Shown here in pieces: positions 1 to 64,000 of a stretch of DNA of 64,000 nucleotides. A program made the translations under genes and the position numbers. Every line of letters begins with the position of its first letter. Position 1 is the first letter of the stretch. The notes under the pieces are model-generated. The model saw only the letters and a program-made list of their open reading frames with translations, was not told the origin of the DNA and did not search any database. This DNA is from Bremia lactucae (taxonomy: Eukaryota > Oomycota > Peronosporomycetes > Peronosporales > Peronosporaceae): positions 904,360 to 968,359 of the forward strand of contig NW_027152030.1 in the NCBI RefSeq assembly GCF_004359215.1, in the 5' to 3' direction.

Positions 1-577
1 TTCGTTCTGCCAACCCACCGCGTCAGCGATGGAATCCATTCCATAACGATTCACTGCTTCTCGAACCATCAGGAATTTACATGCTGGCTTGTTTTTTTCA
101 GTGCGGTCGGTGCATTTGTGATGATCCCATTCTCAAAAATAGTGAGAGCTTCATTGGTCTCACTGGTATTGCGATTGTCGGTGCTGAATAAATCTGCATC
201 AAAAATATTAAGGTCAGCCATAGCAATGGCTATTGCAGCGTCTTCTCACGTCCACGATGCTCACTTATTGGTAGGTGCAATTATTGAAAGTGGGAACGAC
301 GATACAAAGTGTATAGCCGACAATAACTGTGCTGCGCAGCAACCCATTGCGTGTTGTGTATTGATCTAATGAGGATCGATACAACTTCAACATTTTTTTT
401 AAGGATTGTTGTGATGGATCTGAGGTGATCGAACAAATCGTTAAAACCATTGTTTTCTTTATGGGCTCTTTTAATGTCGTCAAGTAAAGTTGACGACATA
501 ACACATATTGTGGCAGCAGTGGGATTGCTATTGTCGATGCTGAATGTATCTGCATCATTAATAGTAAAGTCAGCCAT
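1..577 (-). pseudogene. Gypsy-A post-integrase linker with an embedded pol-spacer duplicate
   Basis: Read on the minus strand this is the hinge that follows the Gypsy-A integrase core. It contains the stretch EFLMVREAVNRY...DSIADAV near 20-75, which matches the linker of the longer copy at 46.0 kb. The piece at about 265-540 does not belong there: it is the RNase H-integrase spacer (MSSTLLDDIKRAHKEN, then the start of the HRGREKT zinc motif). The linker motif AIAMAD occurs on both sides of it (near 214-243 and 570-596). The segment therefore looks like linker, inserted spacer, linker again. All frames are broken; it is a relic continuing the integrase remnant to its right. Confidence 0.72.
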
Positions 578-1235
578 AGCAATGGCTATTGCTTCTGCAA
601 TGTTGAGTAGGTTAATATCAGCATTCTTTGCATTAAGTGTTGAGAAAAATGTGGGATGATGAAGAGCCAGATCAGTCTTTCCTTGATAAATTTTCTCCCC
701 CCTTTAGCCATAGTAACACTCTAACATGGTATGTGTTCATGGAGTAAGTCATTCAAGCAGAATGGTGTATGCTTTGATGATGCATGCACAGAGTTGTAAA
801 TAGCAAATTCTGATATCGGCAACAGCTAACTCAAACTTCTAAACGAGTGTCCGCATTCTCGGGGTATTTCTTTAAATACGCGATTTTTCCATCAAGCTGG
901 ACCATCTTTGCTAAAATGATCTACAAACACAAGAATAACTGTATTCCTGTGGGCGCCTTCAAATTCTTAATGACGAAGACCGTTTTCTGGACTGCCAACA
1001 CTCTACCCGGAAATGCGGAGGCTGTAATGGAGGCCACGATCTACGAATAGGCTCCATCCGTCGCAAGCACGTATGTAATTGCACACGATCTAACTCATTC
1101 TGTCGAGAGCAGCGAATGTCGAAAATTAGCTTCTTCTCACGTCCACGATGCCCAGTTATTCGTACTCCCGATAAAGCGCAATTATTGAAAGCGGGACGAC
1201 AATTCAAAGTGTGTAGCTGGAAATAGCTGTGTTGT
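578..1235 (-). pseudogene. Gypsy-A integrase remnant (zinc-binding region and decayed core)
   Basis: Minus-strand reading gives the integrase N-terminal H2C2 neighbourhood (ITGHRGREKK near 1115-1145, then frameshifted YIRAC) and, after frameshifts, VILVFVDHFSK near 920-950 and EFAIYNSVHAS near 785-815. These are the start and end of the integrase core. The central catalytic part is deleted. The upstream (right) border at about 1235 abuts a family-B gene in the opposite orientation, and the missing 5' part of this element is found at 20.5-23.77 kb (see findings). Dead copy. Confidence 0.7.
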
Positions 1236-2480
1236 GCAGCAGTCGCGTTAACAGGGCTAAAGGATCCACCTCAATTTAACAGTGAGGATGTTGATCCGTC
1301 GCTCATTGTCGACTTCAATGAGTCGACACCTTTGCCGTCACCTCATAGTAGTGATGCGGACAACCATCTCATGGAGAATGATGATGGCGCATTATTGCCC
1401 ATCCAAACTTCTCTCATGGCTCACAACATGGAGACAGCATCATTTACGAATGCTGTCTCGTCGTCTGCGCTGGAAAGCGCAGCGACAGGTAATGAGAGTG
1501 CTGCCCATAAAAGCGCAGCCGCTTCTCCGTTGGGTATAACCACAACGCCTTATGCTCAGACCATAATCCATAATGGTTCTGACATAGAAGATTCGGAGCC
1601 TAAAGCTCCGCCGACGACACGTGAACGTGCTCAGTCGGTGTCACAAGCCAGTCGTTTTGAACGTGGCTATGTGACGGGTGGCATTCCAAAGATGCCCCCT
1701 CCATCTAAATGGCCTCGTTAAACAGGCCAAGAGCGTCGCTCCTAGAGCGCGCTCTTGTAGACGCACATAACTATTATGGCGTCTATAAATCATGGAGGGC
1801 TCAGGGAAAATCGCTTGGGCGTATTTTCCCGATTCCGGTCGTGTTGCGTTCAAATGAAACGCCCGACCAATACGAGGCGGAATTCTGCGCCGCATTCATC
1901 CGCATTCCGATGCGATGAAACCGCGGTCGCAGCGAATTAATTTCGCCCGCTTGCGTGTGAAAGAAATCATGGGCGGTACTGTACCCCCTCACGGAGCGGT
2001 TGGCAAGCAACCTTCCAATAAGGACGCGTTGATTCCTCCCGGATCCATCAGTGCAGGTGGGGCCCGATAGGAGTGGCGATCTCGCCCACCTAATCGTGGC
2101 TGCCTTACCTTTGTCCGTTCAGTCGCAGGCGTTAAGCGCTGCCAAACGACGTATTTTGGATCTCGAGGGTCAAGTCTTGCGACTGATATTGGATCTTCAG
2201 GATGTCCGAGCGAAGGATCGTCAGGGTTATGAACGCCTGAAGACTCGCTTGGACCTTCTGGAGAAGATATTGCTGAGAGATCCGCGTTACTCTCGTGACG
2301 TCCCTCGCTCTCCGAGTCCTGTTCGTGGTGGGAGGAGCCGGTCGGTTGATAGTTTTTCGCCTTCTCCGTCTCTCTAACCCGAACGACGCTCGACAAACAG
2401 TCGACGTCATTATCGGTCTCCTGAGACGGTGGGGCATGTGACCTCATTTGGGTCTGCATACCGTTTCAGACGACCCACGT
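1236..2480 (+). pseudogene. Gypsy-B antisense gene aORF-2, copy B1, lacking its N-terminus
   Basis: Nearly identical to 25190-26430. Readable blocks: an acidic/Ser-rich segment (SEDVDPSLIVDFNES, from about 1280), SQASRFERGYVTGG near 1640-1680, SLLERALVDAHNYYGVYKSW near 1735-1795, and a coiled-coil block (SAAKRRILDLEGQVLRL, 2140-2190) with an Arg/Ser-rich tail (RSPSPVRGGRSRSV near 2305-2345). It is transcriptionally opposite to the Gypsy-B pol beside it. Frameshifts near 1720, 1890 and 2060 break it; the one near 2060 is shared with the 25-26 kb copy. No known domain recognised. The first ~45 codons are missing here and are found at 23770-23902. Confidence 0.65.
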
Positions 2481-2583
2481 AAATACGGGTTTTGTCTTTA
2501 TATACGGGGGAAGGGTGAGTCTATAGTTTAGGTCTCCAACCTCTTCTACCACCGTAAAGGGTTCGATGCAACGTGGCAACAAC

Positions 2584-3956
2584 TTAGTAGTACCTCAGGT
2601 AGTACAAAAAATGCATTATAGGTAGGGTAGCACTACATAATAGTACTTTTTCACCCACTCTAAAGCGTTCATTTTTTTTGCGATCATTTCGGTCCGCACA
2701 TTCTTCTTGCTTGTCCTGTGCACTTGCTATCGCGTCACGGACTTTTCGTGTGATGACTAATCGCTCATCCACAAAGCGTTGAGCTTCGCTTACGCTTTCA
2801 GCATTAAACTCGCCTATGACACCGCCGATAGGTCGGTCATAGGACGTAGTTTTATTGACCACTGCTAAACTGGCAGGGTCACTAGGGCAAGTTTCTGTCG
2901 TTAAGATGATACCCTCGCGGGTCATCGTCTTATTGACGAAACTATGTCCCTCTTTGGCACCGAGCTTAGTAAGCGGCCATCTTCCACTAAGACATGGGCT
3001 GCGCACGAACGAGACTGGCGTTCGAGAATGGCACTGTCCGTTAATATAAAACAATGTCTCACCCGTACTGGCATGTACACTGTTATTTATAGCGAAGTCC
3101 ACACAGGGCAATTGCTCGCTCCATTCTTTCAAAGTTGCTATAGTGCGTAAGACATTCGCTACGACCCGATTGGCGCGTTCTGTTTGGCCTTCGGTCTGCG
3201 GATGGTCTGCGGTAGACATGTGGAGCTTTCTACCTAGCAGCTCGAACACATGTCGCCAAAAACCAGACGTAAAACGTGGATCCCGGTCCGATACTATGGA
3301 CTCGGGCATCCCGCGTAGTCGGTAAACATGATCCAGGAACAAGAGAGCTGCCTCCTTGCCTGTGATCGATGTCTTACATGGTGCTAAGTGCACCATTTTG
3401 CTCAGTCTGTCTACAAAGGTGACGAGCCCCGTCCGACCCATGTCATGCCAAACATGAATTCCAGAGTTACTGACTTCCAACAGTTGGTTGGATCTGGTAG
3501 CAGCTTCAGTGGCGCACTTCTGAGCGGTGCAAGCTTAACGAACTGACACTGTTCGCAAGAGCAAATATAGTTGGCCATTCATCGATATAGGTGAGGCCAC
3601 TAAAATTCTCCTGACACTTTTAAAAAAAGTGTTTTCACGGCCCAGATGTCCACTAGATGGTGCATCATGGAGATCGTGAAGAATCATTAACTTCAGATCT
3701 GTACATAGATTCTTAAGAGATCACAAGGTGCCAATTGATGCCGTATCACTCCATCGCTGAAGCTAAAGTGATTCAGCTTAGCCTTTAGGTGCGACGGAAG
3801 GAAAACCTTTCGTCCACCGAAGTGATCCAACAGCAGGCGACAATGTTCGTCCTGGCTGTAGCTCTCCTTTACTTTGGAGACCAATGAGTTCGTCACGTGC
3901 TATGCCTTCATGACTGCCAACGTTAACGACTCAACTTGTGCCTTAGCACGAGACAA
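2584..3956 (-). pseudogene. Gypsy-B integrase and preceding spacer, copy B1
   Basis: The 298-codon open stretch 3480-2584 is a Ty3/Gypsy integrase core: FVDRLSKMVHLAP carries the first Asp, VSDRDPRFTSGFW the second, and TEGQTERAN the Glu region. Upstream (3480-3956) the H2C2 and spacer region is present but frameshifted. The C-terminus stops right after VGEKVLLCSATLP, so the SH3-like GPF/Y part of the integrase tail is missing, exactly as in the 26.5 kb copy. The right border near 3956 is a junction with a family-B gag fragment on the other strand. DNA integration would be the normal role; this copy is incomplete. Confidence 0.85.
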
Positions 3957-4340
3957 GCCGAGGCCCATTCTGATGGACCAGCCCAAGTTCGATAGAACTG
4001 CAGCGCACACGATTGTCCAATGGCTGTTAGCCGTGGAGCAATGCGGTGTGGCGCAGCTCATCGAAGACACCCGGATGGAATCGTTCGCCATTCCTCATTT
4101 GCGCGGTAAGGCCTCCGAGTGGGCTTACTCGGCGCTTATGGCGAACTGTAAGGGGTTCCCTTCATGGGCTATCTTAAGGCAAAGATTCGCGCCATGACCA
4201 GCCGCCAAACAACGAAGTGTTGCTTTAGGCGCGCTTCTTTGGAGCGCGACAGGCGAAGCGATCTCTACAAGAGAATGTGCAGGAAATGCGCTCACTGTCG
4301 GCATCCATTACAGTGGGTTCGATACTGAAATACATTAAGG
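3957..4340 (+). pseudogene. Gypsy-B gag fragment
   Basis: Plus-strand match to the Gag capsid-like part of the main Gypsy-B copy: RPILMDQPKFDRTAAHTIVQ, then EQCGVAQLIEDT, LRGKASEWAYSAL, and after a frameshift ARQAKRS and the QEM(R)SL region. Trp is present in HTIVQW where the main copy carries a stop. The fragment ends near 4340. The longer 107-codon frame 3874-4197 that includes it is a chance fusion across the junction with antisense pol. Relic of a structural (coat) protein gene. Confidence 0.75.
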
Positions 4341-4439
4341 TGCCCACGTTTAGGGTGGACTGCGATGACCAAAGGAGAGTCACTGATACAGTTTCGTTGG
4401 TTTCTGGGAGACTATGCTAGCAGCCCTTCGGACTCGTAA

Positions 4440-5130
4440 CAAACGATACGTGGGGCTGTAGTGACATATTAGGCATAGCGGCCACCTTCTTGCAACGTAG
4501 CATTTATGTCGTCCAAAGAATCGAACAACCTACAGTGGCTTGGCGCTGTAAGAGGACCCGCCCAACCGTCATACACCAAAAAGGAAGGCTGGTGGAAACA
4601 GCAGCAGAACATTCCATACCGCTAGTGGATTGGGTAAATGAACTCCGGGCAACAAAAAACAAGATTATTGATAAGGCAAAACATCCCATCGTCCTCTAAT
4701 TATGGGATAAGCATTTTTCAGCATTTTCGCAAGACGTTCATCCAGATTTGGTAGAAGAGTAGACGGCTTTGGCGATCACGACAACACTCGCCGACACCGT
4801 AACTTATCACTTTTGCTCAACGGTCTTTAGGCTGTTCATATCGGAGGAACCGCAAAGAGCTAGAGAGTTTATACTAGCCACACCGGATGAGATGGGTCCG
4901 CGAAACGGCGAATGCTTTGTAAGTCATCAAATAATGACACCCAGCACACAGCGAAAATGATTCTGCCAATTATCGCTCGCAAAGAAGCTGGCCCAAAAAA
5001 TATACACGCACGGCAGTTGGTGACGAAGAAGATGAGGGGGAGTTCGGCGCGGCAACGGCGCTTGTCATTAAGAAGGAAAAAGACGACCCACACCAGACGG
5101 CAGCAGACTATAGGATAGACAGGGATGACT
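4440..5130 (+). pseudogene. Unidentified remnant, weakly OTU-protease-like
   Basis: A degraded plus-strand reading starts with WGCSDILGIAATFLQRSIYV (4451-4510) and after stops reaches LWDKHFSA near 4700-4725. A Gly-Asp-Ser-like loop, a hydrophobic helix, then a distant His-Phe/Tyr-Ser motif recalls OTU-type cysteine proteases carried by some oomycete repeats, but the catalytic Cys region cannot be assigned. I would not rely on this; it could equally be part of another transposon ORF. No start codon or intact frame above 70 codons. Confidence 0.2.
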
Positions 5131-5202
5131 GGTAGGAGGCATGTCATTAGGTTGCTAAACAGTCACAATATCACCTTTCTTGATGTTTGTTCAGTGAAGC
5201 AA

Positions 5203-6775
5203 TTATTTGGTTAGCTTGAGACTGGCAACAAATTTGTTGTGTTTGTCTTTTGCAAGTGCCTTTGTCATGCCATCGGCTACCATGTCTTCAGTGCACTGGT
5301 ATTCCAACTCAATAATCTTCATTTTCACACTTTCACGAATAAAATGGTATTTAATGTCGATATGTTTGGTCCTTGCGTGGTAGACCGGACTCTTTGCCAA
5401 TACGATACATCCTTGGTTGTCTTGATAAATAGTTGTCGCATCACCATGAAATTTTTTTTGGTCCTGAGAAGTAGTCGGAGCGAAAGTGCTTTCTGAGTTG
5501 CGTTGTTAAGACTCATGTACTCGGCTTCTGTACGTGAAAGTTGCCACTGCTGGCTGCCGCTTGGACTTTCACGAAATGACGCTACCGTTAACAAGAAAAC
5601 ATAGCCTGTTGTTGATCGTCGCGTATCCAAATCACCAGCCAATTAGCATCAGCAAAGCCAATGAGCTCTCCCTTGTTAGCGTCGTCGAATAATATTCCAA
5701 TGTCTTGCGTTGTCTTCAAATACTTTAGAACCCGCTTGGCTGTATTCTAGTGCGATTTTTAGTACTTCTCGCAAAACTTAGCCACCTCTCCCACGGCGTG
5801 TGCAATGTCTGGTCGAGTACAAGTTGCCACGTACATTAGTGCTTTTACAAGCTCACGATAAGGGAACTTTGATACAAAAGCTGCATCTTGTACTGGCTTG
5901 ACAGGTTTTATATTGCTGTCCGCTAGAGTATGTACATCTTTGCAGTGTTCCATGCCAAATTTTTCTGCAAGTCGCTTGATGTATGCACGCTGGTCAATCT
6001 TGATTACCTTGCTCCTTTGGTCGCGATGTATCTCAATCTCAAGCAGTATTTTAGCTCGCCAAATTCCTTAATACTGAAATCAATCTTCAATGCGCCCTTA
6101 GTCACTTCAACGTGCTCCTTCTTTCTGCCGAAGAGCATCAAATCTTCGACGTATATGATAACAATACTGTATTCCTCTGCTGACTTTCGAACGTAGACGC
6201 ACGGGTCTGCGGCAAAGCAATCAAAACCTTGGCTTTCTAGGTGTTGATTTAGCTTGTTGTTCCATTGCCGCGCGGCTTGCTAAGTTCCATAGGTGCCTTT
6301 CCAAGCAGACACTTCTTATTTGGACAAGTGAAGTCTTCGAAACCGTCCGGCTGATCCATGTATATCTCTTCTTCCACTTTGCCGTACAAGAAAGCTGTGT
6401 CAACATCACTGCCGCTGTCGCTATCGCAGCGTTTATCGACTCTTTTCGAGACACTGGAGCAATCGTATCTCCGTAGGCAATGCCAGGTCGCTGGGTAATC
6501 CTTTAGCAACAAGTCGCGCCTTAAACTTGATAACTGCTCGCTTGGGTCGCGCTATATCCGAAAGACTTACTTGCACCCAATCGCCTTCTTTTCTTTTTTT
6601 TCTATGCTTCATTAGTAGCTCTTGCGCAGAAGAAGATATGCTTGACTTGGCTTTTGGGCTTACCCATACTTCAAGATTAGGATGTCAAATAATTTTGACA
6701 AAAGAGCTTGATGGCATGAGAATTAAGCTACCATCAGCTACTACAAAAAAATTGCTAATGATTTTAAGACGTTGA
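5203..6775 (-). pseudogene. Copia reverse transcriptase-RNase H remnant (Copia-0)
   Basis: Minus strand, N- to C-terminal: RT palm ([23 protein letters not shown] as two blocks near 6420-6350), the polymerase loop near 6160-6145 where the usual YVDD reads YVED, ELKYCL, then the C-terminal PVQDAAFVSKFPYREL, MYVATCTRPDIAHAVGE near 5840-5770, and the RNase H parts FADAN, TRRSTTGYVF and SRTEAEYMSL near 5550-5510, ending DGMTKALAKDKH near 5280-5240. Frameshifts and stops are frequent. The Asp to Glu change in the polymerase motif would impair catalysis. Just downstream, at 5135-5180, the Copia LTR start motif TGTTTAGCAAC is recognisable. Same Copia lineage as the copies at 7.6-14.6 kb. Confidence 0.85.
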
Positions 6776-7129
6776 TCATGATATGGCACCGTAACGAGGC
6801 GGAGCCCTGCGCAAATTTTTCACGGAACGGGAATTCAGGAGCGCAGTAGGGGCGGATGGGAGCGCAATTTGTAACCGTTCGGGTAAATCAAGACATTGGC
6901 GGAACAGCTGGACGCATAATAAAATTATTAAACAATTAAATTTATTCTTTTTAGGCATATTCTTTAGCTACCTCGTCTTATGATCATGAAGTGACTTCAT
7001 GTTGCTCTCCATTGCTTCAAGCCACTGGCTCTTGTATTTGCTCGTTATCACCTCACTGCATGACGTCGCTTTCTCCCTATCATTCCCTTTAGTGTGGAGG
7101 CAGCAAAGCGAGCCGAATTTGCCCTCAAA
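6776..7129. other. Spacer without a recognisable gene
   Basis: Between the Copia RT relic and an inverted Copia 3' end. I see no open frame with meaning and no LTR terminus that I can assign; AT-rich after 6900. Confidence 0.5.
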
Positions 7130-7535
7130 ATCGTCCAAGTTAAACACTCCTAGAGGGTCGAGATTGCAAACCGGAAAGTAATATATATTTTTGAGTTTAT
7201 CTCAATCTTACCGTTAATTCTTTCCTATCGTTCGCTGCACCCCCTTTTTCACATATGTGGACTACCATGAAATGGGAAACGTCACTGTCTGGCGGTACCG
7301 TGCTGGTGAATCCCAAACACCAGTCCCGAAGGTTTTATTTTTCTGTCGTTGCCGGGTATCGAACCGGTGACCTGTGGGATGCACCGCCATGCCTTACCCG
7401 ACTGAGCCACACCACACGATATTTTCCACACTCAAATTTTCCGTATTATTCTTGTCATACGATCCCTCGCCATAGTTCCCTTATACACGTATATGCATAA
7501 AGCGCAACACTTTTGATGAGCTCATCAATCTTCAA
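7130..7535 (-). mobile_element. Copia 3' end/LTR-like repeat containing a tRNA-like box pair (copy 1)
   Basis: The reverse complement matches 13870-14280 over its length, including the Copia 3' UTR motif GATGAG(T/C)TCATC and TGTTGCGCTTTATG. Inside is a Pol III-type promoter pair on the minus strand: A-box TGGCTCAGTCGG (7398-7409) and B-box GGTTCGATACC (7355-7365). It lies head-to-head with a plus-strand Copia gag that starts at about 7575, so it is not that element's own 5' LTR. Confidence 0.55.
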
Positions 7536-7574
7536 CATACTTCACAAGTGTTATGTAATTCGTATTTCACGTTA

Positions 7575-9873
7575 TGAGCCCAAGTAACTATTCCAGTATC
7601 AGAGTGCAGCTCTTCTATGGGAGCAACTACACTTTGTGGAGTTTCAAGATGAGGATGATATCATGTCGTAGGGACTTTGGGCGGCGATTACCGGCGAAGC
7701 GCCCATATCCATACCAACGGAGCAGCAGGTACACGCGGCAATTGTCCTGAACCTCAGTGACTCGCAGCTTACGTACGTTGTAAGTGCACAGAGCGCGCGG
7801 GATGCGTCGATCGCTATTAAAAGCTTTCGTGAGACCCAGTACATGGCACATCGACTCTGGACCAAGGAAAAGTTTGCGTCTTGCCGGTACACGTCCTCAA
7901 GCATCAGCGAGAATGTCATGGCTTTAGAAAGCTCGTGCTAGAGATGAAGAGCGCAAGTTGTGGGCCAAGTGAAGAAGATGTATGTGTTACTATGCTTCGG
8001 AGTTTGCCCACTAACTACGAGAGCCTTGTCCAGGCATTTCGAATGTCTATCGAGTCGTTCAGATTTGGGGATCTGGTGAGCAAGCTGCTCGCCGAAGAAG
8101 TGCGTCAGAAGGATTCGGCGCGTATCGAAAAACAACGGCGCTTCTCACCAACTTAAGAATGCGTAGAAGTCCCTATGGAAGCAGCGTGGGCGTAGAATAA
8201 AGGCAGCGTCCGGACGTGCTTTAACTGTGGCAAGACGGGCCACTATGCGAGAGACTGCCGATCTAAAAAGCGTGGGTCGCCGAGTTACGAAGATCAGACT
8301 AATGTTGCATTTTATGCGGCTGAATCGTCAGCAAGCGGTGCGTGGGTTATCGACAGCGGGTCTTCGACCCATATGTGCAAGGACCGTGAATCCTTTGTGG
8401 AGTACATCGCGTTAGAAAATTCGCAGAGTATTTCGAGCGCAAAGAAGAGCGCAAGGTTAAAATTTCTGTCATAGAACAGTTGCGCTGCGCGTTCGGTCGG
8501 GAAGCTCTTGGATTAACGCAAATTTGGAGAGGACACTGCATTTTAAAAATCTGAACAAAAACCTATTTTCAGTAACAGCGGCATCCGCACGGGGCTTGAC
8601 TATTGAAATAACCAAAGACAAATACGTCGTGAAGTCTGGAAGCAAGACTGTTGCGACAGGATCAGAAAAAGGCAAACTCTTTTATCTAAAACCGGACGCC
8701 AAAGAAGAATGCCACGCTTCTTTTAGCGAATCGGGTGTGTGGCATCGACGGCTTGGTCACACCTCGCACCGAACAGTAAAAATAAAATGATTAAGGACGG
8801 CCGTATTACCAGTGCCAAGGTTGAGACGGAAGGTGTTTGTGAAGCTTGTGCTACAGCCAAACAAGTCAAGAAGACATTCCAAACAAGCGATGCGGTGCTG
8901 GAAGAGAGGGAGAGTATGCGCTCATATAGCGTCGTATGCTCGGACGTTCTTGGTCCAATTAGCCTTGCTTCATTATCCGGCTTTAGGTACATGATGCCTT
9001 TTATAATGATGAAGAGTCGTTATGTCACTGTGTATCCTATGCGAATCAAGAGCGAATTGCTGGAAGCATTTTTCTTGCGAAGATCTGCAAGGAAGTCAAG
9101 ACGATGCCAGGAGCGAGAGTTAAGGTCTTATGTCGTGATAATGGAGGCGAATATCGAAACGCTCGAATGACTACAATCTGTGGGAACAGCTCAGGATCAA
9201 GCAAGAGTTTACTGTGCCGTACAACCCACCGCAAAATGGCATGGCTGAACGAATGAATAGAACTCTCGTCGAAATGACAAGATGTATGCCCAAAGACAGT
9301 GACCTAGACAAGCGCTATTGGTGTGAGGCGATGGTGACAGCAGCAGACACATGATATGTGCTGCCGAATTCGTAAAGCAAAAATTTATGTTCTTTTGAGC
9401 TGGTATTCAAGCGGAAACCACATGTAGAGCACATGCGTGTATTTGGCACCGTATGCTATGCACATCTCACCACAGAAAGGCGAAAGAAGCTGGACGATTC
9501 TGGGACTAGGTGCTATATTCTAGGATACGCAAAACAACAGAAGGCATACAGACTCATAAATGCAATTGATGGCTTAATCGTCACAGCAAGCAAGACAAAG
9601 ATTAGCGGTACCAAGGGCACCTTTGACGTGATTGACAACGTGGTAATAGACAATACAAATGTCCAAGCACCATCGGCAGTGGACCCTCAAACGCCACCTC
9701 TGCGCCTACACTCGACAACTAAAAGGCACGAATTTCCAACAGGATGTGTTCTCACGCGAGAATTTTGCACTCCTGGCAAGGATGGAGAAGAAGAGTGGAG
9801 CGCAAGAATTGAGGTGTCGTTCGCTATGAATAAGAGTTTCCAAACCATCGTAAGCTCATCTTCAAGCTCATAG
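7575..9873 (+). pseudogene. Copia gag-protease-integrase remnant (Copia-1)
   Basis: Starts MSPSNYSS...NYTLWSFKMRM (Copia Gag N-terminus, 7575). Later blocks: the gag helix VRQKDSARIE (8100-8130), a CCHC knuckle CFNCGKTGHYARDC (8221-8262), the protease motif WVIDSGSSTHMC (8342-8377), LWHRRLGH-type His motif near 8730-8765, an integrase core around 8930-9320 (MCSDVLGP-like, NGMAERMNRTLVEM), and FGTVCYAHLT...YILGYAKQQKAYRL (9438-9555). The reading ends in a divergent Ser-rich tail before a second Copia gag begins at 9895. Many stops and frameshifts. RT-RNase H is absent from this copy. Confidence 0.85.
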
Positions 9874-9894
9874 CGTAACGTAACTCAATAGGCT

Positions 9895-10547
9895 ATGAGC
9901 CCAAGCAACGACTCCGGTTTCAAGATTGAGCCTTTTGATGGCTCAAACTACGTACTATGGAGCTACAAGATGAAGATGTGCCTCATGTCCAAGGGGCTAT
10001 GGGGAGCTGTCTTCTGTGTAGACGCTCCGAATGCAGTATAGGAGCAGCAAGCGTACGCTGCGATCGCGCTGAACCTGAGTGACGCGCAGTTGATGCACAT
10101 AATCGACGCGACGACGGCGAGAGAGGCGTGGGGAAGGCTGGCGAAGTTTCATCGCACACAAGACATGGCGAATCGACTTCGGCTTAAGGAGAAGTTTGCC
10201 TCATTCAAGTGTACGGCTTCAAGCATCAGTGGTCACGTGACAGAGCTTTAAGCTCTAGTGATGAAGATGAATAGAGCTAACTGTGGGCCAAGTGAAGAGG
10301 ACGTATGTGCGGTGATGCTGAGGAGTCTACCTGCAAGCTACGAGAGCTTAGTGCAGGCTTTCGCGTGTCGGTGTCAAGTTTTGATTTCAGCGACCTCTGA
10401 AGCAAGTTGGATGCTGGGGAAGTGCGGCACAAAGACACGGCACGTCTAGAAGAAGCAGCGGCTCTTTACACAAGCAGGAGAAACGGCAAGCAGCACCCGA
10501 AGAAGCAGCAAGAACGGCGACGCCGACTCTTCCGGGCGTGCTTGATG
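9895..10547 (+). pseudogene. Copia-2 gag
   Basis: MSPSNDSGFKIEPFDGSNYV opens a Copia Gag that continues through NLSDAQLMHIIDATTAREAW, the ANCGPSEEDVC block, LRSLPASYESLVQAF (10318-10362) and a basic tail ending in DADSSGRAC (to about 10547). At least two in-frame stops (near 10038 and 10248) kill it. The reading breaks exactly where the CCHC knuckle should begin; the knuckle is found on the other strand at about 12150. Role in an intact element: the virus-like-particle coat. Confidence 0.85.
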
Positions 10548-12165
10548 CTCGAGTAGGAATCTGACCTTGATCACTTGACTCGTCATGGCTACCACGAATC
10601 GGATCACGGCAAGCTCTAAGTGGTGGAGTCCGAAGCCTTTAATTATTTGCTGGAACCTCCACACCATTGTCGTTAAGTGTCGACGTCTCCAAATTTTCAT
10701 CATCATCAACGATGTCGATAAATCGATCGTCATCCATTTTCATTCCGTTCGAAATGGGATGTTCAGCAAATGTCACGCTTCTTGAAATCATGATCGAGCC
10801 ATCATCCGCGTTTAGTAATCGGTACGCCTTGTGATTCTTTGCGTAACCAAGAAAATAACACTTCACGCCCGAATCGTCCAGATTCGTCCGTTTCTCCTTT
10901 GTTATGTGCGCGAAGCATTGCAAACTAAATACGCGCATATGATCGATGCGCGGCTTTTGCTTGAGCACTAACTCGTACGGACTTGACTTCTTGTTCGACG
11001 AGTTCGGAATCACATTCCGAATGTCCGCCGCTGTCATGAACGCTTCGCACCAGTAAGACTTGTCGAGGCCGCTGTCCTTAAGCATGCAGCGCGTCATCTC
11101 TACCAGGGTTCGATTCATGCGCTCTGCCATGCCATTTTGTTCAGGATTGAACGAAACCTTTATATCTTGCTTGATAAACTTCTCCTTGCAGAAGTTGTCC
11201 ATTGCCGTGTTCCGGTACTCGCCAACGTTGTCACTTCGAATTATCTTGATCTTAGTCCCAGATGCTATCTTGATCTCCCGATAAAACCTTGCGAACGCGC
11301 TCATGACTTCACTTTTCTTTCGCAACGGATAAACCGTCACGTACCGGCCCTTCATCATGATGAAACTCACAATGTACTTGAAGCCGGATCCTGAAGCTGG
11401 AGTGATCGGTCCAAGTACGTCGGAGCACATGATGCTGTCAAAACGCGCACTCTCCCTGAGTCCCTTGTCTTCCTCGCTTGCCTTGAATGACTTGCGCACT
11501 TGCTTGGACGTTGCGCATACGTCACATACGACGTCGGTCTCCATTTCCGCGCCTTTGATCCTTCCGTTCTTCATCATATCATTAATCGTCCCGTACGATG
11601 CGTGTCCCAGTTTTCTGTGCCATAGCTCGCTCTCATATGCGGCTACGTGACATTGCGCACCAGCCTCAACGTTAAGGTACATCAGGAAGCCCTGCTTCCT
11701 TCCAGTGGCAACTGGTGTCCCGCCCCGCTTCACGACGCACTCGTTGCGCGTGCTCTCTACTGTCATTCCTCGCGCTGATGCAGCCGTAAGCGAGAATAAA
11801 TTCTTTGACAGATCTTCGACATGGAAAGTGTTTTCGAGGCGAGCGTCGATCCAAGCACGTCCGGTCTAAACGCGCAGGTTCACCATTCCGTGACCGATGA
11901 CCTTGAGCTTCATATTACTCTTCGCGATTGATATACTGCGCGCCTGGCGCACTTCCTCATACTCCACAAAAGCTTCCCGGTCCTTGCACATGCGTGCAGA
12001 TGCGCCACTGTCATAACCCAGCAGTCGCTGACGGACTCTTCGCTAGCATTAAATGCGACGTTGGAGTGGTCGTGTCCTCCTTCTCGTGTTTCTCTTGGTC
12101 CACGACTTGAACGGCAATCCCTAGCATATTGGCCAACCTTGCCACAGTTAAAACACGCTCCTGAA
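10548..12165 (-). pseudogene. Copia-2 knuckle-protease-integrase block, inverted in place
   Basis: Minus strand from right to left: CFNCGKVGQYARDCRSSR (12150-12100), a decayed protease segment, then a 375-codon open stretch 11766-10639. That stretch has the pre-integrase LWHRKLGHASYGTI, two Cys (CDVCATSKQ), the core Asp in DVLGPITPASGSGFKYIVSF, RSDNVGEYRN, and NGMAERMNRTLVEMTRCML with the Glu, ending with YFLGYAKNHKAYRL. This is the part missing between the gag on its left and the RT on its right, both on the plus strand. Longest intact coding piece of any Copia copy here. Confidence 0.88.
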
Positions 12166-13848
12166 AGTTTCTTAGCAAGAAAAATGGATGATACGACCTG
12201 CTCGAAAAAAGCGCGGTTTGGTGCGCTACGAACAAGAGTTTCCCAACTTACGTCGCGGTCACTTTATTTTCGACGATTTTGAAGGAGAAGCTTCGTTTTA
12301 TTGCTTTGTTGCAGATGGTGATGGAGAACAAGCTTTAAGCTACGAATAAGTATTAAAGAGTAAGAACAAGAAGCAGTGGCTGGAAGCGATGAAGAGTGAG
12401 ATGCAGTCACTTAGCGAACACAGCACATGGGCGTTAGTGAACATGCCACCGAACAAAAAGGCTGTTAGCTGCAAGTCGGTAACTCGGACCAAGCGCGATC
12501 CAAGTGGAGATATTGTCAAGTTCAAGGCACGATTAGTGGCGAAAGGATTCATGCAACGACCTGGGATCGAATTTGTCGAGACTTTTGCGCCAGTGGCACG
12601 CAAAGAGTCAATCAATACGGTGTAGGCAATCGCAGCAGATGAAGGCTTAGAGGCAGAAAACGTCGACGTTGATACCGCATTCTTGTATGGATAAGTTGAT
12701 GAGGAGATCTACATGGACTGACTTGACGATTTTGAAGATCAACAAAATCCGATGAAGAAGTGTTCGCTGTAGAAAGCGCTGAATGGATCCAAGCAAGCGG
12801 CGCGGCAGTGGACAGCAAACTGAATCAGCATTTGGAGGACCAAGGATTCAAAAGCACTTCAGCAGATCCGTGTGTGTTTATTCGAGTGTCAAGCGGCGAA
12901 TACAGCATTATTGTAATCTACGTGGACGACCTAATGCTTTTCAGCAAGACTAAGGAGCACATTGCGGACATTAAGAGTGCGATCAAGCAAGAGTTCAGCA
13001 TCAAAGAGCTTGGGGATCTCAAGTACTGCTTAGGAATCAAGATTCACCGCAAGCGCGATGAACACTTGATCAAGATGAATCAGAAGGCATACATCAGGCG
13101 ACTCTCGGAATAGTATGGAATTGAGAACTGCAAGGAGGTGCACACACCAGCTGACAACAACTCGAAACTGGTGAAGATGCCTGAAGAGGAAGCGTTTGTG
13201 GTGGATGCATTAATGTACATAGCGACTTGTACAAGACCAGACATCGCGCATGCGGTTGGCGAAGTAAGCCAAGTTCTGTGAGCGCTACGAGAAGTCACAC
13301 TGGGTGGCGGCCAAGCGAATTCTCAAGTACTTGAAGACGACTAAAGATACTAGCATTGTATTAAGCGGCGTTAACAAGGGATAGCTTATTGGATTCGCTG
13401 ACGCAAACTGGGCAGGCGACTTAGATACGCGGCGTTCAACGACAGTATACGTGTTCTTTCTGAACGGCGGCACGATCTCGTGGAACTTCATGCGCCAGCC
13501 GACCGTTGCGACATCAAGCACGGAAGCAGAGTATATATGAATGTATAGCGCAACTCAAGAGGCAGTCTGGCTTCGAAATTTGATGAAGGACTTGGAGTAC
13601 AGACGGATACGGCGACGACGATTTTTCAAGACAATCAAGGATGTATTGCGCTGGCCAAAATCCTGTCTAACATTCGCGCACGAGGCAAATCGGCATCAAG
13701 TTTCATTTCTTGCGTGAGAAGGTGGCAAGTGTGGTGATTGCGCTGGAGTACAAGCCGACGGAAGAAATGGTCGCGGACGGATTGACCAAGGCGCTTCCAA
13801 GAGACAAGCACACCAAATTCATCATGGGACTCGGCATGGCGGCATAAG
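12166..13848 (+). pseudogene. Copia-2 reverse transcriptase-RNase H
   Basis: Plus strand: SKNKKQWLEAMKSEMQSLSE (12361-12420), [39 protein letters not shown] (12520-12576), the catalytic loop VIYVDDLMLFSKTKEH (12913-12960) with intact YVDD, ELGDLKYCLGIKIH, then ATCTRPDIAHAVGEV (13224-13268), [14 protein letters not shown] and STEAEY (13520-13538), ending near 13848. Stops occur near 12625, 12692, 12720 and 13111. It continues the Copia order after the inverted block on its left. Confidence 0.85.
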
Positions 13849-14284
13849 GGCATCATTTCGAGTGCACATCAAGGGAGAGATTGATGAGTTCATCGAAAGT
13901 GTTGCGCTTTATGATATACGTGTACAAGGAAAATATGACAAGGGATCGTATGACAAGAATAATACGGAGAATTTGAGTGTGGAAAATATCGTGTGGTGTG
14001 GCTCAGTCGGGTAAGGCATGGCGGTACATCCCACATGTCACCGGTTCGATACCCGGCAACATCAAAAAGTAGAACTTCGGGACTGGATTTGGGTTCACCA
14101 GCACTGTACCGCAAGACAGTGACGTTCCCCATTTTATGGTAGTCCACATATGTGGGAAAGGGGGCGCAGCGAACGATAGGAAAGAATTAACGGTAAGATA
14201 AAGCTAACGGTAAGTTTGAGATAAACTCAAAAATATAGTTTACTTTCCTGTTTGCAATCTCAATTGTAAGCCCATCTTCAAGCT
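13849..14284 (+). mobile_element. Copia-2 3' UTR/LTR-like repeat with tRNA-like box pair (copy 2)
   Basis: Follows the RNase H end and matches the reverse complement of 7130-7535. It contains TGTTGCGCTTTATG near 13907, then an A-box TGGCTCAGTCGG (13999-14010) and a B-box GGTTCGATACC (14043-14053), about 44 nt apart as in tRNA-derived sequences. The right part carries CATCTTCAAGCTCATAGCG, which also precedes the gag at 9895, so it is element-derived and not host DNA. Confidence 0.55.
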
Positions 14285-14640
14285 CATAGCGTAACGTAAT
14301 TCAATAAAGTAGGCTTGTGGTCGGGCGGGACTGCAAAACCAAAAGTGAAATTATGATTGAGTTAGGTCCTATCTTTTGTACTTAGTCTTAACTTGTCTAA
14401 TCAGTCATAAGTCATTCAATCTCTTATTGTCCGATCAATCATCACGTCGATAAGTCTCATCTTGTCTAACCAATCACAATCAGATCAATCATCACGTCGA
14501 TAAGTCTCATCTTGTCGAATCGATCACAATCAGATCAATCTGTCAGTGTCCCATCCATCAGATGGGTCTTAAGTTGCTCCAACTCTAATGAACAACATGC
14601 AATTGTTTAGTTGCTAAACATTCACAACATCACCTTTAAA
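14285..14640 (-). mobile_element. Copia LTR, minus-oriented
   Basis: On the minus strand it starts TGTTTAGCAACTAAACAATTG near 14625 and is preceded by AAAGGTGATGTTGTGAA, the same motif that ends the Copia-0 element near 5165. A 50-bp tandem duplication lies within it. It joins the Copia-2 3' end on its left; which element it served as LTR cannot be told. Confidence 0.5.
14431..14530. repeat. 50-bp tandem duplication within a Copia LTR
   Basis: Two units, 14431-14480 and 14481-14530, share TCAATCATCACGTCGATAAG and TCTCATCTTGTC and differ at a few positions. A third partial start is visible at 14531. Tandem units in the U3 part of LTRs often act as enhancer repeats; that role here is only a guess. 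Confidence 0.8.
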
Positions 14641-16003
14641 ATTGGACGCACGCCATGGCCACGCCACCGAACTAGCGGGTGCAGCACGTCACATGATTAG
14701 CAGTCGCCGACGAGCTTACTGAAGAAATAACGGCTATTACAAGCGCTAGCTTCATCGGACGGTGCATCAGATGTGTCCACTGATGGAAATTGTAAATATC
14801 GAGCGCTGGCTGTCAGCTTTGGCTAACCACATAACTCATGCATGCAAAAAAATGCGCACTTGATCCGCTATTTTATTTAGTGTATCAGTTTCTTCTTTGG
14901 GTTATTTCGAAAATATTTCGCTGGAAGCTGTATGGAGGAGTAACGCGGCGATTCCGTCTCCTCACACGGACGGCCCAGCATCAACTGGGTCCGTAGTAGC
15001 AGTCTACAGGAGCTTCAAAGACTGCTTCAGTTTATCAGGCGATTCGCTTTATCCAGCGAGATCCGTCAAACGCTACATAAAGATATACTAGTACAATGGA
15101 CGGCCGAACAGCGGAAGGAGAGTCTCCATGAGGCGCTGAATGAATACCAAGGCCGAACCCATCGAACGGATATCCGCGTATGGCTAGATGGGTAGAAACA
15201 ACGAACCCGCCACGGACGCACGCAATCAGATTGGCGCCATAATTAGACAAATCAGAGGATTGACACAAGCTCCGTGGTAATCACTATGTAACCGACGCAG
15301 TCAACACATTATCTCTGCTTTGTTGTTTGACTGTGAAATATACGCTCTCCCATGCGACGAAGCAAACCAACTAGTACGCTGACGCGGTTGAGAGCCCACC
15401 TTCGGTTGCTACATACAGACAATGGCTACCTCAAGGCGTTTTAAGCCCAAGACAAGTCTACAGACTGGTAACAGATTTATATAGACGCCTTTTGCCCACG
15501 CGGAGCGGCAGTGCTATATACAGTACACATCCCTTTTGGCATAGTCACACCACCCCGTCTGTATTGAATAATAACGTCATATAAAAAAATTTACACTGTA
15601 TGGGTTATTCCACTGAATCCGAAATCCAACAGTAATTCCTCTTCAGATCGCCCTTTTGGCCTCTAACCCCCCCCTAAATTATGTTAGGGAATCGCTATAG
15701 CCACGCATTCTTATTATCTACATGAGAGACATCAGAAACCGTGTTTTCGTTTAACGGAGTTAAATGTACTATTTTTAAAAGGTAAAAAAAGCTAAGAGCG
15801 CCCGCACTTGATTAGCAATTAAAAAAGAGCAAACAGAAATGGCAGCAAATCGAGCACGAGGGAGAAGTTGAGCTGGAAATAAGCGACAAGGGTCGAGGGT
15901 AAGTTCTTGCGCATGCATGTTGGTTAGTCTTTGGAGGTCAAGCTAAGGATAAATTTATTTTACATTACTTCTTCCAACTTCTGCGGAAGTGCATGCTTAC
16001 CTT
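14641..16003. other. Unassigned region with one 84-codon open stretch
   Basis: No transposon domain or host gene recognised. One plus-strand frame is open from 14944 to the stop at 15193-15195 without a Met start (includes LLQFIRRFALSSEIRQTLHK and WTAEQRKESLHEALNEYQGR), suggesting an old exon or transposon piece. 15560-16000 is AT-rich and featureless apart from homopolymer runs. Confidence 0.35.
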
Positions 16004-16237
16004 TCAAATAGGGAGTTTTTCTTCCTCTTTTCCCTCAAATGTCTTTACATTGACAGCTAGAGGGCGAGCCTTAGGCTCTGAATCGGGTACAGAGATGTAC
16101 CGAGTTGAAATTGATGCCGCAAGGTGATCCTGAATCTGTCCGATCAGGGAAAATTCATACGCATGAAGGCTTAAGCCTTGCATGCAGACCTCTGCTTCCT
16201 GGGACATGATGAACTCTATATGATCGAGCCCAAACAA
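16004..16237 (-). pseudogene. Gypsy-C gag N-terminal remnant
   Basis: Minus strand EFSLIGQIQDHLAASISTRY, then PLAVNVKTFEGKEEEKLPI, the typical entry into a Gypsy Gag capsid domain (the ...F.G..GE.L..WI motif). A related but further decayed segment sits at 51.1-51.2 kb beside a longer gag-C piece. The rest of the gene is absent. Confidence 0.5.
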
Positions 16238-16310
16238 AGTTTTGAGCTCGTCTTACGCTGCGCGTTGCGCCTCTGAAAGTTCTGGAAACTATTCCATTTA
16301 AGTAAAGCTT

Positions 16311-16500
16311 AGTCTTATTAAGACTCAGGTGTAGATTAATTACTAGTGCACCTGAGGTGTAGCGGAGCTACCTCGCTCCTTAAGTCAAAGGACGACTTAT
16401 AGACTCAAAGAGTCTCTTCGTTCTATAGAACTTCTCGGTTTAATAACTCAGGGAGTCGTACAAGCTATTCAAGCTTAGAGAATCCTAGCACAAGGGATTC
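16311..16500. repeat. Cluster of perfect hairpins
   Basis: Six perfect short inverted repeats in 190 bp: 16311-16325 (7-bp arms AGTCTTA), 16324-16356 (arms CTCAGGTG/CACCTGAG), 16381-16399 (TAAGTC/GACTTA), 16401-16415 (AGACTC/GAGTCT), 16420-16431 (GTTCTATAGAAC), and 16480-16500 (GAATCC/GGATTC). It lies on the 5' side of the minus-strand gag-C remnant, so it may be that element's leader, and it shows the same hairpin richness as the Gypsy-A coding regions. Confidence 0.7.
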
Positions 16501-16559
16501 AGGGGCTCGTAAAACCAAATGACAACTAGCACCCGAGAGTCAATACCAGGGAAAGGTAT

Positions 16560-17780
16560 CTATCCATCACGGATCCATGCGCAAGCCTTAGCAAAGCACT
16601 AGACGCTTTCAGACCAAAAGAGGAATTGAACTTTAAATACAAGTGATACGCAAATTTCGAGAAGTGTATATTTGCTGCCAGCGAGATACCACTTCTTGCG
16701 TGCATCGTGGGTGACCACGGTCTACGCCCAAATCTGGTAAATACCAAGGCGATAACCGATTGGCCTGTGCCAGTCTATGTGAAGGAACTTAGAAAATTCT
16801 TCGGTTTAGCGGCGTACCTGCGTAAGTACTCACGCAGTTATGCCGAAATGACAGTACATATTTCTATTTGTTGATGAAAAATGTAAAGCGGTCATGGATT
16901 GCTGATTGTCAGCGTTCCTTTGAAAGTATCAAGCAAATTTTGATGCAATCACCAATCCTAGCGATTGCGGAGCAAGACCGACCATGCAGTCTGTGACGCC
17001 AGCGATTTTGCAATCGGCTATGCGTTAATGCAATATGACACAGACGGCGCAGAGCGCGTCGTCTGTTATCTATTGCGTCAGCTTCAACCAGCTAAATACT
17101 ACTACTCAGTGAATGATAAGGAGCTCATTGCCATATAAATACGCTCTGGCTATGTTTAGGGTCTATCTATTGGGAGATAGACCGTTCATTGTTTAAACGG
17201 ACCATGCGTCCTTACAAACAGCCGTAAACAAACCATACCTCTCGCAAAGAATGACGAGATGGTTGTCTTTCTTCGCGGAGCATAACTTCTGCGTGAAGTA
17301 TAAACCAGGACGACTTAACGTCATCGCTGGTGCCTTTTCGCGCCGGCACGATTTTAAGCCGGCTGCGCAAATCTACAGTGATCATAAGGCCACTGTTCCA
17401 GCAATAAGTGTTCCGTCGTCAACATTACTCGACGCCGTTAGAAGAGTTATCCAAGAATAAAGGGCTCTTAAAGGGTTGATGGATTGTCTGAGAGATCCGT
17501 CCCAACAATCCTTTCAAGGATTGTCAAAATTGTATAGATTCTCAACAGATCGATACACAACACGCAATAGGTTACTGTATTACACATCTATTGCTAGCGA
17601 CACACCTCGCGCCGTCATCTCACCCATAATGATTTGCGCCTACGCATCATGTATGAGTGCCACGATGCACCAATGAGTGGTTATCGTGGACTTGAGAAGA
17701 CCTATCTCACGATAAGTCGCGACTTCTACTGGCCAAGCCAGTTTGACTTCGTTGCAAGTAAATACGTGCTAAGGCGGCGT
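16560..17780 (+). pseudogene. Gypsy-A RT end, RNase H and spacer (copy A1)
   Basis: Plus strand: LEKCIFAASEIPLLGCMVGD (16650-16710), the connection LRKFFGLAAYLRKYSRSYAEM (16783-16845), decayed RNase H (CDASDFAIGYALMQYDTDGA near 16987-17050), then the open stretch MTRWLSFFAEHNFCVKYKPG ending the RNase H domain (17251-17310) and the spacer DPSQQSFQGLSKLYR (17494-17540). The start of the integrase zinc region (GLEKTYLTISRDFYWP-like, frameshifted) is at 17690-17745. Frameshifts throughout; only about the middle third of pol survives. Confidence 0.8.
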
Positions 17781-17809
17781 AAGCACTGCTTATCTTAATG
17801 CAACGATAT

Positions 17810-18260
17810 ATATCAAACGATACCTGGAATCGGTGGAGGGCTACCCGTGCAAGATGAATAACACGTTTTATGTTATCAACAAAACCCTTATGGCTTGAAA
17901 CAATTCGGGCGTGAATGGAAAACAGAAATATATGGCTGGCTCATCATTGCATTGAGCAGTGTCGTTCCGAACAGTGTTTTTTTTACTTAAAGCTCGACGG
18001 CGAATTTACGATACCTTGACGACATCCTGTGTGCTACTGCAAATATTAATTTTAAAAAGAAAATGTTATAAAAACTGAATAAGAACTACGGAGTCAAGGA
18101 TCAGGGATTTCTCAAAACTAATCTTTGGAACAGAATGGTGATTCTAATAAGATTCACCAGACGCAATATTGTGGAGAAATTATTGAGTGATTTGATTTTA
18201 GTGACGCACACCTAGCGGAATTCCGAAGTATACAACAAACCTAAACAATAGTCATCTTGA
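17810..18260 (+). pseudogene. Copia reverse transcriptase fragment of a different lineage (Copia-3)
   Basis: Plus strand YGLKQSGREWKTEIYGWLII near 17895-17950 is the classic Copia RT motif (..LYGLKQ..R.W), followed by RYLDDILCATANINFKKKML (the YVDD-like loop reads YLDD) and LNKNYGVKDQGFL near 18075-18115. Stops interrupt it. Sequence differs clearly from Copia-0/1/2. Confidence 0.75.
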
Positions 18261-18739
18261 GTCACTATGTTATGAATTTAAAAGAGCATTACTGAGTCTT
18301 TTGGCAAAAAGAAACACTTGTTGGTCTGTAAAGACATGCCAACTAATTTATCGCATGGTTAACAAGTCCATGCGGTGCGTTATTAAGGCGAAAATCTAAC
18401 AGCGGCACGGTTGTGTGTAGCTGCTAAAGAATCAAATGTAGCAGGTATTAAGTCGTCTGCTGCGAGCGACAACCCTCCTGCAGTCTTACATGATAGATTA
18501 AAATTCCCATCTGACTCAAAAATATCTGTAAAGTACCCAGCGCCGATTGAACCAAATCTGTGGGCTCTGGCGAATCAAATGAGGAAGGTTTTGCTACGAT
18601 GTTCGATAAGTCCGACCCAGTCATCTTGTTTTGAACCCGATAATGAGAATTATACTGGTGATATTAATATGCATCGCCAGGAACAAAGTGATCCTATAGA
18701 TCACTTAAGAGTGATGTTAGCTCGACTGCTTACATAAGT
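18261..18739. other. Unassigned stretch
   Basis: Contains a 108-codon open frame 18411-18737 (plus) with no recognised motif. It may be further Copia-3 or unrelated debris; I see no start context or homology to other parts of the window. Confidence 0.3.
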
Positions 18740-19600
18740 CAAGAGAAGATTGGGAAGGAGGTCCTCTTGCTGAACGTCTTAGCCCCAGCAGGGACCCTGG
18801 CTTAGCAGTGAGCCATCATATGGCCGCACTTGCCGCAGTTGTAGCAGACTACGTCTGCGTTGCCAAACTCCATAGGAGTGGCATCCAGCCTCTCCGTCGA
18901 CGGCTTATACCAAGCTGTCGCCGGTGCACTGTTGAAGAATATGCTACTGAACTAAGGCAATTTGGATTGCTTCTTCCTTCGTCAACGGCACCTTCTGAAA
19001 AGGTCCTATCGCGATGGGCCTTGCCGCAGTCCGTCCATAAACAGGGAAACCTTAATGTGCTCCGGTATCGGACCCACCCTAATGGACACCGACATCAAGC
19101 GCATATCCGGCACATATTTTTGCAGGGATCACTTCGCCTGTCGCGCTCCAAAAGCATCATTCGACGGCTAATACATGGCGTGAATCTTTGTCTCAAAGAT
19201 CGCCCATGATGCGAAAGCCTTAACGTCCGCTATAAGCGCCGAGTAAGCCCACTATAAGGCCTTACCGCGCAACACAAGATGGCGTACGACATATCGAACT
19301 TGGGCGGGTCCATCCGAATGGGTCTCGGCTGATGCTGATGAGAGCCTCGCTTCAAGCCTTGCTCTCGCCATAGCTTATCCTGAGTTTGTGTGATGGACTC
19401 CGCCGCAGCATGGCTCTGTGCTTCGGACGCGGCTCTGCGCTGTCCGAAGACTAATACTCAGAAGGACTACCCAAGAGACTGACCAGGGCTTGCTCACCAA
19501 ATCCCTACGCCAAGTGCTCTGTTACCTCCCGATGATAATCGGAGAGGTGGGAAGAAATAAACTTAATCAATATTGAGGCTCATCCTCACTATCACGCTCT
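18740..19600 (-). pseudogene. Gypsy-B gag remnant (copy B2)
   Basis: Aligns by eye to 31230-32230 of the main Gypsy-B copy: the knuckle-proximal CCCCAGCAGGGAC segment (18780-18800), the region encoding the Val-Glu helix (18930-18990), and the capsid start opposite GGGTCCATCCGAATGG (19306-19321). Heavily frameshifted, so only short frames remain. It is followed on the minus-strand 5' side by its own LTR. Confidence 0.7.
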
Positions 19601-19639
19601 GAGAGACGGGTCGTGGGAAGGACTGCTAGTACTACCAAG

Positions 19640-20129
19640 TCTAGGCCGGCGCTACTCAAAGCTGGCACGCACTACTAGCACAAACCTTTTGAGCACAGTG
19701 AGGAATGTGTGGGCGCCTAAGCGACCTCACCCGACGAGCTAGAAACCTTAGTTTCAGTGACGTCTCGGGAGCGGTAATCCGGCTCCACGTGCGCACGTGT
19801 CAACTGGGAAGTAGTTTTCAGACTGATTTATATTTAATTGGATTAAATATAAAACCTATTTTAACCAGTCATAAATGCCATTTCAGTAGATATGTACTGA
19901 TATATTTTGCGAGCGTATTATTCTAAATACCTCGTATCTTGGATTACCCTAGCGTCATCTCCGTTATGTGAATGCCCTCAGGCCCATCACATACACAAGG
20001 GTGGGTCACAATGTTAACCACACCCAAGTGGTGGGTCTAATTACTTTACTTAAGTACTTGACCATCCCCTTAAGTACACTTTGTGTGCTTAACGGGAATT
20101 TTGTAACATAGGGCAACTTTAACCTTACA
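19640..20129 (-). mobile_element. Gypsy-B 5' LTR (copy B2)
   Basis: Minus strand begins TGTAAGGTTAAAGTTGCCC at 20129 and ends near 19640, followed by a primer-binding-site-like CTTGGTAGTACT. It shares with the other B LTRs the motif GGGTCTAATTACT, the conserved TGTATGTGATG, and the long AT-rich ATTTAAT...ATTAAAT palindrome. About 490 bp, diverged from the copies at 32 and 62 kb. Confidence 0.75.
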
Positions 20130-20509
20130 ACTATGATACGAGTATCAGTTTTGAATATCATATTAGCTTCGAGCAGTTGTAATATTTTCATTTTATAATT
20201 TTGTCTACCTCAAGAATTTACAACTATTCAGAAGAAAATTGAACGAATAATTTGATGGGTGCTCGCTACATAAGTTGAATAGCCTATAAGAGAAAGCATA
20301 ACAAATATTGTCTCTATGCATAAGATTGATTACCATATATTATAATACTGTGGTAATATTATGACAGTTCTGTTCATTCGTTAGTTTGAGTCATTTGATC
20401 AACCCACTAGTCGTGTATACACGCGAACGGGCGGTTAGCAATAAGTCACTAGAAATAATTTTATATTTATAAATAGCTCTGGCTTCTTAGAAGTATTAGG
20501 ACGCAGGAA
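20130..20509. other. AT-rich spacer, nothing recognised
   Basis: No frame of interest, LTR terminus or repeat seen between the B2 LTR and the Gypsy-A copy to its right. Confidence 0.5.
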
Positions 20510-21600
20510 CTTGATTCAATTACATACAGTTTTGCTTTGCCCTTTTAAGCACGGCTGTCGCCGAGTTCATCCAACATGAACTCGGCGGCTTGTGGAAAAT
20601 TAAACTTGCTTCACCGGCAAGGCTCGTAACAGGCATAGCTTTTGAGACAGCAGCAGTCACATGCTGCTGCCGAGCCGGGGCACGTGCGTCGACCCGAAGC
20701 TTAAAGATAGAAATCTCCAAGTCAAGGCACTTACAGGTGACTTTTTTATAGCGATTATTCGTCGATTTAGACGATGCCATTGAAGCTCGTCGCAGTGCAG
20801 CGAAAGCGAATATCAGCATGTTCAACTTGGCTGGACCAGCCAAATCTTTAGTCTCACGGGGTAAGCTTTACGAGCCATTTGTGTTTAAGTCGTAAGAAGG
20901 CTTTGATATCTGTCGTCTGAAAAAAAAATTGACCGCCAAGCGTCGAATATAATGCTGAACAGAGCTCCTGGAATTGAAGCAGAGCAAGCGGTATCATTCA
21001 CGCTTACGCTCAAATCATTATGTTGTATCGTGTGCAAGCCGGTTGATGAGCAAACACATATCACTGTATTATCAAGGGTCTTGCGAATGGTCCACTCAAG
21101 ACTCTACTGTTTTGCCTCGAACTAAAAGACGCTAGATCAGTCGATTTTTTTGTGTAAATCAGCCTGATGAAGGCTTTCATCCACTCGGGTCCGACATTGT
21201 TGCAAAATCGCAACGGCGAGGCGGACTGTCAAAACGTTCGGGGTCAGTACTAACAAAGATTACAGTATGCCTTGCAACAGGTGCATATGTAGCAGTAAAA
21301 AATGTGAATTTGGAATCCAATACACTTTGAAAGGTAAATTGTACAATGATGATTTTACTATATTACCTTTGATGACAAAATTTGGTATCGCCTGGGGTAC
21401 CATGGCTAAGAAGGCGAGCCATGCATAAAATTGGCAGCATCGACTCGTGGCGACGCCTGTCTCTTGTTCATAAGATGTCCATCTCATGGAAGTCTTGGAG
21501 CGCCCGCAAGCGTGTGAATATACAACGAGTGATCGCGACGGTCTCAATTTCGGTATTATGGATAGTAAGAGTGCATATGTCTTCGAAGTGGTACTAACAT
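20510..21600 (+). pseudogene. Gypsy-A gag and protease remnant (copy A0)
   Basis: Plus strand: decayed Gag (homologous to 41170-42120; e.g. the hairpin CAGCAGCA...TGCTGCTG near 20650 and the FDDAIEARR region near 20765). Then the GTTGCAAAATCGCAAC block at 21199, and the protease C-terminal part matching DLDDNLNVILGLPWLRKYEP, decayed, near 21355-21440. Frames are short and broken. It continues into the RT segment below. Confidence 0.65.
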
Positions 21601-23769
21601 CACATTGTGTAGTAGATTCCGGCGGCGGCGTACAAGCACATGCAGCGCCATAGGTCCATCACTCGAATAAGTCTAGGGGACGGGACAAGGATGATTGCCT
21701 AGAGCGCAACGTCCTAACGCCTTTTAAAGAGACAGTGCGGAAACTCCATACGACTGGAGAGTTGATCGTGAAGTGGCTGCGCAACCACAGGTTTTGACGG
21801 TGGGAGAGGATATTCCCCAAATGCATAAGGGAACAATTCCGCAAATACTTGAGAGACTAAGTCCCCAAGAATCTGCGAAAATAGGTTTTCAACAAGAAAC
21901 CGCAACGTTGAACGTCTTTCTGCTACCGGACCAAGTGTATCGCTCTTACACTTGAGCTGAAATCACCTCCAATGTTTTCGAACATAACTCAATCGCCATG
22001 CTCGAACCGAAACGATTCTTGCTTCATCTGCGTAGTGGCAAAGTCGAGCAGATCTGCGTACTCGTTACAAAAAGATGAGTATGTGGCCAGTATTCGTTCG
22101 GCAATAATATTCCGTGAGAATGAACTGGTTCTCAGCCGCTCACCGATGGACAAAAGTATCCCCGATGAAATGACTCGGATTGAAGTTTTTTTTGTCTCAA
22201 GCTTGGGAGTCGCAAGTGATCGAATTTAAGATATGTTATATGAATCGGTATTGTGCGAGTTGACTAAGGATAAAGGAACTCGACACGAGTTTGACCTGAA
22301 TCCAGGTTCAAACTATTGTATCGTGCGGTAGTGGCCACTGCCTAGTTAATAATCGACAAATTATGTGCTGATTGCGTACCAGCGGGTTATGTGAGATGGT
22401 CAACCTCCTCACATAGCTCTCAGACCTTTGTGTGCCCCAAGGTACAGGAGAGCGGCTGCTTCTGCATGCATTCAAAAATCAAATATTGCAACGGTATCGG
22501 CGTTGAACCGTACCGAGAAAGGATGTAATCATTGATGGTGTGCCAAAGAGAACATGTGGCCAATGGATTTGATGAACGGGTTCTATCAGATACTCGTGCG
22601 TGAACAGGATATTCGCTCGCAGCAGTAAGCAACCTAAGCGGTGTGGCTCGTGATTTTACAGGGGCTTGGTAATGCCTCCGCTACTTTCAACAGGTGTGTT
22701 AGCAATCAGTTGAGATTGGTGCGAGATTCCGCATCTTGTGATTTTGATGATGGCTTGACTCTGAGCCGCGCCAAAAGCGGAAAGTCGAACGTTGAAGTAC
22801 ATCGTACTCACGTCAGTGAGGTTCTACATGTTAACGTCAGCACAAGCTGTTACCCAACCTCAGAAGTGTATATATACCATATGCGGAATGCCTCTCCTTG
22901 GATGCATCGTGGAAAAACACCGTGTACGCCCTGATCCTGAAAAAATATCAGGGCGTTCACCGACTGGCCTCACAACTCGAAGTAATATGACTTCAAAAGT
23001 TGCTCGGGCGGTGTACACGCCCAAGTACTCGCGCAACTATGCCGAAATGACAGTCTTACTTGTTTAATCAAGAAATATGTAAAGTGGTTATGAAATCCAA
23101 TTCGCAGCACTCAATAAGAGTATCTAGTAAAGCTTGCTGTAATTGCCAATTTAGGGAGTGCAGACCAAGACAGACCATTCCATGTCGTCTGTGACGCCAG
23201 GAATTTTGCATTTGGATGTGCTTCGATGCAAAAATGACGCAGACGGCGCAGAACACATTGTCTGCTATTAAGCATTGTAGCTGCAATCATCTACGCGTAA
23301 ACCCCCCGTGTATGACAAGGAACTCCATGCCATGAACATGCACTGGCTAAATTTAGAGTGCACTTCTTCGAAGACAGACCGTTTATGTTTTAAACGGACC
23401 TGGCGGCTTTACACACTGCGACTAGTATTCCACACCTCTCGCACAGAATAGCGAGGTGGTTATCTTTATCGTGGAACATTATATCTTCGTGGAATTTATG
23501 CCAGAACGACATTAATGTCGTAAGAGATGCGCTTTCGCGCCTACCTCTTTTTTGAGCCGGCTGCGCCTTTCAACAGCGAGAATAAGCCCACTGCTGCAAC
23601 AATATGTGTTATGTCGTCAACTTTACTTGACGACATTAAAAGAGCCCATAAAGAAAACAAGACTCTTAACGGGTTGTTGGATCCCCTCAGATCCATCACA
23701 ACAATCCTTAAAAGAAATGTCGACATTGCACCGATCCTCATTAGATCGACACACAACACGCAATGGGTG
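21601..23769 (+). pseudogene. Gypsy-A RT-RNase H-spacer remnant (copy A0)
   Basis: Plus strand: pre-RT linker (21640-22170, cf. 42960-43430), RT palm residues around 22540-22760 (LMNGFYQILVRE; GLGNASATFNRC at 22663-22700), the connection RNYAEM near 23034-23052, RNase H (CDARNFAFGC near 23190-23222), and an open spacer TAATICVMSSTLLDDIKRAH to TQWV ending at 23769. At 23769 the sequence switches abruptly to antisense aORF-2 of family B. The expected continuation (integrase) is on the minus strand at 1235-578. Confidence 0.7.
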
Positions 23770-23902
23770 CAGCAGTGGCTGTCGGCGTTCCGACTAAGGC
23801 ATTAGGCGCGACCGGCAAATTAACGCGGCGCGTGCGCTTAGTGCGAGGTTTAGTGGGCGTCTTCGCAGACGACCCACCAACGTGGCCCCTTTTAGGTGGC
23901 AT
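23770..23902 (-). pseudogene. Gypsy-B aORF-2, N-terminal part only
   Basis: ATG at 23902 on the minus strand opens MPPKRGHVGGSSAKTP, TKPRTKRTRRVN and PNALVGTPTAT before the junction at 23770. It is a basic, Pro/Thr-rich N-terminus like that at 25041. It sits 131 bp from the LTR start at 24034, so the gene begins just inside the 3' end of the element and reads back toward pol. The rest of this gene is at 1236-2480 (see inversion finding). Confidence 0.65.
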
Positions 23903-24016
23903 CTTGGGCGCAGTGTATGGAAACACGTGCGCTTGAGTGATCGAGTGAACTAGCGGCGCGTAAAGCTGCTCGCAGTCCTCTCTCCTCTTTGAGGATTTTA
24001 AAAATATAAATTCGTT

Positions 24017-24033
24017 CTTAAAGGGGGGGATGG
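24017..24033 (+). other. Polypurine tract of a Gypsy-B element
   Basis: TTAAAGGGGGGGATGG directly precedes the LTR terminus TGTAACGG at 24034. The mirror-image tract (TTTAAGGGGGGATGG on the minus strand, near 24930-24916) precedes the opposite LTR fragment. In LTR elements this tract primes plus-strand DNA, so it marks the 3' end of each element. Confidence 0.75.
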
Positions 24034-24783
24034 TGTAACGGGCTAAAGTTGCCCTAATGTTACAAAGTCCCCGTTAAGTACATTTGATGTACTTAAGGGA
24101 ATGGTCAGTTACTAAATAATAGTAATTAGACCCAGCACTCGGGTGTGGTTCACGTTGTGACTCACCCTTGTGTATGTGATGCACATAGGTGCATTCACAT
24201 TAGGAGGGATAATGCCTAGCGTCGTCCGTGATGACGGCTAGCATCATCCGTTACGCGAGGTATCTAGAAAGATACGCTCGCAATACATATTAGTGTCATC
24301 TATAGAGATGACATTTTAATTAATAAAAATAGGTATTTATATTTAATTCTATTAAATATAATTTGTCTAAAAACTACTTCCTACTTGGTAAGTGCGCACG
24401 ACGAGACGGATTAAATACCTTCTGCGTTTAAATGATCATCTGATGAATCCATCCGATAAATCTTTTAAAGATTTACCGGCTTTATATCGATCGTTATGAC
24501 GCTAGCGCGACTTTATGGAAAGTCAACGATATGAAGGTCTTCGCAAACGCCTGAAGACTCGCTTGGACCTTCTCGAGAGGATAATGCTGAGGGATCCGCG
24601 TTACTCGCGTGATGTCCCTCGCTCTCCTACCGCTCCCGTGACGACACTTAACCAGAGTACTTAGGGCGTTGGGTGAGGTCGCTAACGCGCCCACCGCAAC
24701 AACCTCACTCCACTCCACGCAAGAGAAGCCGGTTAAACCGCTTCCTCGCTGTGCTAGGGTGTGTGTCTAAGTAGAGCGTGGCC
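24034..24783 (+). mobile_element. Gypsy-B 3' LTR, interrupted
   Basis: Starts TGTAACGGGCTAAAGTTGCC; 24034-24411 and 24641-24783 together match one LTR (compare 61733-62293 reversed). The break at GAGACGGATTA/CCGCTCCCGTGACG is filled by a 229-bp foreign insert. The right end (GCATTACGACGTG) stops short of the expected CCGCCTACA and meets a minus-oriented LTR fragment. Confidence 0.8.
24412..24640 (+). mobile_element. Chimeric insert: pol spacer plus aORF-2 piece inside an LTR
   Basis: 24430-24500 encodes MNPSDKSFKDLPALYRS, the equivalent of the Gypsy-A RNase H-integrase spacer. 24520-24636 repeats aORF-2 codons (RLKTRLDLLERIMLRDPRYS). Neither belongs in an LTR. It looks like a captured composite fragment. 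Confidence 0.7.
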
Positions 24784-24915
24784 GCATTACGACGTGAACC
24801 ACACCCGAGTGCTGGGTCTAATTACTATTATTTAGCAATTGACCACCCCCTTATGTACAGCAAATGTACTTTACGGGTATAAAACACTAGGGCAACTTGA
24901 GCCCGTTACGCCATC
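24784..24915 (-). mobile_element. Gypsy-B 3' LTR fragment of the main copy
   Basis: Minus strand TAACGGGCTCAAGTTGCCC at about 24912 is the LTR start, preceded by the polypurine tract at 24930-24916. Only the first ~130 bp remain before the junction with the opposite-facing LTR at 24783. Together with the LTR at 32258-32800 it delimits the main Gypsy-B copy. Confidence 0.7.
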
Positions 24916-25040
24916 CCCCCTTAAAGAACGAATTTAGATTTTAAATCTGTCTAAGAGGACGGAGGAACTGCGAGCAGCTTTACGCGTTGCTATTTATCTC
25001 AATTACTCTAGTGACCTGTGTCTACATACACGGCGCCAAA

Positions 25041-26410
25041 GATGCCACGTAAAATGGCAATGTTGGTGGGTCGTCTGCGAGGACACCCACTCAACCACTC
25101 GCTAAGCGCGAGCGCCGCGTTAACACGCCGGCAGCGTCTAATGCTTGAGTCGAAACGCCGACAGCTACTGGTGCTGTCGCGTTAACGGTTCTTAAGGATC
25201 CTTCCTACTTTATCAGTGAGGATGTTGATCCGTCGCTCATTGTCAACTTCAATGAGTCGGCACCTTTGCCGTCACCTCATAGTAGTGTTGCGGATAACGA
25301 GCTCATGAGGAATGATGATGGCGCATTATTGCCCATCCAAACTTCGCTCATGGTTCACAGCATGGAGATAGCAACGTTTACGAATGTTGTCTCGTCGTCT
25401 ACGCTGGATAGCGCAGCGAAAGGTAATGAGAGCGCTGCCGAAAAAGGCGCAGTCGCTTCTTCGTTGGGTATAACCACAACGCCTTATGCTCAGACCATAA
25501 TCCATAATGGTTCTGACATAGAGGATTCGGAGCCTAAAGCTCCGCCGACGACACTTGAACGTGCTCAGTCGGTGTCACAAGCCAGTCGTTTTGAACGTGG
25601 CTATGTGACGGGTGGTATATTGACGGGTGGTTTATCACCGATGTCCCTACCATCTACATGACCTCGATTAAACAGGCCAAGAGCGTCGCTCCTAGAGCGC
25701 GCTCTTCTAGACGCACATAATTATTGTGACGTTTTTAAATCACGGATGGCTCAGTGAAAATCGCTTGGGCGTATTTTCCCAATGTCAGTTGTGTTGCGTT
25801 CAAACGAAACGCCCGACCAATACGAGGCGGAATTCACGCGCCGCATTCATCCGCATTCCGATGCGATGAAACCGCGGTCGCAGCGAATTAATTTCGCCCG
25901 CTTGCGTGTGAAAGAAATCATGGGCGGTACTGTACCCCCTCACGGAGCGGTTGGCAAGCAACCTTCCAATAAGGATGCGTTGATTCCTCCCGGATCCATC
26001 AGTGCAGGTGGCGCCCGATAGGAGTGGCGATCTCGCCCACCTAATCGTGGCTGCCTTACCTTTGTCCGTTCAGTCGCAGGCGTTAAGCGCTGCCAAACGA
26101 CGTATATTGGATCTCGAGGGTCAAGTCTTGCGACTGATATTGGATCTTCAGGATGTCCGAGCGAAGGATCGTCAGGGTTATGAACGCCTGAAGACTCGCT
26201 TGGACCTTCTGGAGAAGATATTGCTGAGAGATCTGCGTTACTCTCGTGACGTCCCTCGCTCTCCGAGTCCTGTTCGTGGTGGGAGGAGCCGGTCGGTTTA
26301 TAGTTTTTCTCCTTCTCCGTCTCTCTAACCCGAACGACGCTCGACAAACAGTCGACGTCATTATCGGTCTCCTAAGACGGTGGGGCATGTGACCTCATTT
26401 GGGTCTGCAT
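25041..26410 (+). pseudogene. Gypsy-B antisense gene aORF-2, main copy
   Basis: Starts MPRK at 25041, ~110 bp inside the polypurine tract, on the strand opposite to gag-pol. Order of blocks: basic Pro-rich N-terminus; SEDVDPSLIVNFNES (25219-25260); acidic/Ser region; GITTTPYAQTIIHNGSD and SQASRFERGYVTGG (25460-25615); SNETPDQYEAEF (25800-25835); MKPRSQRINFARLRVKEIMG (25865-25925); coiled coil SAAKRRILDLEGQVLRL...TRLDLLEKI (26080-26220); and RSPSPVRGGRSRS. Frameshifts near 25060, 25660 and 26020 and a stop near 25142 break it, but blocks stay collinear with 1236-2480. No known domain; RNA or nucleic-acid binding is conceivable from the basic and RS-rich ends but unproven. Confidence 0.68.
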
Positions 26411-26534
26411 ACCGTCTCAGACGACCCACGTAAATACGGGTTTTGTCTTTATATACCGGGGAAGGGTGAGTCTATAGTTTAGGCCTCCAACCTCTTCTAC
26501 CACCGTAAAGGGCTCGATGCAACGCGGCAACAAC

Positions 26535-27263
26535 TTAGTAGTACCTCAGGTAGTACAAAAAATGCATTATAGGTAGGGTAGCACTACATAATAGTACTTT
26601 TTCACCCACTCTAAAGCGTTCATTTTTTTTGCGATCATTTCGGTCCGCATATTCTTCTTGCTTATCCTGTGCACTTGCCATCGCGTCACGGACTTTTCGT
26701 GTGATGACTAATCGCTCATCCACAAAGCGTTGAGCTTCGCTTACGCTTTCAGCATTAAACTCGCCTATGACACCGCCGATAGGTCGGTCATAGGACGTAG
26801 TTTTATTGACCACTGCTAAACTGGCAGGGTCACTAGGGCAAGTTTCTGTCGTTAAGATGATACCCTCGCGGGTCATCGTCTTATTGACGAAACTATGTCC
26901 CTCTTTGGCACCGAGCGTAGTAAGCGGCCATCTTCCACTAAGACATGGGCTGCGCACGAACGAGACTGGCGTTCGAGAATGGCGCTGTCCGTTAATATAA
27001 AACAATGTCTCACCCGTACTGGCATGGACACTGTTATTTATAGCGAAGTCCACACAGGGCAATTGCTCGCTCCATTCTTTGAAAGTTGCTATAGTGCGTA
27101 AGACATTCGCTACGACCCGATTGGCACGTTCTGTTTGGCCTTCGGTCTGCGGATGGTCTGCGGTCGACATGTGGAGCTTGCTACCTAGCAGCTCGAACAC
27201 ATGTCGCCAAAACCCAGACGTAAAACGAGGATCCCGGTCCGATACTATGGACTCGGGCATCCC
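26535..27263 (-). pseudogene. Gypsy-B integrase core, main copy, 3' part
   Basis: Minus strand after the gap: GMPESIVSDRDPRFTSGFW, HVFELLGSKLHMSTADHPQ, TEGQTERANRVVANVL, DFAINNSVHAS; ends VGEKVLLCSATLP followed by MHFLYYLRYY and a stop. The DDE Asp2 and Glu regions are present. The C-terminal GPF/Y region is lost at the same base as in the 2.6 kb copy. Open up to the gap. Normal role: joining element cDNA to the chromosome. Confidence 0.88.
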
Positions 27264-28181
27264 NNNNNNNNNNNNNNNNNNNNNNNNNNNNNNNNNNNNN
27301 NNNNNNNNNNNNNNNNNNNNNNNNNNNNNNNNNNNNNNNNNNNNNNNNNNNNNNNNNNNNNNNNNNNNNNNNNNNNNNNNNNNNNNNNNNNNNNNNNNNN
27401 NNNNNNNNNNNNNNNNNNNNNNNNNNNNNNNNNNNNNNNNNNNNNNNNNNNNNNNNNNNNNNNNNNNNNNNNNNNNNNNNNNNNNNNNNNNNNNNNNNNN
27501 NNNNNNNNNNNNNNNNNNNNNNNNNNNNNNNNNNNNNNNNNNNNNNNNNNNNNNNNNNNNNNNNNNNNNNNNNNNNNNNNNNNNNNNNNNNNNNNNNNNN
27601 NNNNNNNNNNNNNNNNNNNNNNNNNNNNNNNNNNNNNNNNNNNNNNNNNNNNNNNNNNNNNNNNNNNNNNNNNNNNNNNNNNNNNNNNNNNNNNNNNNNN
27701 NNNNNNNNNNNNNNNNNNNNNNNNNNNNNNNNNNNNNNNNNNNNNNNNNNNNNNNNNNNNNNNNNNNNNNNNNNNNNNNNNNNNNNNNNNNNNNNNNNNN
27801 NNNNNNNNNNNNNNNNNNNNNNNNNNNNNNNNNNNNNNNNNNNNNNNNNNNNNNNNNNNNNNNNNNNNNNNNNNNNNNNNNNNNNNNNNNNNNNNNNNNN
27901 NNNNNNNNNNNNNNNNNNNNNNNNNNNNNNNNNNNNNNNNNNNNNNNNNNNNNNNNNNNNNNNNNNNNNNNNNNNNNNNNNNNNNNNNNNNNNNNNNNNN
28001 NNNNNNNNNNNNNNNNNNNNNNNNNNNNNNNNNNNNNNNNNNNNNNNNNNNNNNNNNNNNNNNNNNNNNNNNNNNNNNNNNNNNNNNNNNNNNNNNNNNN
28101 NNNNNNNNNNNNNNNNNNNNNNNNNNNNNNNNNNNNNNNNNNNNNNNNNNNNNNNNNNNNNNNNNNNNNNNNNNNNNNNNN
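27264..28181. other. Assembly gap, 918 N
   Basis: Run of N only. Protein frames predicted across it are artefacts. The same interval in copy B1 (3312-3467) is about 154 bp, so the true missing sequence may be much shorter, or this copy holds an insertion. Confidence 0.98.
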
Positions 28182-30040
28182 CTTACTGACTTCCAACAGT
28201 TGGTTGGAATCGGTAGCGGCTTCAGTGGCGCACTGCTGGACGGTGCAGGCTTAATGCGCTGACACTGTTCGCAAGAGCGAATATAGTTGGCCACCCATCT
28301 ATATAGGTGTGGCCACCAAAATTCCTCTGACACTCGTAAGAATGTCTTTTCACGGCCCAGATGCCCACTAGATGGTGCATCATGGAGCTCGTGAAGGATC
28401 ATCAACTTGAGATCTGTGTCATGAGGCACATAGATTCTCAAGGGATCACAAGGTGACAGCTGATGCCATAACAGGCCATCGCTGTAGCTAAAGCGATTGA
28501 GCTTAGCTTTCAGGTGCGACGGAAGGGAAACCTTTCGTCCACCGAAGTGATCCAACAGCAGGCGACAGTGGTCGTCCTGACTGTAGCTCTCTTTTATCTC
28601 AGAGGCCAATGAGCTCGTCACGTGGTATGCCTTCATGGCTGCCAACGTCGACGGCTGAAATTGTGCTTTCGCACTAGACACACTTTCCTGGTGTCTAACC
28701 TCGAAGTCTGGTCTGCGCGATAAAGCGTCAGCCAAGACATTCGACTTACCCGGCTTATATTCAACTTTGAAATTAAATTCAGAGAAGAATGTGAGCCATC
28801 TTGCCATTCTAGGCGAGAGGTGCGGTGAGTTTATTGCGGTCCGCAGTGATGCGTGATCCGTATAAACCACAAATGGTTCGGTGCCCAATAGGTGCACACG
28901 AAACTTGACAAGAGCATACTTTATTGAAAGTAGCTCTTTGTCATGCACAGGGTAATTCAGTTCCGCGGCTTTTAATAGCCGGGACTGATAAGAGATGACG
29001 CGGTCAACGCCGTCGTCATCCTTCTGCATGAGCGCGCTGCCGATTGCAAAATTACTTGCATCGCAGACGACGCTAAAGGGCTTATCCGCGTCTGGCAATG
29101 CCAAGACCGGTGCCTCTACAAGAGATTGCTTCACTGATGTGAACGCATCTTCTTGTTCTTTTAACCAAACCCATTCTGTGTCCTTTTTAAGGAGATCAGA
29201 TAATGGTTTAGTTTGCTCCGCATAATTCTTGCTATACTTATGCAAGTAATTAGCGAGCCCTAGGAATTGGCGCAAATCCTTCACATGCCGTGGGATTGGC
29301 CATTCCTTTACTGATTTTACCTTGTCTGGGTCTGCTCGTACACCATGTGTACCAACGATGCAGCCCAGTACAGGTATCTCAGGGACCCCTATGACGCACT
29401 TTTGCAAGTTGACGTACAATTGGGCGTCCTTTAAAGTCTGCAACACAGCGTCTAAATGACGCTTGTGCGACTCTATTGCGCTCAGCCCGTCCTCGGCCCT
29501 ACTATGCACGAATACATCGTCAAAGTAATGAGGCGCGTAGGCACGGTGCTGACGCATCACGTGAGCCACCACTCGGTTGAATGTCGCTGGTGCGTTTTTC
29601 AAACCTTGGGGCATCACAAGCCACTCCCAAAGCATACCGCTTGGAGTGCTTACTGCCGTTTTGGCTACATCGGACTCTCTCATGAGTACCTGACAGTAGC
29701 CATCCTTCAAATCCAACGCGGAAAAGATAGTTGACTTTTCCATGGAGCTCAACCAAACATCTTTCCGCGGAGTTGGCGTTTGAGCCGGTATGGTCGCCGT
29801 GTTCAGCTTATGGTAAGCTTGTACCACGCGCCATCCACCTGTGGCTTTACGCACACCCGCACATGTCCCGCCTTAGCTCGCTTGTCGAAGATCTCATCGA
29901 TATAATCGACTTGTTCTTTCGGCAGAAGCCATTGCCGGGCCACACCATATTGGTGCCAAATTCCAAATTAATTTCATGCCCAATGACCGTATCGGCTGGT
30001 AGGCGGCTCGGCACTTCTTTTGGAAACACAACACGATATT
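28182..30040 (-). pseudogene. Gypsy-B reverse transcriptase, RNase H and integrase N-terminus, main copy
   Basis: One long open frame (29854-28182). RT: WRVVQAYHKLNTATIP, STIFSALDLKDGYCQVLM, GLKNAPATFNRVVAHVM, and the catalytic loop HYFDDVFVHS. Connection: FLGLANYLHKYSKNYAE. RNase H: VVCDASNFAIGSALMQ, HDKELLSIKYAL, VVYTDHASLRTAI, LADALSRRPD. Spacer, then the integrase H2C2 finger HELHDAPSSGHLGREKTF...CEQCQRIKP, ending NCWKSV at the gap. Between 30040 and 29854 the RT N-terminus (VPSRLPADTVIGHEINL) is present but frameshifted. This is the best-preserved pol in the window; catalytic residues of RT and RNase H look intact. Confidence 0.9.
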
Positions 30041-30851
30041 TTTAGAGAATATAAAAATTCGGGCTGTGTTTCAAGGCATCTCAGCCTTGAGCAGCGAATC
30101 GTTTCTTTTTGTCCATTTTTAGGACGCTCTCGTCCATTGTAGACGATGAGCAATAGTCCACCAAGTTCGCTTCTGGAACTGGTGTGACTATTACGTAGAT
30201 CTTTCCTTCCTTTAATTCGGCAAGGAACAGATCCCACGACATTTCGGGAGATTTACTATCTGCTCGGCAGATAAAAAGACTCGCCGGAGCACCTCAACTG
30301 AGAATGCCTCCGCAATTTCGTATTTGACGGCCTCGAACACCTCGTTCGAAGGCCCGCCCTCTTTATTAGAGACTGATCCAAAGGTCACTCGTTTAGACAT
30401 GCCTTTGAACGTCCTAATCTATCGGGTACTCGTTTTCGAGTCACCACGACCTTTTTCTGGGAAGCAAGTGCCGTTGCACTCCTGGCTAACGCACCCCTTC
30501 CAACCGCACCAGGATCTTGGCACTGTGCCGATTCATGCGAGACTTGACTTCCTGTCAGCTCGCCATCTACTGCCACAGGCTCTCGGCTCTGTGCAGGACA
30601 ATGGGACACATGACTACTTGTCATTGCCCTTTTCACTTCACTAGCTGTGTAAAAAATAGCGACGTTTGACATCCCGTCAACGCACCCTCAACTGTGTTCG
30701 ACATGACATAGTTGCATACGCCTCACACAGAAGCACATTCTTGCCGGTGTCCTGCGAAGAGTTGCAACTGTGCGTGTACGCCAGTTTATCCATAGTTGGT
30801 GTTTTCCCAACCATGACATGCCTATAATGAGGTCATACAGACTCTCCATAC
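30041..30851 (-). pseudogene. Gypsy-B protease-RT linker, main copy
   Basis: Joins the protease (right) to the RT (left) on the minus strand. Contains KRVTFGSVSNKEGGPSNEVF near 30395-30335, VKYEIAEAFSVEVLRRVFL, and a Lys-rich KMDKKKRFAAQ equivalent near 30120-30090, each in different frames. Several stops and shifts make this the main lesion between gag-PR and RT. The matching region in the chimera is 54040-54740. Confidence 0.65.
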
Positions 30852-32246
30852 CTAGCACTGCGAACTTCTCTTTACAAGAGAAGTCACCAAACTAAAGACG
30901 AGTTCTACCTGAACTCTTTCAGACTTAACGAGCGCGCCGTTCGCCAAACAAATGGTCGCCTCTTCTCGCTTGCCATCCTGGCAAAGCGACTTAAGCATCG
31001 CCGATCTCTTTTTTAGAGCCGCGAATTTTACAAATTTTTGTGATGCACCCGAATCCAATAGGAAGGTCATCACCTGGTTATAGCCTCCTAATTGAGCGCT
31101 ATAGACCAGCAGGGTTGAGGTCCGAAATTTTGAGACTTCAGCAACTAAGCTACCCATTTGTTCGATAACTCTAGAGTCAGCGTCGGTAGGGCATCCAGCC
31201 GCTGCTGCGTCTCGCACGCTGGTTCTTGCCATCACCCTTTGGAAAAAGGAGTCCTCTTGCTGGGCATCTTCGCCCCAGCAGGGACTCGGGCAGCAGCGAG
31301 CCATCAGATGGCCGCGCTTGCCGCATTTATAACAGACAACGTCTGCATTGCCCAACTCCATAGGAGTGGCATCTGACCTCTCGGCCGACGGCTTATACAA
31401 AGCTGTCGCCGAGGCACTATTGTAGAATTGCTCCACAACTAAGGCAATTCGGATTGCCTCTTCCATCGTCAACGGCACCTTTCTCAAAAGGGCCTGTTGC
31501 GATGGGCCATGTCTTAGTCCGTTCGGACCTACGGTAATGAACGCCAACAGCGAGCGCATCTCTTGCACATAATCTTGCAGAGATCGCTTCGCCTGTCGCG
31601 CTCCAAGAAGGCGCCTGAAGCAACACTTCGATGTTCGGCGGCTGGTACATGGCGCGAATCTTTTCTCAAAGATAGCCCATGTAGGGAACGCCTTACCGTC
31701 CACCGTAAGCGCCGAGAAAGCCCACTCTGAGGCCTTACCGCGCAGATGCGACATGGCGTACGACACAATCCGGCGGTCGTCCTCGATGAGCTGGGCGACA
31801 CCGCATTGCTCCACGGCTAAAAGTCAGTGGACAATCGTGTGCGCCACAGTTCCATCGAACTTGGGCGGGTCCATCCGAATGGGCCTCGGCTGATGCGGCC
31901 GGGCAGAAAGCATCTCAACAGTCCTGTTGAGAGCCTCGCTCCGAACCTGCTCATGCCTCAGCTCATCCTGAGTTTGAGTGACGGACTCCGCCGCAGCATG
32001 GCCTTGTGCCTCGGACGCGGCCCTCCGCTTTCCGAGCACGAATGCCTCAAACTGCTTCAACTGAGCAACATGTTGTTCAGGAGGACTACCCAGGAGCCTG
32101 GCCAGGGCTTGTTCACCAAGTCCCTGTGCCATAAGCCCTGCCACCTCCCGATGATGTTCAGTGTGCTGGGGAACATGAGCCCAATCAATATTGAGGCTCA
32201 TCCTCGCGTACACACGCAGAGACGCGGGTCGTGGGAAGGATTTCAA
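30852..32246 (-). pseudogene. Gypsy-B gag-protease, main copy (one internal stop)
   Basis: A single frame of 464 codons broken by one TGA at 31826-31824, where sibling copies have TGG (HTIVQW). N-terminal part: LARLLGSPPEQHVAQLKQFE and a coiled segment; capsid: RPIRMDPPKFDGTVAHTIV, LRGKASEWAFSAL, TWAIFEKRF, QAKRSLQDYVQEMRSLL. CCHC knuckle CYKCGKRGHLMARC; aspartic protease FLLDSGASQKFVKFAAL (Asp-Ser-Gly-Ala). Only the nonsense codon prevents a full Gag-PR product. It begins just after the LTR and primer-binding site. Confidence 0.88.
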
Positions 32247-32257
32247 GTGCTACCAAG

Positions 32258-32800
32258 TGTAGGCGGACACGTCGTAATGCGGCCACGCTCTACTTAGACA
32301 CACACCCTAGCACAGCGAAGAAGCGGTTTAACCTGCTTCTCTTGCGTGCAGTGAGGTAGTTGTGGTGGGCGCGCAAGCGACCTCACCCAACACACTAAGT
32401 ACTCTGGTTAAGTGTCGTCACGGGAGCGGTAATCCGTCTCCTCGTGCGCACTTACCAAGTAGGAAGTAGTTTTCAGACAAATCATATTTAATAGAATTAA
32501 ATATGAATACCTATGTTTACCAATTAAAATGTCATCTCTATAGATAACACTTAATATGTATTGCGAGTGTATCTTTCTAGATACCTCGCGTAAAGGATGA
32601 CGCTAGTCGTCACCACGGATGACGCTAGCCGTCATCCCTCTCAATGTGAATGCACCCAGGTGCATCACATAGACAAGGGTTGGTCACAAATGTGAGTACT
32701 GGGTCTAATTACGATTATTTAGTAATTGACCACCCCCTTAAGCACACAAAGTGTACTTAACGGGTACTGCGTAACATTAGGGCAACTTTAGTCCGTTACA
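32258..32800 (-). mobile_element. Gypsy-B 5' LTR, main copy, with primer-binding site
   Basis: Minus strand starts TGTAACGGACTAAAGTTGCC at 32800 and ends CCGCCTACA at 32258, 543 bp. Immediately after it, CTTGGTAGCACTTGAAATCC (from 32257) is the likely primer-binding site. Internal perfect hairpins include the AT palindrome near 32490-32515 and GGATGACG/CGTCATCC near 32617-32637. Confidence 0.85.
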
Positions 32801-32836
32801 TAGAGCGTGGCCGCATTGAGACGTGCCCGCCTACAA
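32801..32836 (+). mobile_element. Gypsy-B LTR end fragment
   Basis: TAGAGCGTGGCCGCATTGAG followed by CCGCCTACA is the last ~36 bp of a plus-oriented B LTR, abutting the minus-oriented LTR start. Marks an older B insertion at this spot. Confidence 0.6.
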
Positions 32837-33185
32837 AGCAAGTGTTTTAAAAAGAGCCTTTCTCTGCACGTACTCGTGTTCGTGAAGTGACATGACCCAC
32901 CACTCGCACTGAAGCAGTGCGAAGCTCGGCAGTGCCACGCTAAAATACAATTTAAAGAGGTAATCAAACTAAGTACTCAAACTTGATGCATTTATGTTTT
33001 GTTTGCATATCGTCAACTTTTTTTCCGTGGAAAAGTTGAGTTTTTGCCACACTTTAAAAAAATCGAACCTTCACCTCACCCGCTATGCTTGCAAGATCGA
33101 TGCTTAAACTGTTGTTTTTCAATTCAGAATTTGAGTTGCAATAAATGGAACGAGTTAATAAAACTTAGTGACGCCACCTCCGATC
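32837..33185. other. Intergenic, host side of the element
   Basis: Transition from repeats to host genes; AT-rich, probably the 3' flank of the minus-strand gene that ends at 33186. No motif assigned. Confidence 0.5.
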
Positions 33186-34607
33186 TTATGGTCGAGTGCA
33201 CAACTGACGTAGCAAAGCGTGAAAATCCTCTCTCTCCTGTTGTCGCTCCTTGTGCATTTGGGTAAAAACATTCAAGAGCTGTTCTTGTTGCTTTTCTACA
33301 AGGGTTTCCATGTAATTTAAGTTTTGATTCGAAATTTCCTGCGGATTCCGCTGATGCAATATCGCAAGTAGCATCGCTTGGTTCTGCTTCCGCTCTGCCA
33401 TTCGCTCTTCCCGCAGTTCATGCATGAGCTGCTCGAATCGAGCATTTTGTGCCTCGAGCAATACTTCTACAACCTGTTCATCAATGTGAGATTCCTCCAC
33501 GTCGTCGACCGCAAACGATGAATTTTTGCTATGATCTTCTTCAACCTCTGACTCGTCATCGTCATTGGACGGAGACGGACTGGGAGATCTAGCCACTGAC
33601 TCGTCCGACGAGGATTCGGACGACACGGACGACTTGCGCAATATCCTATGCCCCCGTTTCCGTTTACGACCAGTAGCCGTCACAGTTCCTAAAATTTCTT
33701 CTTTCTCGAGAATGCTGCTAATCTTGTGGAACGTTTCGCGGTCAATCTCGCAGCCCACGCGTTGGCTTGACTTCGGACTCACGAGCTTTCGTTGTAAGCG
33801 AAAGCGTTCCCCCGTGGTATAATCAAACCAGTCTGATCCATCCAGCGCTTCTAACGCAGTCACACATTGACAAATGAAATTGTACGAATGAATGATGCAC
33901 CGCTTCTTGGCCGTAATGGAGCCGACCGTTGTATCCTCTGGTCCCCCAAGGGCCACAAACTTTTGTCGAATCAACCAATTCGGCAACTTTACCTTCTCAT
34001 CCGGCTCGTTGCCATAGTCAATAAATTCGTCGACGGCATCTTGCCAGGCACCCACGAACAAAGCCCAATCTTCGGCAGTCCACGCGACTTTGACCGTCTC
34101 AACAGAATCCGTCTCCTCTTCGGGCTCGATCGTTTTCTTTTGACGTGGAGGACTCCTTTTTGAGGATGCCTTCTTTCGAAAGTCTTTTCCTTTGCGATTT
34201 TTTCCGCCTCCGCGACATATGCGATCAAGTCGACGAAAGAGCTCTTGGCTCACAATGGTCACCCCCTTTTCCTTCTTGCTGTGCACTCGACGAAGCTCGT
34301 GCTGCTCGGCCGCCGACAATTCATACCAACCGGGCGTGCCTCGTTTCAGACTCTTTTTGTTTGTGGCGACAATGAGACGATACGACGTACAAAGTCGATG
34401 GTGCTGCCGAGTGACGGACGAAAGGCTTCGTTTATTCGAGCCAGAGATGACGCAAAAGCGCGCGTGCAACGTGGCACGTTCGCCTGTGGACAGCAAGAGG
34501 CGATCCTTTGGGTCGTCCACGACCTCTTCCCACGCGTCCACGAGGTAATTCAATTCGTCAGAGGCCCAGGCCGAATTGACGCGAGCGCTAGCGGCTGTGA
34601 GTGGCAT
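33186..34607 (-). CDS. Two-module trihelix/SANT-like protein with C-terminal coiled coil
   Basis: Intronless, 473 residues from the ATG at 34607. Two copies of a ~110-residue helical module: residues ~12-130 (AWASDELNYLVDAWEE, then RFCVISG, SVTRQHHRL, WYEL.AAEQ) and ~174-300 (AWTAEDWALFVGAWQDA, RQKFVALGG, SITAKKRCI, WFDYTTGERFRL). Regular Trp and helix spacing recalls Myb/SANT or trihelix DNA-binding modules; this is pattern recognition, not a database hit. A basic patch GRKRKRGHR (313-320) could be a nuclear signal. An acidic Ser-rich stretch (330-375) is followed by a strongly charged coiled coil (380-470) ending LVEKQQEQLLNVFTQMHKER. The neighbouring gene upstream (34863-36689) is a paralogue with the same layout and strand, so this is a tandem duplication. 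A chromatin or transcription role is inferred only. Confidence 0.85.
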   Translation of the reverse strand: MPLTAASARVNSAWASDELNYLVDAWEEVVDDPKDRLLLSTGERATLHARFCVISGSNKRSLSSVTRQHHRLCTSYRLIVATNKKSLKRGTPGWYELSAAEQHELRRVHSKKEKGVTIVSQELFRRLDRICRGGGKNRKGKDFRKKASSKRSPPRQKKTIEPEEETDSVETVKVAWTAEDWALFVGAWQDAVDEFIDYGNEPDEKVKLPNWLIRQKFVALGGPEDTTVGSITAKKRCIIHSYNFICQCVTALEALDGSDWFDYTTGERFRLQRKLVSPKSSQRVGCEIDRETFHKISSILEKEEILGTVTATGRKRKRGHRILRKSSVSSESSSDESVARSPSPSPSNDDDESEVEEDHSKNSSFAVDDVEESHIDEQVVEVLLEAQNARFEQLMHELREERMAERKQNQAMLLAILHQRNPQEISNQNLNYMETLVEKQQEQLLNVFTQMHKERQQEREDFHALLRQLCTRP

Positions 34608-34862
34608 GATGCGGCGAGAAGGAACGGCTATTTAAGAACTGGTTGGGGATCCGATTTTTGTTGAAAACGAGAGGGCACATACAAAGAACAAGTACGCACA
34701 ACTCGATAAGTTTGAATTTGGCCATTTTTCGGAAATGGAAGTGGGGTACTCGATGCCGAGGGACATATTTAATGCAAGGACTCATCAATGCAGCATTGAA
34801 TTGAAAGTACCAGCAGACGACTACTACAAAAAGCTACTTAATCAAATTATGGACTCTTACCC

Positions 34863-36689
34863 TCAGTCTTTTTGTTCGTGGTCAAAATTGACAAGACGAC
34901 TACTTCCCAGCTCGCGTAGAAGCATTCGAGCTTGTTCACGCTCTTGCGAATGCTCGTCTTGCAGCTGATTAAACAAACTAAGCAAGTGCTGGCGCTGCTT
35001 CTCCACCAATGCTTCCACGAATTGAGACGGCTGATCAGATCTCTGCGTAGATGAATTGCGCAGCTTGAGCGCTTCCAAAATAATTTCCACATTGTGTTGG
35101 CGCTCTTGTCGTCGCTCCTCTTGAAATTCGCCAAGCAGCACCTCGAATCGCTTTGTCTGGGTGTCTAATAACCGTGATACCCACTTGGCATCGTTTAAAT
35201 TGGTGCGTCGACGCTTTGGAGGAAAATTCATTACCTTGTCGTCGTCGGGAGGTTCGACATTGCGGTTGGCTTTCTTATTCAAGTTTTTATAACGAGAGTG
35301 GCGAAGTGCCTCTGCATTGGCGCGTCGGCTGGAGCTTTTAGTTCGAAATGAAGCGTCATCATCATCCACCTCCTTTTCGTCCGATTCTTCGGAAATGGTT
35401 TCTGCAATTACTAAGCCTCGAGGCGGGCCTGAATCGAATTTTTCTTTCGATACTTTTCTGTTGACCTTTTTAGTAACTTCGCCTTTAGTTCGTCCAAGTA
35501 ATTCATTCAGTGTCGCCGGAGCACGAGGCGCATTGCCCGCTGGTGTCAGAACAATTTGCTGCGCTTTATCAATTTGCACTAGTTGCTGATACGTATCTTT
35601 TTCAATAAACACAGCCTGTTCATTGTGGTGACCATATTTTTTCTGTAATTCCATTCGTTCTTCAGGTGTCATGCCAAACCAATTCGGACGATCACTTTGC
35701 GACGCCAGAGTGCGCAGCACATTGCGCAAGGCTCGAAACGCCATCACAATGGCATGTTTCTTGGCACCTGTTGACTGATTCGTACGTGGAGTATTCTTGT
35801 CCCCACAAAGTTCGACATACCGTTGATGAATTAATGAATTTAATCGAAGTCCTTCGTTTCGGGATGCAAAAGACCCGTCGAATCCCCCATTTGACAATAC
35901 AGTGACCACCTCGTGCCACGCCATTAAAAGTCGTTGTTCCTCTCGTTTTGACCACTTGGACGTCATTTTTACCTTAAACTTGCTCTTGCTCTTGGGAGGC
36001 GTATAATCTGTGTCGGCAATTCGCTTACGACGCAATTTATTTTTAATAAAATCATCATCCGACTCACTATCGGACAAGCTGTCGGACTCTAACGGTTCAT
36101 CACGTTTTGAGTCATTTTCTAAAGAGTTCGTCTTTAAGCTTTCAGCAGGTGACAAAGGGGGTGACAATGGTGGTGGGGGCGTCTGGCACGACCGAAACAT
36201 TGGCAATCCAGCAAGTGCCTCGGCCGCGGCCTTCATCTCATCAGCCATAGAACGCTCTTGTGACTTTGGGTGCAGCTGAAAAGATTCCATTGGAGAAGAC
36301 GGCGGCGGGGGAGCCTCCTCGCAGATCCGACACAAGAGTTCAAACTCGTCCGGCGTGACGGTCACGAGCTCGCCCAGTCGCCCATTCATGCAGCGCAGAT
36401 CGTCCTGTTGATTCGTCGGTAGCTGAAACCACGTCGGACGTCGAGCGCGCAAGCTTTCGGCATTGAAAGCGCGAAGAAAGACAAAGGTGCGCACGAGACG
36501 CTGACGTTGGGCTTCCACTTCCTGGACCGAGATGGACGCACCGTCTCGCGGTCGTAGCGCATCAAAACGCGCGCAGAGTTGATGCAACTCCATCTCCGTG
36601 ATTTCATCACGGTCACGAGGCATGTCTAGTGTTTGTTCCCACGCTTGCAGCAGCGCTAGCAGCTCGTCGCGTCGCCACCAATGTGCCAT
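34863..36689 (-). CDS. Paralogous two-module trihelix/SANT-like protein with coiled coil
   Basis: Intronless, 608 residues from the ATG at 36689. Module 1 at residues ~2-128 (WWRRDELLALLQAWEQ, RFDALRP, RRPTWFQLPTNQQDDL) and module 2 at ~245-375 (KWSKREEQRLLMAWHEV, HQRYVELCG, AKKHAIVMAFRAL, PNWFGMTPEERMEL). They are separated by a Pro-rich run (125-185) and an acidic Ser-Asp patch (200-213). A basic signal PPKRRRTN lies near 495. The C-terminal coiled coil (~505-600, FVEALVEKQRQHLLSLFNQL) aligns directly with that of the gene downstream. It diverges from a promoter region of ~150 bp shared with the methyltransferase gene at 36838. Function unknown; probable nuclear DNA-binding or scaffold protein by architecture. 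Confidence 0.85.
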   Translation of the reverse strand: MAHWWRRDELLALLQAWEQTLDMPRDRDEITEMELHQLCARFDALRPRDGASISVQEVEAQRQRLVRTFVFLRAFNAESLRARRPTWFQLPTNQQDDLRCMNGRLGELVTVTPDEFELLCRICEEAPPPPSSPMESFQLHPKSQERSMADEMKAAAEALAGLPMFRSCQTPPPPLSPPLSPAESLKTNSLENDSKRDEPLESDSLSDSESDDDFIKNKLRRKRIADTDYTPPKSKSKFKVKMTSKWSKREEQRLLMAWHEVVTVLSNGGFDGSFASRNEGLRLNSLIHQRYVELCGDKNTPRTNQSTGAKKHAIVMAFRALRNVLRTLASQSDRPNWFGMTPEERMELQKKYGHHNEQAVFIEKDTYQQLVQIDKAQQIVLTPAGNAPRAPATLNELLGRTKGEVTKKVNRKVSKEKFDSGPPRGLVIAETISEESDEKEVDDDDASFRTKSSSRRANAEALRHSRYKNLNKKANRNVEPPDDDKVMNFPPKRRRTNLNDAKWVSRLLDTQTKRFEVLLGEFQEERRQERQHNVEIILEALKLRNSSTQRSDQPSQFVEALVEKQRQHLLSLFNQLQDEHSQEREQARMLLRELGSSRLVNFDHEQKD

Positions 36690-36837
36690 TCCAAACTTTC
36701 AATTCTTCGGTTGAAAAATCCTTGATTGCATACGTAAGTAAAACCCCTCGCGAAAGTGATTCTTCTTGAGGTTTGTAAGTGAGGGATACACCGCGTACTA
36801 TACGGAATGGTAGAAATTTGCATTAAACGATTCAACT
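36690..36837. promoter_or_regulatory. Shared intergenic promoter region of two divergent genes
   Basis: 148 bp separate the divergent start codons at 36689 (minus) and 36838 (plus), so both promoters must lie here or overlap the neighbouring 5' ends. I cannot assign an initiator or other element with confidence. Confidence 0.4.
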
Positions 36838-37742
36838 ATGGCAGACACCGTGCAAGTTTTCCCTGAAAAGAATGTTGATAGGGTCGAAGAGACTATTTGC
36901 GTGCGTGTGAATGGACAAGATCTGCATTTGACGCTATTAATGGTACGAATAGCAATTCCTTAAATTTCGTCGACTCTGTTCAAATTAAATAGCTTTTCAT
37001 GTCTGCCGTTTGAACCGTGATTGACAGCAAGAAGACGAGCTCGCGCCGTTATTTTCGGGCGCTGCTTGGGCCGGGACATTATTGTGGGATGCAGCCGTGC
37101 ACTTAACAAAACGATTTTTAGTTGATTATCACCACGTACTCATTGACCCAAATAATGACTTGCGTATCTTGGAACTCGGTGCTGGAATGTATGGTTTTCA
37201 ATCGCCACATTTGTATCATTAAAAGTTGCAATTGACGATTTCAATTCAGTGGTGTACCAGGCATGGCAGCACGAGTCGCTGGTGCCAAACATGTCGTGCT
37301 CACAGAACAGGACGAGCTATTGCGGCTACTGCACGTTAATTTAAGTACAAACAGAAAGGTGTTGAACCTTTGTGGTGGCGAAAAGAGCAAGAGCATAGAC
37401 GGAATTGTGGCAAGACCGCTAAGCTGGGGGATCAAGCAAACAAACAAGTACTTAGCGCAATATGCCGATGAAAAGGTGGACGTTGTGCTATCCTGTGACT
37501 GTATCTACGAGCCACTATACGGCGACTCTTGGCGCGCGCTGGCCCAGACGATGGAGCTTCTATGCTTAAAGAATCCAACGTGTGTCGCGCTCGTTGGTGT
37601 CGAGCGACGCAATGAGGACGGCATCGATAAGTTTCTAGCATTCATCGCCACGCACACAAAACTTCAGTACCGACTGGACGAGGAAGTCATCCACAGTACA
37701 AATAATCGATTAGAAGTGTATTATCTCAGTCTTGAAAGATAA
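36838..37742 (+). CDS. Putative protein-lysine methyltransferase, METTL21/Methyltransf_16 type
   Basis: Three exons predicted: 36838-36942, 37028-37188 and 37250-37742, with introns 36943-37027 (85 bp, GTACGA...CAG) and 37189-37249 (61 bp, GTATGG...CAG). The phases join without a shift to give 252 residues. Exon 2 supplies PLFSGAAWAGTLLWDAAVHL and the beginning of SAM-binding motif I (RILELGAG), which exon 3 completes (GVPGMAARVAGAKHV). This supports the second intron strongly. Later come the acidic loop VVLTEQDE and the DxxY-type motif VVLSCDCIYEPLYGDSW. Such enzymes methylate lysines of elongation factors or chaperones; the substrate here is unknown. Convergent with the PFK-2 gene, stop codons 55 bp apart. 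Confidence 0.85.
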
Positions 37743-37797
37743 TGGACGGCTAACGTCGAGGTCAGCTAGAGACACTCGCGAAAAAAATCTTTTTTTT

Positions 37798-39981
37798 TTA
37801 CATAGGGCGGTGCCACACTTCCTCACACTTGTAAGCTTTCGGCGTGACTTGAATAACCGCGTGCAGCGGAATGTTCAGCGTCGGACACTCTTCCGGGGAC
37901 TTATTGGTCAAGTAGGCGTACAATACACGCAAAATTGCCTGGTGGGCTACAATCAAGACGGGCTGATTCATTCGCATGAGTTCGGTAATTACAGGCTCCA
38001 GGCGGTGGATAACATCTTGATACGACTCGCCTCGCGGGTATCGATAGTGAAGCTTGTTGTTCTTGCGTGCCAGATATTCCTCGGGCATTTCCTCGGCCAC
38101 TTGCTTGTACGTCATGCCATCACAAATCCCGGCATCAATCTCATCAAGCTGCTTCCACTTCACAATCGATCGCCCACGGGCTGCGATCCGTTCGACTGTC
38201 ATTCCTGTCCGCAGCATTGTCGATGTCCATACCGCGAGTTCCGTATCATGGGACGGATAGTACGCGTCGATAAACCGGTCAAGCTGAACCGCATATTGCA
38301 CGCCCAGTGGACTCAGCGGTGCATCGCCTCCAATGCGCTTCTGTTTATTGTACATGCTCTCTCCATGGCGACTCAGCCAGATCGGTCGTGGCTTTAGATT
38401 CAAATTCGCCATGAGAAACATGATGCGGGACTGCAAGTAGCCATACACTTGGTTGCAAAAGATTTGACGACCGACATCAATGATCTTGATGAATGGAGCG
38501 CTCTCAAATTCAGCTTCAAGAGGTTCATAGAGAAATTGGTAGTGCTGGATGCGATTATTATAGTCAGCTGCTGCCTCCTCCATCGTCTGCCCCGCGTAGT
38601 CGGCCGAATTGAGTTTCATTTCATTGATCGAAGACGCAATGAGTTCAGGATCGTCGCACACCGACTCAATAAACATCATTTCGCACTTGTATCGCTGACG
38701 CACTTCGCTTAAAAGCATGTCGCGGCGCTCGCGTGTGACATTCGTGGCGTCAAAGATGACGCAGTCGCAGTCGTTACTCTCGAGTGCAGCAATTGAGTCC
38801 TCGAGACACTTTCTCGACAAATCATTTCGAATCTGAACCGATTCTTCATTCATCGGATCCCAGAAAGCGTGATTGACGTTCGAACCTACGAGTTTCCGAC
38901 GATATTCCCCAGTATTAAACGTTCGTGAGTGGTGTCCCATCCACGTCAAATGACGGGCTAAGATATGACCAATGTATGTCTTTCCGCGTCCAGGCAGCCC
39001 CACGAGAAAGATCATGAGCTTGCCACCGCTACCGTGCTGCATGACCGTACGAGGGCCTCGCACCAGCAAGGACCGGTGGCCACCAAGCTGAGCACGACTG
39101 TTGTGCTCGTGCGTGACTAAATCGCCCCCAAAGTGCTGCGTCGTGGCTGCTAGCAGCACGGAATTAGTGATTGCATCGTCCATGTAATTCGTGTACTTAG
39201 GCGTCGCCACTTCGGCAGCAACGACGTTCGTACTCGACGCAGCAACGCTCAGCAATTCCTCACTCTTGGACCGCGTTAATGTTCCTGCTCTCGGTCTATT
39301 GCCATGAGAGCTAGCAGGTCGCTCCTTGACTTCAATGCCATACTCGGCATCTTCCGTCTCCTGCGGTTGACGATGCGACGGTCGTAATATTGAGGAAGGC
39401 GTGGAACCCACAAATGTATTGGAACGAGACTTGACGCCCGGAGAATGCTGCGGTCTAAGACCTGGAGACGCGTGATGGCGTAGCTTCATGAGTTCTTCAC
39501 TGGCCACAGGATTCATTACTGGAAGTCCTTCGTTGGCATCACGGAGAATGGTATGTAGCGTGTGTTGCAAAGGCTTGGTCTTGGTCTGCGGGTCCACGTA
39601 CGGGACAATTTTAATGAAATTGTTAAGATTTCCATACTCGTCAGGCGCAAAGGCAACCTCAGGGTCGTACTGCCACGCTCCGTCCACACAAAACTTGAAC
39701 AAGTGCGTACCCGGAGCCAGCCACAATTTGACACTAAAGGGCGGGGCATGGTCGTCCGCTATCTGTTGCTGAAGCGGAATCTGGGAACCCCAACTACTCC
39801 ATTTGACACAATTATTATGTTAACAGACGGAAATTGATCGTCGGAGGCGACAAATAATTCGAAAGAGTGCTGCTCACTTATTAAAGGTGCCCGTGACACC
39901 CACGGACTCACAAGGGTGGGACCACTTGATCACAGCTGGAAACAAATGATCTTCTTCCTCAAGAACGTTCACTGGCGACAT
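37798..39981 (-). CDS. Bifunctional 6-phosphofructo-2-kinase/fructose-2,6-bisphosphatase with glycogen-binding N-terminus
   Basis: Two exons: 39981-39878 and 39796-37798, with an 81-bp intron (39797-39877, GTGAGC...GAG). They join in frame to 700 residues. The start at 39981 (MSPVNVLEEED) is the only in-frame ATG before an upstream stop, but a further 5' exon is possible. Residues ~10-95 form an AMPK-beta/CBM48-like glycogen-binding domain (FPAVIKW, WLAPGTHLFKFCVDGAWQYD, GNLNNFI), split by the intron. A low-complexity Ser-rich linker follows (~110-240). The PFK-2 domain begins near 295 with Walker A GLPGRGKTYIGH (~301-312) and FDATNVTRERR (~383-393). The phosphatase domain has the RHGE motif (~511-514), DEIDAGICDGMTY (~586-598) and VAHQAILR (~651-658). 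It makes and removes fructose-2,6-bisphosphate, a glycolytic control signal; the carbohydrate domain may tie it to storage glucan. Confidence 0.92.
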
Positions 39982-40616
39982 CTTGAACGGCTCTTCCAGC
40001 AAGGGTTTTTGCGAATCCAAGGGTGTCGTCGGTGCACTGTGTTGGGGGAGGGGCTGACTTAAAAATTGTAAATGGTTGGAAGAAATGTGAAATTGTGACA
40101 ATGTAGACACAAAATCACACACTGGCTACGAGGCGGTTAGGTATCGTATTGCAAAAGGCTTTATTTGCAGCGAGTTCGGTGGCATGCGATTCAGGCTGAA
40201 TAGGTCACGTGACGTGGCAACATGAAGATCGACTTTTAAAATTCTTTTCGACAATTTTCAAAACTTTTTAAGATTGATTTTCTGTAAAGTTCAATAAAAT
40301 AGCCTTACAAATAAAATTTTATTTTGTGTATTCAAATCTGAGCAATTAATTAAGTGAGTCTAGACCCAACCCCGGTTTTTGCTAGGCCCACCCCACCTAA
40401 GTTTGAGTTATTCTAATTGGCTGAAATTTATTCCGCTTGTTACGATTAAATTGACAATTAGGAATTATACTAAAGGTGACGCAGTGTGCGGGAGAAATCT
40501 AAATAATAATATGTATCCAACTGCAAAACCTCGTTGAACTTGCTTTAATTTTTGCGAGGGCTTACCGCATCTATTTTTCTATCTGAGATAATCCACAAGC
40601 CCAGCGTTTGTGTGTG
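39982..40616. other. Upstream region of the PFK-2 gene and AT-rich spacer
   Basis: 5' flank of the minus-strand gene. A perfect 10-bp palindrome GTCACGTGAC at 40204-40213 contains an E-box core and could be a regulatory site, but this is a guess. 40350-40410 resembles, inverted, a G-rich motif at 48845-48890. Confidence 0.3.
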
Positions 40617-40865
40617 TCATGGTCGACTATGATAGATACTTGCTGCTGCATGATTTCGGGCAAATGGAACGGGTACCAGCTGGGAACGAGGCTCCCAGCT
40701 GTCATGCGAAGGTGGATAACCGCGCCAGCGAGCTAGATAACTGGTTCGCTGCCTCATCACATCGCGGTGGCTTTGAATACGTTCTACAAGGGAACGTTGA
40801 CCACCGTGAGTATCCACCAATGGTTGTGGCAGAGGAGGAAATATTACATCCGAGGTGTGTCATTT
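40617..40865 (-). pseudogene. Chromodomain remnant of a Gypsy integrase tail
   Basis: Minus strand reads VERIQSHRDV...YLARWRGYPPSHDSWEPRSQL, a typical retroelement chromodomain with aromatic and WEP motifs. Such domains at the integrase C-terminus steer insertion to chromatin marks. Isolated fragment; the integrase tail at 46.1-46.3 kb lacks this part, so it may derive from a longer member of the same family. Confidence 0.7.
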
Positions 40866-40904
40866 GAATTACCTCTTTTTAGCTAAAGACCCGTAGCTGC
40901 TTAA

Positions 40905-40996
40905 AAAACTTCCTCTGTACTCTTGCGTACATGAAGTTTTGAGGCACCCTACCTACACTGTAATGATCAGTACTAGTGAAAAGGTGCCCCTTTACA
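40905..40996 (+). mobile_element. Gypsy-A 5' LTR end and primer-binding site (copy A2)
   Basis: TTCCTCTGTACTCTTGCGTA through GAGGCACC to TTTACA at 40996 matches the last ~90 bp of the complete A LTR at 57133-57647. It is followed by CCTGGTAGCACTTCGTAG (40997-41014), the presumed primer-binding site shared with the copy at 57648. Confidence 0.7.
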
Positions 40997-41162
40997 CCTG
41001 GTAGCACTTCGTAGTTCCGTTCAACGGCCCACGCACGTTCCGTCCAAATTAGATATGTTATATGAAGAAGGAGGAAGCTTCAAAGCCCCTCAAGATGGTT
41101 ATTACGCAACCCGTGCGAGGTTTTATAATTCGAGTGACCTCGAATAGAGAGCAATCGATCGA

Positions 41163-42120
41163 ATGAGTTCGGTCGTAGGCGGGCCAGCCGTTGGCGCTAT
41201 GCTGTTCACTCTGAGCAGAGATGAATAGCATGCGGCCATAGCCGAGTTCATTCAACACGTACTCGACGGGGCTCATGAGAAAGTAGCCTTGCTTCACCAG
41301 CAAAGCTCTCAACACACGGAGGTTTTGAGAGAACAGGGTGCTTAACAGATGGAACTGTTGAGACAGCAGCATTTACATGCTGCTAATGGGCAGACGCTTC
41401 CGCGTCGACTCGAAAGCTAAAGGATCCAAAATATTTAAACACAAGGCAGTTGAGGGCGACTCCTTTTTGAGATGGTTCGTCGAATTCGACGATGCCATAG
41501 AAGCTCGTCGTGTCAGTGATGATGCGACGAAAGTGAAATTTGGCTCGTCCAACTTAGCTGGACGTGCCAATTCTTGGGCATTGTGGCTCGGGCTTCACGA
41601 CCTATTAGTCTTTGAGTCGTATGAGGTCTTTAAAACCCGGCTCAGACAAACATTTGAGCCACCACGTGCCGAATTCAAGGCTCGAGCTGAGCTCCTGAAT
41701 TTGAAGCAGGGCAAGCGTGACATCCACGCTTGTGCCCAACATATACGATACCTGGTCAGTTGTATCGTATTTCATCCAATTGATAAAGAACAAACACAGG
41801 TAACTGTGTTTATGAAAGGTCTTGCAGACGGACCTGTTAAGACCCACCTGTTCTGGCTAGAATTAGAGTGGCTAGACCAAGCGATCTATATGGCGGAACA
41901 AGACCGAAACAGGCTTTCGTCCACTCGGATGCTTATCTTCGCCAATTCGACACGAAAACGGAGGACCAGAACCCACGGATTTCTCGTATGTAGAGAGCGA
42001 CAAACCTCGCTCTTCAAGTTACAAACGATTACAGAAATGTAATCGTTGTCGAAAAATGGGCCACATCGCCTATGAGTGTAGTTCCCCACGGTCAGTGCCA
42101 AAAAACACTATGCGAAAAGA
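41163..42120 (+). pseudogene. Gypsy-A gag, copy A2
   Basis: Plus strand: SSVVGGPAVGAMLFTLSRDE, a coiled segment (HEKVALLHQQSSQHTEVL; LRQQHLHAAN), then the Gag capsid core (FLRWFVEFDDAIEARRV, KFGSSNLAGRANSWALWLG, FKTRLRQTFEPPRAEFKARA, LNLKQGKRDIHACAQHIRYL, VTVFMKGLADGPVKTHLF) and a CCHC knuckle CNRCRKMGHIAYEC (42041-42082). 41377-42042 is open for 221 codons; stops or shifts lie at ~41228, 41346 and 42000. Structural coat protein in an active element. The coding DNA carries many perfect hairpins. Confidence 0.85.
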
Positions 42121-42615
42121 CCGACTTCTCGCTCGGAATAGTGGAGGTCGCGGATCCGACGCTGTTGCGAAATCGCAACGGCGAGGCGTATCGTAAAAAA
42201 ACGGTCGGGGTCACTAGGTGCGGAGCGTTCTACTGATCCAGCAACGTCAAACGAATTTGCAGGTCTTTTAACGAAAGTTGTTTATGACACAAAAACATTG
42301 TGTGGAACTACACCAGGGGATGAGGTTAACCTCATCACACTGAAAGTAAAGTGTCAAATAAAAAAATAAGTAGCCACTTTAGTCCCTAGTCGATTGTGGG
42401 GCGTCGTAGCTTTATTAGACACCAATCGCTAGAAGGTCGCACGATCATACTTATTGAGCGCGATAATCCTCTAACGAGGATGACAGTGCGCTTAGCAACA
42501 GGCGCATCTGTGACAGTAAAGAAACGCGTAGTTACTATCCAATACACGTTCGAAGCTAAAGAGTACGATAATAATTTCATCGTACTAGATTTGGATGACA
42601 ATTTAAATGTCATCC
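41365..42615. repeat. Hairpin-dense stretch in Gypsy-A gag-protease
   Basis: Perfect inverted repeats found by eye: 41365-41384 (arms AGCAGCAT), 41478-41491 (7+7 palindrome), 41743-41770 (ATACGATAC), 41792-41811 (AAACACAG), 42024-42047 (AACGATTAC), 42319-42336 (9+9 palindrome), 42562-42586 (AGTACGAT), 42593-42615 (GGATGACA). Arms 7-9 bp, loops 0-10 nt. Confidence 0.85.
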
Positions 42616-42723
42616 TTGGATTACCATGGCTTAGAAAGTACGAGCCATGCATGAACTTGCAGAATCAAGCCGTGACGATGCCTGCCTCTCGTTCATCAGA
42701 TGACCATTTGATCAATATCTAGG
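42121..42723 (+). pseudogene. Gypsy-A protease region, copy A2
   Basis: After a frameshifted linker, LVDCGAS...FIRHQSLEGR (42390-42435) is the retropepsin active-site region with Cys in place of the usual Ser/Thr after Asp. The rest is open to 42723: TVRLATGASVTVKKR, YTFEAKEYDNNFIVLDLDD, NLNVILGLPWLRKYEP. A frameshift between GAS and FIRHQ and a stop at the end break continuity with RT. Confidence 0.75.
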
Positions 42724-45184
42724 GGCGTTCACAAGGTTGTGAATGCTACGGGTGAGTGCGATGGCCTCACTTGTGGTTCGGTCGTTAGCATGACTGCACA
42801 AGACCTCAGTGCCCAACATATTGTGGAGTTAGATCCCGAAGGCTATGCACAAACACATGAAGCGTCGAGGTTTGACCACTTGAATAAGTTGAGTGGTACA
42901 AAACAAGGATGCTTGCTTAAAAAGCAACATCCAAGAAAGTTTAAAACGCCAGTCTATTAAAGACAGCTCTAGATCGACTTCGTAGAGGATCTCGCTGTGG
43001 TAGCGCAACCGCAGCTAGAAGCAGTTGAAGAGGATACTCCCCAAATATTTTTTGCGGGAATAAGTCCGCGGAAACCTGTGGTCAAAAGTTTCCAGGTACC
43101 TTTGAAATAAGTTCCAAAAGAGAAACTGAGACAAAAAATGTCTCAGTAAACAAATGGATCAAGTGTAGGTGCTTATACATTTGATCTTATAGCGTCCCCG
43201 AAGTTAACTTCGGAGACAACTCAATTGCCAACGCTAGAACCGAAACGGTTCTTGCGTGATTGGCGTAGTGGCAAATTTAAGAAGATCTGCGTACGTGTCA
43301 CAGATGACAACTACATGGCTGATATTCGGTCGGCAAGAATATTATCTGAGAACAAACGGGTTCGAAGCTGCTCATCGATGGACGAAAGTGTCCTCGATGA
43401 GAAAACTCGGATGAAACGTTTTACGTCCCAATCCTGAGAGTCTCTGAAGACAAACCCTTTATGAAAGGATTTAATAATTTTAAAGGTGTCCTTTCTGAAT
43501 TCGTACCGAGCGAGTTTGCTTAAGGTTAAAGGCACTCGACACGTGATCGACCTAATTTCAGGTTCGAAATACTTTGTGATGGAGCAATGGCCATTGCCTC
43601 CGGAACAAGTAACAGCGATCGACAAATTCTTTGCCGAACGCTTAGCAGTGATCTATGTGAGAAAGTCAATTTCCCCACATAGCTCTCCGACCTTCTGTGT
43701 ACGCAGAAACAGGAGTATGGTGGATAGTGCATGGATGCAATAAACTGAACGCTGCAACCGTACCGGCTCAAACGCCGATACCACGAAAAGACGTAATCAT
43801 TGATGGTATGTCTAAGAGTACTATCGTTTCGTCAAAGGATCTGACGGATGGTTTTTATCAGATCCTTATACGTAAACAAGTTATTATGTTCACAGCAGTA
43901 AGCACCCCAAGCGGTACGCTATAAGAGTGGCTAGTCATGCGTTCGTATCGTCAATTGCCAATATTGGGAGCCAAGCACCCAAAAAAGCGATCGATTATTG
44001 AACAACGGATTAAGTGTAGGCGCTCATTTGCTTGATCTGATGGCGCCGCTGAAATTAACTTTGCAGTCAACACAATTGTCAACGCTAGAACCGCGACAGG
44101 GGCTTAGTTATGCCCCTGCGACATTTAACAAATATGTAACCAATCTTATAAGATCAGTGCGGGATTTTCCACCGAGCTATTTTGATGACGTCTTGTTCGT
44201 AGCAGAGCCATGAATCAAAAGTCGGATGTTGAAGTACATCGTACCACGTCCGAAAGGTTCTTACACATATACTTAAGCACAAGCTGTATGCAAATCTCAA
44301 GAAGTGTATATTCGCTGCAAGCGAAATACCACTTCTTGGGTGCATCGTAGGTAAACACGGTTTACGCCCGTATCCAGAAAAGATCAAGGCGATCGCCAAT
44401 TGGCCTGTGCCAGTCTATGTAAAGGGGCTAGGAAAGATCCTCGGTTTAGCGGCGTACCTGCACAAGCACACACGCGATTATTCCAATATGACAGCACATC
44501 TTTCTTCTTTGTTGAAGAAAAATGTTAAGTGGTCATGGAACGCTGATTGTCAGCGTTTCTTCGAGGGGTATTTTTTGTACAAGCTCGATGCAATCACCAA
44601 TCCTGGCGATTGCTGACCAAGACCGACTTTTTCATGTGGTCTGTGACGCCAGCGATTTTGCAATCGGCTGTGCGTTAATGCAATATGACACAGACGGCGC
44701 AGAGCACGTCGTCTGTTATCAATTGCGTCAGCTCCAAACAGCTGGGCGCCCCTTGCATGAAATTCGCTTTGGCTAGTTTAGGGTCTATCTCTTGGGAGAT
44801 AGACCTTTCATTGATAATACGGACCATGCGTCCTTACGCTCGGCCGTAAGCAAACCATACCACAACCACCTCGCAAAGAATGGCGAGATGGTTGTCTTTC
44901 TTCGCGGAATATACTATCTCCGTGGAGTATAAACCAGGACGACTAAAGCCACTGTTGCAACAATAAGTGTTCCGTCGTCAGCATAACTCGACGATGTTAT
45001 AAGAGTTTATCAAGAAGATTAGGTCTTAAAGTGTGGATGGATTACCTTAGAAATCCATCCAAACAATCCTTTAAAGGATTGTCGAAATAGTATCGATCCT
45101 CAACAGATCGATATACAACACACCAGTATGAGTTCGTCCGCAAGTAAATACGTGCTTGCGAAGTGTGTCAATGGATGAAGCCCA
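42724..45184 (+). pseudogene. Gypsy-A RT, RNase H and spacer, copy A2
   Basis: Pre-RT linker 42724-43440. RT: ALLKVKGTRHVIDLI, EQWPLPPEQVTAIDKFFAER (43580-43650), WWIVHGCNKLNAATVPAQTP, STIVSSKDLTDGFYQILI, and the catalytic SYFDDVLF near 44178-44202. Connection GLAAYLHKHTRDYSNM (44445-44490). RNase H CDASDFAIGCALMQYDTD (44644-44695), decayed afterwards. Spacer to 45184. A piece of the pre-RT linker (cf. 43150-43250) is repeated inside RT at about 43985-44095, displacing part of the palm. Multiple stops. Confidence 0.8.
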
Positions 45185-46379
45185 GTGCTTTATCCCGTTC
45201 TCCATTACAACCTCTGCCTGTTCCGGCAGAGTGTTAGCAGTCTGTATCCATGGACTTCGTCTTCTGATTTCCCGACGACGAACATAAGAACAATAGTATT
45301 CTTGTTATTTGTTGATCGTTTCAGAAAAATGGTACATCTTGCTGTAGTAACGGTGTCGATCACAGTCAAACCCTGTCCTCGTGTCTTTGTTGACACAATC
45401 CGCGGACTGGTCTCAGATCGAGATACTAGATTCACGGCGAAATTCTGGCAAACTGTATTAAAATCACTTGGAACACAGTTGAAAATGTCAACTTCTGATC
45501 ATCCCAAATCAGACGGTCAGACGGAGCGGGCAAACCATATTCCCGATAATATACTTCGCGGATACGTAAGAATTAGTAATAATTGGAGCGATTCTTTCCG
45601 ATGGTAGACTTTGCCACTAACAATTTAGTGCTTGCTTCTACGATGCATACTCCATTTTCGTGAATGGCTTACGCCACCCCAATATACCCACCTTGTTTGG
45701 AAGTGACTATTATTCTAGGACGGAGGGACTCGCTCGAGCAGAGAACCTTCTAGCTCTTGCTCATCACGCATTAGTCCTAAGATCAATGCGATGGATACCA
45801 ATGTTGAGTTAACTAACATTGAAGTGGACAAACTCAGTAATAATAGAAATGCTATTACTGACTTTGACAACATGCTGAAAGACTGCATCGAAACAATATT
45901 ATTTATGAGAACGACAATACTCTCAATAATGAAGAGATTGATTTCGACGCAGTGCGAGCCGGTCGCACGGAAAACAAAATAAGACCGAGTCAGCAGGTGA
46001 TTAATTACCTGTTGGTTAGAGAAGCATAGGTCCGTCTCGTACTGGATTCTATCGCTGATGCGGTGGACCGACAGAAACGAACTCTGGCAAAAATTGAAGA
46101 GCAAACATGCTATCATTTAGTGTTAATGACCTTGTCATACTATCTACGGTAAACCTACCAAAGCACGTAGTGACGAATGTAGGCGGTAATAAATTAGTGC
46201 CCAGGTATATCGGCCCGTTTCGTGTATTACATCGCCAAGGCAATGCATACACGATCGAGCTGCCTTGTAGTATGCGTACGCATCCTACCTTTTATGTTGG
46301 GCGTCTCCACCCATCAGTACGAGGCTTCTTCCGATTGCGGATAACACCAGAACGGTCAAGGGCATCAGCCAAAGCCTGA
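45185..46379 (+). pseudogene. Gypsy-A integrase and tail, copy A2
   Basis: H2C2 region is decayed (CEVCQ-like near 45150). Core: LLFVDRFRKMVHLAVVTVS (45298-45355) and DRDTRFTAKFWQTVLKSLGT, then TSDHPKSDGQTERANHI (45490-45540). Hinge 45610-46100 contains VREA and LDSIADAVDRQKRTL. Tail 46107-46320: NDLVILSTVNLPKHVV, RYIGPFRVLHRQGNAYTI (GPF/Y motif), HPTFYVGRLHP. Just after, it runs into the end of an antisense gene (aORF-1). Confidence 0.83.
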
Positions 46380-47680
46380 TGGTTCCGAGCCAAAGACTTA
46401 TTGCCTCGGAACAGGGATTGATTCTCATGAACCAGACGATCCACTCTTTCCTCCAAGAAAGAGATCTTCTGACGAGCTGTCAACAGCTCGCATAAGGGAC
46501 TGATGTGTCCTTTTGTTCGCCAATTGTCAGTCGCAATCTGCGCACAACTTTTCAACTGGTCACGAGAAACATTATCGACCGTCACCGCTAACGCGCGGCG
46601 ACGGGATTGCTCGTGATTAAGATTCTCCCTTACGTATAAAGAGTGTGATTCAAATCACGATGCTGAAGCGGGCTCGTCAAACGAGGTGATTTCGATCTCC
46701 CCCCCTCCACATCCATTGATGGATTCAGGTGGTGGAGAAGCGCTTTCTTTTTTAAAGTTTCTTGAACCATCGTGAGGCAAAGTTGGTTCGAACGAGTTAT
46801 CTCGCTCGTTGGCGAGGGTATCCACCCTCGCATAATAGTTGAAACCTCGTTCCCACTGATGTTGGACGTTCCGGGTCTCGTCTTGCAATACGACGAGACC
46901 CATCCTCCTCGGCAGTAGGTCCATCGGAGAACGAGCGTTCCCCGCGCTCGTGGAAGGATTGGAGGTTCTCATTCCCTTGACCCATCTCGTACGAGATGAT
47001 TTATCTTCAATGGGGATCTTTGAGGGAATATGCTTACTAAGGGGCATGACCTGCACCCTTAAAACAGCATGGGCATGAGTCCCCCCACGACAGGCAAGGA
47101 ATACCTGCCTCTCTAGACAAACGGTGCAACTTATCTGTTCACCGACTAAGGTCCGTATCTCGAAATGTTTTCGGAAAGAATTTAGCTTGTCAAGCCAGAC
47201 CTCACAGCTTATGTTTTGTACATTCTGTACAAAGAATTTCCCAGCTTGAAACAAAGGTTTACATGCTTTGCCTATGTGCAAGTGTACCACCGATGCCGGT
47301 AAAAGGCATCGATGAAGAATCCTTTTTCATTCTTACCAGGCTTGTGAAGCCTGGATGAGTCGAATAACGGAATATGATATTGATCGTTGGTAATACCAGA
47401 CCAACGAATGAGGTTTCTCTTTGAGGGTAACAAGGCCTCTTTTCAAGAGCGAACCGCAGCGTATTGCGGACCCTCTCCTGATGGCTCATGTTAACGTTGA
47501 CGTTAACTTGGCCCTGGGAACCATCCCAAGATTCAATCCTTTTCTGGTGATTCGAACTAGCACCACCAGCAGTACTCTTACCTTCGCGACCACGTAGTCC
47601 TGGTGACGCATACTAATGTCACCAGAGGTGTTCATCGCCCTCAAAGTCATCTGATGATGACTTCCCAAGAAACCTTTCTC
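46292..47680 (-). pseudogene. Gypsy-A antisense gene aORF-1, copy A2
   Basis: Opposite strand to gag-pol, between integrase and the 3' LTR. From the right: CHISGDI-type start region near 47640; VNVNVNMSHQERVRNTLRFA (47510-47450); DAFYRHR block (47300); FVQNVQNISCEVWLDKLNSF (47240-47185); TRWVKGM; VDTLANERDNSFEP (46815-46770); and a separate C-terminal block with coiled coil FLEERVDRLVHENQSLFRGN and basic tail NRKKPRTDG, stop at 46292. Aligns to 51868-52990 and 63108-64000. Frameshifts and stops make it a pseudogene. No known domain. Confidence 0.75.
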
Positions 47681-47689
47681 TATACTCTT

Positions 47690-47783
47690 GTGTACGTGAA
47701 GTTTTGAGGCACCCTACCTAAACTGAAATCAGTGTAAGGTAAACCAGGACTGATCAGTACTAGTAGAAAGATGCCCCGTTACA
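47690..47783 (+). mobile_element. Gypsy-A 3' LTR end (copy A2)
   Basis: TCTATACTCTTGTGTACGTG through GAGGCACC to CCCGTTACA at 47783 corresponds to the same LTR portion retained at 40905-40996. The U3 part, polypurine tract and aORF-1 start are deleted at about 47685. Confidence 0.65.
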
Positions 47784-49164
47784 GCAAAGGTAGTACGTAA
47801 ATTCTCTGAAAATAATCACGTGATTCTGTCAATTACCCCCTGTATCATAGAATTATCTCTTCTTTCAGCCCTGTGAAAGAACATATAATTAGAGCGCGTT
47901 GCTGCAGTACAACGACAAGAAAGAACGATGCTTTATGGGTCAATTTTCCGCTCACCCGCCACCGCGTGCTTGTGCATCTAATTGACGGCAATTTGACGCC
48001 GAACCACTAAAGTGTCGAGCTGTGCCCTGTCCGCACAGTTTACGACACGGATCGCTCAATTAAGCATCTTCTACGCATGCGCATCATGCTGAGTGTATCT
48101 ACACCTAAGACACAGATCCATTGAATTTGCGCGCTGCGCACCTGGCGTCGGAATTGGAAGGACATGGCAGTGATTGCCGCCTCTGGCGACGAAGATAAGA
48201 CTTTACGTGTGATTATATCATGTATCAGGTGGGATCGAAACTGCCTCGCCCTACGAATCGATCTTGCGCAAGGATAGCATGGACATTTACTCGACCTGCC
48301 TGCCTAACCGTAGCTCTAACGTGATGAAGCACGATGCGTTCCCGACAGCTAAGCAATTCAGTTTACGCGCTTCGGCAGCGTATTATCATATTGAGGCGTC
48401 TATGTCTATGCAAATTAGGTCGCGCTTTAAGAACGAGTTTTAGCTACACATGTAAAATTCTTTACAAGCAGTATCAGTATAAACGGTCTTGTATGCGTTT
48501 GTGTTACACGGAGCATATATTTTTTTCAATTTTTTTAAACCTCGTTAGTGCTCTAAATATCAGCGATGCATTGGTGGTTGATAAAGCTGCTACAAATAAC
48601 TCTAGCTATTTTATTCGCGATCGCAGCACAAAGTACCTCAAGTCAACTTTAATCTTACACTTTATATAATATCTTATACTGTTTTTTTAAGCTCTCTGCT
48701 TTACAATCGCAAGAATCTACGAGCATTTGCTTGGGTAATCGAAGCAATACACTGCATCGAGCGAGCCAGAGCATTTGTGACGACCTCCATTTTCCTAACG
48801 TCCATTTAAATAGCAACAAACGGGGTCATTTTTGGCCAATTGAAATACTTCAAACCGAGGGGGGGGTCTAGCAAAACTTTAGGTGGGTCTAGACATTCCT
48901 TTAGTAAATTTCATATCTTTTTAGAATGTAGTCAAAATACGCTTAAGCATAGACCGCTATCGGATTTCTTAAGAGGTATTCCGAGCGCACCTAATCTGAT
49001 CATTTGTAGAAAGTTCAAAAAAAGTCAACTTTCAATTTCTTCGATAGTAAAGTTAGTATTTTAATAAGTTGCATACTTTTTGCATTATCGTAGCATCTTT
49101 TGAATAAAATCCAGTTAAAAATATAAATCCCATTTAAAATGGTTGGTTTAAAATTTGGTGAGCT
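47784..49164. other. Spacer with an unidentified 77-codon open stretch
   Basis: 48213-48443 (plus) is open to a TAG stop without a Met start and reads GIETASPYESILRKDSM, then SLRASAAYYHIEASMSM and RSRFKNEF. Codon use looks gene-like, so it may be a lost exon or the C-terminus of a dead host gene. The flanks 47800-48200 and 48450-49160 show nothing assignable; 48480-49100 is AT-rich. Confidence 0.35.
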
Positions 49165-49620
49165 TACGCTGCAACAGCGCGCAAGTACTATGTGAGCGTG
49201 CCACATTTGGTAGCACCTTGTAGTCCATCCACGAGCTCCATGACTCAAGTAGCTAAGGGTCTTTAGCTACCAAAGGTAATTTAAAGGATTATAATTAGGA
49301 AAAAGTAAGACTGTTTTAATATGATTAGTTTCTACGTAACGATCTTCTATCCACTACTGAACTTATTATATCTATATCTAATTAAGCATGGCGCCTCCTT
49401 GCGCACCGCACAATCGTGTCTTGAAACGATTGGCGGGGTTGATTTAGGCTTAATCAACCAATTAATAGAGCTAATGTCTTATTTCATCAATAATATCAAA
49501 TTTGGTATTATTGGAACTATTAAAGTCAAAATTGTTAAGAAAAAATATATAATTTTGTAGTTCTTAGCTTGTTTCCACGCTTAGCTGGCAGCTGCTTGGA
49601 TCAGTGTAGCTGTCAGTAAG
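49165..49620. mobile_element. Gypsy LTR fragments, mixed orientation
   Basis: 49205-49225 (plus) reads TTTGGTAGCACCTTGTAGTC, a primer-binding-site-like motif. 49250-49600 matches, in the same direction, the body of the LTR at 51340-51625 (e.g. GGCGCCTCCTTGCGCACCGC), hence a minus-oriented A-type LTR piece. The two do not belong to one intact LTR. Confidence 0.6.
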
Positions 49621-49690
49621 GCAAATGTTTCAGTAGACGCTTATGAGCTTCTCCGGGGGATATGTCACATCCTATTCCCATTGGAGGTAA
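49590..49690 (+). pseudogene. aORF-1 N-terminal fragment
   Basis: Matches 51905-52010 (GGATCAGTGTAGCTG, GGCAAATGTTTCAGTAGACG, ATATGTCAC.TCCTA), the start region of the aORF-1 copy there. It breaks off at about 49690 where gag-C/protease debris begins. Confidence 0.55.
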
Positions 49691-51208
49691 CTGGTTCCTG
49701 GAACCTCATCGAGGTAATGCACAGACTTATTTTGATGACGTTTTGTCCATTGTCGTGCGGTGTAGGGTCGGTCGGATGCGAAAAACCATATAGACCATTT
49801 GCGAGCAGTGCGCTTGCAGCATTCAGTGAATCGTTATTGAAACGAGTGTCACTCGACGGAGTACGTGCCGTTCCACCTCCTTTTTCTGAGTCGGATTTAT
49901 TAACTCAGACATTCCAATATCTAACACATTGACAGATTAAGTCAGTGATCCGCGCCAATAGCGCTTTTGTCGCCTAGCAAAGGTGGGTTCTTGACTCTCC
50001 AATACATTGCGCGTGGCGCCTAAGGTCTTAGACCTCCAATCGATCCATAGCTCATGGCGTTCAAGCCAGGCCATTCAAAGGATGAGATCATATCTCGAAT
50101 CCAGATCAAGGATGAGACAGCGTTCCATCATATCAAAGTCCAGAAACTTCACACCTAAGTTCAACGGAACTTTATGTTCAGTGACATGAGTCCCAGTCGC
50201 TAGGCGAACAGTGGTTCTGTCACTTTTATGCGCTACAAGCGCGTTAATCTATTGTTGTTTTTTATACTCCGCAAGAAGAATAGCAATCTTGTTCCCTTAA
50301 GGGAAATACATCGACCATAATTACAAGACGCTACTGAGTCAATTAAAGCTGTCCATGGCTTATCAAAGCCCTTCACAGTCGCTTTAGCGACTAACAAGCC
50401 AGGCTTGTAATCACGCCCAGTGCCATTGCGAACTGAGCTAATTGGGGCTAGGTCCTGTTAACTTTGGCCTCCTATAGGTTCAAAAGAGCCTAGGTCTTTT
50501 CCAGTAGAGCGCCCCGCACCAACTGGTATCGACGTTGCCCCGCACCGTACCAGATTTCTGGTATAGGTCGGAATTGGTGCTCTTTCGAGCTTTCCCATAT
50601 TTCGTAAGGAACAGGTTGGACGTAAATGTTTCGTGCTTCCGCACATATAACATCGACGAATATTCTTACACTTTTTTATGACTTGGAGTGCCTCTTCTCC
50701 TTCCTCAACAAAGCTTAGATCCATGGATTCCGGTCTATTAGACGGTACCCATGTGCTTAAAGAGCTTGTTCGGTAAACAGGCGTGCTAACACGAGCAGAC
50801 TTAAAGTTGAACTCAGCGCGTAGCGCTATGGCAACTGCCTCTTCAAAAGCAGCAGGATGGGATCGGAATAATTTCGCCCGGGCAACGCCCTTGTTATAAA
50901 ACCCCACAAAAACTGTTACGACGACTGCTTCTTGCACCGGGTCTTATTGCATAGATGCGATAAGAGTTCTCAACTCCTAAATATAGTACTCTAGGGTTCG
51001 TTTACCCTGTTGAATCGCTATGAACCGTGATCGCATGCAAAAAGCCTGATCAGGCGGTGCAAATATGCTGGTCATTTGCTGTTCAGCGAATCCCATGAGG
51101 AAAAGCGTCGTTTATATGAATTAAATCAGGTAGAGATGTACCGGGTTTGTATAGATACCACTACTTAATCCTAACCCTGTCCGATCAGGAAGGATTCATA
51201 TTGCATAA
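49691..51208 (-). pseudogene. Gypsy-C gag and protease remnant
   Basis: Minus strand: decayed Gag N-terminus (51205-50940); an open 159-codon stretch 50937-50458 with VARAKLFRSHPAAFEEAVAI, AEFNFKSARVSTPVYR, PESMDLSFVEEGEEAL and the CCHC knuckle CYMCGSTKHLRPTC; then protease WTALIDSVAS (Gly of Asp-Ser-Gly replaced by Val, ~50365-50335); and, near 50095-50040, a frameshifted LGMAWLERHEPWIDW-type motif. Third Gag type in the window, related to 16004-16237. Confidence 0.78.
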
Positions 51209-51722
51209 ACGTAACGGGACACTTTTCACCAGTCTGATCAGTACAAGTAACCATGCTCTGATTACAGTGTCGGTGAGGCGCCTCGAAACTTTACGTACAC
51301 AAGAGTACAGAGGAAGTTTTTATGAAGCTAAGGGTCTCAAGCTCAAAGGCCTAGACTAAGTCTTTAAAATAGAGAAAAAGGAAAACTGTATTAATATATA
51401 TGTTTCCTACGTAACGATCGTCTATCTACTTTTGAACTTATTATATTAATAATTAACTAAGTATGGCGCCTCTTTGCGCACCGCACAATCGTGTCTAATA
51501 AAGATTGACGGGGTTGATTTAGACTTAAATTAATCAATTAATAGAGACAATGTCTTATTGCATCAATCTTACCAAATTTGGTAATATTGGAACTAGTTAA
51601 GGCAAAATTAATAGATAATAATTTTGTACTTCTTTTATTTTTCCTCTCATAGGGAAAAAAACTATTCTTTTATTTTTCCTCTCATAGGGAAAAAAACTAA
51701 TGTAACGGGACACCCCATTACA
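51209..51722 (-). mobile_element. Gypsy-A LTR
   Basis: Minus strand starts TGTAATGGGGTGTCCCGTTAC at 51722 and ends GTCCCGTTACG near 51209; body homologous to 57133-57647. Preceded on the minus strand by the purine-rich TATAAGAGGGGTCA (about 51736-51723), so it is a 3' LTR whose element lies to the right (aORF-1, then B-type pol). Carries a 35-bp tandem duplication. Confidence 0.8.
51631..51700. repeat. 35-bp perfect tandem duplication in a Gypsy-A LTR
   Basis: Units 51631-51665 and 51666-51700, each with TCTTTTATTTTTCC and TCTCATAGGGAAAAAAACTA, lie within ~90 bp of the LTR start. Identity implies a recent event; not seen in the other A LTRs here. Confidence 0.85.
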
Positions 51723-51867
51723 TGACCCCTCTTATATTACAGTCAATATAGTGACTGATATAGCGTTACAGGAAATACTATTATGTCTTTCTCTGTATTT
51801 TGCACTAATGGTTATAATCAAAATACCGATTTTTTTTCATTAATCGAATTTGATTAAAATCAACATG

Positions 51868-52990
51868 GCGACTCACAAGTCTGTGCACGTGGTCCGTGAG
51901 ACAGCAAGCTGGTAGCTGCACGGATCAGTGTAGCTGCAGTAAGGCAAATGTTTCAGTAGACGCCATTCGTCTAGTGCGGGAAATATGTCACTTCCTACTC
52001 CCAAGGAGGTGGCTGAAACATGTCATCTGTTGATGACATTGCAGTAGCGGTGACAAGTCAACTGTTACACCAATTGCAGGTGACTTGACCATGTCACCGG
52101 CATCGCCCGACACAGTGTCTACTGTAAAGGTGGCCGGATCACCCGGCGCCGAGTCCGTTAAACTTTTGGGCTCTAACGTGACAGCTAGAGAGGTGATGAC
52201 GAGGTCGTTCGATCGTCAGACCTCTTTTGTGGAGAGTCATTTGATGATGAATCCGTTCGCGAAAAGAAGAGTGTTGGTGGTGGTGGTAGTTTGCATCACC
52301 AGGAAAGGAGTGATTCTAGGGATCGCTCCCAGGGGCAAGTTAACGTTAACGTTAACATGAGCCAACAGGAGAGGGACCGCAATACGTTGCAGTTCGCTCC
52401 TGAAAAGAGGCCGTGGTTTCCCTCTAAGGGCAACCTATTTCGTTTATCTGGTATGACCAACGATTGATTTCATATTCCGTTATTCGACTCATCCCGGCTT
52501 CACGTGCCTGGTGAGGGAAGAGAGGAATTCTTCATCGATGCTTTTTTCCGACAGCGAGGTACTCTTCAAAAACGGGCAAAGGATGTCAAACCTTTGTTCG
52601 AAGCTTGGACAGCCTTTGTACAGAATGTACAAAACATAGGCTGTGAGGTCTGGCTTGACAAGATAAATGCTTTCGGTGAAAGATTCGAGAAATGGAACGT
52701 AGTCGGTGCACGCTACAAGTTGCATTGTTTGTCAAGAGAGTCAGGGTAACCTCGACTCTCATGGGGGGACTCATGTTCACGCTGCTTTTAGGGAGTATTT
52801 CATGCCCCTTAGGAGGCATGCTCCTTTTAAAATCCTCATTGGAGGACGCTTATCTTATGTGAGATGCGCTAAAAATTAAGAATCTCAAATCTTTTTCGAT
52901 CGCGGGAAGCACTCGTTCTCTGATGGACCCTCCGTTGAGGAGGGTGGGTCTAGTCGTACTGACGAATGAGACCAGGAATGTCCATCAACA
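51868..52990 (+). pseudogene. Gypsy-A antisense gene aORF-1, copy 2
   Basis: Possible start at ATG 51868 (MATHKSVHVVRETASW), ~130 bp from the polypurine tract. Blocks: a charged N-terminal region; VNVNVNMSQQERDRNTLQFAP with EKRPWF (52331-52410); EEFFIDAFFRQR (52520-52555); AWTAFVQNVQNIGCEVWLD and KINAFGERFEKW (52606-52695); decayed C-terminal half to 52990. Stops and frameshifts throughout. At 52990 it is fused to aORF-2 of family B in the same orientation. Confidence 0.72.
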
Positions 52991-52994
52991 ACTA

Positions 52995-53190
52995 GAGTAG
53001 CGACCATTCGCGAGAGCGCTGCCCATAAAGACGCAGCTGCTTCTTAGTTGGGTAGAATTACAACTCCTGTCGTTGAGATTATCATTCAAAATGGGCCACA
53101 CGCAGAAGATCCTGAGCGTGAAGCGACGGAACGTGAACGTGTCCAGTCGGTGTCACAACCCAGTCGTATTGAACGCGGCTATGTCACTGG
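52995..53190 (+). pseudogene. aORF-2 fragment fused behind aORF-1
   Basis: GRITTPVVEIIIQNGPHAED and RERVQSVSQPSRIERGYVTG match the aORF-2 block at 25460-25615. It ends at 53190, where Gypsy-B pol begins on the minus strand. The coiled-coil half is missing. Confidence 0.75.
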
Positions 53191-54180
53191 TCCTTTACCG
53201 TGTCTGGGTCTGCTCGTACACCCTGTGTACCTACGACGCAGCCCAATACAGATATCTCGGGGACCCCTATGACGCACTTTTGCAAGTTGACGTAATATTG
53301 GGCGTCATCCAGAGTCTGCAACACAGCGTCCAATGACGCTTGTGCGACTCTATTTCGCTCAAACCGTCCTTGGCCTTACTATGAACAAATATATAGTCAA
53401 AGTAATGGGGCGCATAGGCACGGTGCTGACGCAGCACGTGAGCCACCACTCGATTGAATGTCGCTGGGGCGTTTTTCATAGCTTGGGCATCACAACCCAC
53501 TCTCACAGCAAACCGCTTGCGGTGCTTACAGCCGTTTTAGCTTCGTTGAAGTCTCTCATGGGTACTTATCTTTTTAACTCAAGGCGGAAAAGATAGTTGA
53601 CTTCCCATAGAGCTCAACAGAGCATCTTTCGGGAATCGGCGTTTGCGCCGGTATGGTCGCCGGATGTCAGCTTATTGTAAGCATGAATCATGCGCTATCC
53701 ACCTGGGGCTTTACGCACACATATGGTCGGGCTGCATTCAGGCGACTTGCTCTCACGCACCTGTCCCGCCTTGGCCGCTTGTCGAAAAACTCATCAATAT
53801 TATCGATTTTTTTTCTTTCGGCAAAGGCCATTGCCTGGTCACACCATATTTAGTTCAAGTTCCAAATCAAAATTCGTGCCCGATGACCCTATCTGCTGGT
53901 AGGCGGCTCGGCACTTGTTCTGGGAGCACAGTGCGATGTTTCCACAGAACAACCTCAAAGAACGGACTGTCTCTCAAGACATCCGAGCCTTTGCAGCGAA
54001 CCGTTTCTTTTTGTCCACTTCTAGGACGCTCTCGACCATTCTGGACGACGAGCAACAGTCCTCCAAATTCTTCTCTGGAACTGGTGTGACTATTTCGTGG
54101 ATCTTTCCTTCCTTTAACTCGGCAAGGAACAGATCCCACGACATCTCCGGGAGTGCTCGTATCTCCTCGGCAGATTAAAG
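53191..54180 (-). pseudogene. Gypsy-B reverse transcriptase fragment
   Basis: Aligns with 29325-30250 of the main copy: KNAPATFNRVVAHVLRQHRA and the YxDD loop as HYFDYIFVHS (Asp to Tyr change, near 53405-53375), DALLQVDV... shadow on plus. The RT N-terminus VPSRLPADRVIGHEF lies near 53905-53865. Truncated before RNase H on the left at the aORF-2 junction. Confidence 0.8.
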
Positions 54181-55310
54181 ACTTGCCGGAACACCTCAAC
54201 TGATGATGCCTCCGCAGTTTCGTCTTTGACGGCCTTGAACACCTCGTTCGAAAGGCCCGTCCACTTTAAAAGGAACAAATCCAAAGGTCAGTCGTTTAAA
54301 CGTGCCTTTGATCGTCCTTTTCTATCGGGTACTCGTTCTTCGAGTTACCACGACCGTTGACTGTGAATTGGGTGCCGTTGGTCTCCTGGCTAATGCATCT
54401 CTTCCAACCGCACCAGGCTCTAGGCACTGTGCCGGTTCATGCGACGCTTGACTTCTTGTCAGCTCGCCGTCTACTGCCACAGGCTCTCCGCTCTGTGCAG
54501 GACTATGAAACACAAGACTACTTGTCATTGTAGGAATTGGTGACGTATGACATCCCGTCAACACACCCTCAACTGTGTTCGACACGACATCAGTTGCATA
54601 CGCCTCTCGCAAGAGCACATCCTTTCCGGTGTCCTGCATAGAGTTCGCAACTGCGCGTGTACGCCAGTCTTTCCATGCTTGGTGTTTTGCCAACCGTGAC
54701 ATGCCTAGGATGAGGTCATGCGGACTCTCCATACCTGGAACTGTGAACTTCTCTTTACAAGAAAAGTCACTAAAGCTGAAGGCGAGTTCTACCTGAACTC
54801 CCTCAGACTTAACGAGCGCTCCGTGCGCAAACGAACGGTCGCCTCTTCTTGATTGACATCCTTACAAAGAGACTCAAACATTGACGGTCTCTTTTTTAGA
54901 GCCGCGAGTTTCACAAAATTTTGTGATGCACCCAAATTCACTAGGAGGGTCATCACCTGGTCATAGCCTCGTACTTGAGTGCCATAGACCAGCAGGGTTG
55001 TAATCCGAAATTTCGAGACCTCAGGGACAATGCTACTCATTTGATCGATAACTCTGAACATAGGGTAACTTCGGAGTCCGCGTCAGTAGGGCATCCCGCC
55101 CCTACTACGCTCCTGACTTTCCAAAACCCCCAGCGGTCGATGCATAACTCACGCGTCTCGCACGCTGGTTCTTGACATCACCCTTCAGGTAAAAAGACCC
55201 CTTGCTGGGTGTCTTAGCCCCAGCAGGGACTCTGGCATAGCAGCGAGCCATCATATGGCCGCGCTAGTAGCAGACTACGTCTGCATTGCCCAACTCCATA
55301 GGAGTGGCGA
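54181..55310 (-). pseudogene. Gypsy-B protease and gag C-terminus fragment
   Basis: Linker (SPHDLILGMSRLAKHQAWKDW near 54732-54670, then the EPVAVDGELTRSQ repeat-like region), a protease motif LLVNLGASQNFVKLAALKKR (54950-54890; active-site Asp-Ser replaced by Asn-Leu), and a decayed knuckle region to 55310. Collinear with the RT fragment to its left, so the piece is one minus-strand element lacking Gag N-terminus and 5' LTR. Confidence 0.78.
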
Positions 55311-55429
55311 TACACGTATCCCTCTCCTAAACGACACTCGACCGATGATGACGCCGGCCGTGGGTCGAGCGCCGATCAGGTGAAGGAGACGGATAGGTGA
55401 AAGACTTCCAGCCGAATAAATCATAATCC

Positions 55430-55680
55430 ACCGTCTGTGCCACCTTGGGATAGAGGAGAAGTTAATGAAGTTGACCTGGTTCCGACAGATGCTTACTGCA
55501 TAACACGGCTGTGGCCTTTAGTTAAGAAGCAGCGTGACGTCATTGATGATTTCTTCGTGCAAACTACAAGTGAGACTTCAATTGACTGCCTTAACGGTTC
55601 GTTCCATAACTTGATACATCATTTCTCATGTTTCGAGCTTAACCGTCGGTTCCCAGGGTTAGAATTGAAAAAGTCGTAAC
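55430..55680 (+). pseudogene. Gypsy RT N-terminal fragment
   Basis: PPWDRGEVNEVDLVPTDAYC then ITRLWPLVKKQRDVIDDFF matches the pre-palm region of Gypsy RT (..HEIDLVPG..YC..R.WPLP..Q...ID.FF). Plus strand, ending in unrelated sequence after ~55560; an 80-codon frame covers it. Confidence 0.65.
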
Positions 55681-57132
55681 AAACAGAAAAATCAGAATTA
55701 CAAAGGCTGAGTTGTTGAATATCTTAGCCAAAGCCGAGTAAATCTGAACTTCTTCTAGGCATACATTCAGAGCAATGTGCCGCCACTGCTGTTAACGTAA
55801 TACTTATTGTTAGCAATGGATTATACACATTCACGTCATAACGTTTCAGATGAGGACAATGAAATTTTCAAGTTTTGCGAGGCCGAATTGGGTTTATCGG
55901 CAGTACTTTCGATTAAATGGGCCAAAAATAGGGCCAGTTCATTTTCATATCTTAGAGGTTTAGCAAAAAAGCTGCTTGTCAACACGCGACGACAATGATT
56001 ATAAAATAGAAACATCACTGACAAGTGGTGTGAGTACAGAATAGGCACCGTTTGATGCAGACTCGTTAATGATCCACTAGCCAAATATGACGAGATGATA
56101 ATTTTCGGAGATGTACCCTGTGTTCGTTGACTAGTTTCAAGCGTGGGCTACTATTTTTTAACGAGGTTGCATTTATGACGGTGCTCGAGAAGCGCTCCTA
56201 TCATCAGGCGTATTCCAAAAGAGATTTTTGCCACAGAGTCAACACCCGAATTTATATAGCGGTGCAGCATGATGGTGGAGCGAGAAACATTCGTGTGAGG
56301 GTAAACTCAAGCCCTTCGCGAAAAAATAAAAAAATGCATCAATTAATAAGATGGATGTTATGTTGTAGTAAATGGTCAGTTTTAGTGAAGTATTTCGCTA
56401 AGGTTGCGACAGATAGCAATTATCAATGGGCTATGCTATCTAACATGTGAACCATCCCGTGGGTCCATCGGTTGCTTAGTACCGAGATAAAGGCAGACAA
56501 ATGCTTGAGCCCAATAGGCGCGGGGGGATTTACGAAGAAAATATTTGGTCACCCGTTGCGATTGGGTGGTATAACTCGAAAGTGAAAAGGCCACAAAATT
56601 TGCCCTCGCTCGTAATCGAGGTCATTTTAAATAAACAACGGTTAAGCGATAAAAGAACTGATCGATTCTTTTGCCCAAGATGATACGGAGGCCCAAACAG
56701 AACAAATGCACAAAAAAGTTTGATTGATTGGTATTATTGTATTCACTCATTTGTATAATTAACACGAATTAGATACACAAATTTAGCTTTCAGCACACAA
56801 TGGTCCGATATAAATTTGACACTGGTTAATTTGAGAATCACGGCGCTCGTAAGCGCGCACAGTTCAATGAGATGTGTATATACTGGCTCAAAAGCAATTC
56901 TCAAAACTAACCCGGCGATAAAAGTTTGGAGGTCCAGTCACCTAGTATGCCGTTCATGTGGCCAGAAGTTAGCACAAATTATTTATATCCCTTAAAGCCT
57001 TTGAAATGACACGCGCAGACTCATGAGTCTGACGCCAAGGATATAAAATTGGCGGGATTGCCTCTGGCTGAGAAGAATCGTCTAGCTGAGAAGGATCGTC
57101 GAGCTGGATGTAGCCGGATGTAACAATCTAAC
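55681..57132. other. Unidentified region with short open frames
   Basis: 55807-55998 (63 codons; HNVSDEDNEIFKFCEAELGL) and 56127-56450 (107 codons; FCHRVNTRIYIAVQHDGGAR) on the plus strand have no recognised family and no mutual frame. 56700-57000 is AT-rich. Near 57060-57110 a short repeat occurs (GCTGAGAAGAATCGTC / GCTGAGAAGGATCGTC). Confidence 0.3.
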
Positions 57133-57647
57133 TGTAATGGGGTGTTTCGTTTCATGAGTATTATCTTCTGTAGAGAAATAATAAATATTATTTATTTATA
57201 AGAGGAAATTATTAAAGAAGTACAAAGTCATTGTAATTGATAAAATCGACTTAACAATTCCGATATTACCAAATTTGTTGTCATTGAGGCATCAAGACAA
57301 TCGTTTTGTTGCTTGCTTGATCTAATTTTAAGTTAACCCCGCCAATCGTTACAAGACACGATGGGCGGTGCGCAAGGAGGCGCTATACAGTATTATTAAT
57401 AAATATATCAAAAACAGTAGATAGAAGATCGTTACATAGAAACTTAATATAATTATACAGTTTTACTTTTTCTCTACACGAAAGACTTAGTATCGACCTC
57501 TAGTAGTAATTACTGCTAAATTACTCGTGTCCTTCCTCTGCACGTCAGTGTAAGTGAAGTAATCGAGGCACCTCACCCTTGCTGCTGCCAGTGTAGGTTA
57601 TATTGGCTAATACTGGTATCAATCCTAGGAAAGGTGCCCCCGTTACA
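57133..57647 (+). mobile_element. Gypsy-A 5' LTR (copy A3) with primer-binding site
   Basis: TGTAATGGGGTGTTTCG at 57133 to CCCCGTTACA at 57647, 515 bp, the most complete plus-strand A LTR. CCTGGTAGCACTTCGTAGTC follows directly as primer-binding site. Shares GGCGCTATACAG... and AATCGTTACAAGACACGATG with the LTR pieces at 49.4 and 51.5 kb. Confidence 0.8.
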
Positions 57648-57759
57648 CCTGGTAGCACTTCGTAGTCGTTCAATGGCCTACTCACGTTCCATCCAGCATG
57701 GACATGTTGGATGAAGAAGGAGGGAGCTTTCAAGCCACTCAAGTAGGCATCCACGAGAT

Positions 57760-60110
57760 GAATGAGAGGTGGAAACTATTTGAGTGACCGTGAATGGAGA
57801 GCGGCCGAACGCATGGGTTCGGCCTTAGGCGGACCAGCCGTTAGCAACATGTTGTTCACCCTACAGAAAGACAATCAACATACGGCTAAAGCCGATTTCA
57901 TACACCTTAAACTCGACACGACCCGAAAAAACGTACCCTTGCTTCGACAGGAAGACTATCAACAAGCAGAGCTGTGATGTGACAGGGTGTTAACAATTAG
58001 AACTGTTGTGACAGCAGCATTTAAATGCTGCTAGCGGGCGGACGAATTTGCGTCAACCGAAAGCTAAATAAAAAATGTCCTTGATTTTAAGCTCGCCGCA
58101 TCGAGGACGATGCGACGATAGTGAAGTTTGGCATGTTCAACGTGCTAAATCTTGAGTCTTAGAGCCAGAGCTTACGATCTATTGGTTTTTCAATCGTATG
58201 AGATCTTAAAGACCCTGCTCATGCAAACATTTGAGACTCCACAAGCCAAATTCAGGGCTCGAGCCGAGCTTTTAGATTTAAAGCAAGGCAAGGGTGATCT
58301 TCACACTTGAGTCTAACATACACAAACCAAATAAATGTATTGTAATTCATTTATAATTGATGAACAAACAAAGGTAACTGTTTATGAGGGTCTTCCAGGC
58401 AGTCTTGTCAAGACTTGCCTACCAAGCGATGTATGTAGCAGAACACGTAGGACTTTAGCCTGAAACAGGATTTCATCCGCTCTGTTGTTTGTTGTCCACA
58501 TACCCGACAAGAAAACGGAGGTCCAGAACCTATGGACCTCTCGTATCTGGAGAGCAAGAAACCTCGCTCTTCAAGTAACAAACAACTGCATAAATGCAAT
58601 CGTTATCATAAGGCAGGATACTACGCCTATGAGTTTAGTGTCCCACGCTCAGTGCCTAGAACACTGAGCAAAACGATCACCCCCCTTTAGGAACAGCGAA
58701 GACGCGTATCCGACGCTGTTGCGAAATCGCAACGCCGAGGCGGATCGTCAAAAAAACGGTCGGGGTCACTAAGTGCGGAGCGCCCTACTGATCACGCAAC
58801 CTCAAAAGAATTTGCAGGCCTTTTGGCGAAGGTTGCTCCTTACATACAAACATTGTGTGTAACCTCTCCAGCATATGAGGTTAACATCTCCACCACCTTG
58901 AAAATTGTATTGGCATATAAATTGTAACTTAAGTCCTTTAGTCGACTGTGGGGAGCCGAACAATTTTCTCGACACCAATCGCTAGAAGATCGCTAGCTCA
59001 AGTCCATTGCTAGCGATATGCCTATACAGTGCGCCTAGCAACAAGTGCATCTACAACAGAAAATAAACATATAGTTGGTATTCAATACACGTTATCGTTA
59101 AACAGTACGTAATGATTTCATCGTACAGGATTTGGATGACAAATTGGATGTCATCTTGGATTACCATTGGCTCAGAAAGGTACAAGCCTTGCATAAATTG
59201 GCAGAATCAATCCGTTTCGACGCCTGCTTTTTGTTTATAATTGGGTCATTTGGCGAACATCTTGGAGCGAACACAACCGTGTATATGTCCTACGAGTAAG
59301 TGCGACGGCCTTACTTATAGTGCGGTCGTTTGCACGACTGCACAAGACCTCAGAGTGACAACCCATCACGCCATGGAGTTAAATCCCAACGGCTGCACAA
59401 GCCCAGGCAGCGTCAAAGGTCCACCATTGTGACATGGACATAGTTATGCACAAGCACAGCCAGCATCGAAGTTCGACAACTTTAAGTTGAGTGGATCGAA
59501 ACAAGGATGCTTGCTTCAAAAGCAACATTCAAGAAAATTTGGACGCCTGTCTACAAGAGGCAGTGCAAAAGTCTTAGATCGACTAAATAGTTGATCGTAG
59601 AAGGGTTCGCTCTAGTTGCGCAACCACAGCTCCAGCAGTCGTAAGGTTACTCTTCAAATAAATTGAAAAAAAAAAGTACCCAACATTCTGCGGGAATAAG
59701 TACCTAGAAACCGCCAGTTTCAGGTTCCCAGGTACCTTTGGAAATACGATCCAAAGAGAAAACTGAGACGTTGAATTTCTTAGTAAACAACGGATCAAGT
59801 GTAGGCTCTTTTACGCTTGACCTGATAGCGCCTCCGAAGTTAACTTCGAAGATAACTCAATTACCAAAGCTCGAGCCAAATACGCTTCTTGCGCAATCTG
59901 CGTAGTGGCAAAGTCAAGCAAATCCACGCACTTGTCACAGATGACAAGTACGTGGCCGATATTCGGTCGGCAGTAGTTTTTTTCTGAGAACGGGCGGGTT
60001 CTCAGCAGCTCATCGATGGAAGAAAGTTTCCTAGGTGAGAAGACTCGAATTGAACGTTTTACGTCCCGATCTTGGTTTCGAAAAGTGTTCAGCCTGTGGA
60101 TGCACAATTA
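57760..60110 (+). pseudogene. Gypsy-A gag, protease and pre-RT linker (copy A3)
   Basis: Gag start GSALGGPAVSNMLFTLQKDN (57810-57870), the palindromic AGCAGCAT...ATGCTGCT block (58014-58033), TRLMQTFETPQAKFRARAEL-equivalent frames near 58215-58270, a decayed knuckle (~58585-58630), GTTGCGAAATCGCAAC (58718-58733), protease C-terminal LDDKLDVILDYHWLRKVQA-like near 59130-59185, and the linker to 60110. Ends before RT proper. More decayed than A2. Confidence 0.72.
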
Positions 60111-60730
60111 ATGTTAAAGCAAACTTCGCTGGCAAAAGGTAAAGACTCAATTTTCTGATGTGTCGGCACGGATGGTTATAAAATGTATGTCTTAGCCGGG
60201 TCAATTATTCTCACTATCAAATCGGCTGCCAATACATCAGCTACCAAATATTAAGCAGCTCGTGCTAAGGAGGCTTCTTCTCTCTGCAATACAGAATGAA
60301 GGATAATTTCGTGCTATACTTATTATTCATTTTTAGATGGGTTTAGTGTTTAAGTAACTGACTTGTACGCGTGTAGAGGCAAAACTTATTTAATTTATGA
60401 ACACATTTAGATCGAAGCACAATCTGTGTGAGTGTTCAGAGCAAGAATTATTGGGAAATTAAATATTATTAATGCAATTAGAAGGAAGAGTCTATACATG
60501 CACACTGCGACCGTCCGCAGTCGTCGTTTTCGTTGCCACGACTTTAGCAGTCGACCCGTTTTCTTCTTGAAACTTCTAAATGCCGTGAGGAGTCTCTTCA
60601 AGGCGGCAGTCACAATGCATCGCGTTCGCATATTTTTCCAACACACGTCTGTTATCCGAAGGCCTCCAAGCTGTGTAACATTTCCCCGCCCTGCTTTTAT
60701 AAGGTTCCAATTTATCGACGGAGCTAGCAT
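60111..60730. other. Unassigned spacer
   Basis: Overlapping frames of just over 100 codons on both strands (60432-60743 plus; 60730-60407 minus) mirror each other and show no known motif, so neither is called. Confidence 0.4.
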
Positions 60731-60897
60731 TGTAACGGACTAACTGCCTTATGTTACACCATCGTTAAGTACACTTGATGGGAAGGTCAATTAACTCATG
60801 TAACGGTAATTAACCTGTCACTCGGATAAAGTTCATATAGTTATCGACCCTTGTGTATGTGATGCACAAACGTGCATTCACATTAACAGGATGACGT
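60731..60897 (+). mobile_element. Gypsy-B LTR start fragment
   Basis: TGTAACGGACTAACTGCC... to GTGCATTCACATTAACAGG matches the first third of the B LTR, plus-oriented, then joins directly to gag-B at about 60898, an internal deletion. Confidence 0.7.
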
Positions 60898-61470
60898 CTG
60901 CGGCGGAGTCCGTCACACTCAGGATGAGCTAAGGCGTGTTCAGGCTCGGAGCGAGGCTCTCAACAGGACTGTTGAGATGCTCTCCGCTCGGCTGCATCAG
61001 CCGAGGCCCATTCGGATGGCCCGTCCAAGTTCGATGGAACTTCAGCGCACACGATTGTTCACTGGCTGTTAGCCGTGGAGCAATGCGGTGTGGTGCAGCT
61101 CATCGAGGACGAAACTCTGATGGTATGTCGCATTTGCGCGGTAGGGCCTCAAAGTGGACTTTCTCGGCATATATGGTGGACGGTGAGGCGTTCCTTTCAT
61201 GGGCGATCTTTAAGACAAAGATTTGCGCCATGCATCAGCCGCAGAACAAAGGAGTGCTACATCACGCGCGCTTCTTTGGAGCGCGACAGGCAAAGCGATC
61301 CCTGTATGAATATGTGCAGGAGATGCGCTCGCTCTCGGCGTTCATTACTGTGGGTCCGAACCGGAACACGTAAAAGTGCCCAAGTTCATTAACGGACTGC
61401 GGCACGGTCCATCGCGACAGGTCATTTTTAGAAAGGTACCATCGACAATGTAAGAGGCAATCTGAATTGC
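60898..61470 (+). pseudogene. Gypsy-B gag fragment (copy B3)
   Basis: AESVTLRMS-equivalent frame, LNRTVEMLSARLHQPRPIRM region (60960-61020), EQCGVVQLIED (61078-61110), HLRGRASKWTFSAYMVDGEA (61123-61185), GARQAKRSLYEYVQEMRSLS (61279-61338). Frameshifted at 61030 and 61120. After 61490 a short antisense Gypsy-A linker piece (LSGTKQGCF, ~61585-61555) follows. Confidence 0.75.
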
Positions 61471-61732
61471 CTTAGTTGAGGAGAAATCCTTCAACAGTAC
61501 CTCGGCGACAGCTTGGTCTATGCCGTCGGCCGAGAGGCCGGATGCCTTTTGTGGGAAGCATCCTTGTTTCGTACCACTCAAATTCAATTTTTAGGAAGTA
61601 AGAATGCGACAAGTTATATTTGGTTTTATTTTATTTTGAGATATACATTTCCTTAAGAATACTAGTAAAGTTTTTCCAGGATCATCATGCCGTGAGGGAC
61701 GCCAGCAGGAGGCGTAGAAGGCTGAGTCCTTA
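61471..61732. other. Debris and spacer before a solo LTR
   Basis: End of the gag-B fragment, ~30 bp of antisense Gypsy-A linker, then AT-rich sequence with no gene. 61728-61732 (CCTTA) is one half of a target-site duplication. Confidence 0.45.
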
Positions 61733-62293
61733 TGTAGGCGGGCACGTCGTAATGCGGCCACGCTCTACTTAGACACTCCCCCTAGAATAGCGAGGAAGCG
61801 GTTAAACCTGCTTCTCTTGCGTGCAGTGAGGTAGTTGTGGTGGGCGCGCAAGCGACCTCACCCAACACACTAAGTACTCTGGTTAAGTGTCGTCACGGGA
61901 GCGGTAATCCGTCTCCTCGTGCGCACTTACTAAATAGGAAGTAGTTTTCAGACTGATTTATATTTAATAGAATTAAATACAAATACCTATTTTTACCAAA
62001 TAAAAGATAAAATGTTATCTCTATAGATAACATTTAATATGTATTGCGAGCGTATTTTTCTAGATACCTCGCGTAACGGATGACGCTACCGTCATCACGG
62101 ATAAAGCTTGGCGTCATCCCTCCTAATGTGAATGCACCCGTGTGCATCACATACAAAAGGGTTGGTCACAAATGTGCACCACACCCGAGTGCTGGGTCTA
62201 ATTACTATTATTTAGTAATTGACCATCCCGTTAAGTACACTGTGTGTACTTAACGGGGACTGTGAAACATTAGGGCAACTTTAGCCCGTTACA
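61733..62293 (-). mobile_element. Gypsy-B solo LTR with target-site duplication
   Basis: Minus strand TGTAACGGGCTAAAGTTGCC (62293) to CCGCCTACA (61733), 561 bp, both termini TG...CA. Flanked by CCTTA at 61728-61732 and 62294-62298. No internal element sequence on either side. This is what remains after LTR-LTR recombination. Near-identity to 32258-32800 over long stretches suggests it is young. Confidence 0.88.
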
Positions 62294-62298
62294 CCTTA

Positions 62299-62576
62299 TG
62301 TTACCTCGTTCGTCCCGCGCCCACTCATTCAAGCCATGTGTGTGTCGGAGCTTGCATCAGAATGCCTATCGTAAGCGCTCACGAGTTTGTCGCCGGGACC
62401 GCGGCGCAGAGTCTGAGCGACAGAAGATCATGAACCTCGTCACCAGCAATGACTTCGTCGTGAAGATGAACAAGGCCATTGCCATTCTTGAGCCTCTCTA
62501 CGCGCTAATTGTCATGTACTTAGTCGGACAGTGTCCCAATTTCAGAAGTTCTGCCAAAATTTCATGCCCTCCCGGG
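62299..62576 (+). pseudogene. Possible hAT-type transposase fragment
   Basis: After a frameshift, [20 protein letters not shown] and [20 protein letters not shown] (62403-62522) resemble the ...F+..+..AI.ILEP+..L+R.. helix of hAT/DUF659 transposases. The solo LTR at its left and the Gypsy-A LTR at its right both inserted into it. By-eye similarity only. Confidence 0.4.
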
Positions 62577-63030
62577 TGTAACGGGGCACTACGACTTGTA
62601 CTGTTTCAGTACAAGTCCACTTCACACTGCTTCAGTTGTGAGTGGTGCCTTACGTTCGGTGACGTACACTGTACGTGCAGAGGAAGACTTCTCTTAAGAC
62701 AAGTAGACTTAAGAGGGTAAAATGAAAACTGTATTAAATATAATTAAGTGTCTCTTGTTCTATCTTTTTAAATGCTAACTTAATTATAATTTAATACTAA
62801 ACATGTAAATGAATTCTTATCTCTATCTTATCTTGTAACTCTCTCTGATTACTCCTACAGCTGATTAGTCTGCGGAATAAATAGATATAATGGCCTATAC
62901 CTATTTATGGATAAGAATTCTGAATATTACTATATAGAGTAATATCCTCCAAATACTATCTACCTTTTAGATAATATATTAATTAACAACCTTTAAGTGT
63001 TAATTTCATGTAACGATACACCCCGTTACA
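62577..63030 (-). mobile_element. Gypsy-A-type 3' LTR
   Basis: Minus strand TGTAACGGGGTGTATCGTTAC (63030) to CCCCGTTACA (62577), 454 bp, with matching 10-bp terminal inverted sequence. Preceded on the minus strand by the purine tract TTTAAGGGAGGGGTGA (63046-63031), so its element extends right, beyond the window, on the minus strand. Diverged in the centre from the LTR at 57133. Confidence 0.82.
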
Positions 63031-63107
63031 TCACCCCTCCCTTAAACGACAATCACTCTGAATGTCATTAGGTGGAGTGGTCGCTAAATGACCACTTAAT
63101 TTTTAAA

Positions 63108-64000
63108 ATGTTTTTGATTGGTCAGATCCATCATTTTAAATTCCATCGCATGAAGGAACAATTCATGCGGGGTGAAGATAGCGCTGAACCTTCGGCTGCG
63201 GTTCGTGCAGCCGCGGGTGACGCATTGTTATCTCTTGCGGTAGACGTTCCGTCTACCGTAGTGTCTTCCACTCGCACAACACTTGGTGTTGCGAGTGCAC
63301 GTGGTGATTCACCACGTGAGTACGACCCCTCTTTAGAGGTCGATTATGAGTGCGAGTCGGACGAAATGGCCGACTCGGGGAGGATGGAACAGTCGCCTGA
63401 TACCCGTCAGGCGGCTGATTATGAGCCTTCGAATGAGACGGCTCATTCCGATAGACGTGTGAACAGTCTATTTGGTTCCGACGATGAGGATGATCCCTCA
63501 TCGCCCGTACGATCTTTCGTACGGTCTCCCATACGATCACCTGCACGTGTTTCTGTGCAAGGTGACGACGGTGGCGTAAGCCATCGTAAGAAAAGTCCTC
63601 GTGGTACCCCTACCTCAGCGGGTACCACTCAGGGGAGTGATGACAGTAAAATGTCTAATCTCGCCCCTGAAAAGAAGCCGTGGCTTTTGCCAGAAAGGCT
63701 CATTAATAGCTTGTCTGGAGAAACTACTCCACACAATAAATATCCTTTATTTATTGCGACAAAGCTACATGGCCTTGATCCCAGCGCGAAGAACTTTCGC
63801 GCTGAGGAAGATTTCTATCTCGATGCTTTTCTAAAGCATCGATGGTTTAGTGGCAATAATAAGCGAGATAAAGTCTCGCTTATGCAAGCTTGGAGTGCGT
63901 TCATTCGCAATGTTAAAGACATTGGACGCGAAGCTTGGCTTCAAAAACTTAACGCGAATCGTGTTAAGTTTGAGAAAAGAACTCCAACCGGTGCAAAATA
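63108..64000 (+). CDS. Gypsy-A antisense gene aORF-1, open to the window edge (partial)
   Basis: Open from the first in-frame ATG at 63108 (others at 63150 and 63165) through 64000 without a stop, ~297 codons, incomplete at the 3' end. It starts 62 bp inside the polypurine tract of a minus-strand element and reads against gag-pol. Order: acidic N-terminal half (YDPSLEVDYECESDEMADSG; FGSDDEDDPSS), an Arg/Ser-Pro segment (RSFVRSPIRSPARVS), then the conserved block LAPEKKPWLLPERLINSLSG, NKYPLFIATKLHGLDP, EEDFYLDAFLKHRWF, SLMQAWSAFIRNVKDIGREA and LQKLNANRVKFEKR. The same block survives, decayed, at 47.2 and 52.6 kb, so this is a real conserved gene. No signal peptide or membrane segment; no family recognised. 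Its DNA is full of perfect hairpins. Confidence 0.8.
   Translation, partial: MFLIGQIHHFKFHRMKEQFMRGEDSAEPSAAVRAAAGDALLSLAVDVPSTVVSSTRTTLGVASARGDSPREYDPSLEVDYECESDEMADSGRMEQSPDTRQAADYEPSNETAHSDRRVNSLFGSDDEDDPSSPVRSFVRSPIRSPARVSVQGDDGGVSHRKKSPRGTPTSAGTTQGSDDSKMSNLAPEKKPWLLPERLINSLSGETTPHNKYPLFIATKLHGLDPSAKNFRAEEDFYLDAFLKHRWFSGNNKRDKVSLMQAWSAFIRNVKDIGREAWLQKLNANRVKFEKRTPTGAK
63238..63883. repeat. Hairpin-dense stretch in aORF-1
   Basis: Perfect inverted repeats: 63238-63258 (arm CGGTAGACG), 63269-63297 (CACTCGC), 63298-63318 (CACGTGGTGA), 63353-63377 (CGAGTCGG), 63482-63503 (CGATGAGG), 63505-63524 (CCGTACGA), 63601-63628 (GTGGTACCC), 63782-63804 (CAGCGCGAA), 63820-63842 (TCGATGCTTT), 63859-63883 (ATAAGCGAGA). 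Arms 7-10 bp; loops 1-10 nt except the second, whose 15-nt loop holds an inner stem. Confidence 0.9.

Follow-up and report, generated by a model that had tools for sequence, protein, structure and literature searches.

This locus raises the question of why the coding DNA of Gypsy elements should be crowded with perfect short hairpins, as an earlier note had reported from the letters of the same DNA. The window analysed is the whole 64-kb stretch of the Bremia lactucae genome given above. Stems were defined as perfect Watson-Crick arms of at least 8 bp with loops of 0-10 nt, and the null counts came from 100 dinucleotide shuffles per kb. The window contains 99 perfect stems, whereas 9.7 were expected (sd 3.1, maximum 17). 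The dense cluster at 63238-63883, for which nine stems had been claimed, is real and holds 10 (arms of 8-10 bp, loops of 1-10 nt) against 0.06 in shuffles, with a maximum of 1 over 300 shuffles. Likewise, the Gypsy-A cluster at 41365-42615 stands, with nine stems rather than seven. Dinucleotide shuffles gave 0.27 for the 11 stems of 41300-43300 and 0.22 for the 11 stems of 46400-47900. Loop lengths peak at 3-5 nt, and the excess of stems is concentrated mostly at loops shorter than about 16 nt.

Other particulars of the earlier note fared unequally. Its chance figure of 0.2 stems per kb was about right (shuffles gave 0.15 per kb), and the coordinates it gave for stems at 44782-44805, 45063-45082, 30864-30884 and 31913-31932 are exact. 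Its sites in the second aORF-1-like frame were misplaced, the nearest stems being at 46812-46831, 46873-46901 and 47336-47354; with arms of at least 8 bp and loops of 0-10 nt there is no stem at 47289-47312 and none at 16311-16500 (0 perfect stems in 16300-16500). The features of the window are collected in Table 1.

Table 1 Features of the 64-kb window, in order of position
Feature	Position	Strand	Remarks
Copia fragments (control)	8727..11766		1 stem vs 0.6; 10642-11766 codon-shuffle z -1.5 sense, -2.0 antisense
Homologous hairpin in another repeat copy	24294..24313		additional compensated pairs (TGTC..GACA)
Stretch of N inside Gypsy-B pol	27264..28181		outside all counts
Gypsy-B pol, readable part	28184..29854	-	no perfect stem; z -14.0 sense, -10.8 antisense
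Gypsy-B gag	30852..31814	-	one stem; sense z -6.1, antisense z -5.6
Host genes (control)	33186..39726	-	6PF2K/phosphatase at 37798-39726 among them; stems not in excess; sense z 0.2 to -0.7
Gypsy-A gag	41377..42042	+	Retrotrans_gag; stems at 41477-42047
Gypsy-A pol fragments	43661..46307	+	pieces of RT, RNase H, integrase and SH3 matched; stems e.g. 44782-44805, 45063-45082
Other aORF-1-like frame	46655..47290	-	with stems
Repeat-borne 11-bp hairpin	62010..62035		AAATG[A/T]TATCT-loop-AGATA[A/T]CATTT; base-pair switch between copies
Upstream of aORF-1	62560..63071	+	stems at 62593, 62691, 62924, 62981, 63008
aORF-1	63072..63998	+	309-aa open frame continuing past window edge; 12 perfect stems
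Dense-stem stretch of aORF-1	63238..63883	+	10 perfect stems, arms 8-10

Codon-preserving shuffles, which leave both the protein and the codon counts unchanged, gave 0.41 stems for the 12 of aORF-1, 0.15 for four in the other aORF-1-like frame and 0.25 for four in Gypsy-A gag (P <= 0.001 for each). Gypsy-B gag, with one stem against 0.24 (P 0.21), showed no such excess. Of seven frames in the 10-kb stretch L025, five were above their shuffles (P <= 0.017) and two had no stem. Three host coding sequences gave 1, 0 and 0 stems versus 0.23, 0.37 and 0.30. As the earlier note had stated, the host genes at 33-40 kb lack an excess: interval 33000-40000 has 2 stems against 1.15 in dinucleotide shuffles and the host CDS at 33186-39726 has 1 against 0.9. 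One of these host genes, at 37798-39726, encodes a protein that matches a known B. lactucae protein without any difference. The excess survives both kinds of shuffle, checks which that note had proposed together with the host control, and therefore the observation holds; it is genuine in this window and independent of codon usage and of the encoded protein.

A fair test of the excess is given by an unselected genome sample, consisting of twenty 10-kb stretches at round-number positions picked regardless of content (25,745 of the 200,000 bases are N). This sample contained 242 stems versus 26.9 expected, patchily distributed at 0 to 40 per stretch. Patchiness of this kind might raise the suspicion that base composition, codon usage, repeats or the assembly feign the excess, and yet such an artefact is scarcely credible, as neither the dinucleotide nor the codon-preserving null explains the excess and identical stems recur in other genomic copies.

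The excess depends on lineage. L025, the sole element delimited end to end (those of the window lack set limits), has 39 stems in its 10-kb stretch against 1.2 expected. It is a Ty3/Gypsy LTR retrotransposon, with gag (297-1136) followed by RT (2715-3245) and RNase H (3209-3853) ahead of integrase (4224-5096), then SH3_Tf2-1 (5399-5863), and with paired LTRs at 53-213 and 7187-7347 that are 98.1% identical over 161 nt. Two of its stems (144-164 and 7278-7298) fall within the LTRs, hence the description of the hairpins as a property of coding DNA is right in that frames are rich in stems but wrong as a restriction. The 3' part of this E element also contains a 359-aa antisense open frame (L025:5975-7051, minus strand).

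Segments were sorted into classes by protein matches, leaving out window 20600-24400 and stretches without clear protein matches; the class densities are only descriptive because the limits of the segments were set with both stems and matches already in view. Twelve A, E and aORF segments carry 209 stems in 52 kb versus 7.8 expected, and six B- or C-type Gypsy segments carry 7 versus 2.6. There was no excess in the eight loci with the best RT hits, L001-L008 (5 stems versus 5.2), in Copia (1 versus 0.6) or in host CDS (1 versus 0.9). Among L001-L008, L004 and L008 have an endonuclease-like match as in LINEs, slightly below the Pfam cut-off, and the remaining six are called LINE-like solely by the length of the RT match.

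The protein of aORF-1 has no Pfam match. Its family has 14 full-length genomic matches at 99-100% identity, the window's own counted. From the best 40 places for Gypsy-A (window 41377-42600), ten copies of 83-87% identity (L055-L064) were recovered; they are 83-88% identical among themselves, star-like in their relationships and decayed. Gypsy-A looks like an old burst, in the same genome as the near-identical copies of the aORF-1 family. Stems resembling those upstream of aORF-1 occur in L010:1215-1639, a comparison made by eye. Relatives were also sought in viral contigs, where none was confirmed.

Perfect stems form part of a broader and stronger folding. Minimum free energies of 150-nt windows were compared with those of dinucleotide shuffles. 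Mean z values were -2.2 to -3.9 in the A, aORF and B elements and -1.8 in E, and they stood near 0 in host genes and three LINE-like loci. Within the genome sample z was below -2 in 317 of 1141 windows and above +2 in 16. In 900-nt bins, z was -1.5 to -3.5 over window 40500-46800, -2.7 to -6.0 over Gypsy-B (27900-32400) and -0.9 to -2.7 over L025 0-7200. Values were weaker in L011, at -0.6 to -1.4 over 4500-6300, and in the window at 57600-60300, where they ranged from -0.9 to -2.2.

Folding z-scores, another check that the earlier note had proposed, bore out the signal when codon-preserving shuffles were the reference. The aORF-1 values were -14.4 (sense) and -10.3 (antisense), host genes gave 0.2, -0.7 and -0.6 in the sense direction and LINE-like loci gave 1.8 and -0.3. 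Positive controls were the RNA phages MS2 (-9.5, -10.2) and Qbeta (-9.6). The excess of aORF-1 over its codon shuffles is 21 kcal/mol per 150 nt and that of MS2 is 14. Sense values were -4.3 for Gypsy-A gag and -2.8, -3.5, -0.9 and -2.7 for E gag, RT, RNase H and IN, RNase H being the weakest. Gypsy-B pol reached -14.0 in frame, yet without perfect stems. Since this pol folds at phage level without them, the stem measure caught just one style of folding, and the picture of Gypsy elements packed with perfect hairpins, although true of some, is too narrow.

Pairing is short-range, with median pair spans of 18-26 nt versus 31-36 nt in shuffles. In aORF-1, 17 of 58 helices reach at least 8 bp versus 5.1 in codon shuffles; the corresponding figures for MS2 are 22 of 244 versus 15.0 in dinucleotide shuffles. 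The readable part of Gypsy-B pol (28184-29854) has one helix of at least 8 bp where 6.0 were expected. A shortage of such helices was rejected as a trait of B pol, given that the host PFKFB gene has 2 versus 7.5 and two B-like pieces have 5 versus 7.0 and 5 versus 7.8.

Is the pairing maintained between copies? Six pairwise comparisons of aORF-1 (window 63072-63998, copies L044-L048 and L009) gave dN/dS values of 0.18-0.75, which suggests that the protein is under purifying selection, although the copies are not all intact because four of six have one or two in-frame stops. Across the five copies of 93-98% identity, 46 of 60 occurrences of the 12 aORF-1 stems are perfect, as are 4 of the 12 in L009 (83% identity). 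Third codon positions were changed at 6 of 71 sites in arms versus 47 of 238 elsewhere (P 0.03), and in the comparison with L009 at 6 of 70 versus 65 of 230 (P 0.0004). Third codon positions are thus constrained in the arms.

Double changes at paired positions were counted once each, for arms of at least 7 bp in copies at least 75% identical; in the controls each partner was displaced by 1 to 3 positions. Pairing was again Watson-Crick in 44 of 81 unique cases, versus 13-20 of 46-60 in the six shifted registers. In a stricter count that allowed one change per arm, the two changes fell on the same position in 13 of 94 unique comparisons and 17 of 132 controls, which is no excess, but those falling together were Watson-Crick in 8 of 13 versus 3 of 17 at neighbouring control sites. 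Covariation under strict deduplication is thus modest. A first count (51 Watson-Crick among 56 same-position changes) was discarded, as related comparisons had been counted repeatedly, and the unique counts are preferred.

Between lineages, stem positions change over but the folded state remains. This bears on the idea that the stems are a set of discrete RNA signals, for packaging, dimerisation or frameshifting, rather than a general folded state. Some stems are indeed shared at 70-73% identity, such as L010:5486 with L012, L020 and L023. However, in the 65-70% identity class a stem was kept in only 4 of 194 comparisons (43 of the 194 were gapped), and with roughly 4 in each kb of a 52-kb total the stems are too numerous for such signals, which makes this a very improbable account.

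Template switching by reverse transcriptase or another polymerase could perfect imperfect palindromes by mutation alone, and in its reverse-transcriptase form was the second cause offered in the earlier note. Quasipalindrome template-switch mutation (PMC7202029) could yield perfect short inverted repeats, and such events should alter several bases of a single arm. This one-arm rewriting is not seen here: both changes fell in one arm in 128 two-change stem comparisons versus 151 expected, and the three-change figure was 38 versus 39.5, so a template-switch origin was rejected on this test. L025 offers the mechanism some encouragement, having 31 perfect stems and few mismatched near-stems (9 GU, 1 AC and 4 other). 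Against this, third codon positions in aORF-1 arms are constrained, LINE-like loci and Copia fragments lack an excess although they are reverse transcribed as well, and Gypsy-B pol folds without perfect stems.

The repeat-borne hairpin at 62010-62035 argues the same way. The repeat that carries it is probably an LTR, its limits not being set. The genome has 718 places with this hairpin, and among the 50 of them that were listed, all on one contig, the variable pair is A:T in 24, T:A in 5 and a T.T mismatch in 21. The mismatched intermediate between two paired states has itself multiplied, which fits stepwise compensation under weak per-pair selection and not the perfecting of palindromes by template switching. 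We regard the mutational origin as quite improbable. With two paired states and one mismatched, this family forms a natural series for the study of compensatory change. The earlier note's interpretation is thus partly supported: selection for folded RNA or cDNA is the better-supported of its two options in view of the codon-controlled folding energies, the compensatory changes and the third-position constraint in arms.

The evidence favouring RNA over DNA as the folded molecule is moderate and partly contrary. In loops read on the sense strand, A (644) outnumbers T (466), and it does so in 15 of 17 segments; the ten decayed Gypsy-A copies were excluded from the loop tests. GNRA tetraloops on stems with arms of at least 7 bp number 10 of 60 in the sense direction (2.0 expected) and the mirror class TYNC 2 of 60, a difference that amounts to P 0.04 only. 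For the strand evidence as a whole, the orientation of one segment, L010:1-5800, is uncertain. The GNRA and TYNC counts were 12 versus 5 of 98 for arms of at least 6 bp and 8 versus 2 of 43 for arms of at least 8 bp, and the bias was gone at arms of at least 5 bp (14 versus 16 of 182). The RNA phages themselves have no GNRA bias (5 versus 6 of 43) and no A-over-T bias in loops.

A strand-neutral cause at the DNA level would have hairpins favoured in single-stranded cDNA or, as cruciforms, in duplex DNA, with RNA folding as a by-product. Sense and antisense strands do fold about equally (for the gag, RNase H and IN of E the antisense value is the lower), single mismatches in near-stems over 14 segments are no more often G.U than A.C (62 versus 81), and stems lie also in LTRs. 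However, strand symmetry and the G.U to A.C ratio do not decide the matter because RNA phages behave alike, with near-equal antisense folding and a near-stem ratio of 15:15; the latter test was dropped as a discriminator for this reason. The A-rich sense loops, the GNRA loops of long stems and the peak of loop lengths at 3-5 nt count further against a DNA-level cause, which we consider unlikely. The folded molecule is probably RNA, and would be the sense genomic RNA of the element.

We think it probable that several B. lactucae Gypsy (Ty3-like) lineages bear genome-scale ordered RNA structure (GORS) through selection on element RNA. Such selection would favour protein-compatible sequence that forms stable short-range hairpins. 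Many hairpins of lineages A, E and aORF are perfect stems of 8-11 bp with short loops, and Gypsy-B pol attains equal folding strength via shorter helices. Against a selective reading, folding strength is very uneven across old and young lineages.

What the element would gain is a matter of inference, and folding may protect or package its RNA. The most likely benefit would be a compact RNA that siRNA and Argonaute can hardly reach, its stems of 8-11 bp being below the length that Dicer can use. Compaction of RNA for packaging into Gag particles would be the runner-up, weakened because Copia elements likewise package their RNA and the Copia fragments tested show little folding. In the oomycete Phytophthora infestans, two abundant Gypsy elements are covered throughout by small RNAs of either orientation (PMC3522703). 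Structured viral RNAs evade animal RNA sensors, and genome-scale RNA structure in some RNA viruses is linked to persistence and evasion of RNA sensing (PMC3950689).

Genome-scale RNA structure is a recognised yet poorly explained feature of some RNA viruses. The Gypsy pattern resembles it in that the folding energy of coding regions lies far under shuffles, in the z range of MS2 and Qbeta. The four RNA phages compared (Fiersviridae: MS2, Qbeta, PP7 and GA) have sense z values of -2.3 to -3.4 per 150 nt and share the excess of stems, with 20 perfect stems in 14.8 kb versus 1.9 expected, although at 1.35 per kb these are sparser than the roughly 4 per kb of the A, E and aORF segments. The single-stranded DNA phage phiX174 is hardly alike (2 stems versus 0.8; z -0.5/-0.2 against dinucleotide shuffles). 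The pattern works like viral GORS but is not classed there, because the carrier is an LTR retrotransposon with gag, RT, RNase H and integrase, which unlike those viruses persists as host DNA.

Yeast Ty3 is also a Ty3/Gypsy element, and SHAPE mapping shows structured regions within the coding part of its genomic RNA. About 19.4% of that RNA forms a well-folded core, much of it in or near the RT region, and the available text of the paper nowhere uses 'shuffled', 'z-score' or 'GORS' (PMC11381356). Neither 'hairpin' nor 'secondary structure' is used in the available portion of the B. lactucae genome paper (PMC6570648). Among the matches listed from the open-access literature there was no report of ordered RNA structure in LTR retrotransposons or in oomycetes. 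Ordered RNA structure is thus already known in RNA viruses, and relative to that listed literature its presence in LTR retrotransposons would be new.

The B. lactucae genome paper gives 53.3 Mb of Gypsy sequence in a 91-Mb assembly, mainly from recent expansion, and 57,655 annotated Gypsy elements (PMC6570648). It is possible, and we put this forward only tentatively, that a group of LTR retrotransposons evolved a genome-wide RNA fold, its strongest part (aORF-1) exceeding RNA phages, as a general shield from RNA silencing that aided the recent Gypsy burst now making up more than half of the assembly. Ordered RNA structure in these elements would come with built-in controls in the Copia elements, LINE-like elements and host genes of the same cell. 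With these, with tens of thousands of Gypsy elements and with a host group that makes element small RNAs, the purpose of the structure would become testable. A second constraint, acting on the RNA, would also confound any test that infers selection on these elements from their codons.

Two further observations concern individual hairpins. One 10-bp hairpin is present in three copies at a 51-nt spacing in L025:6226-6354. Two much longer palindromes lie at L011:7683 (24-bp arms, 5-nt loop) and L012:954 (18-bp arms, no loop).
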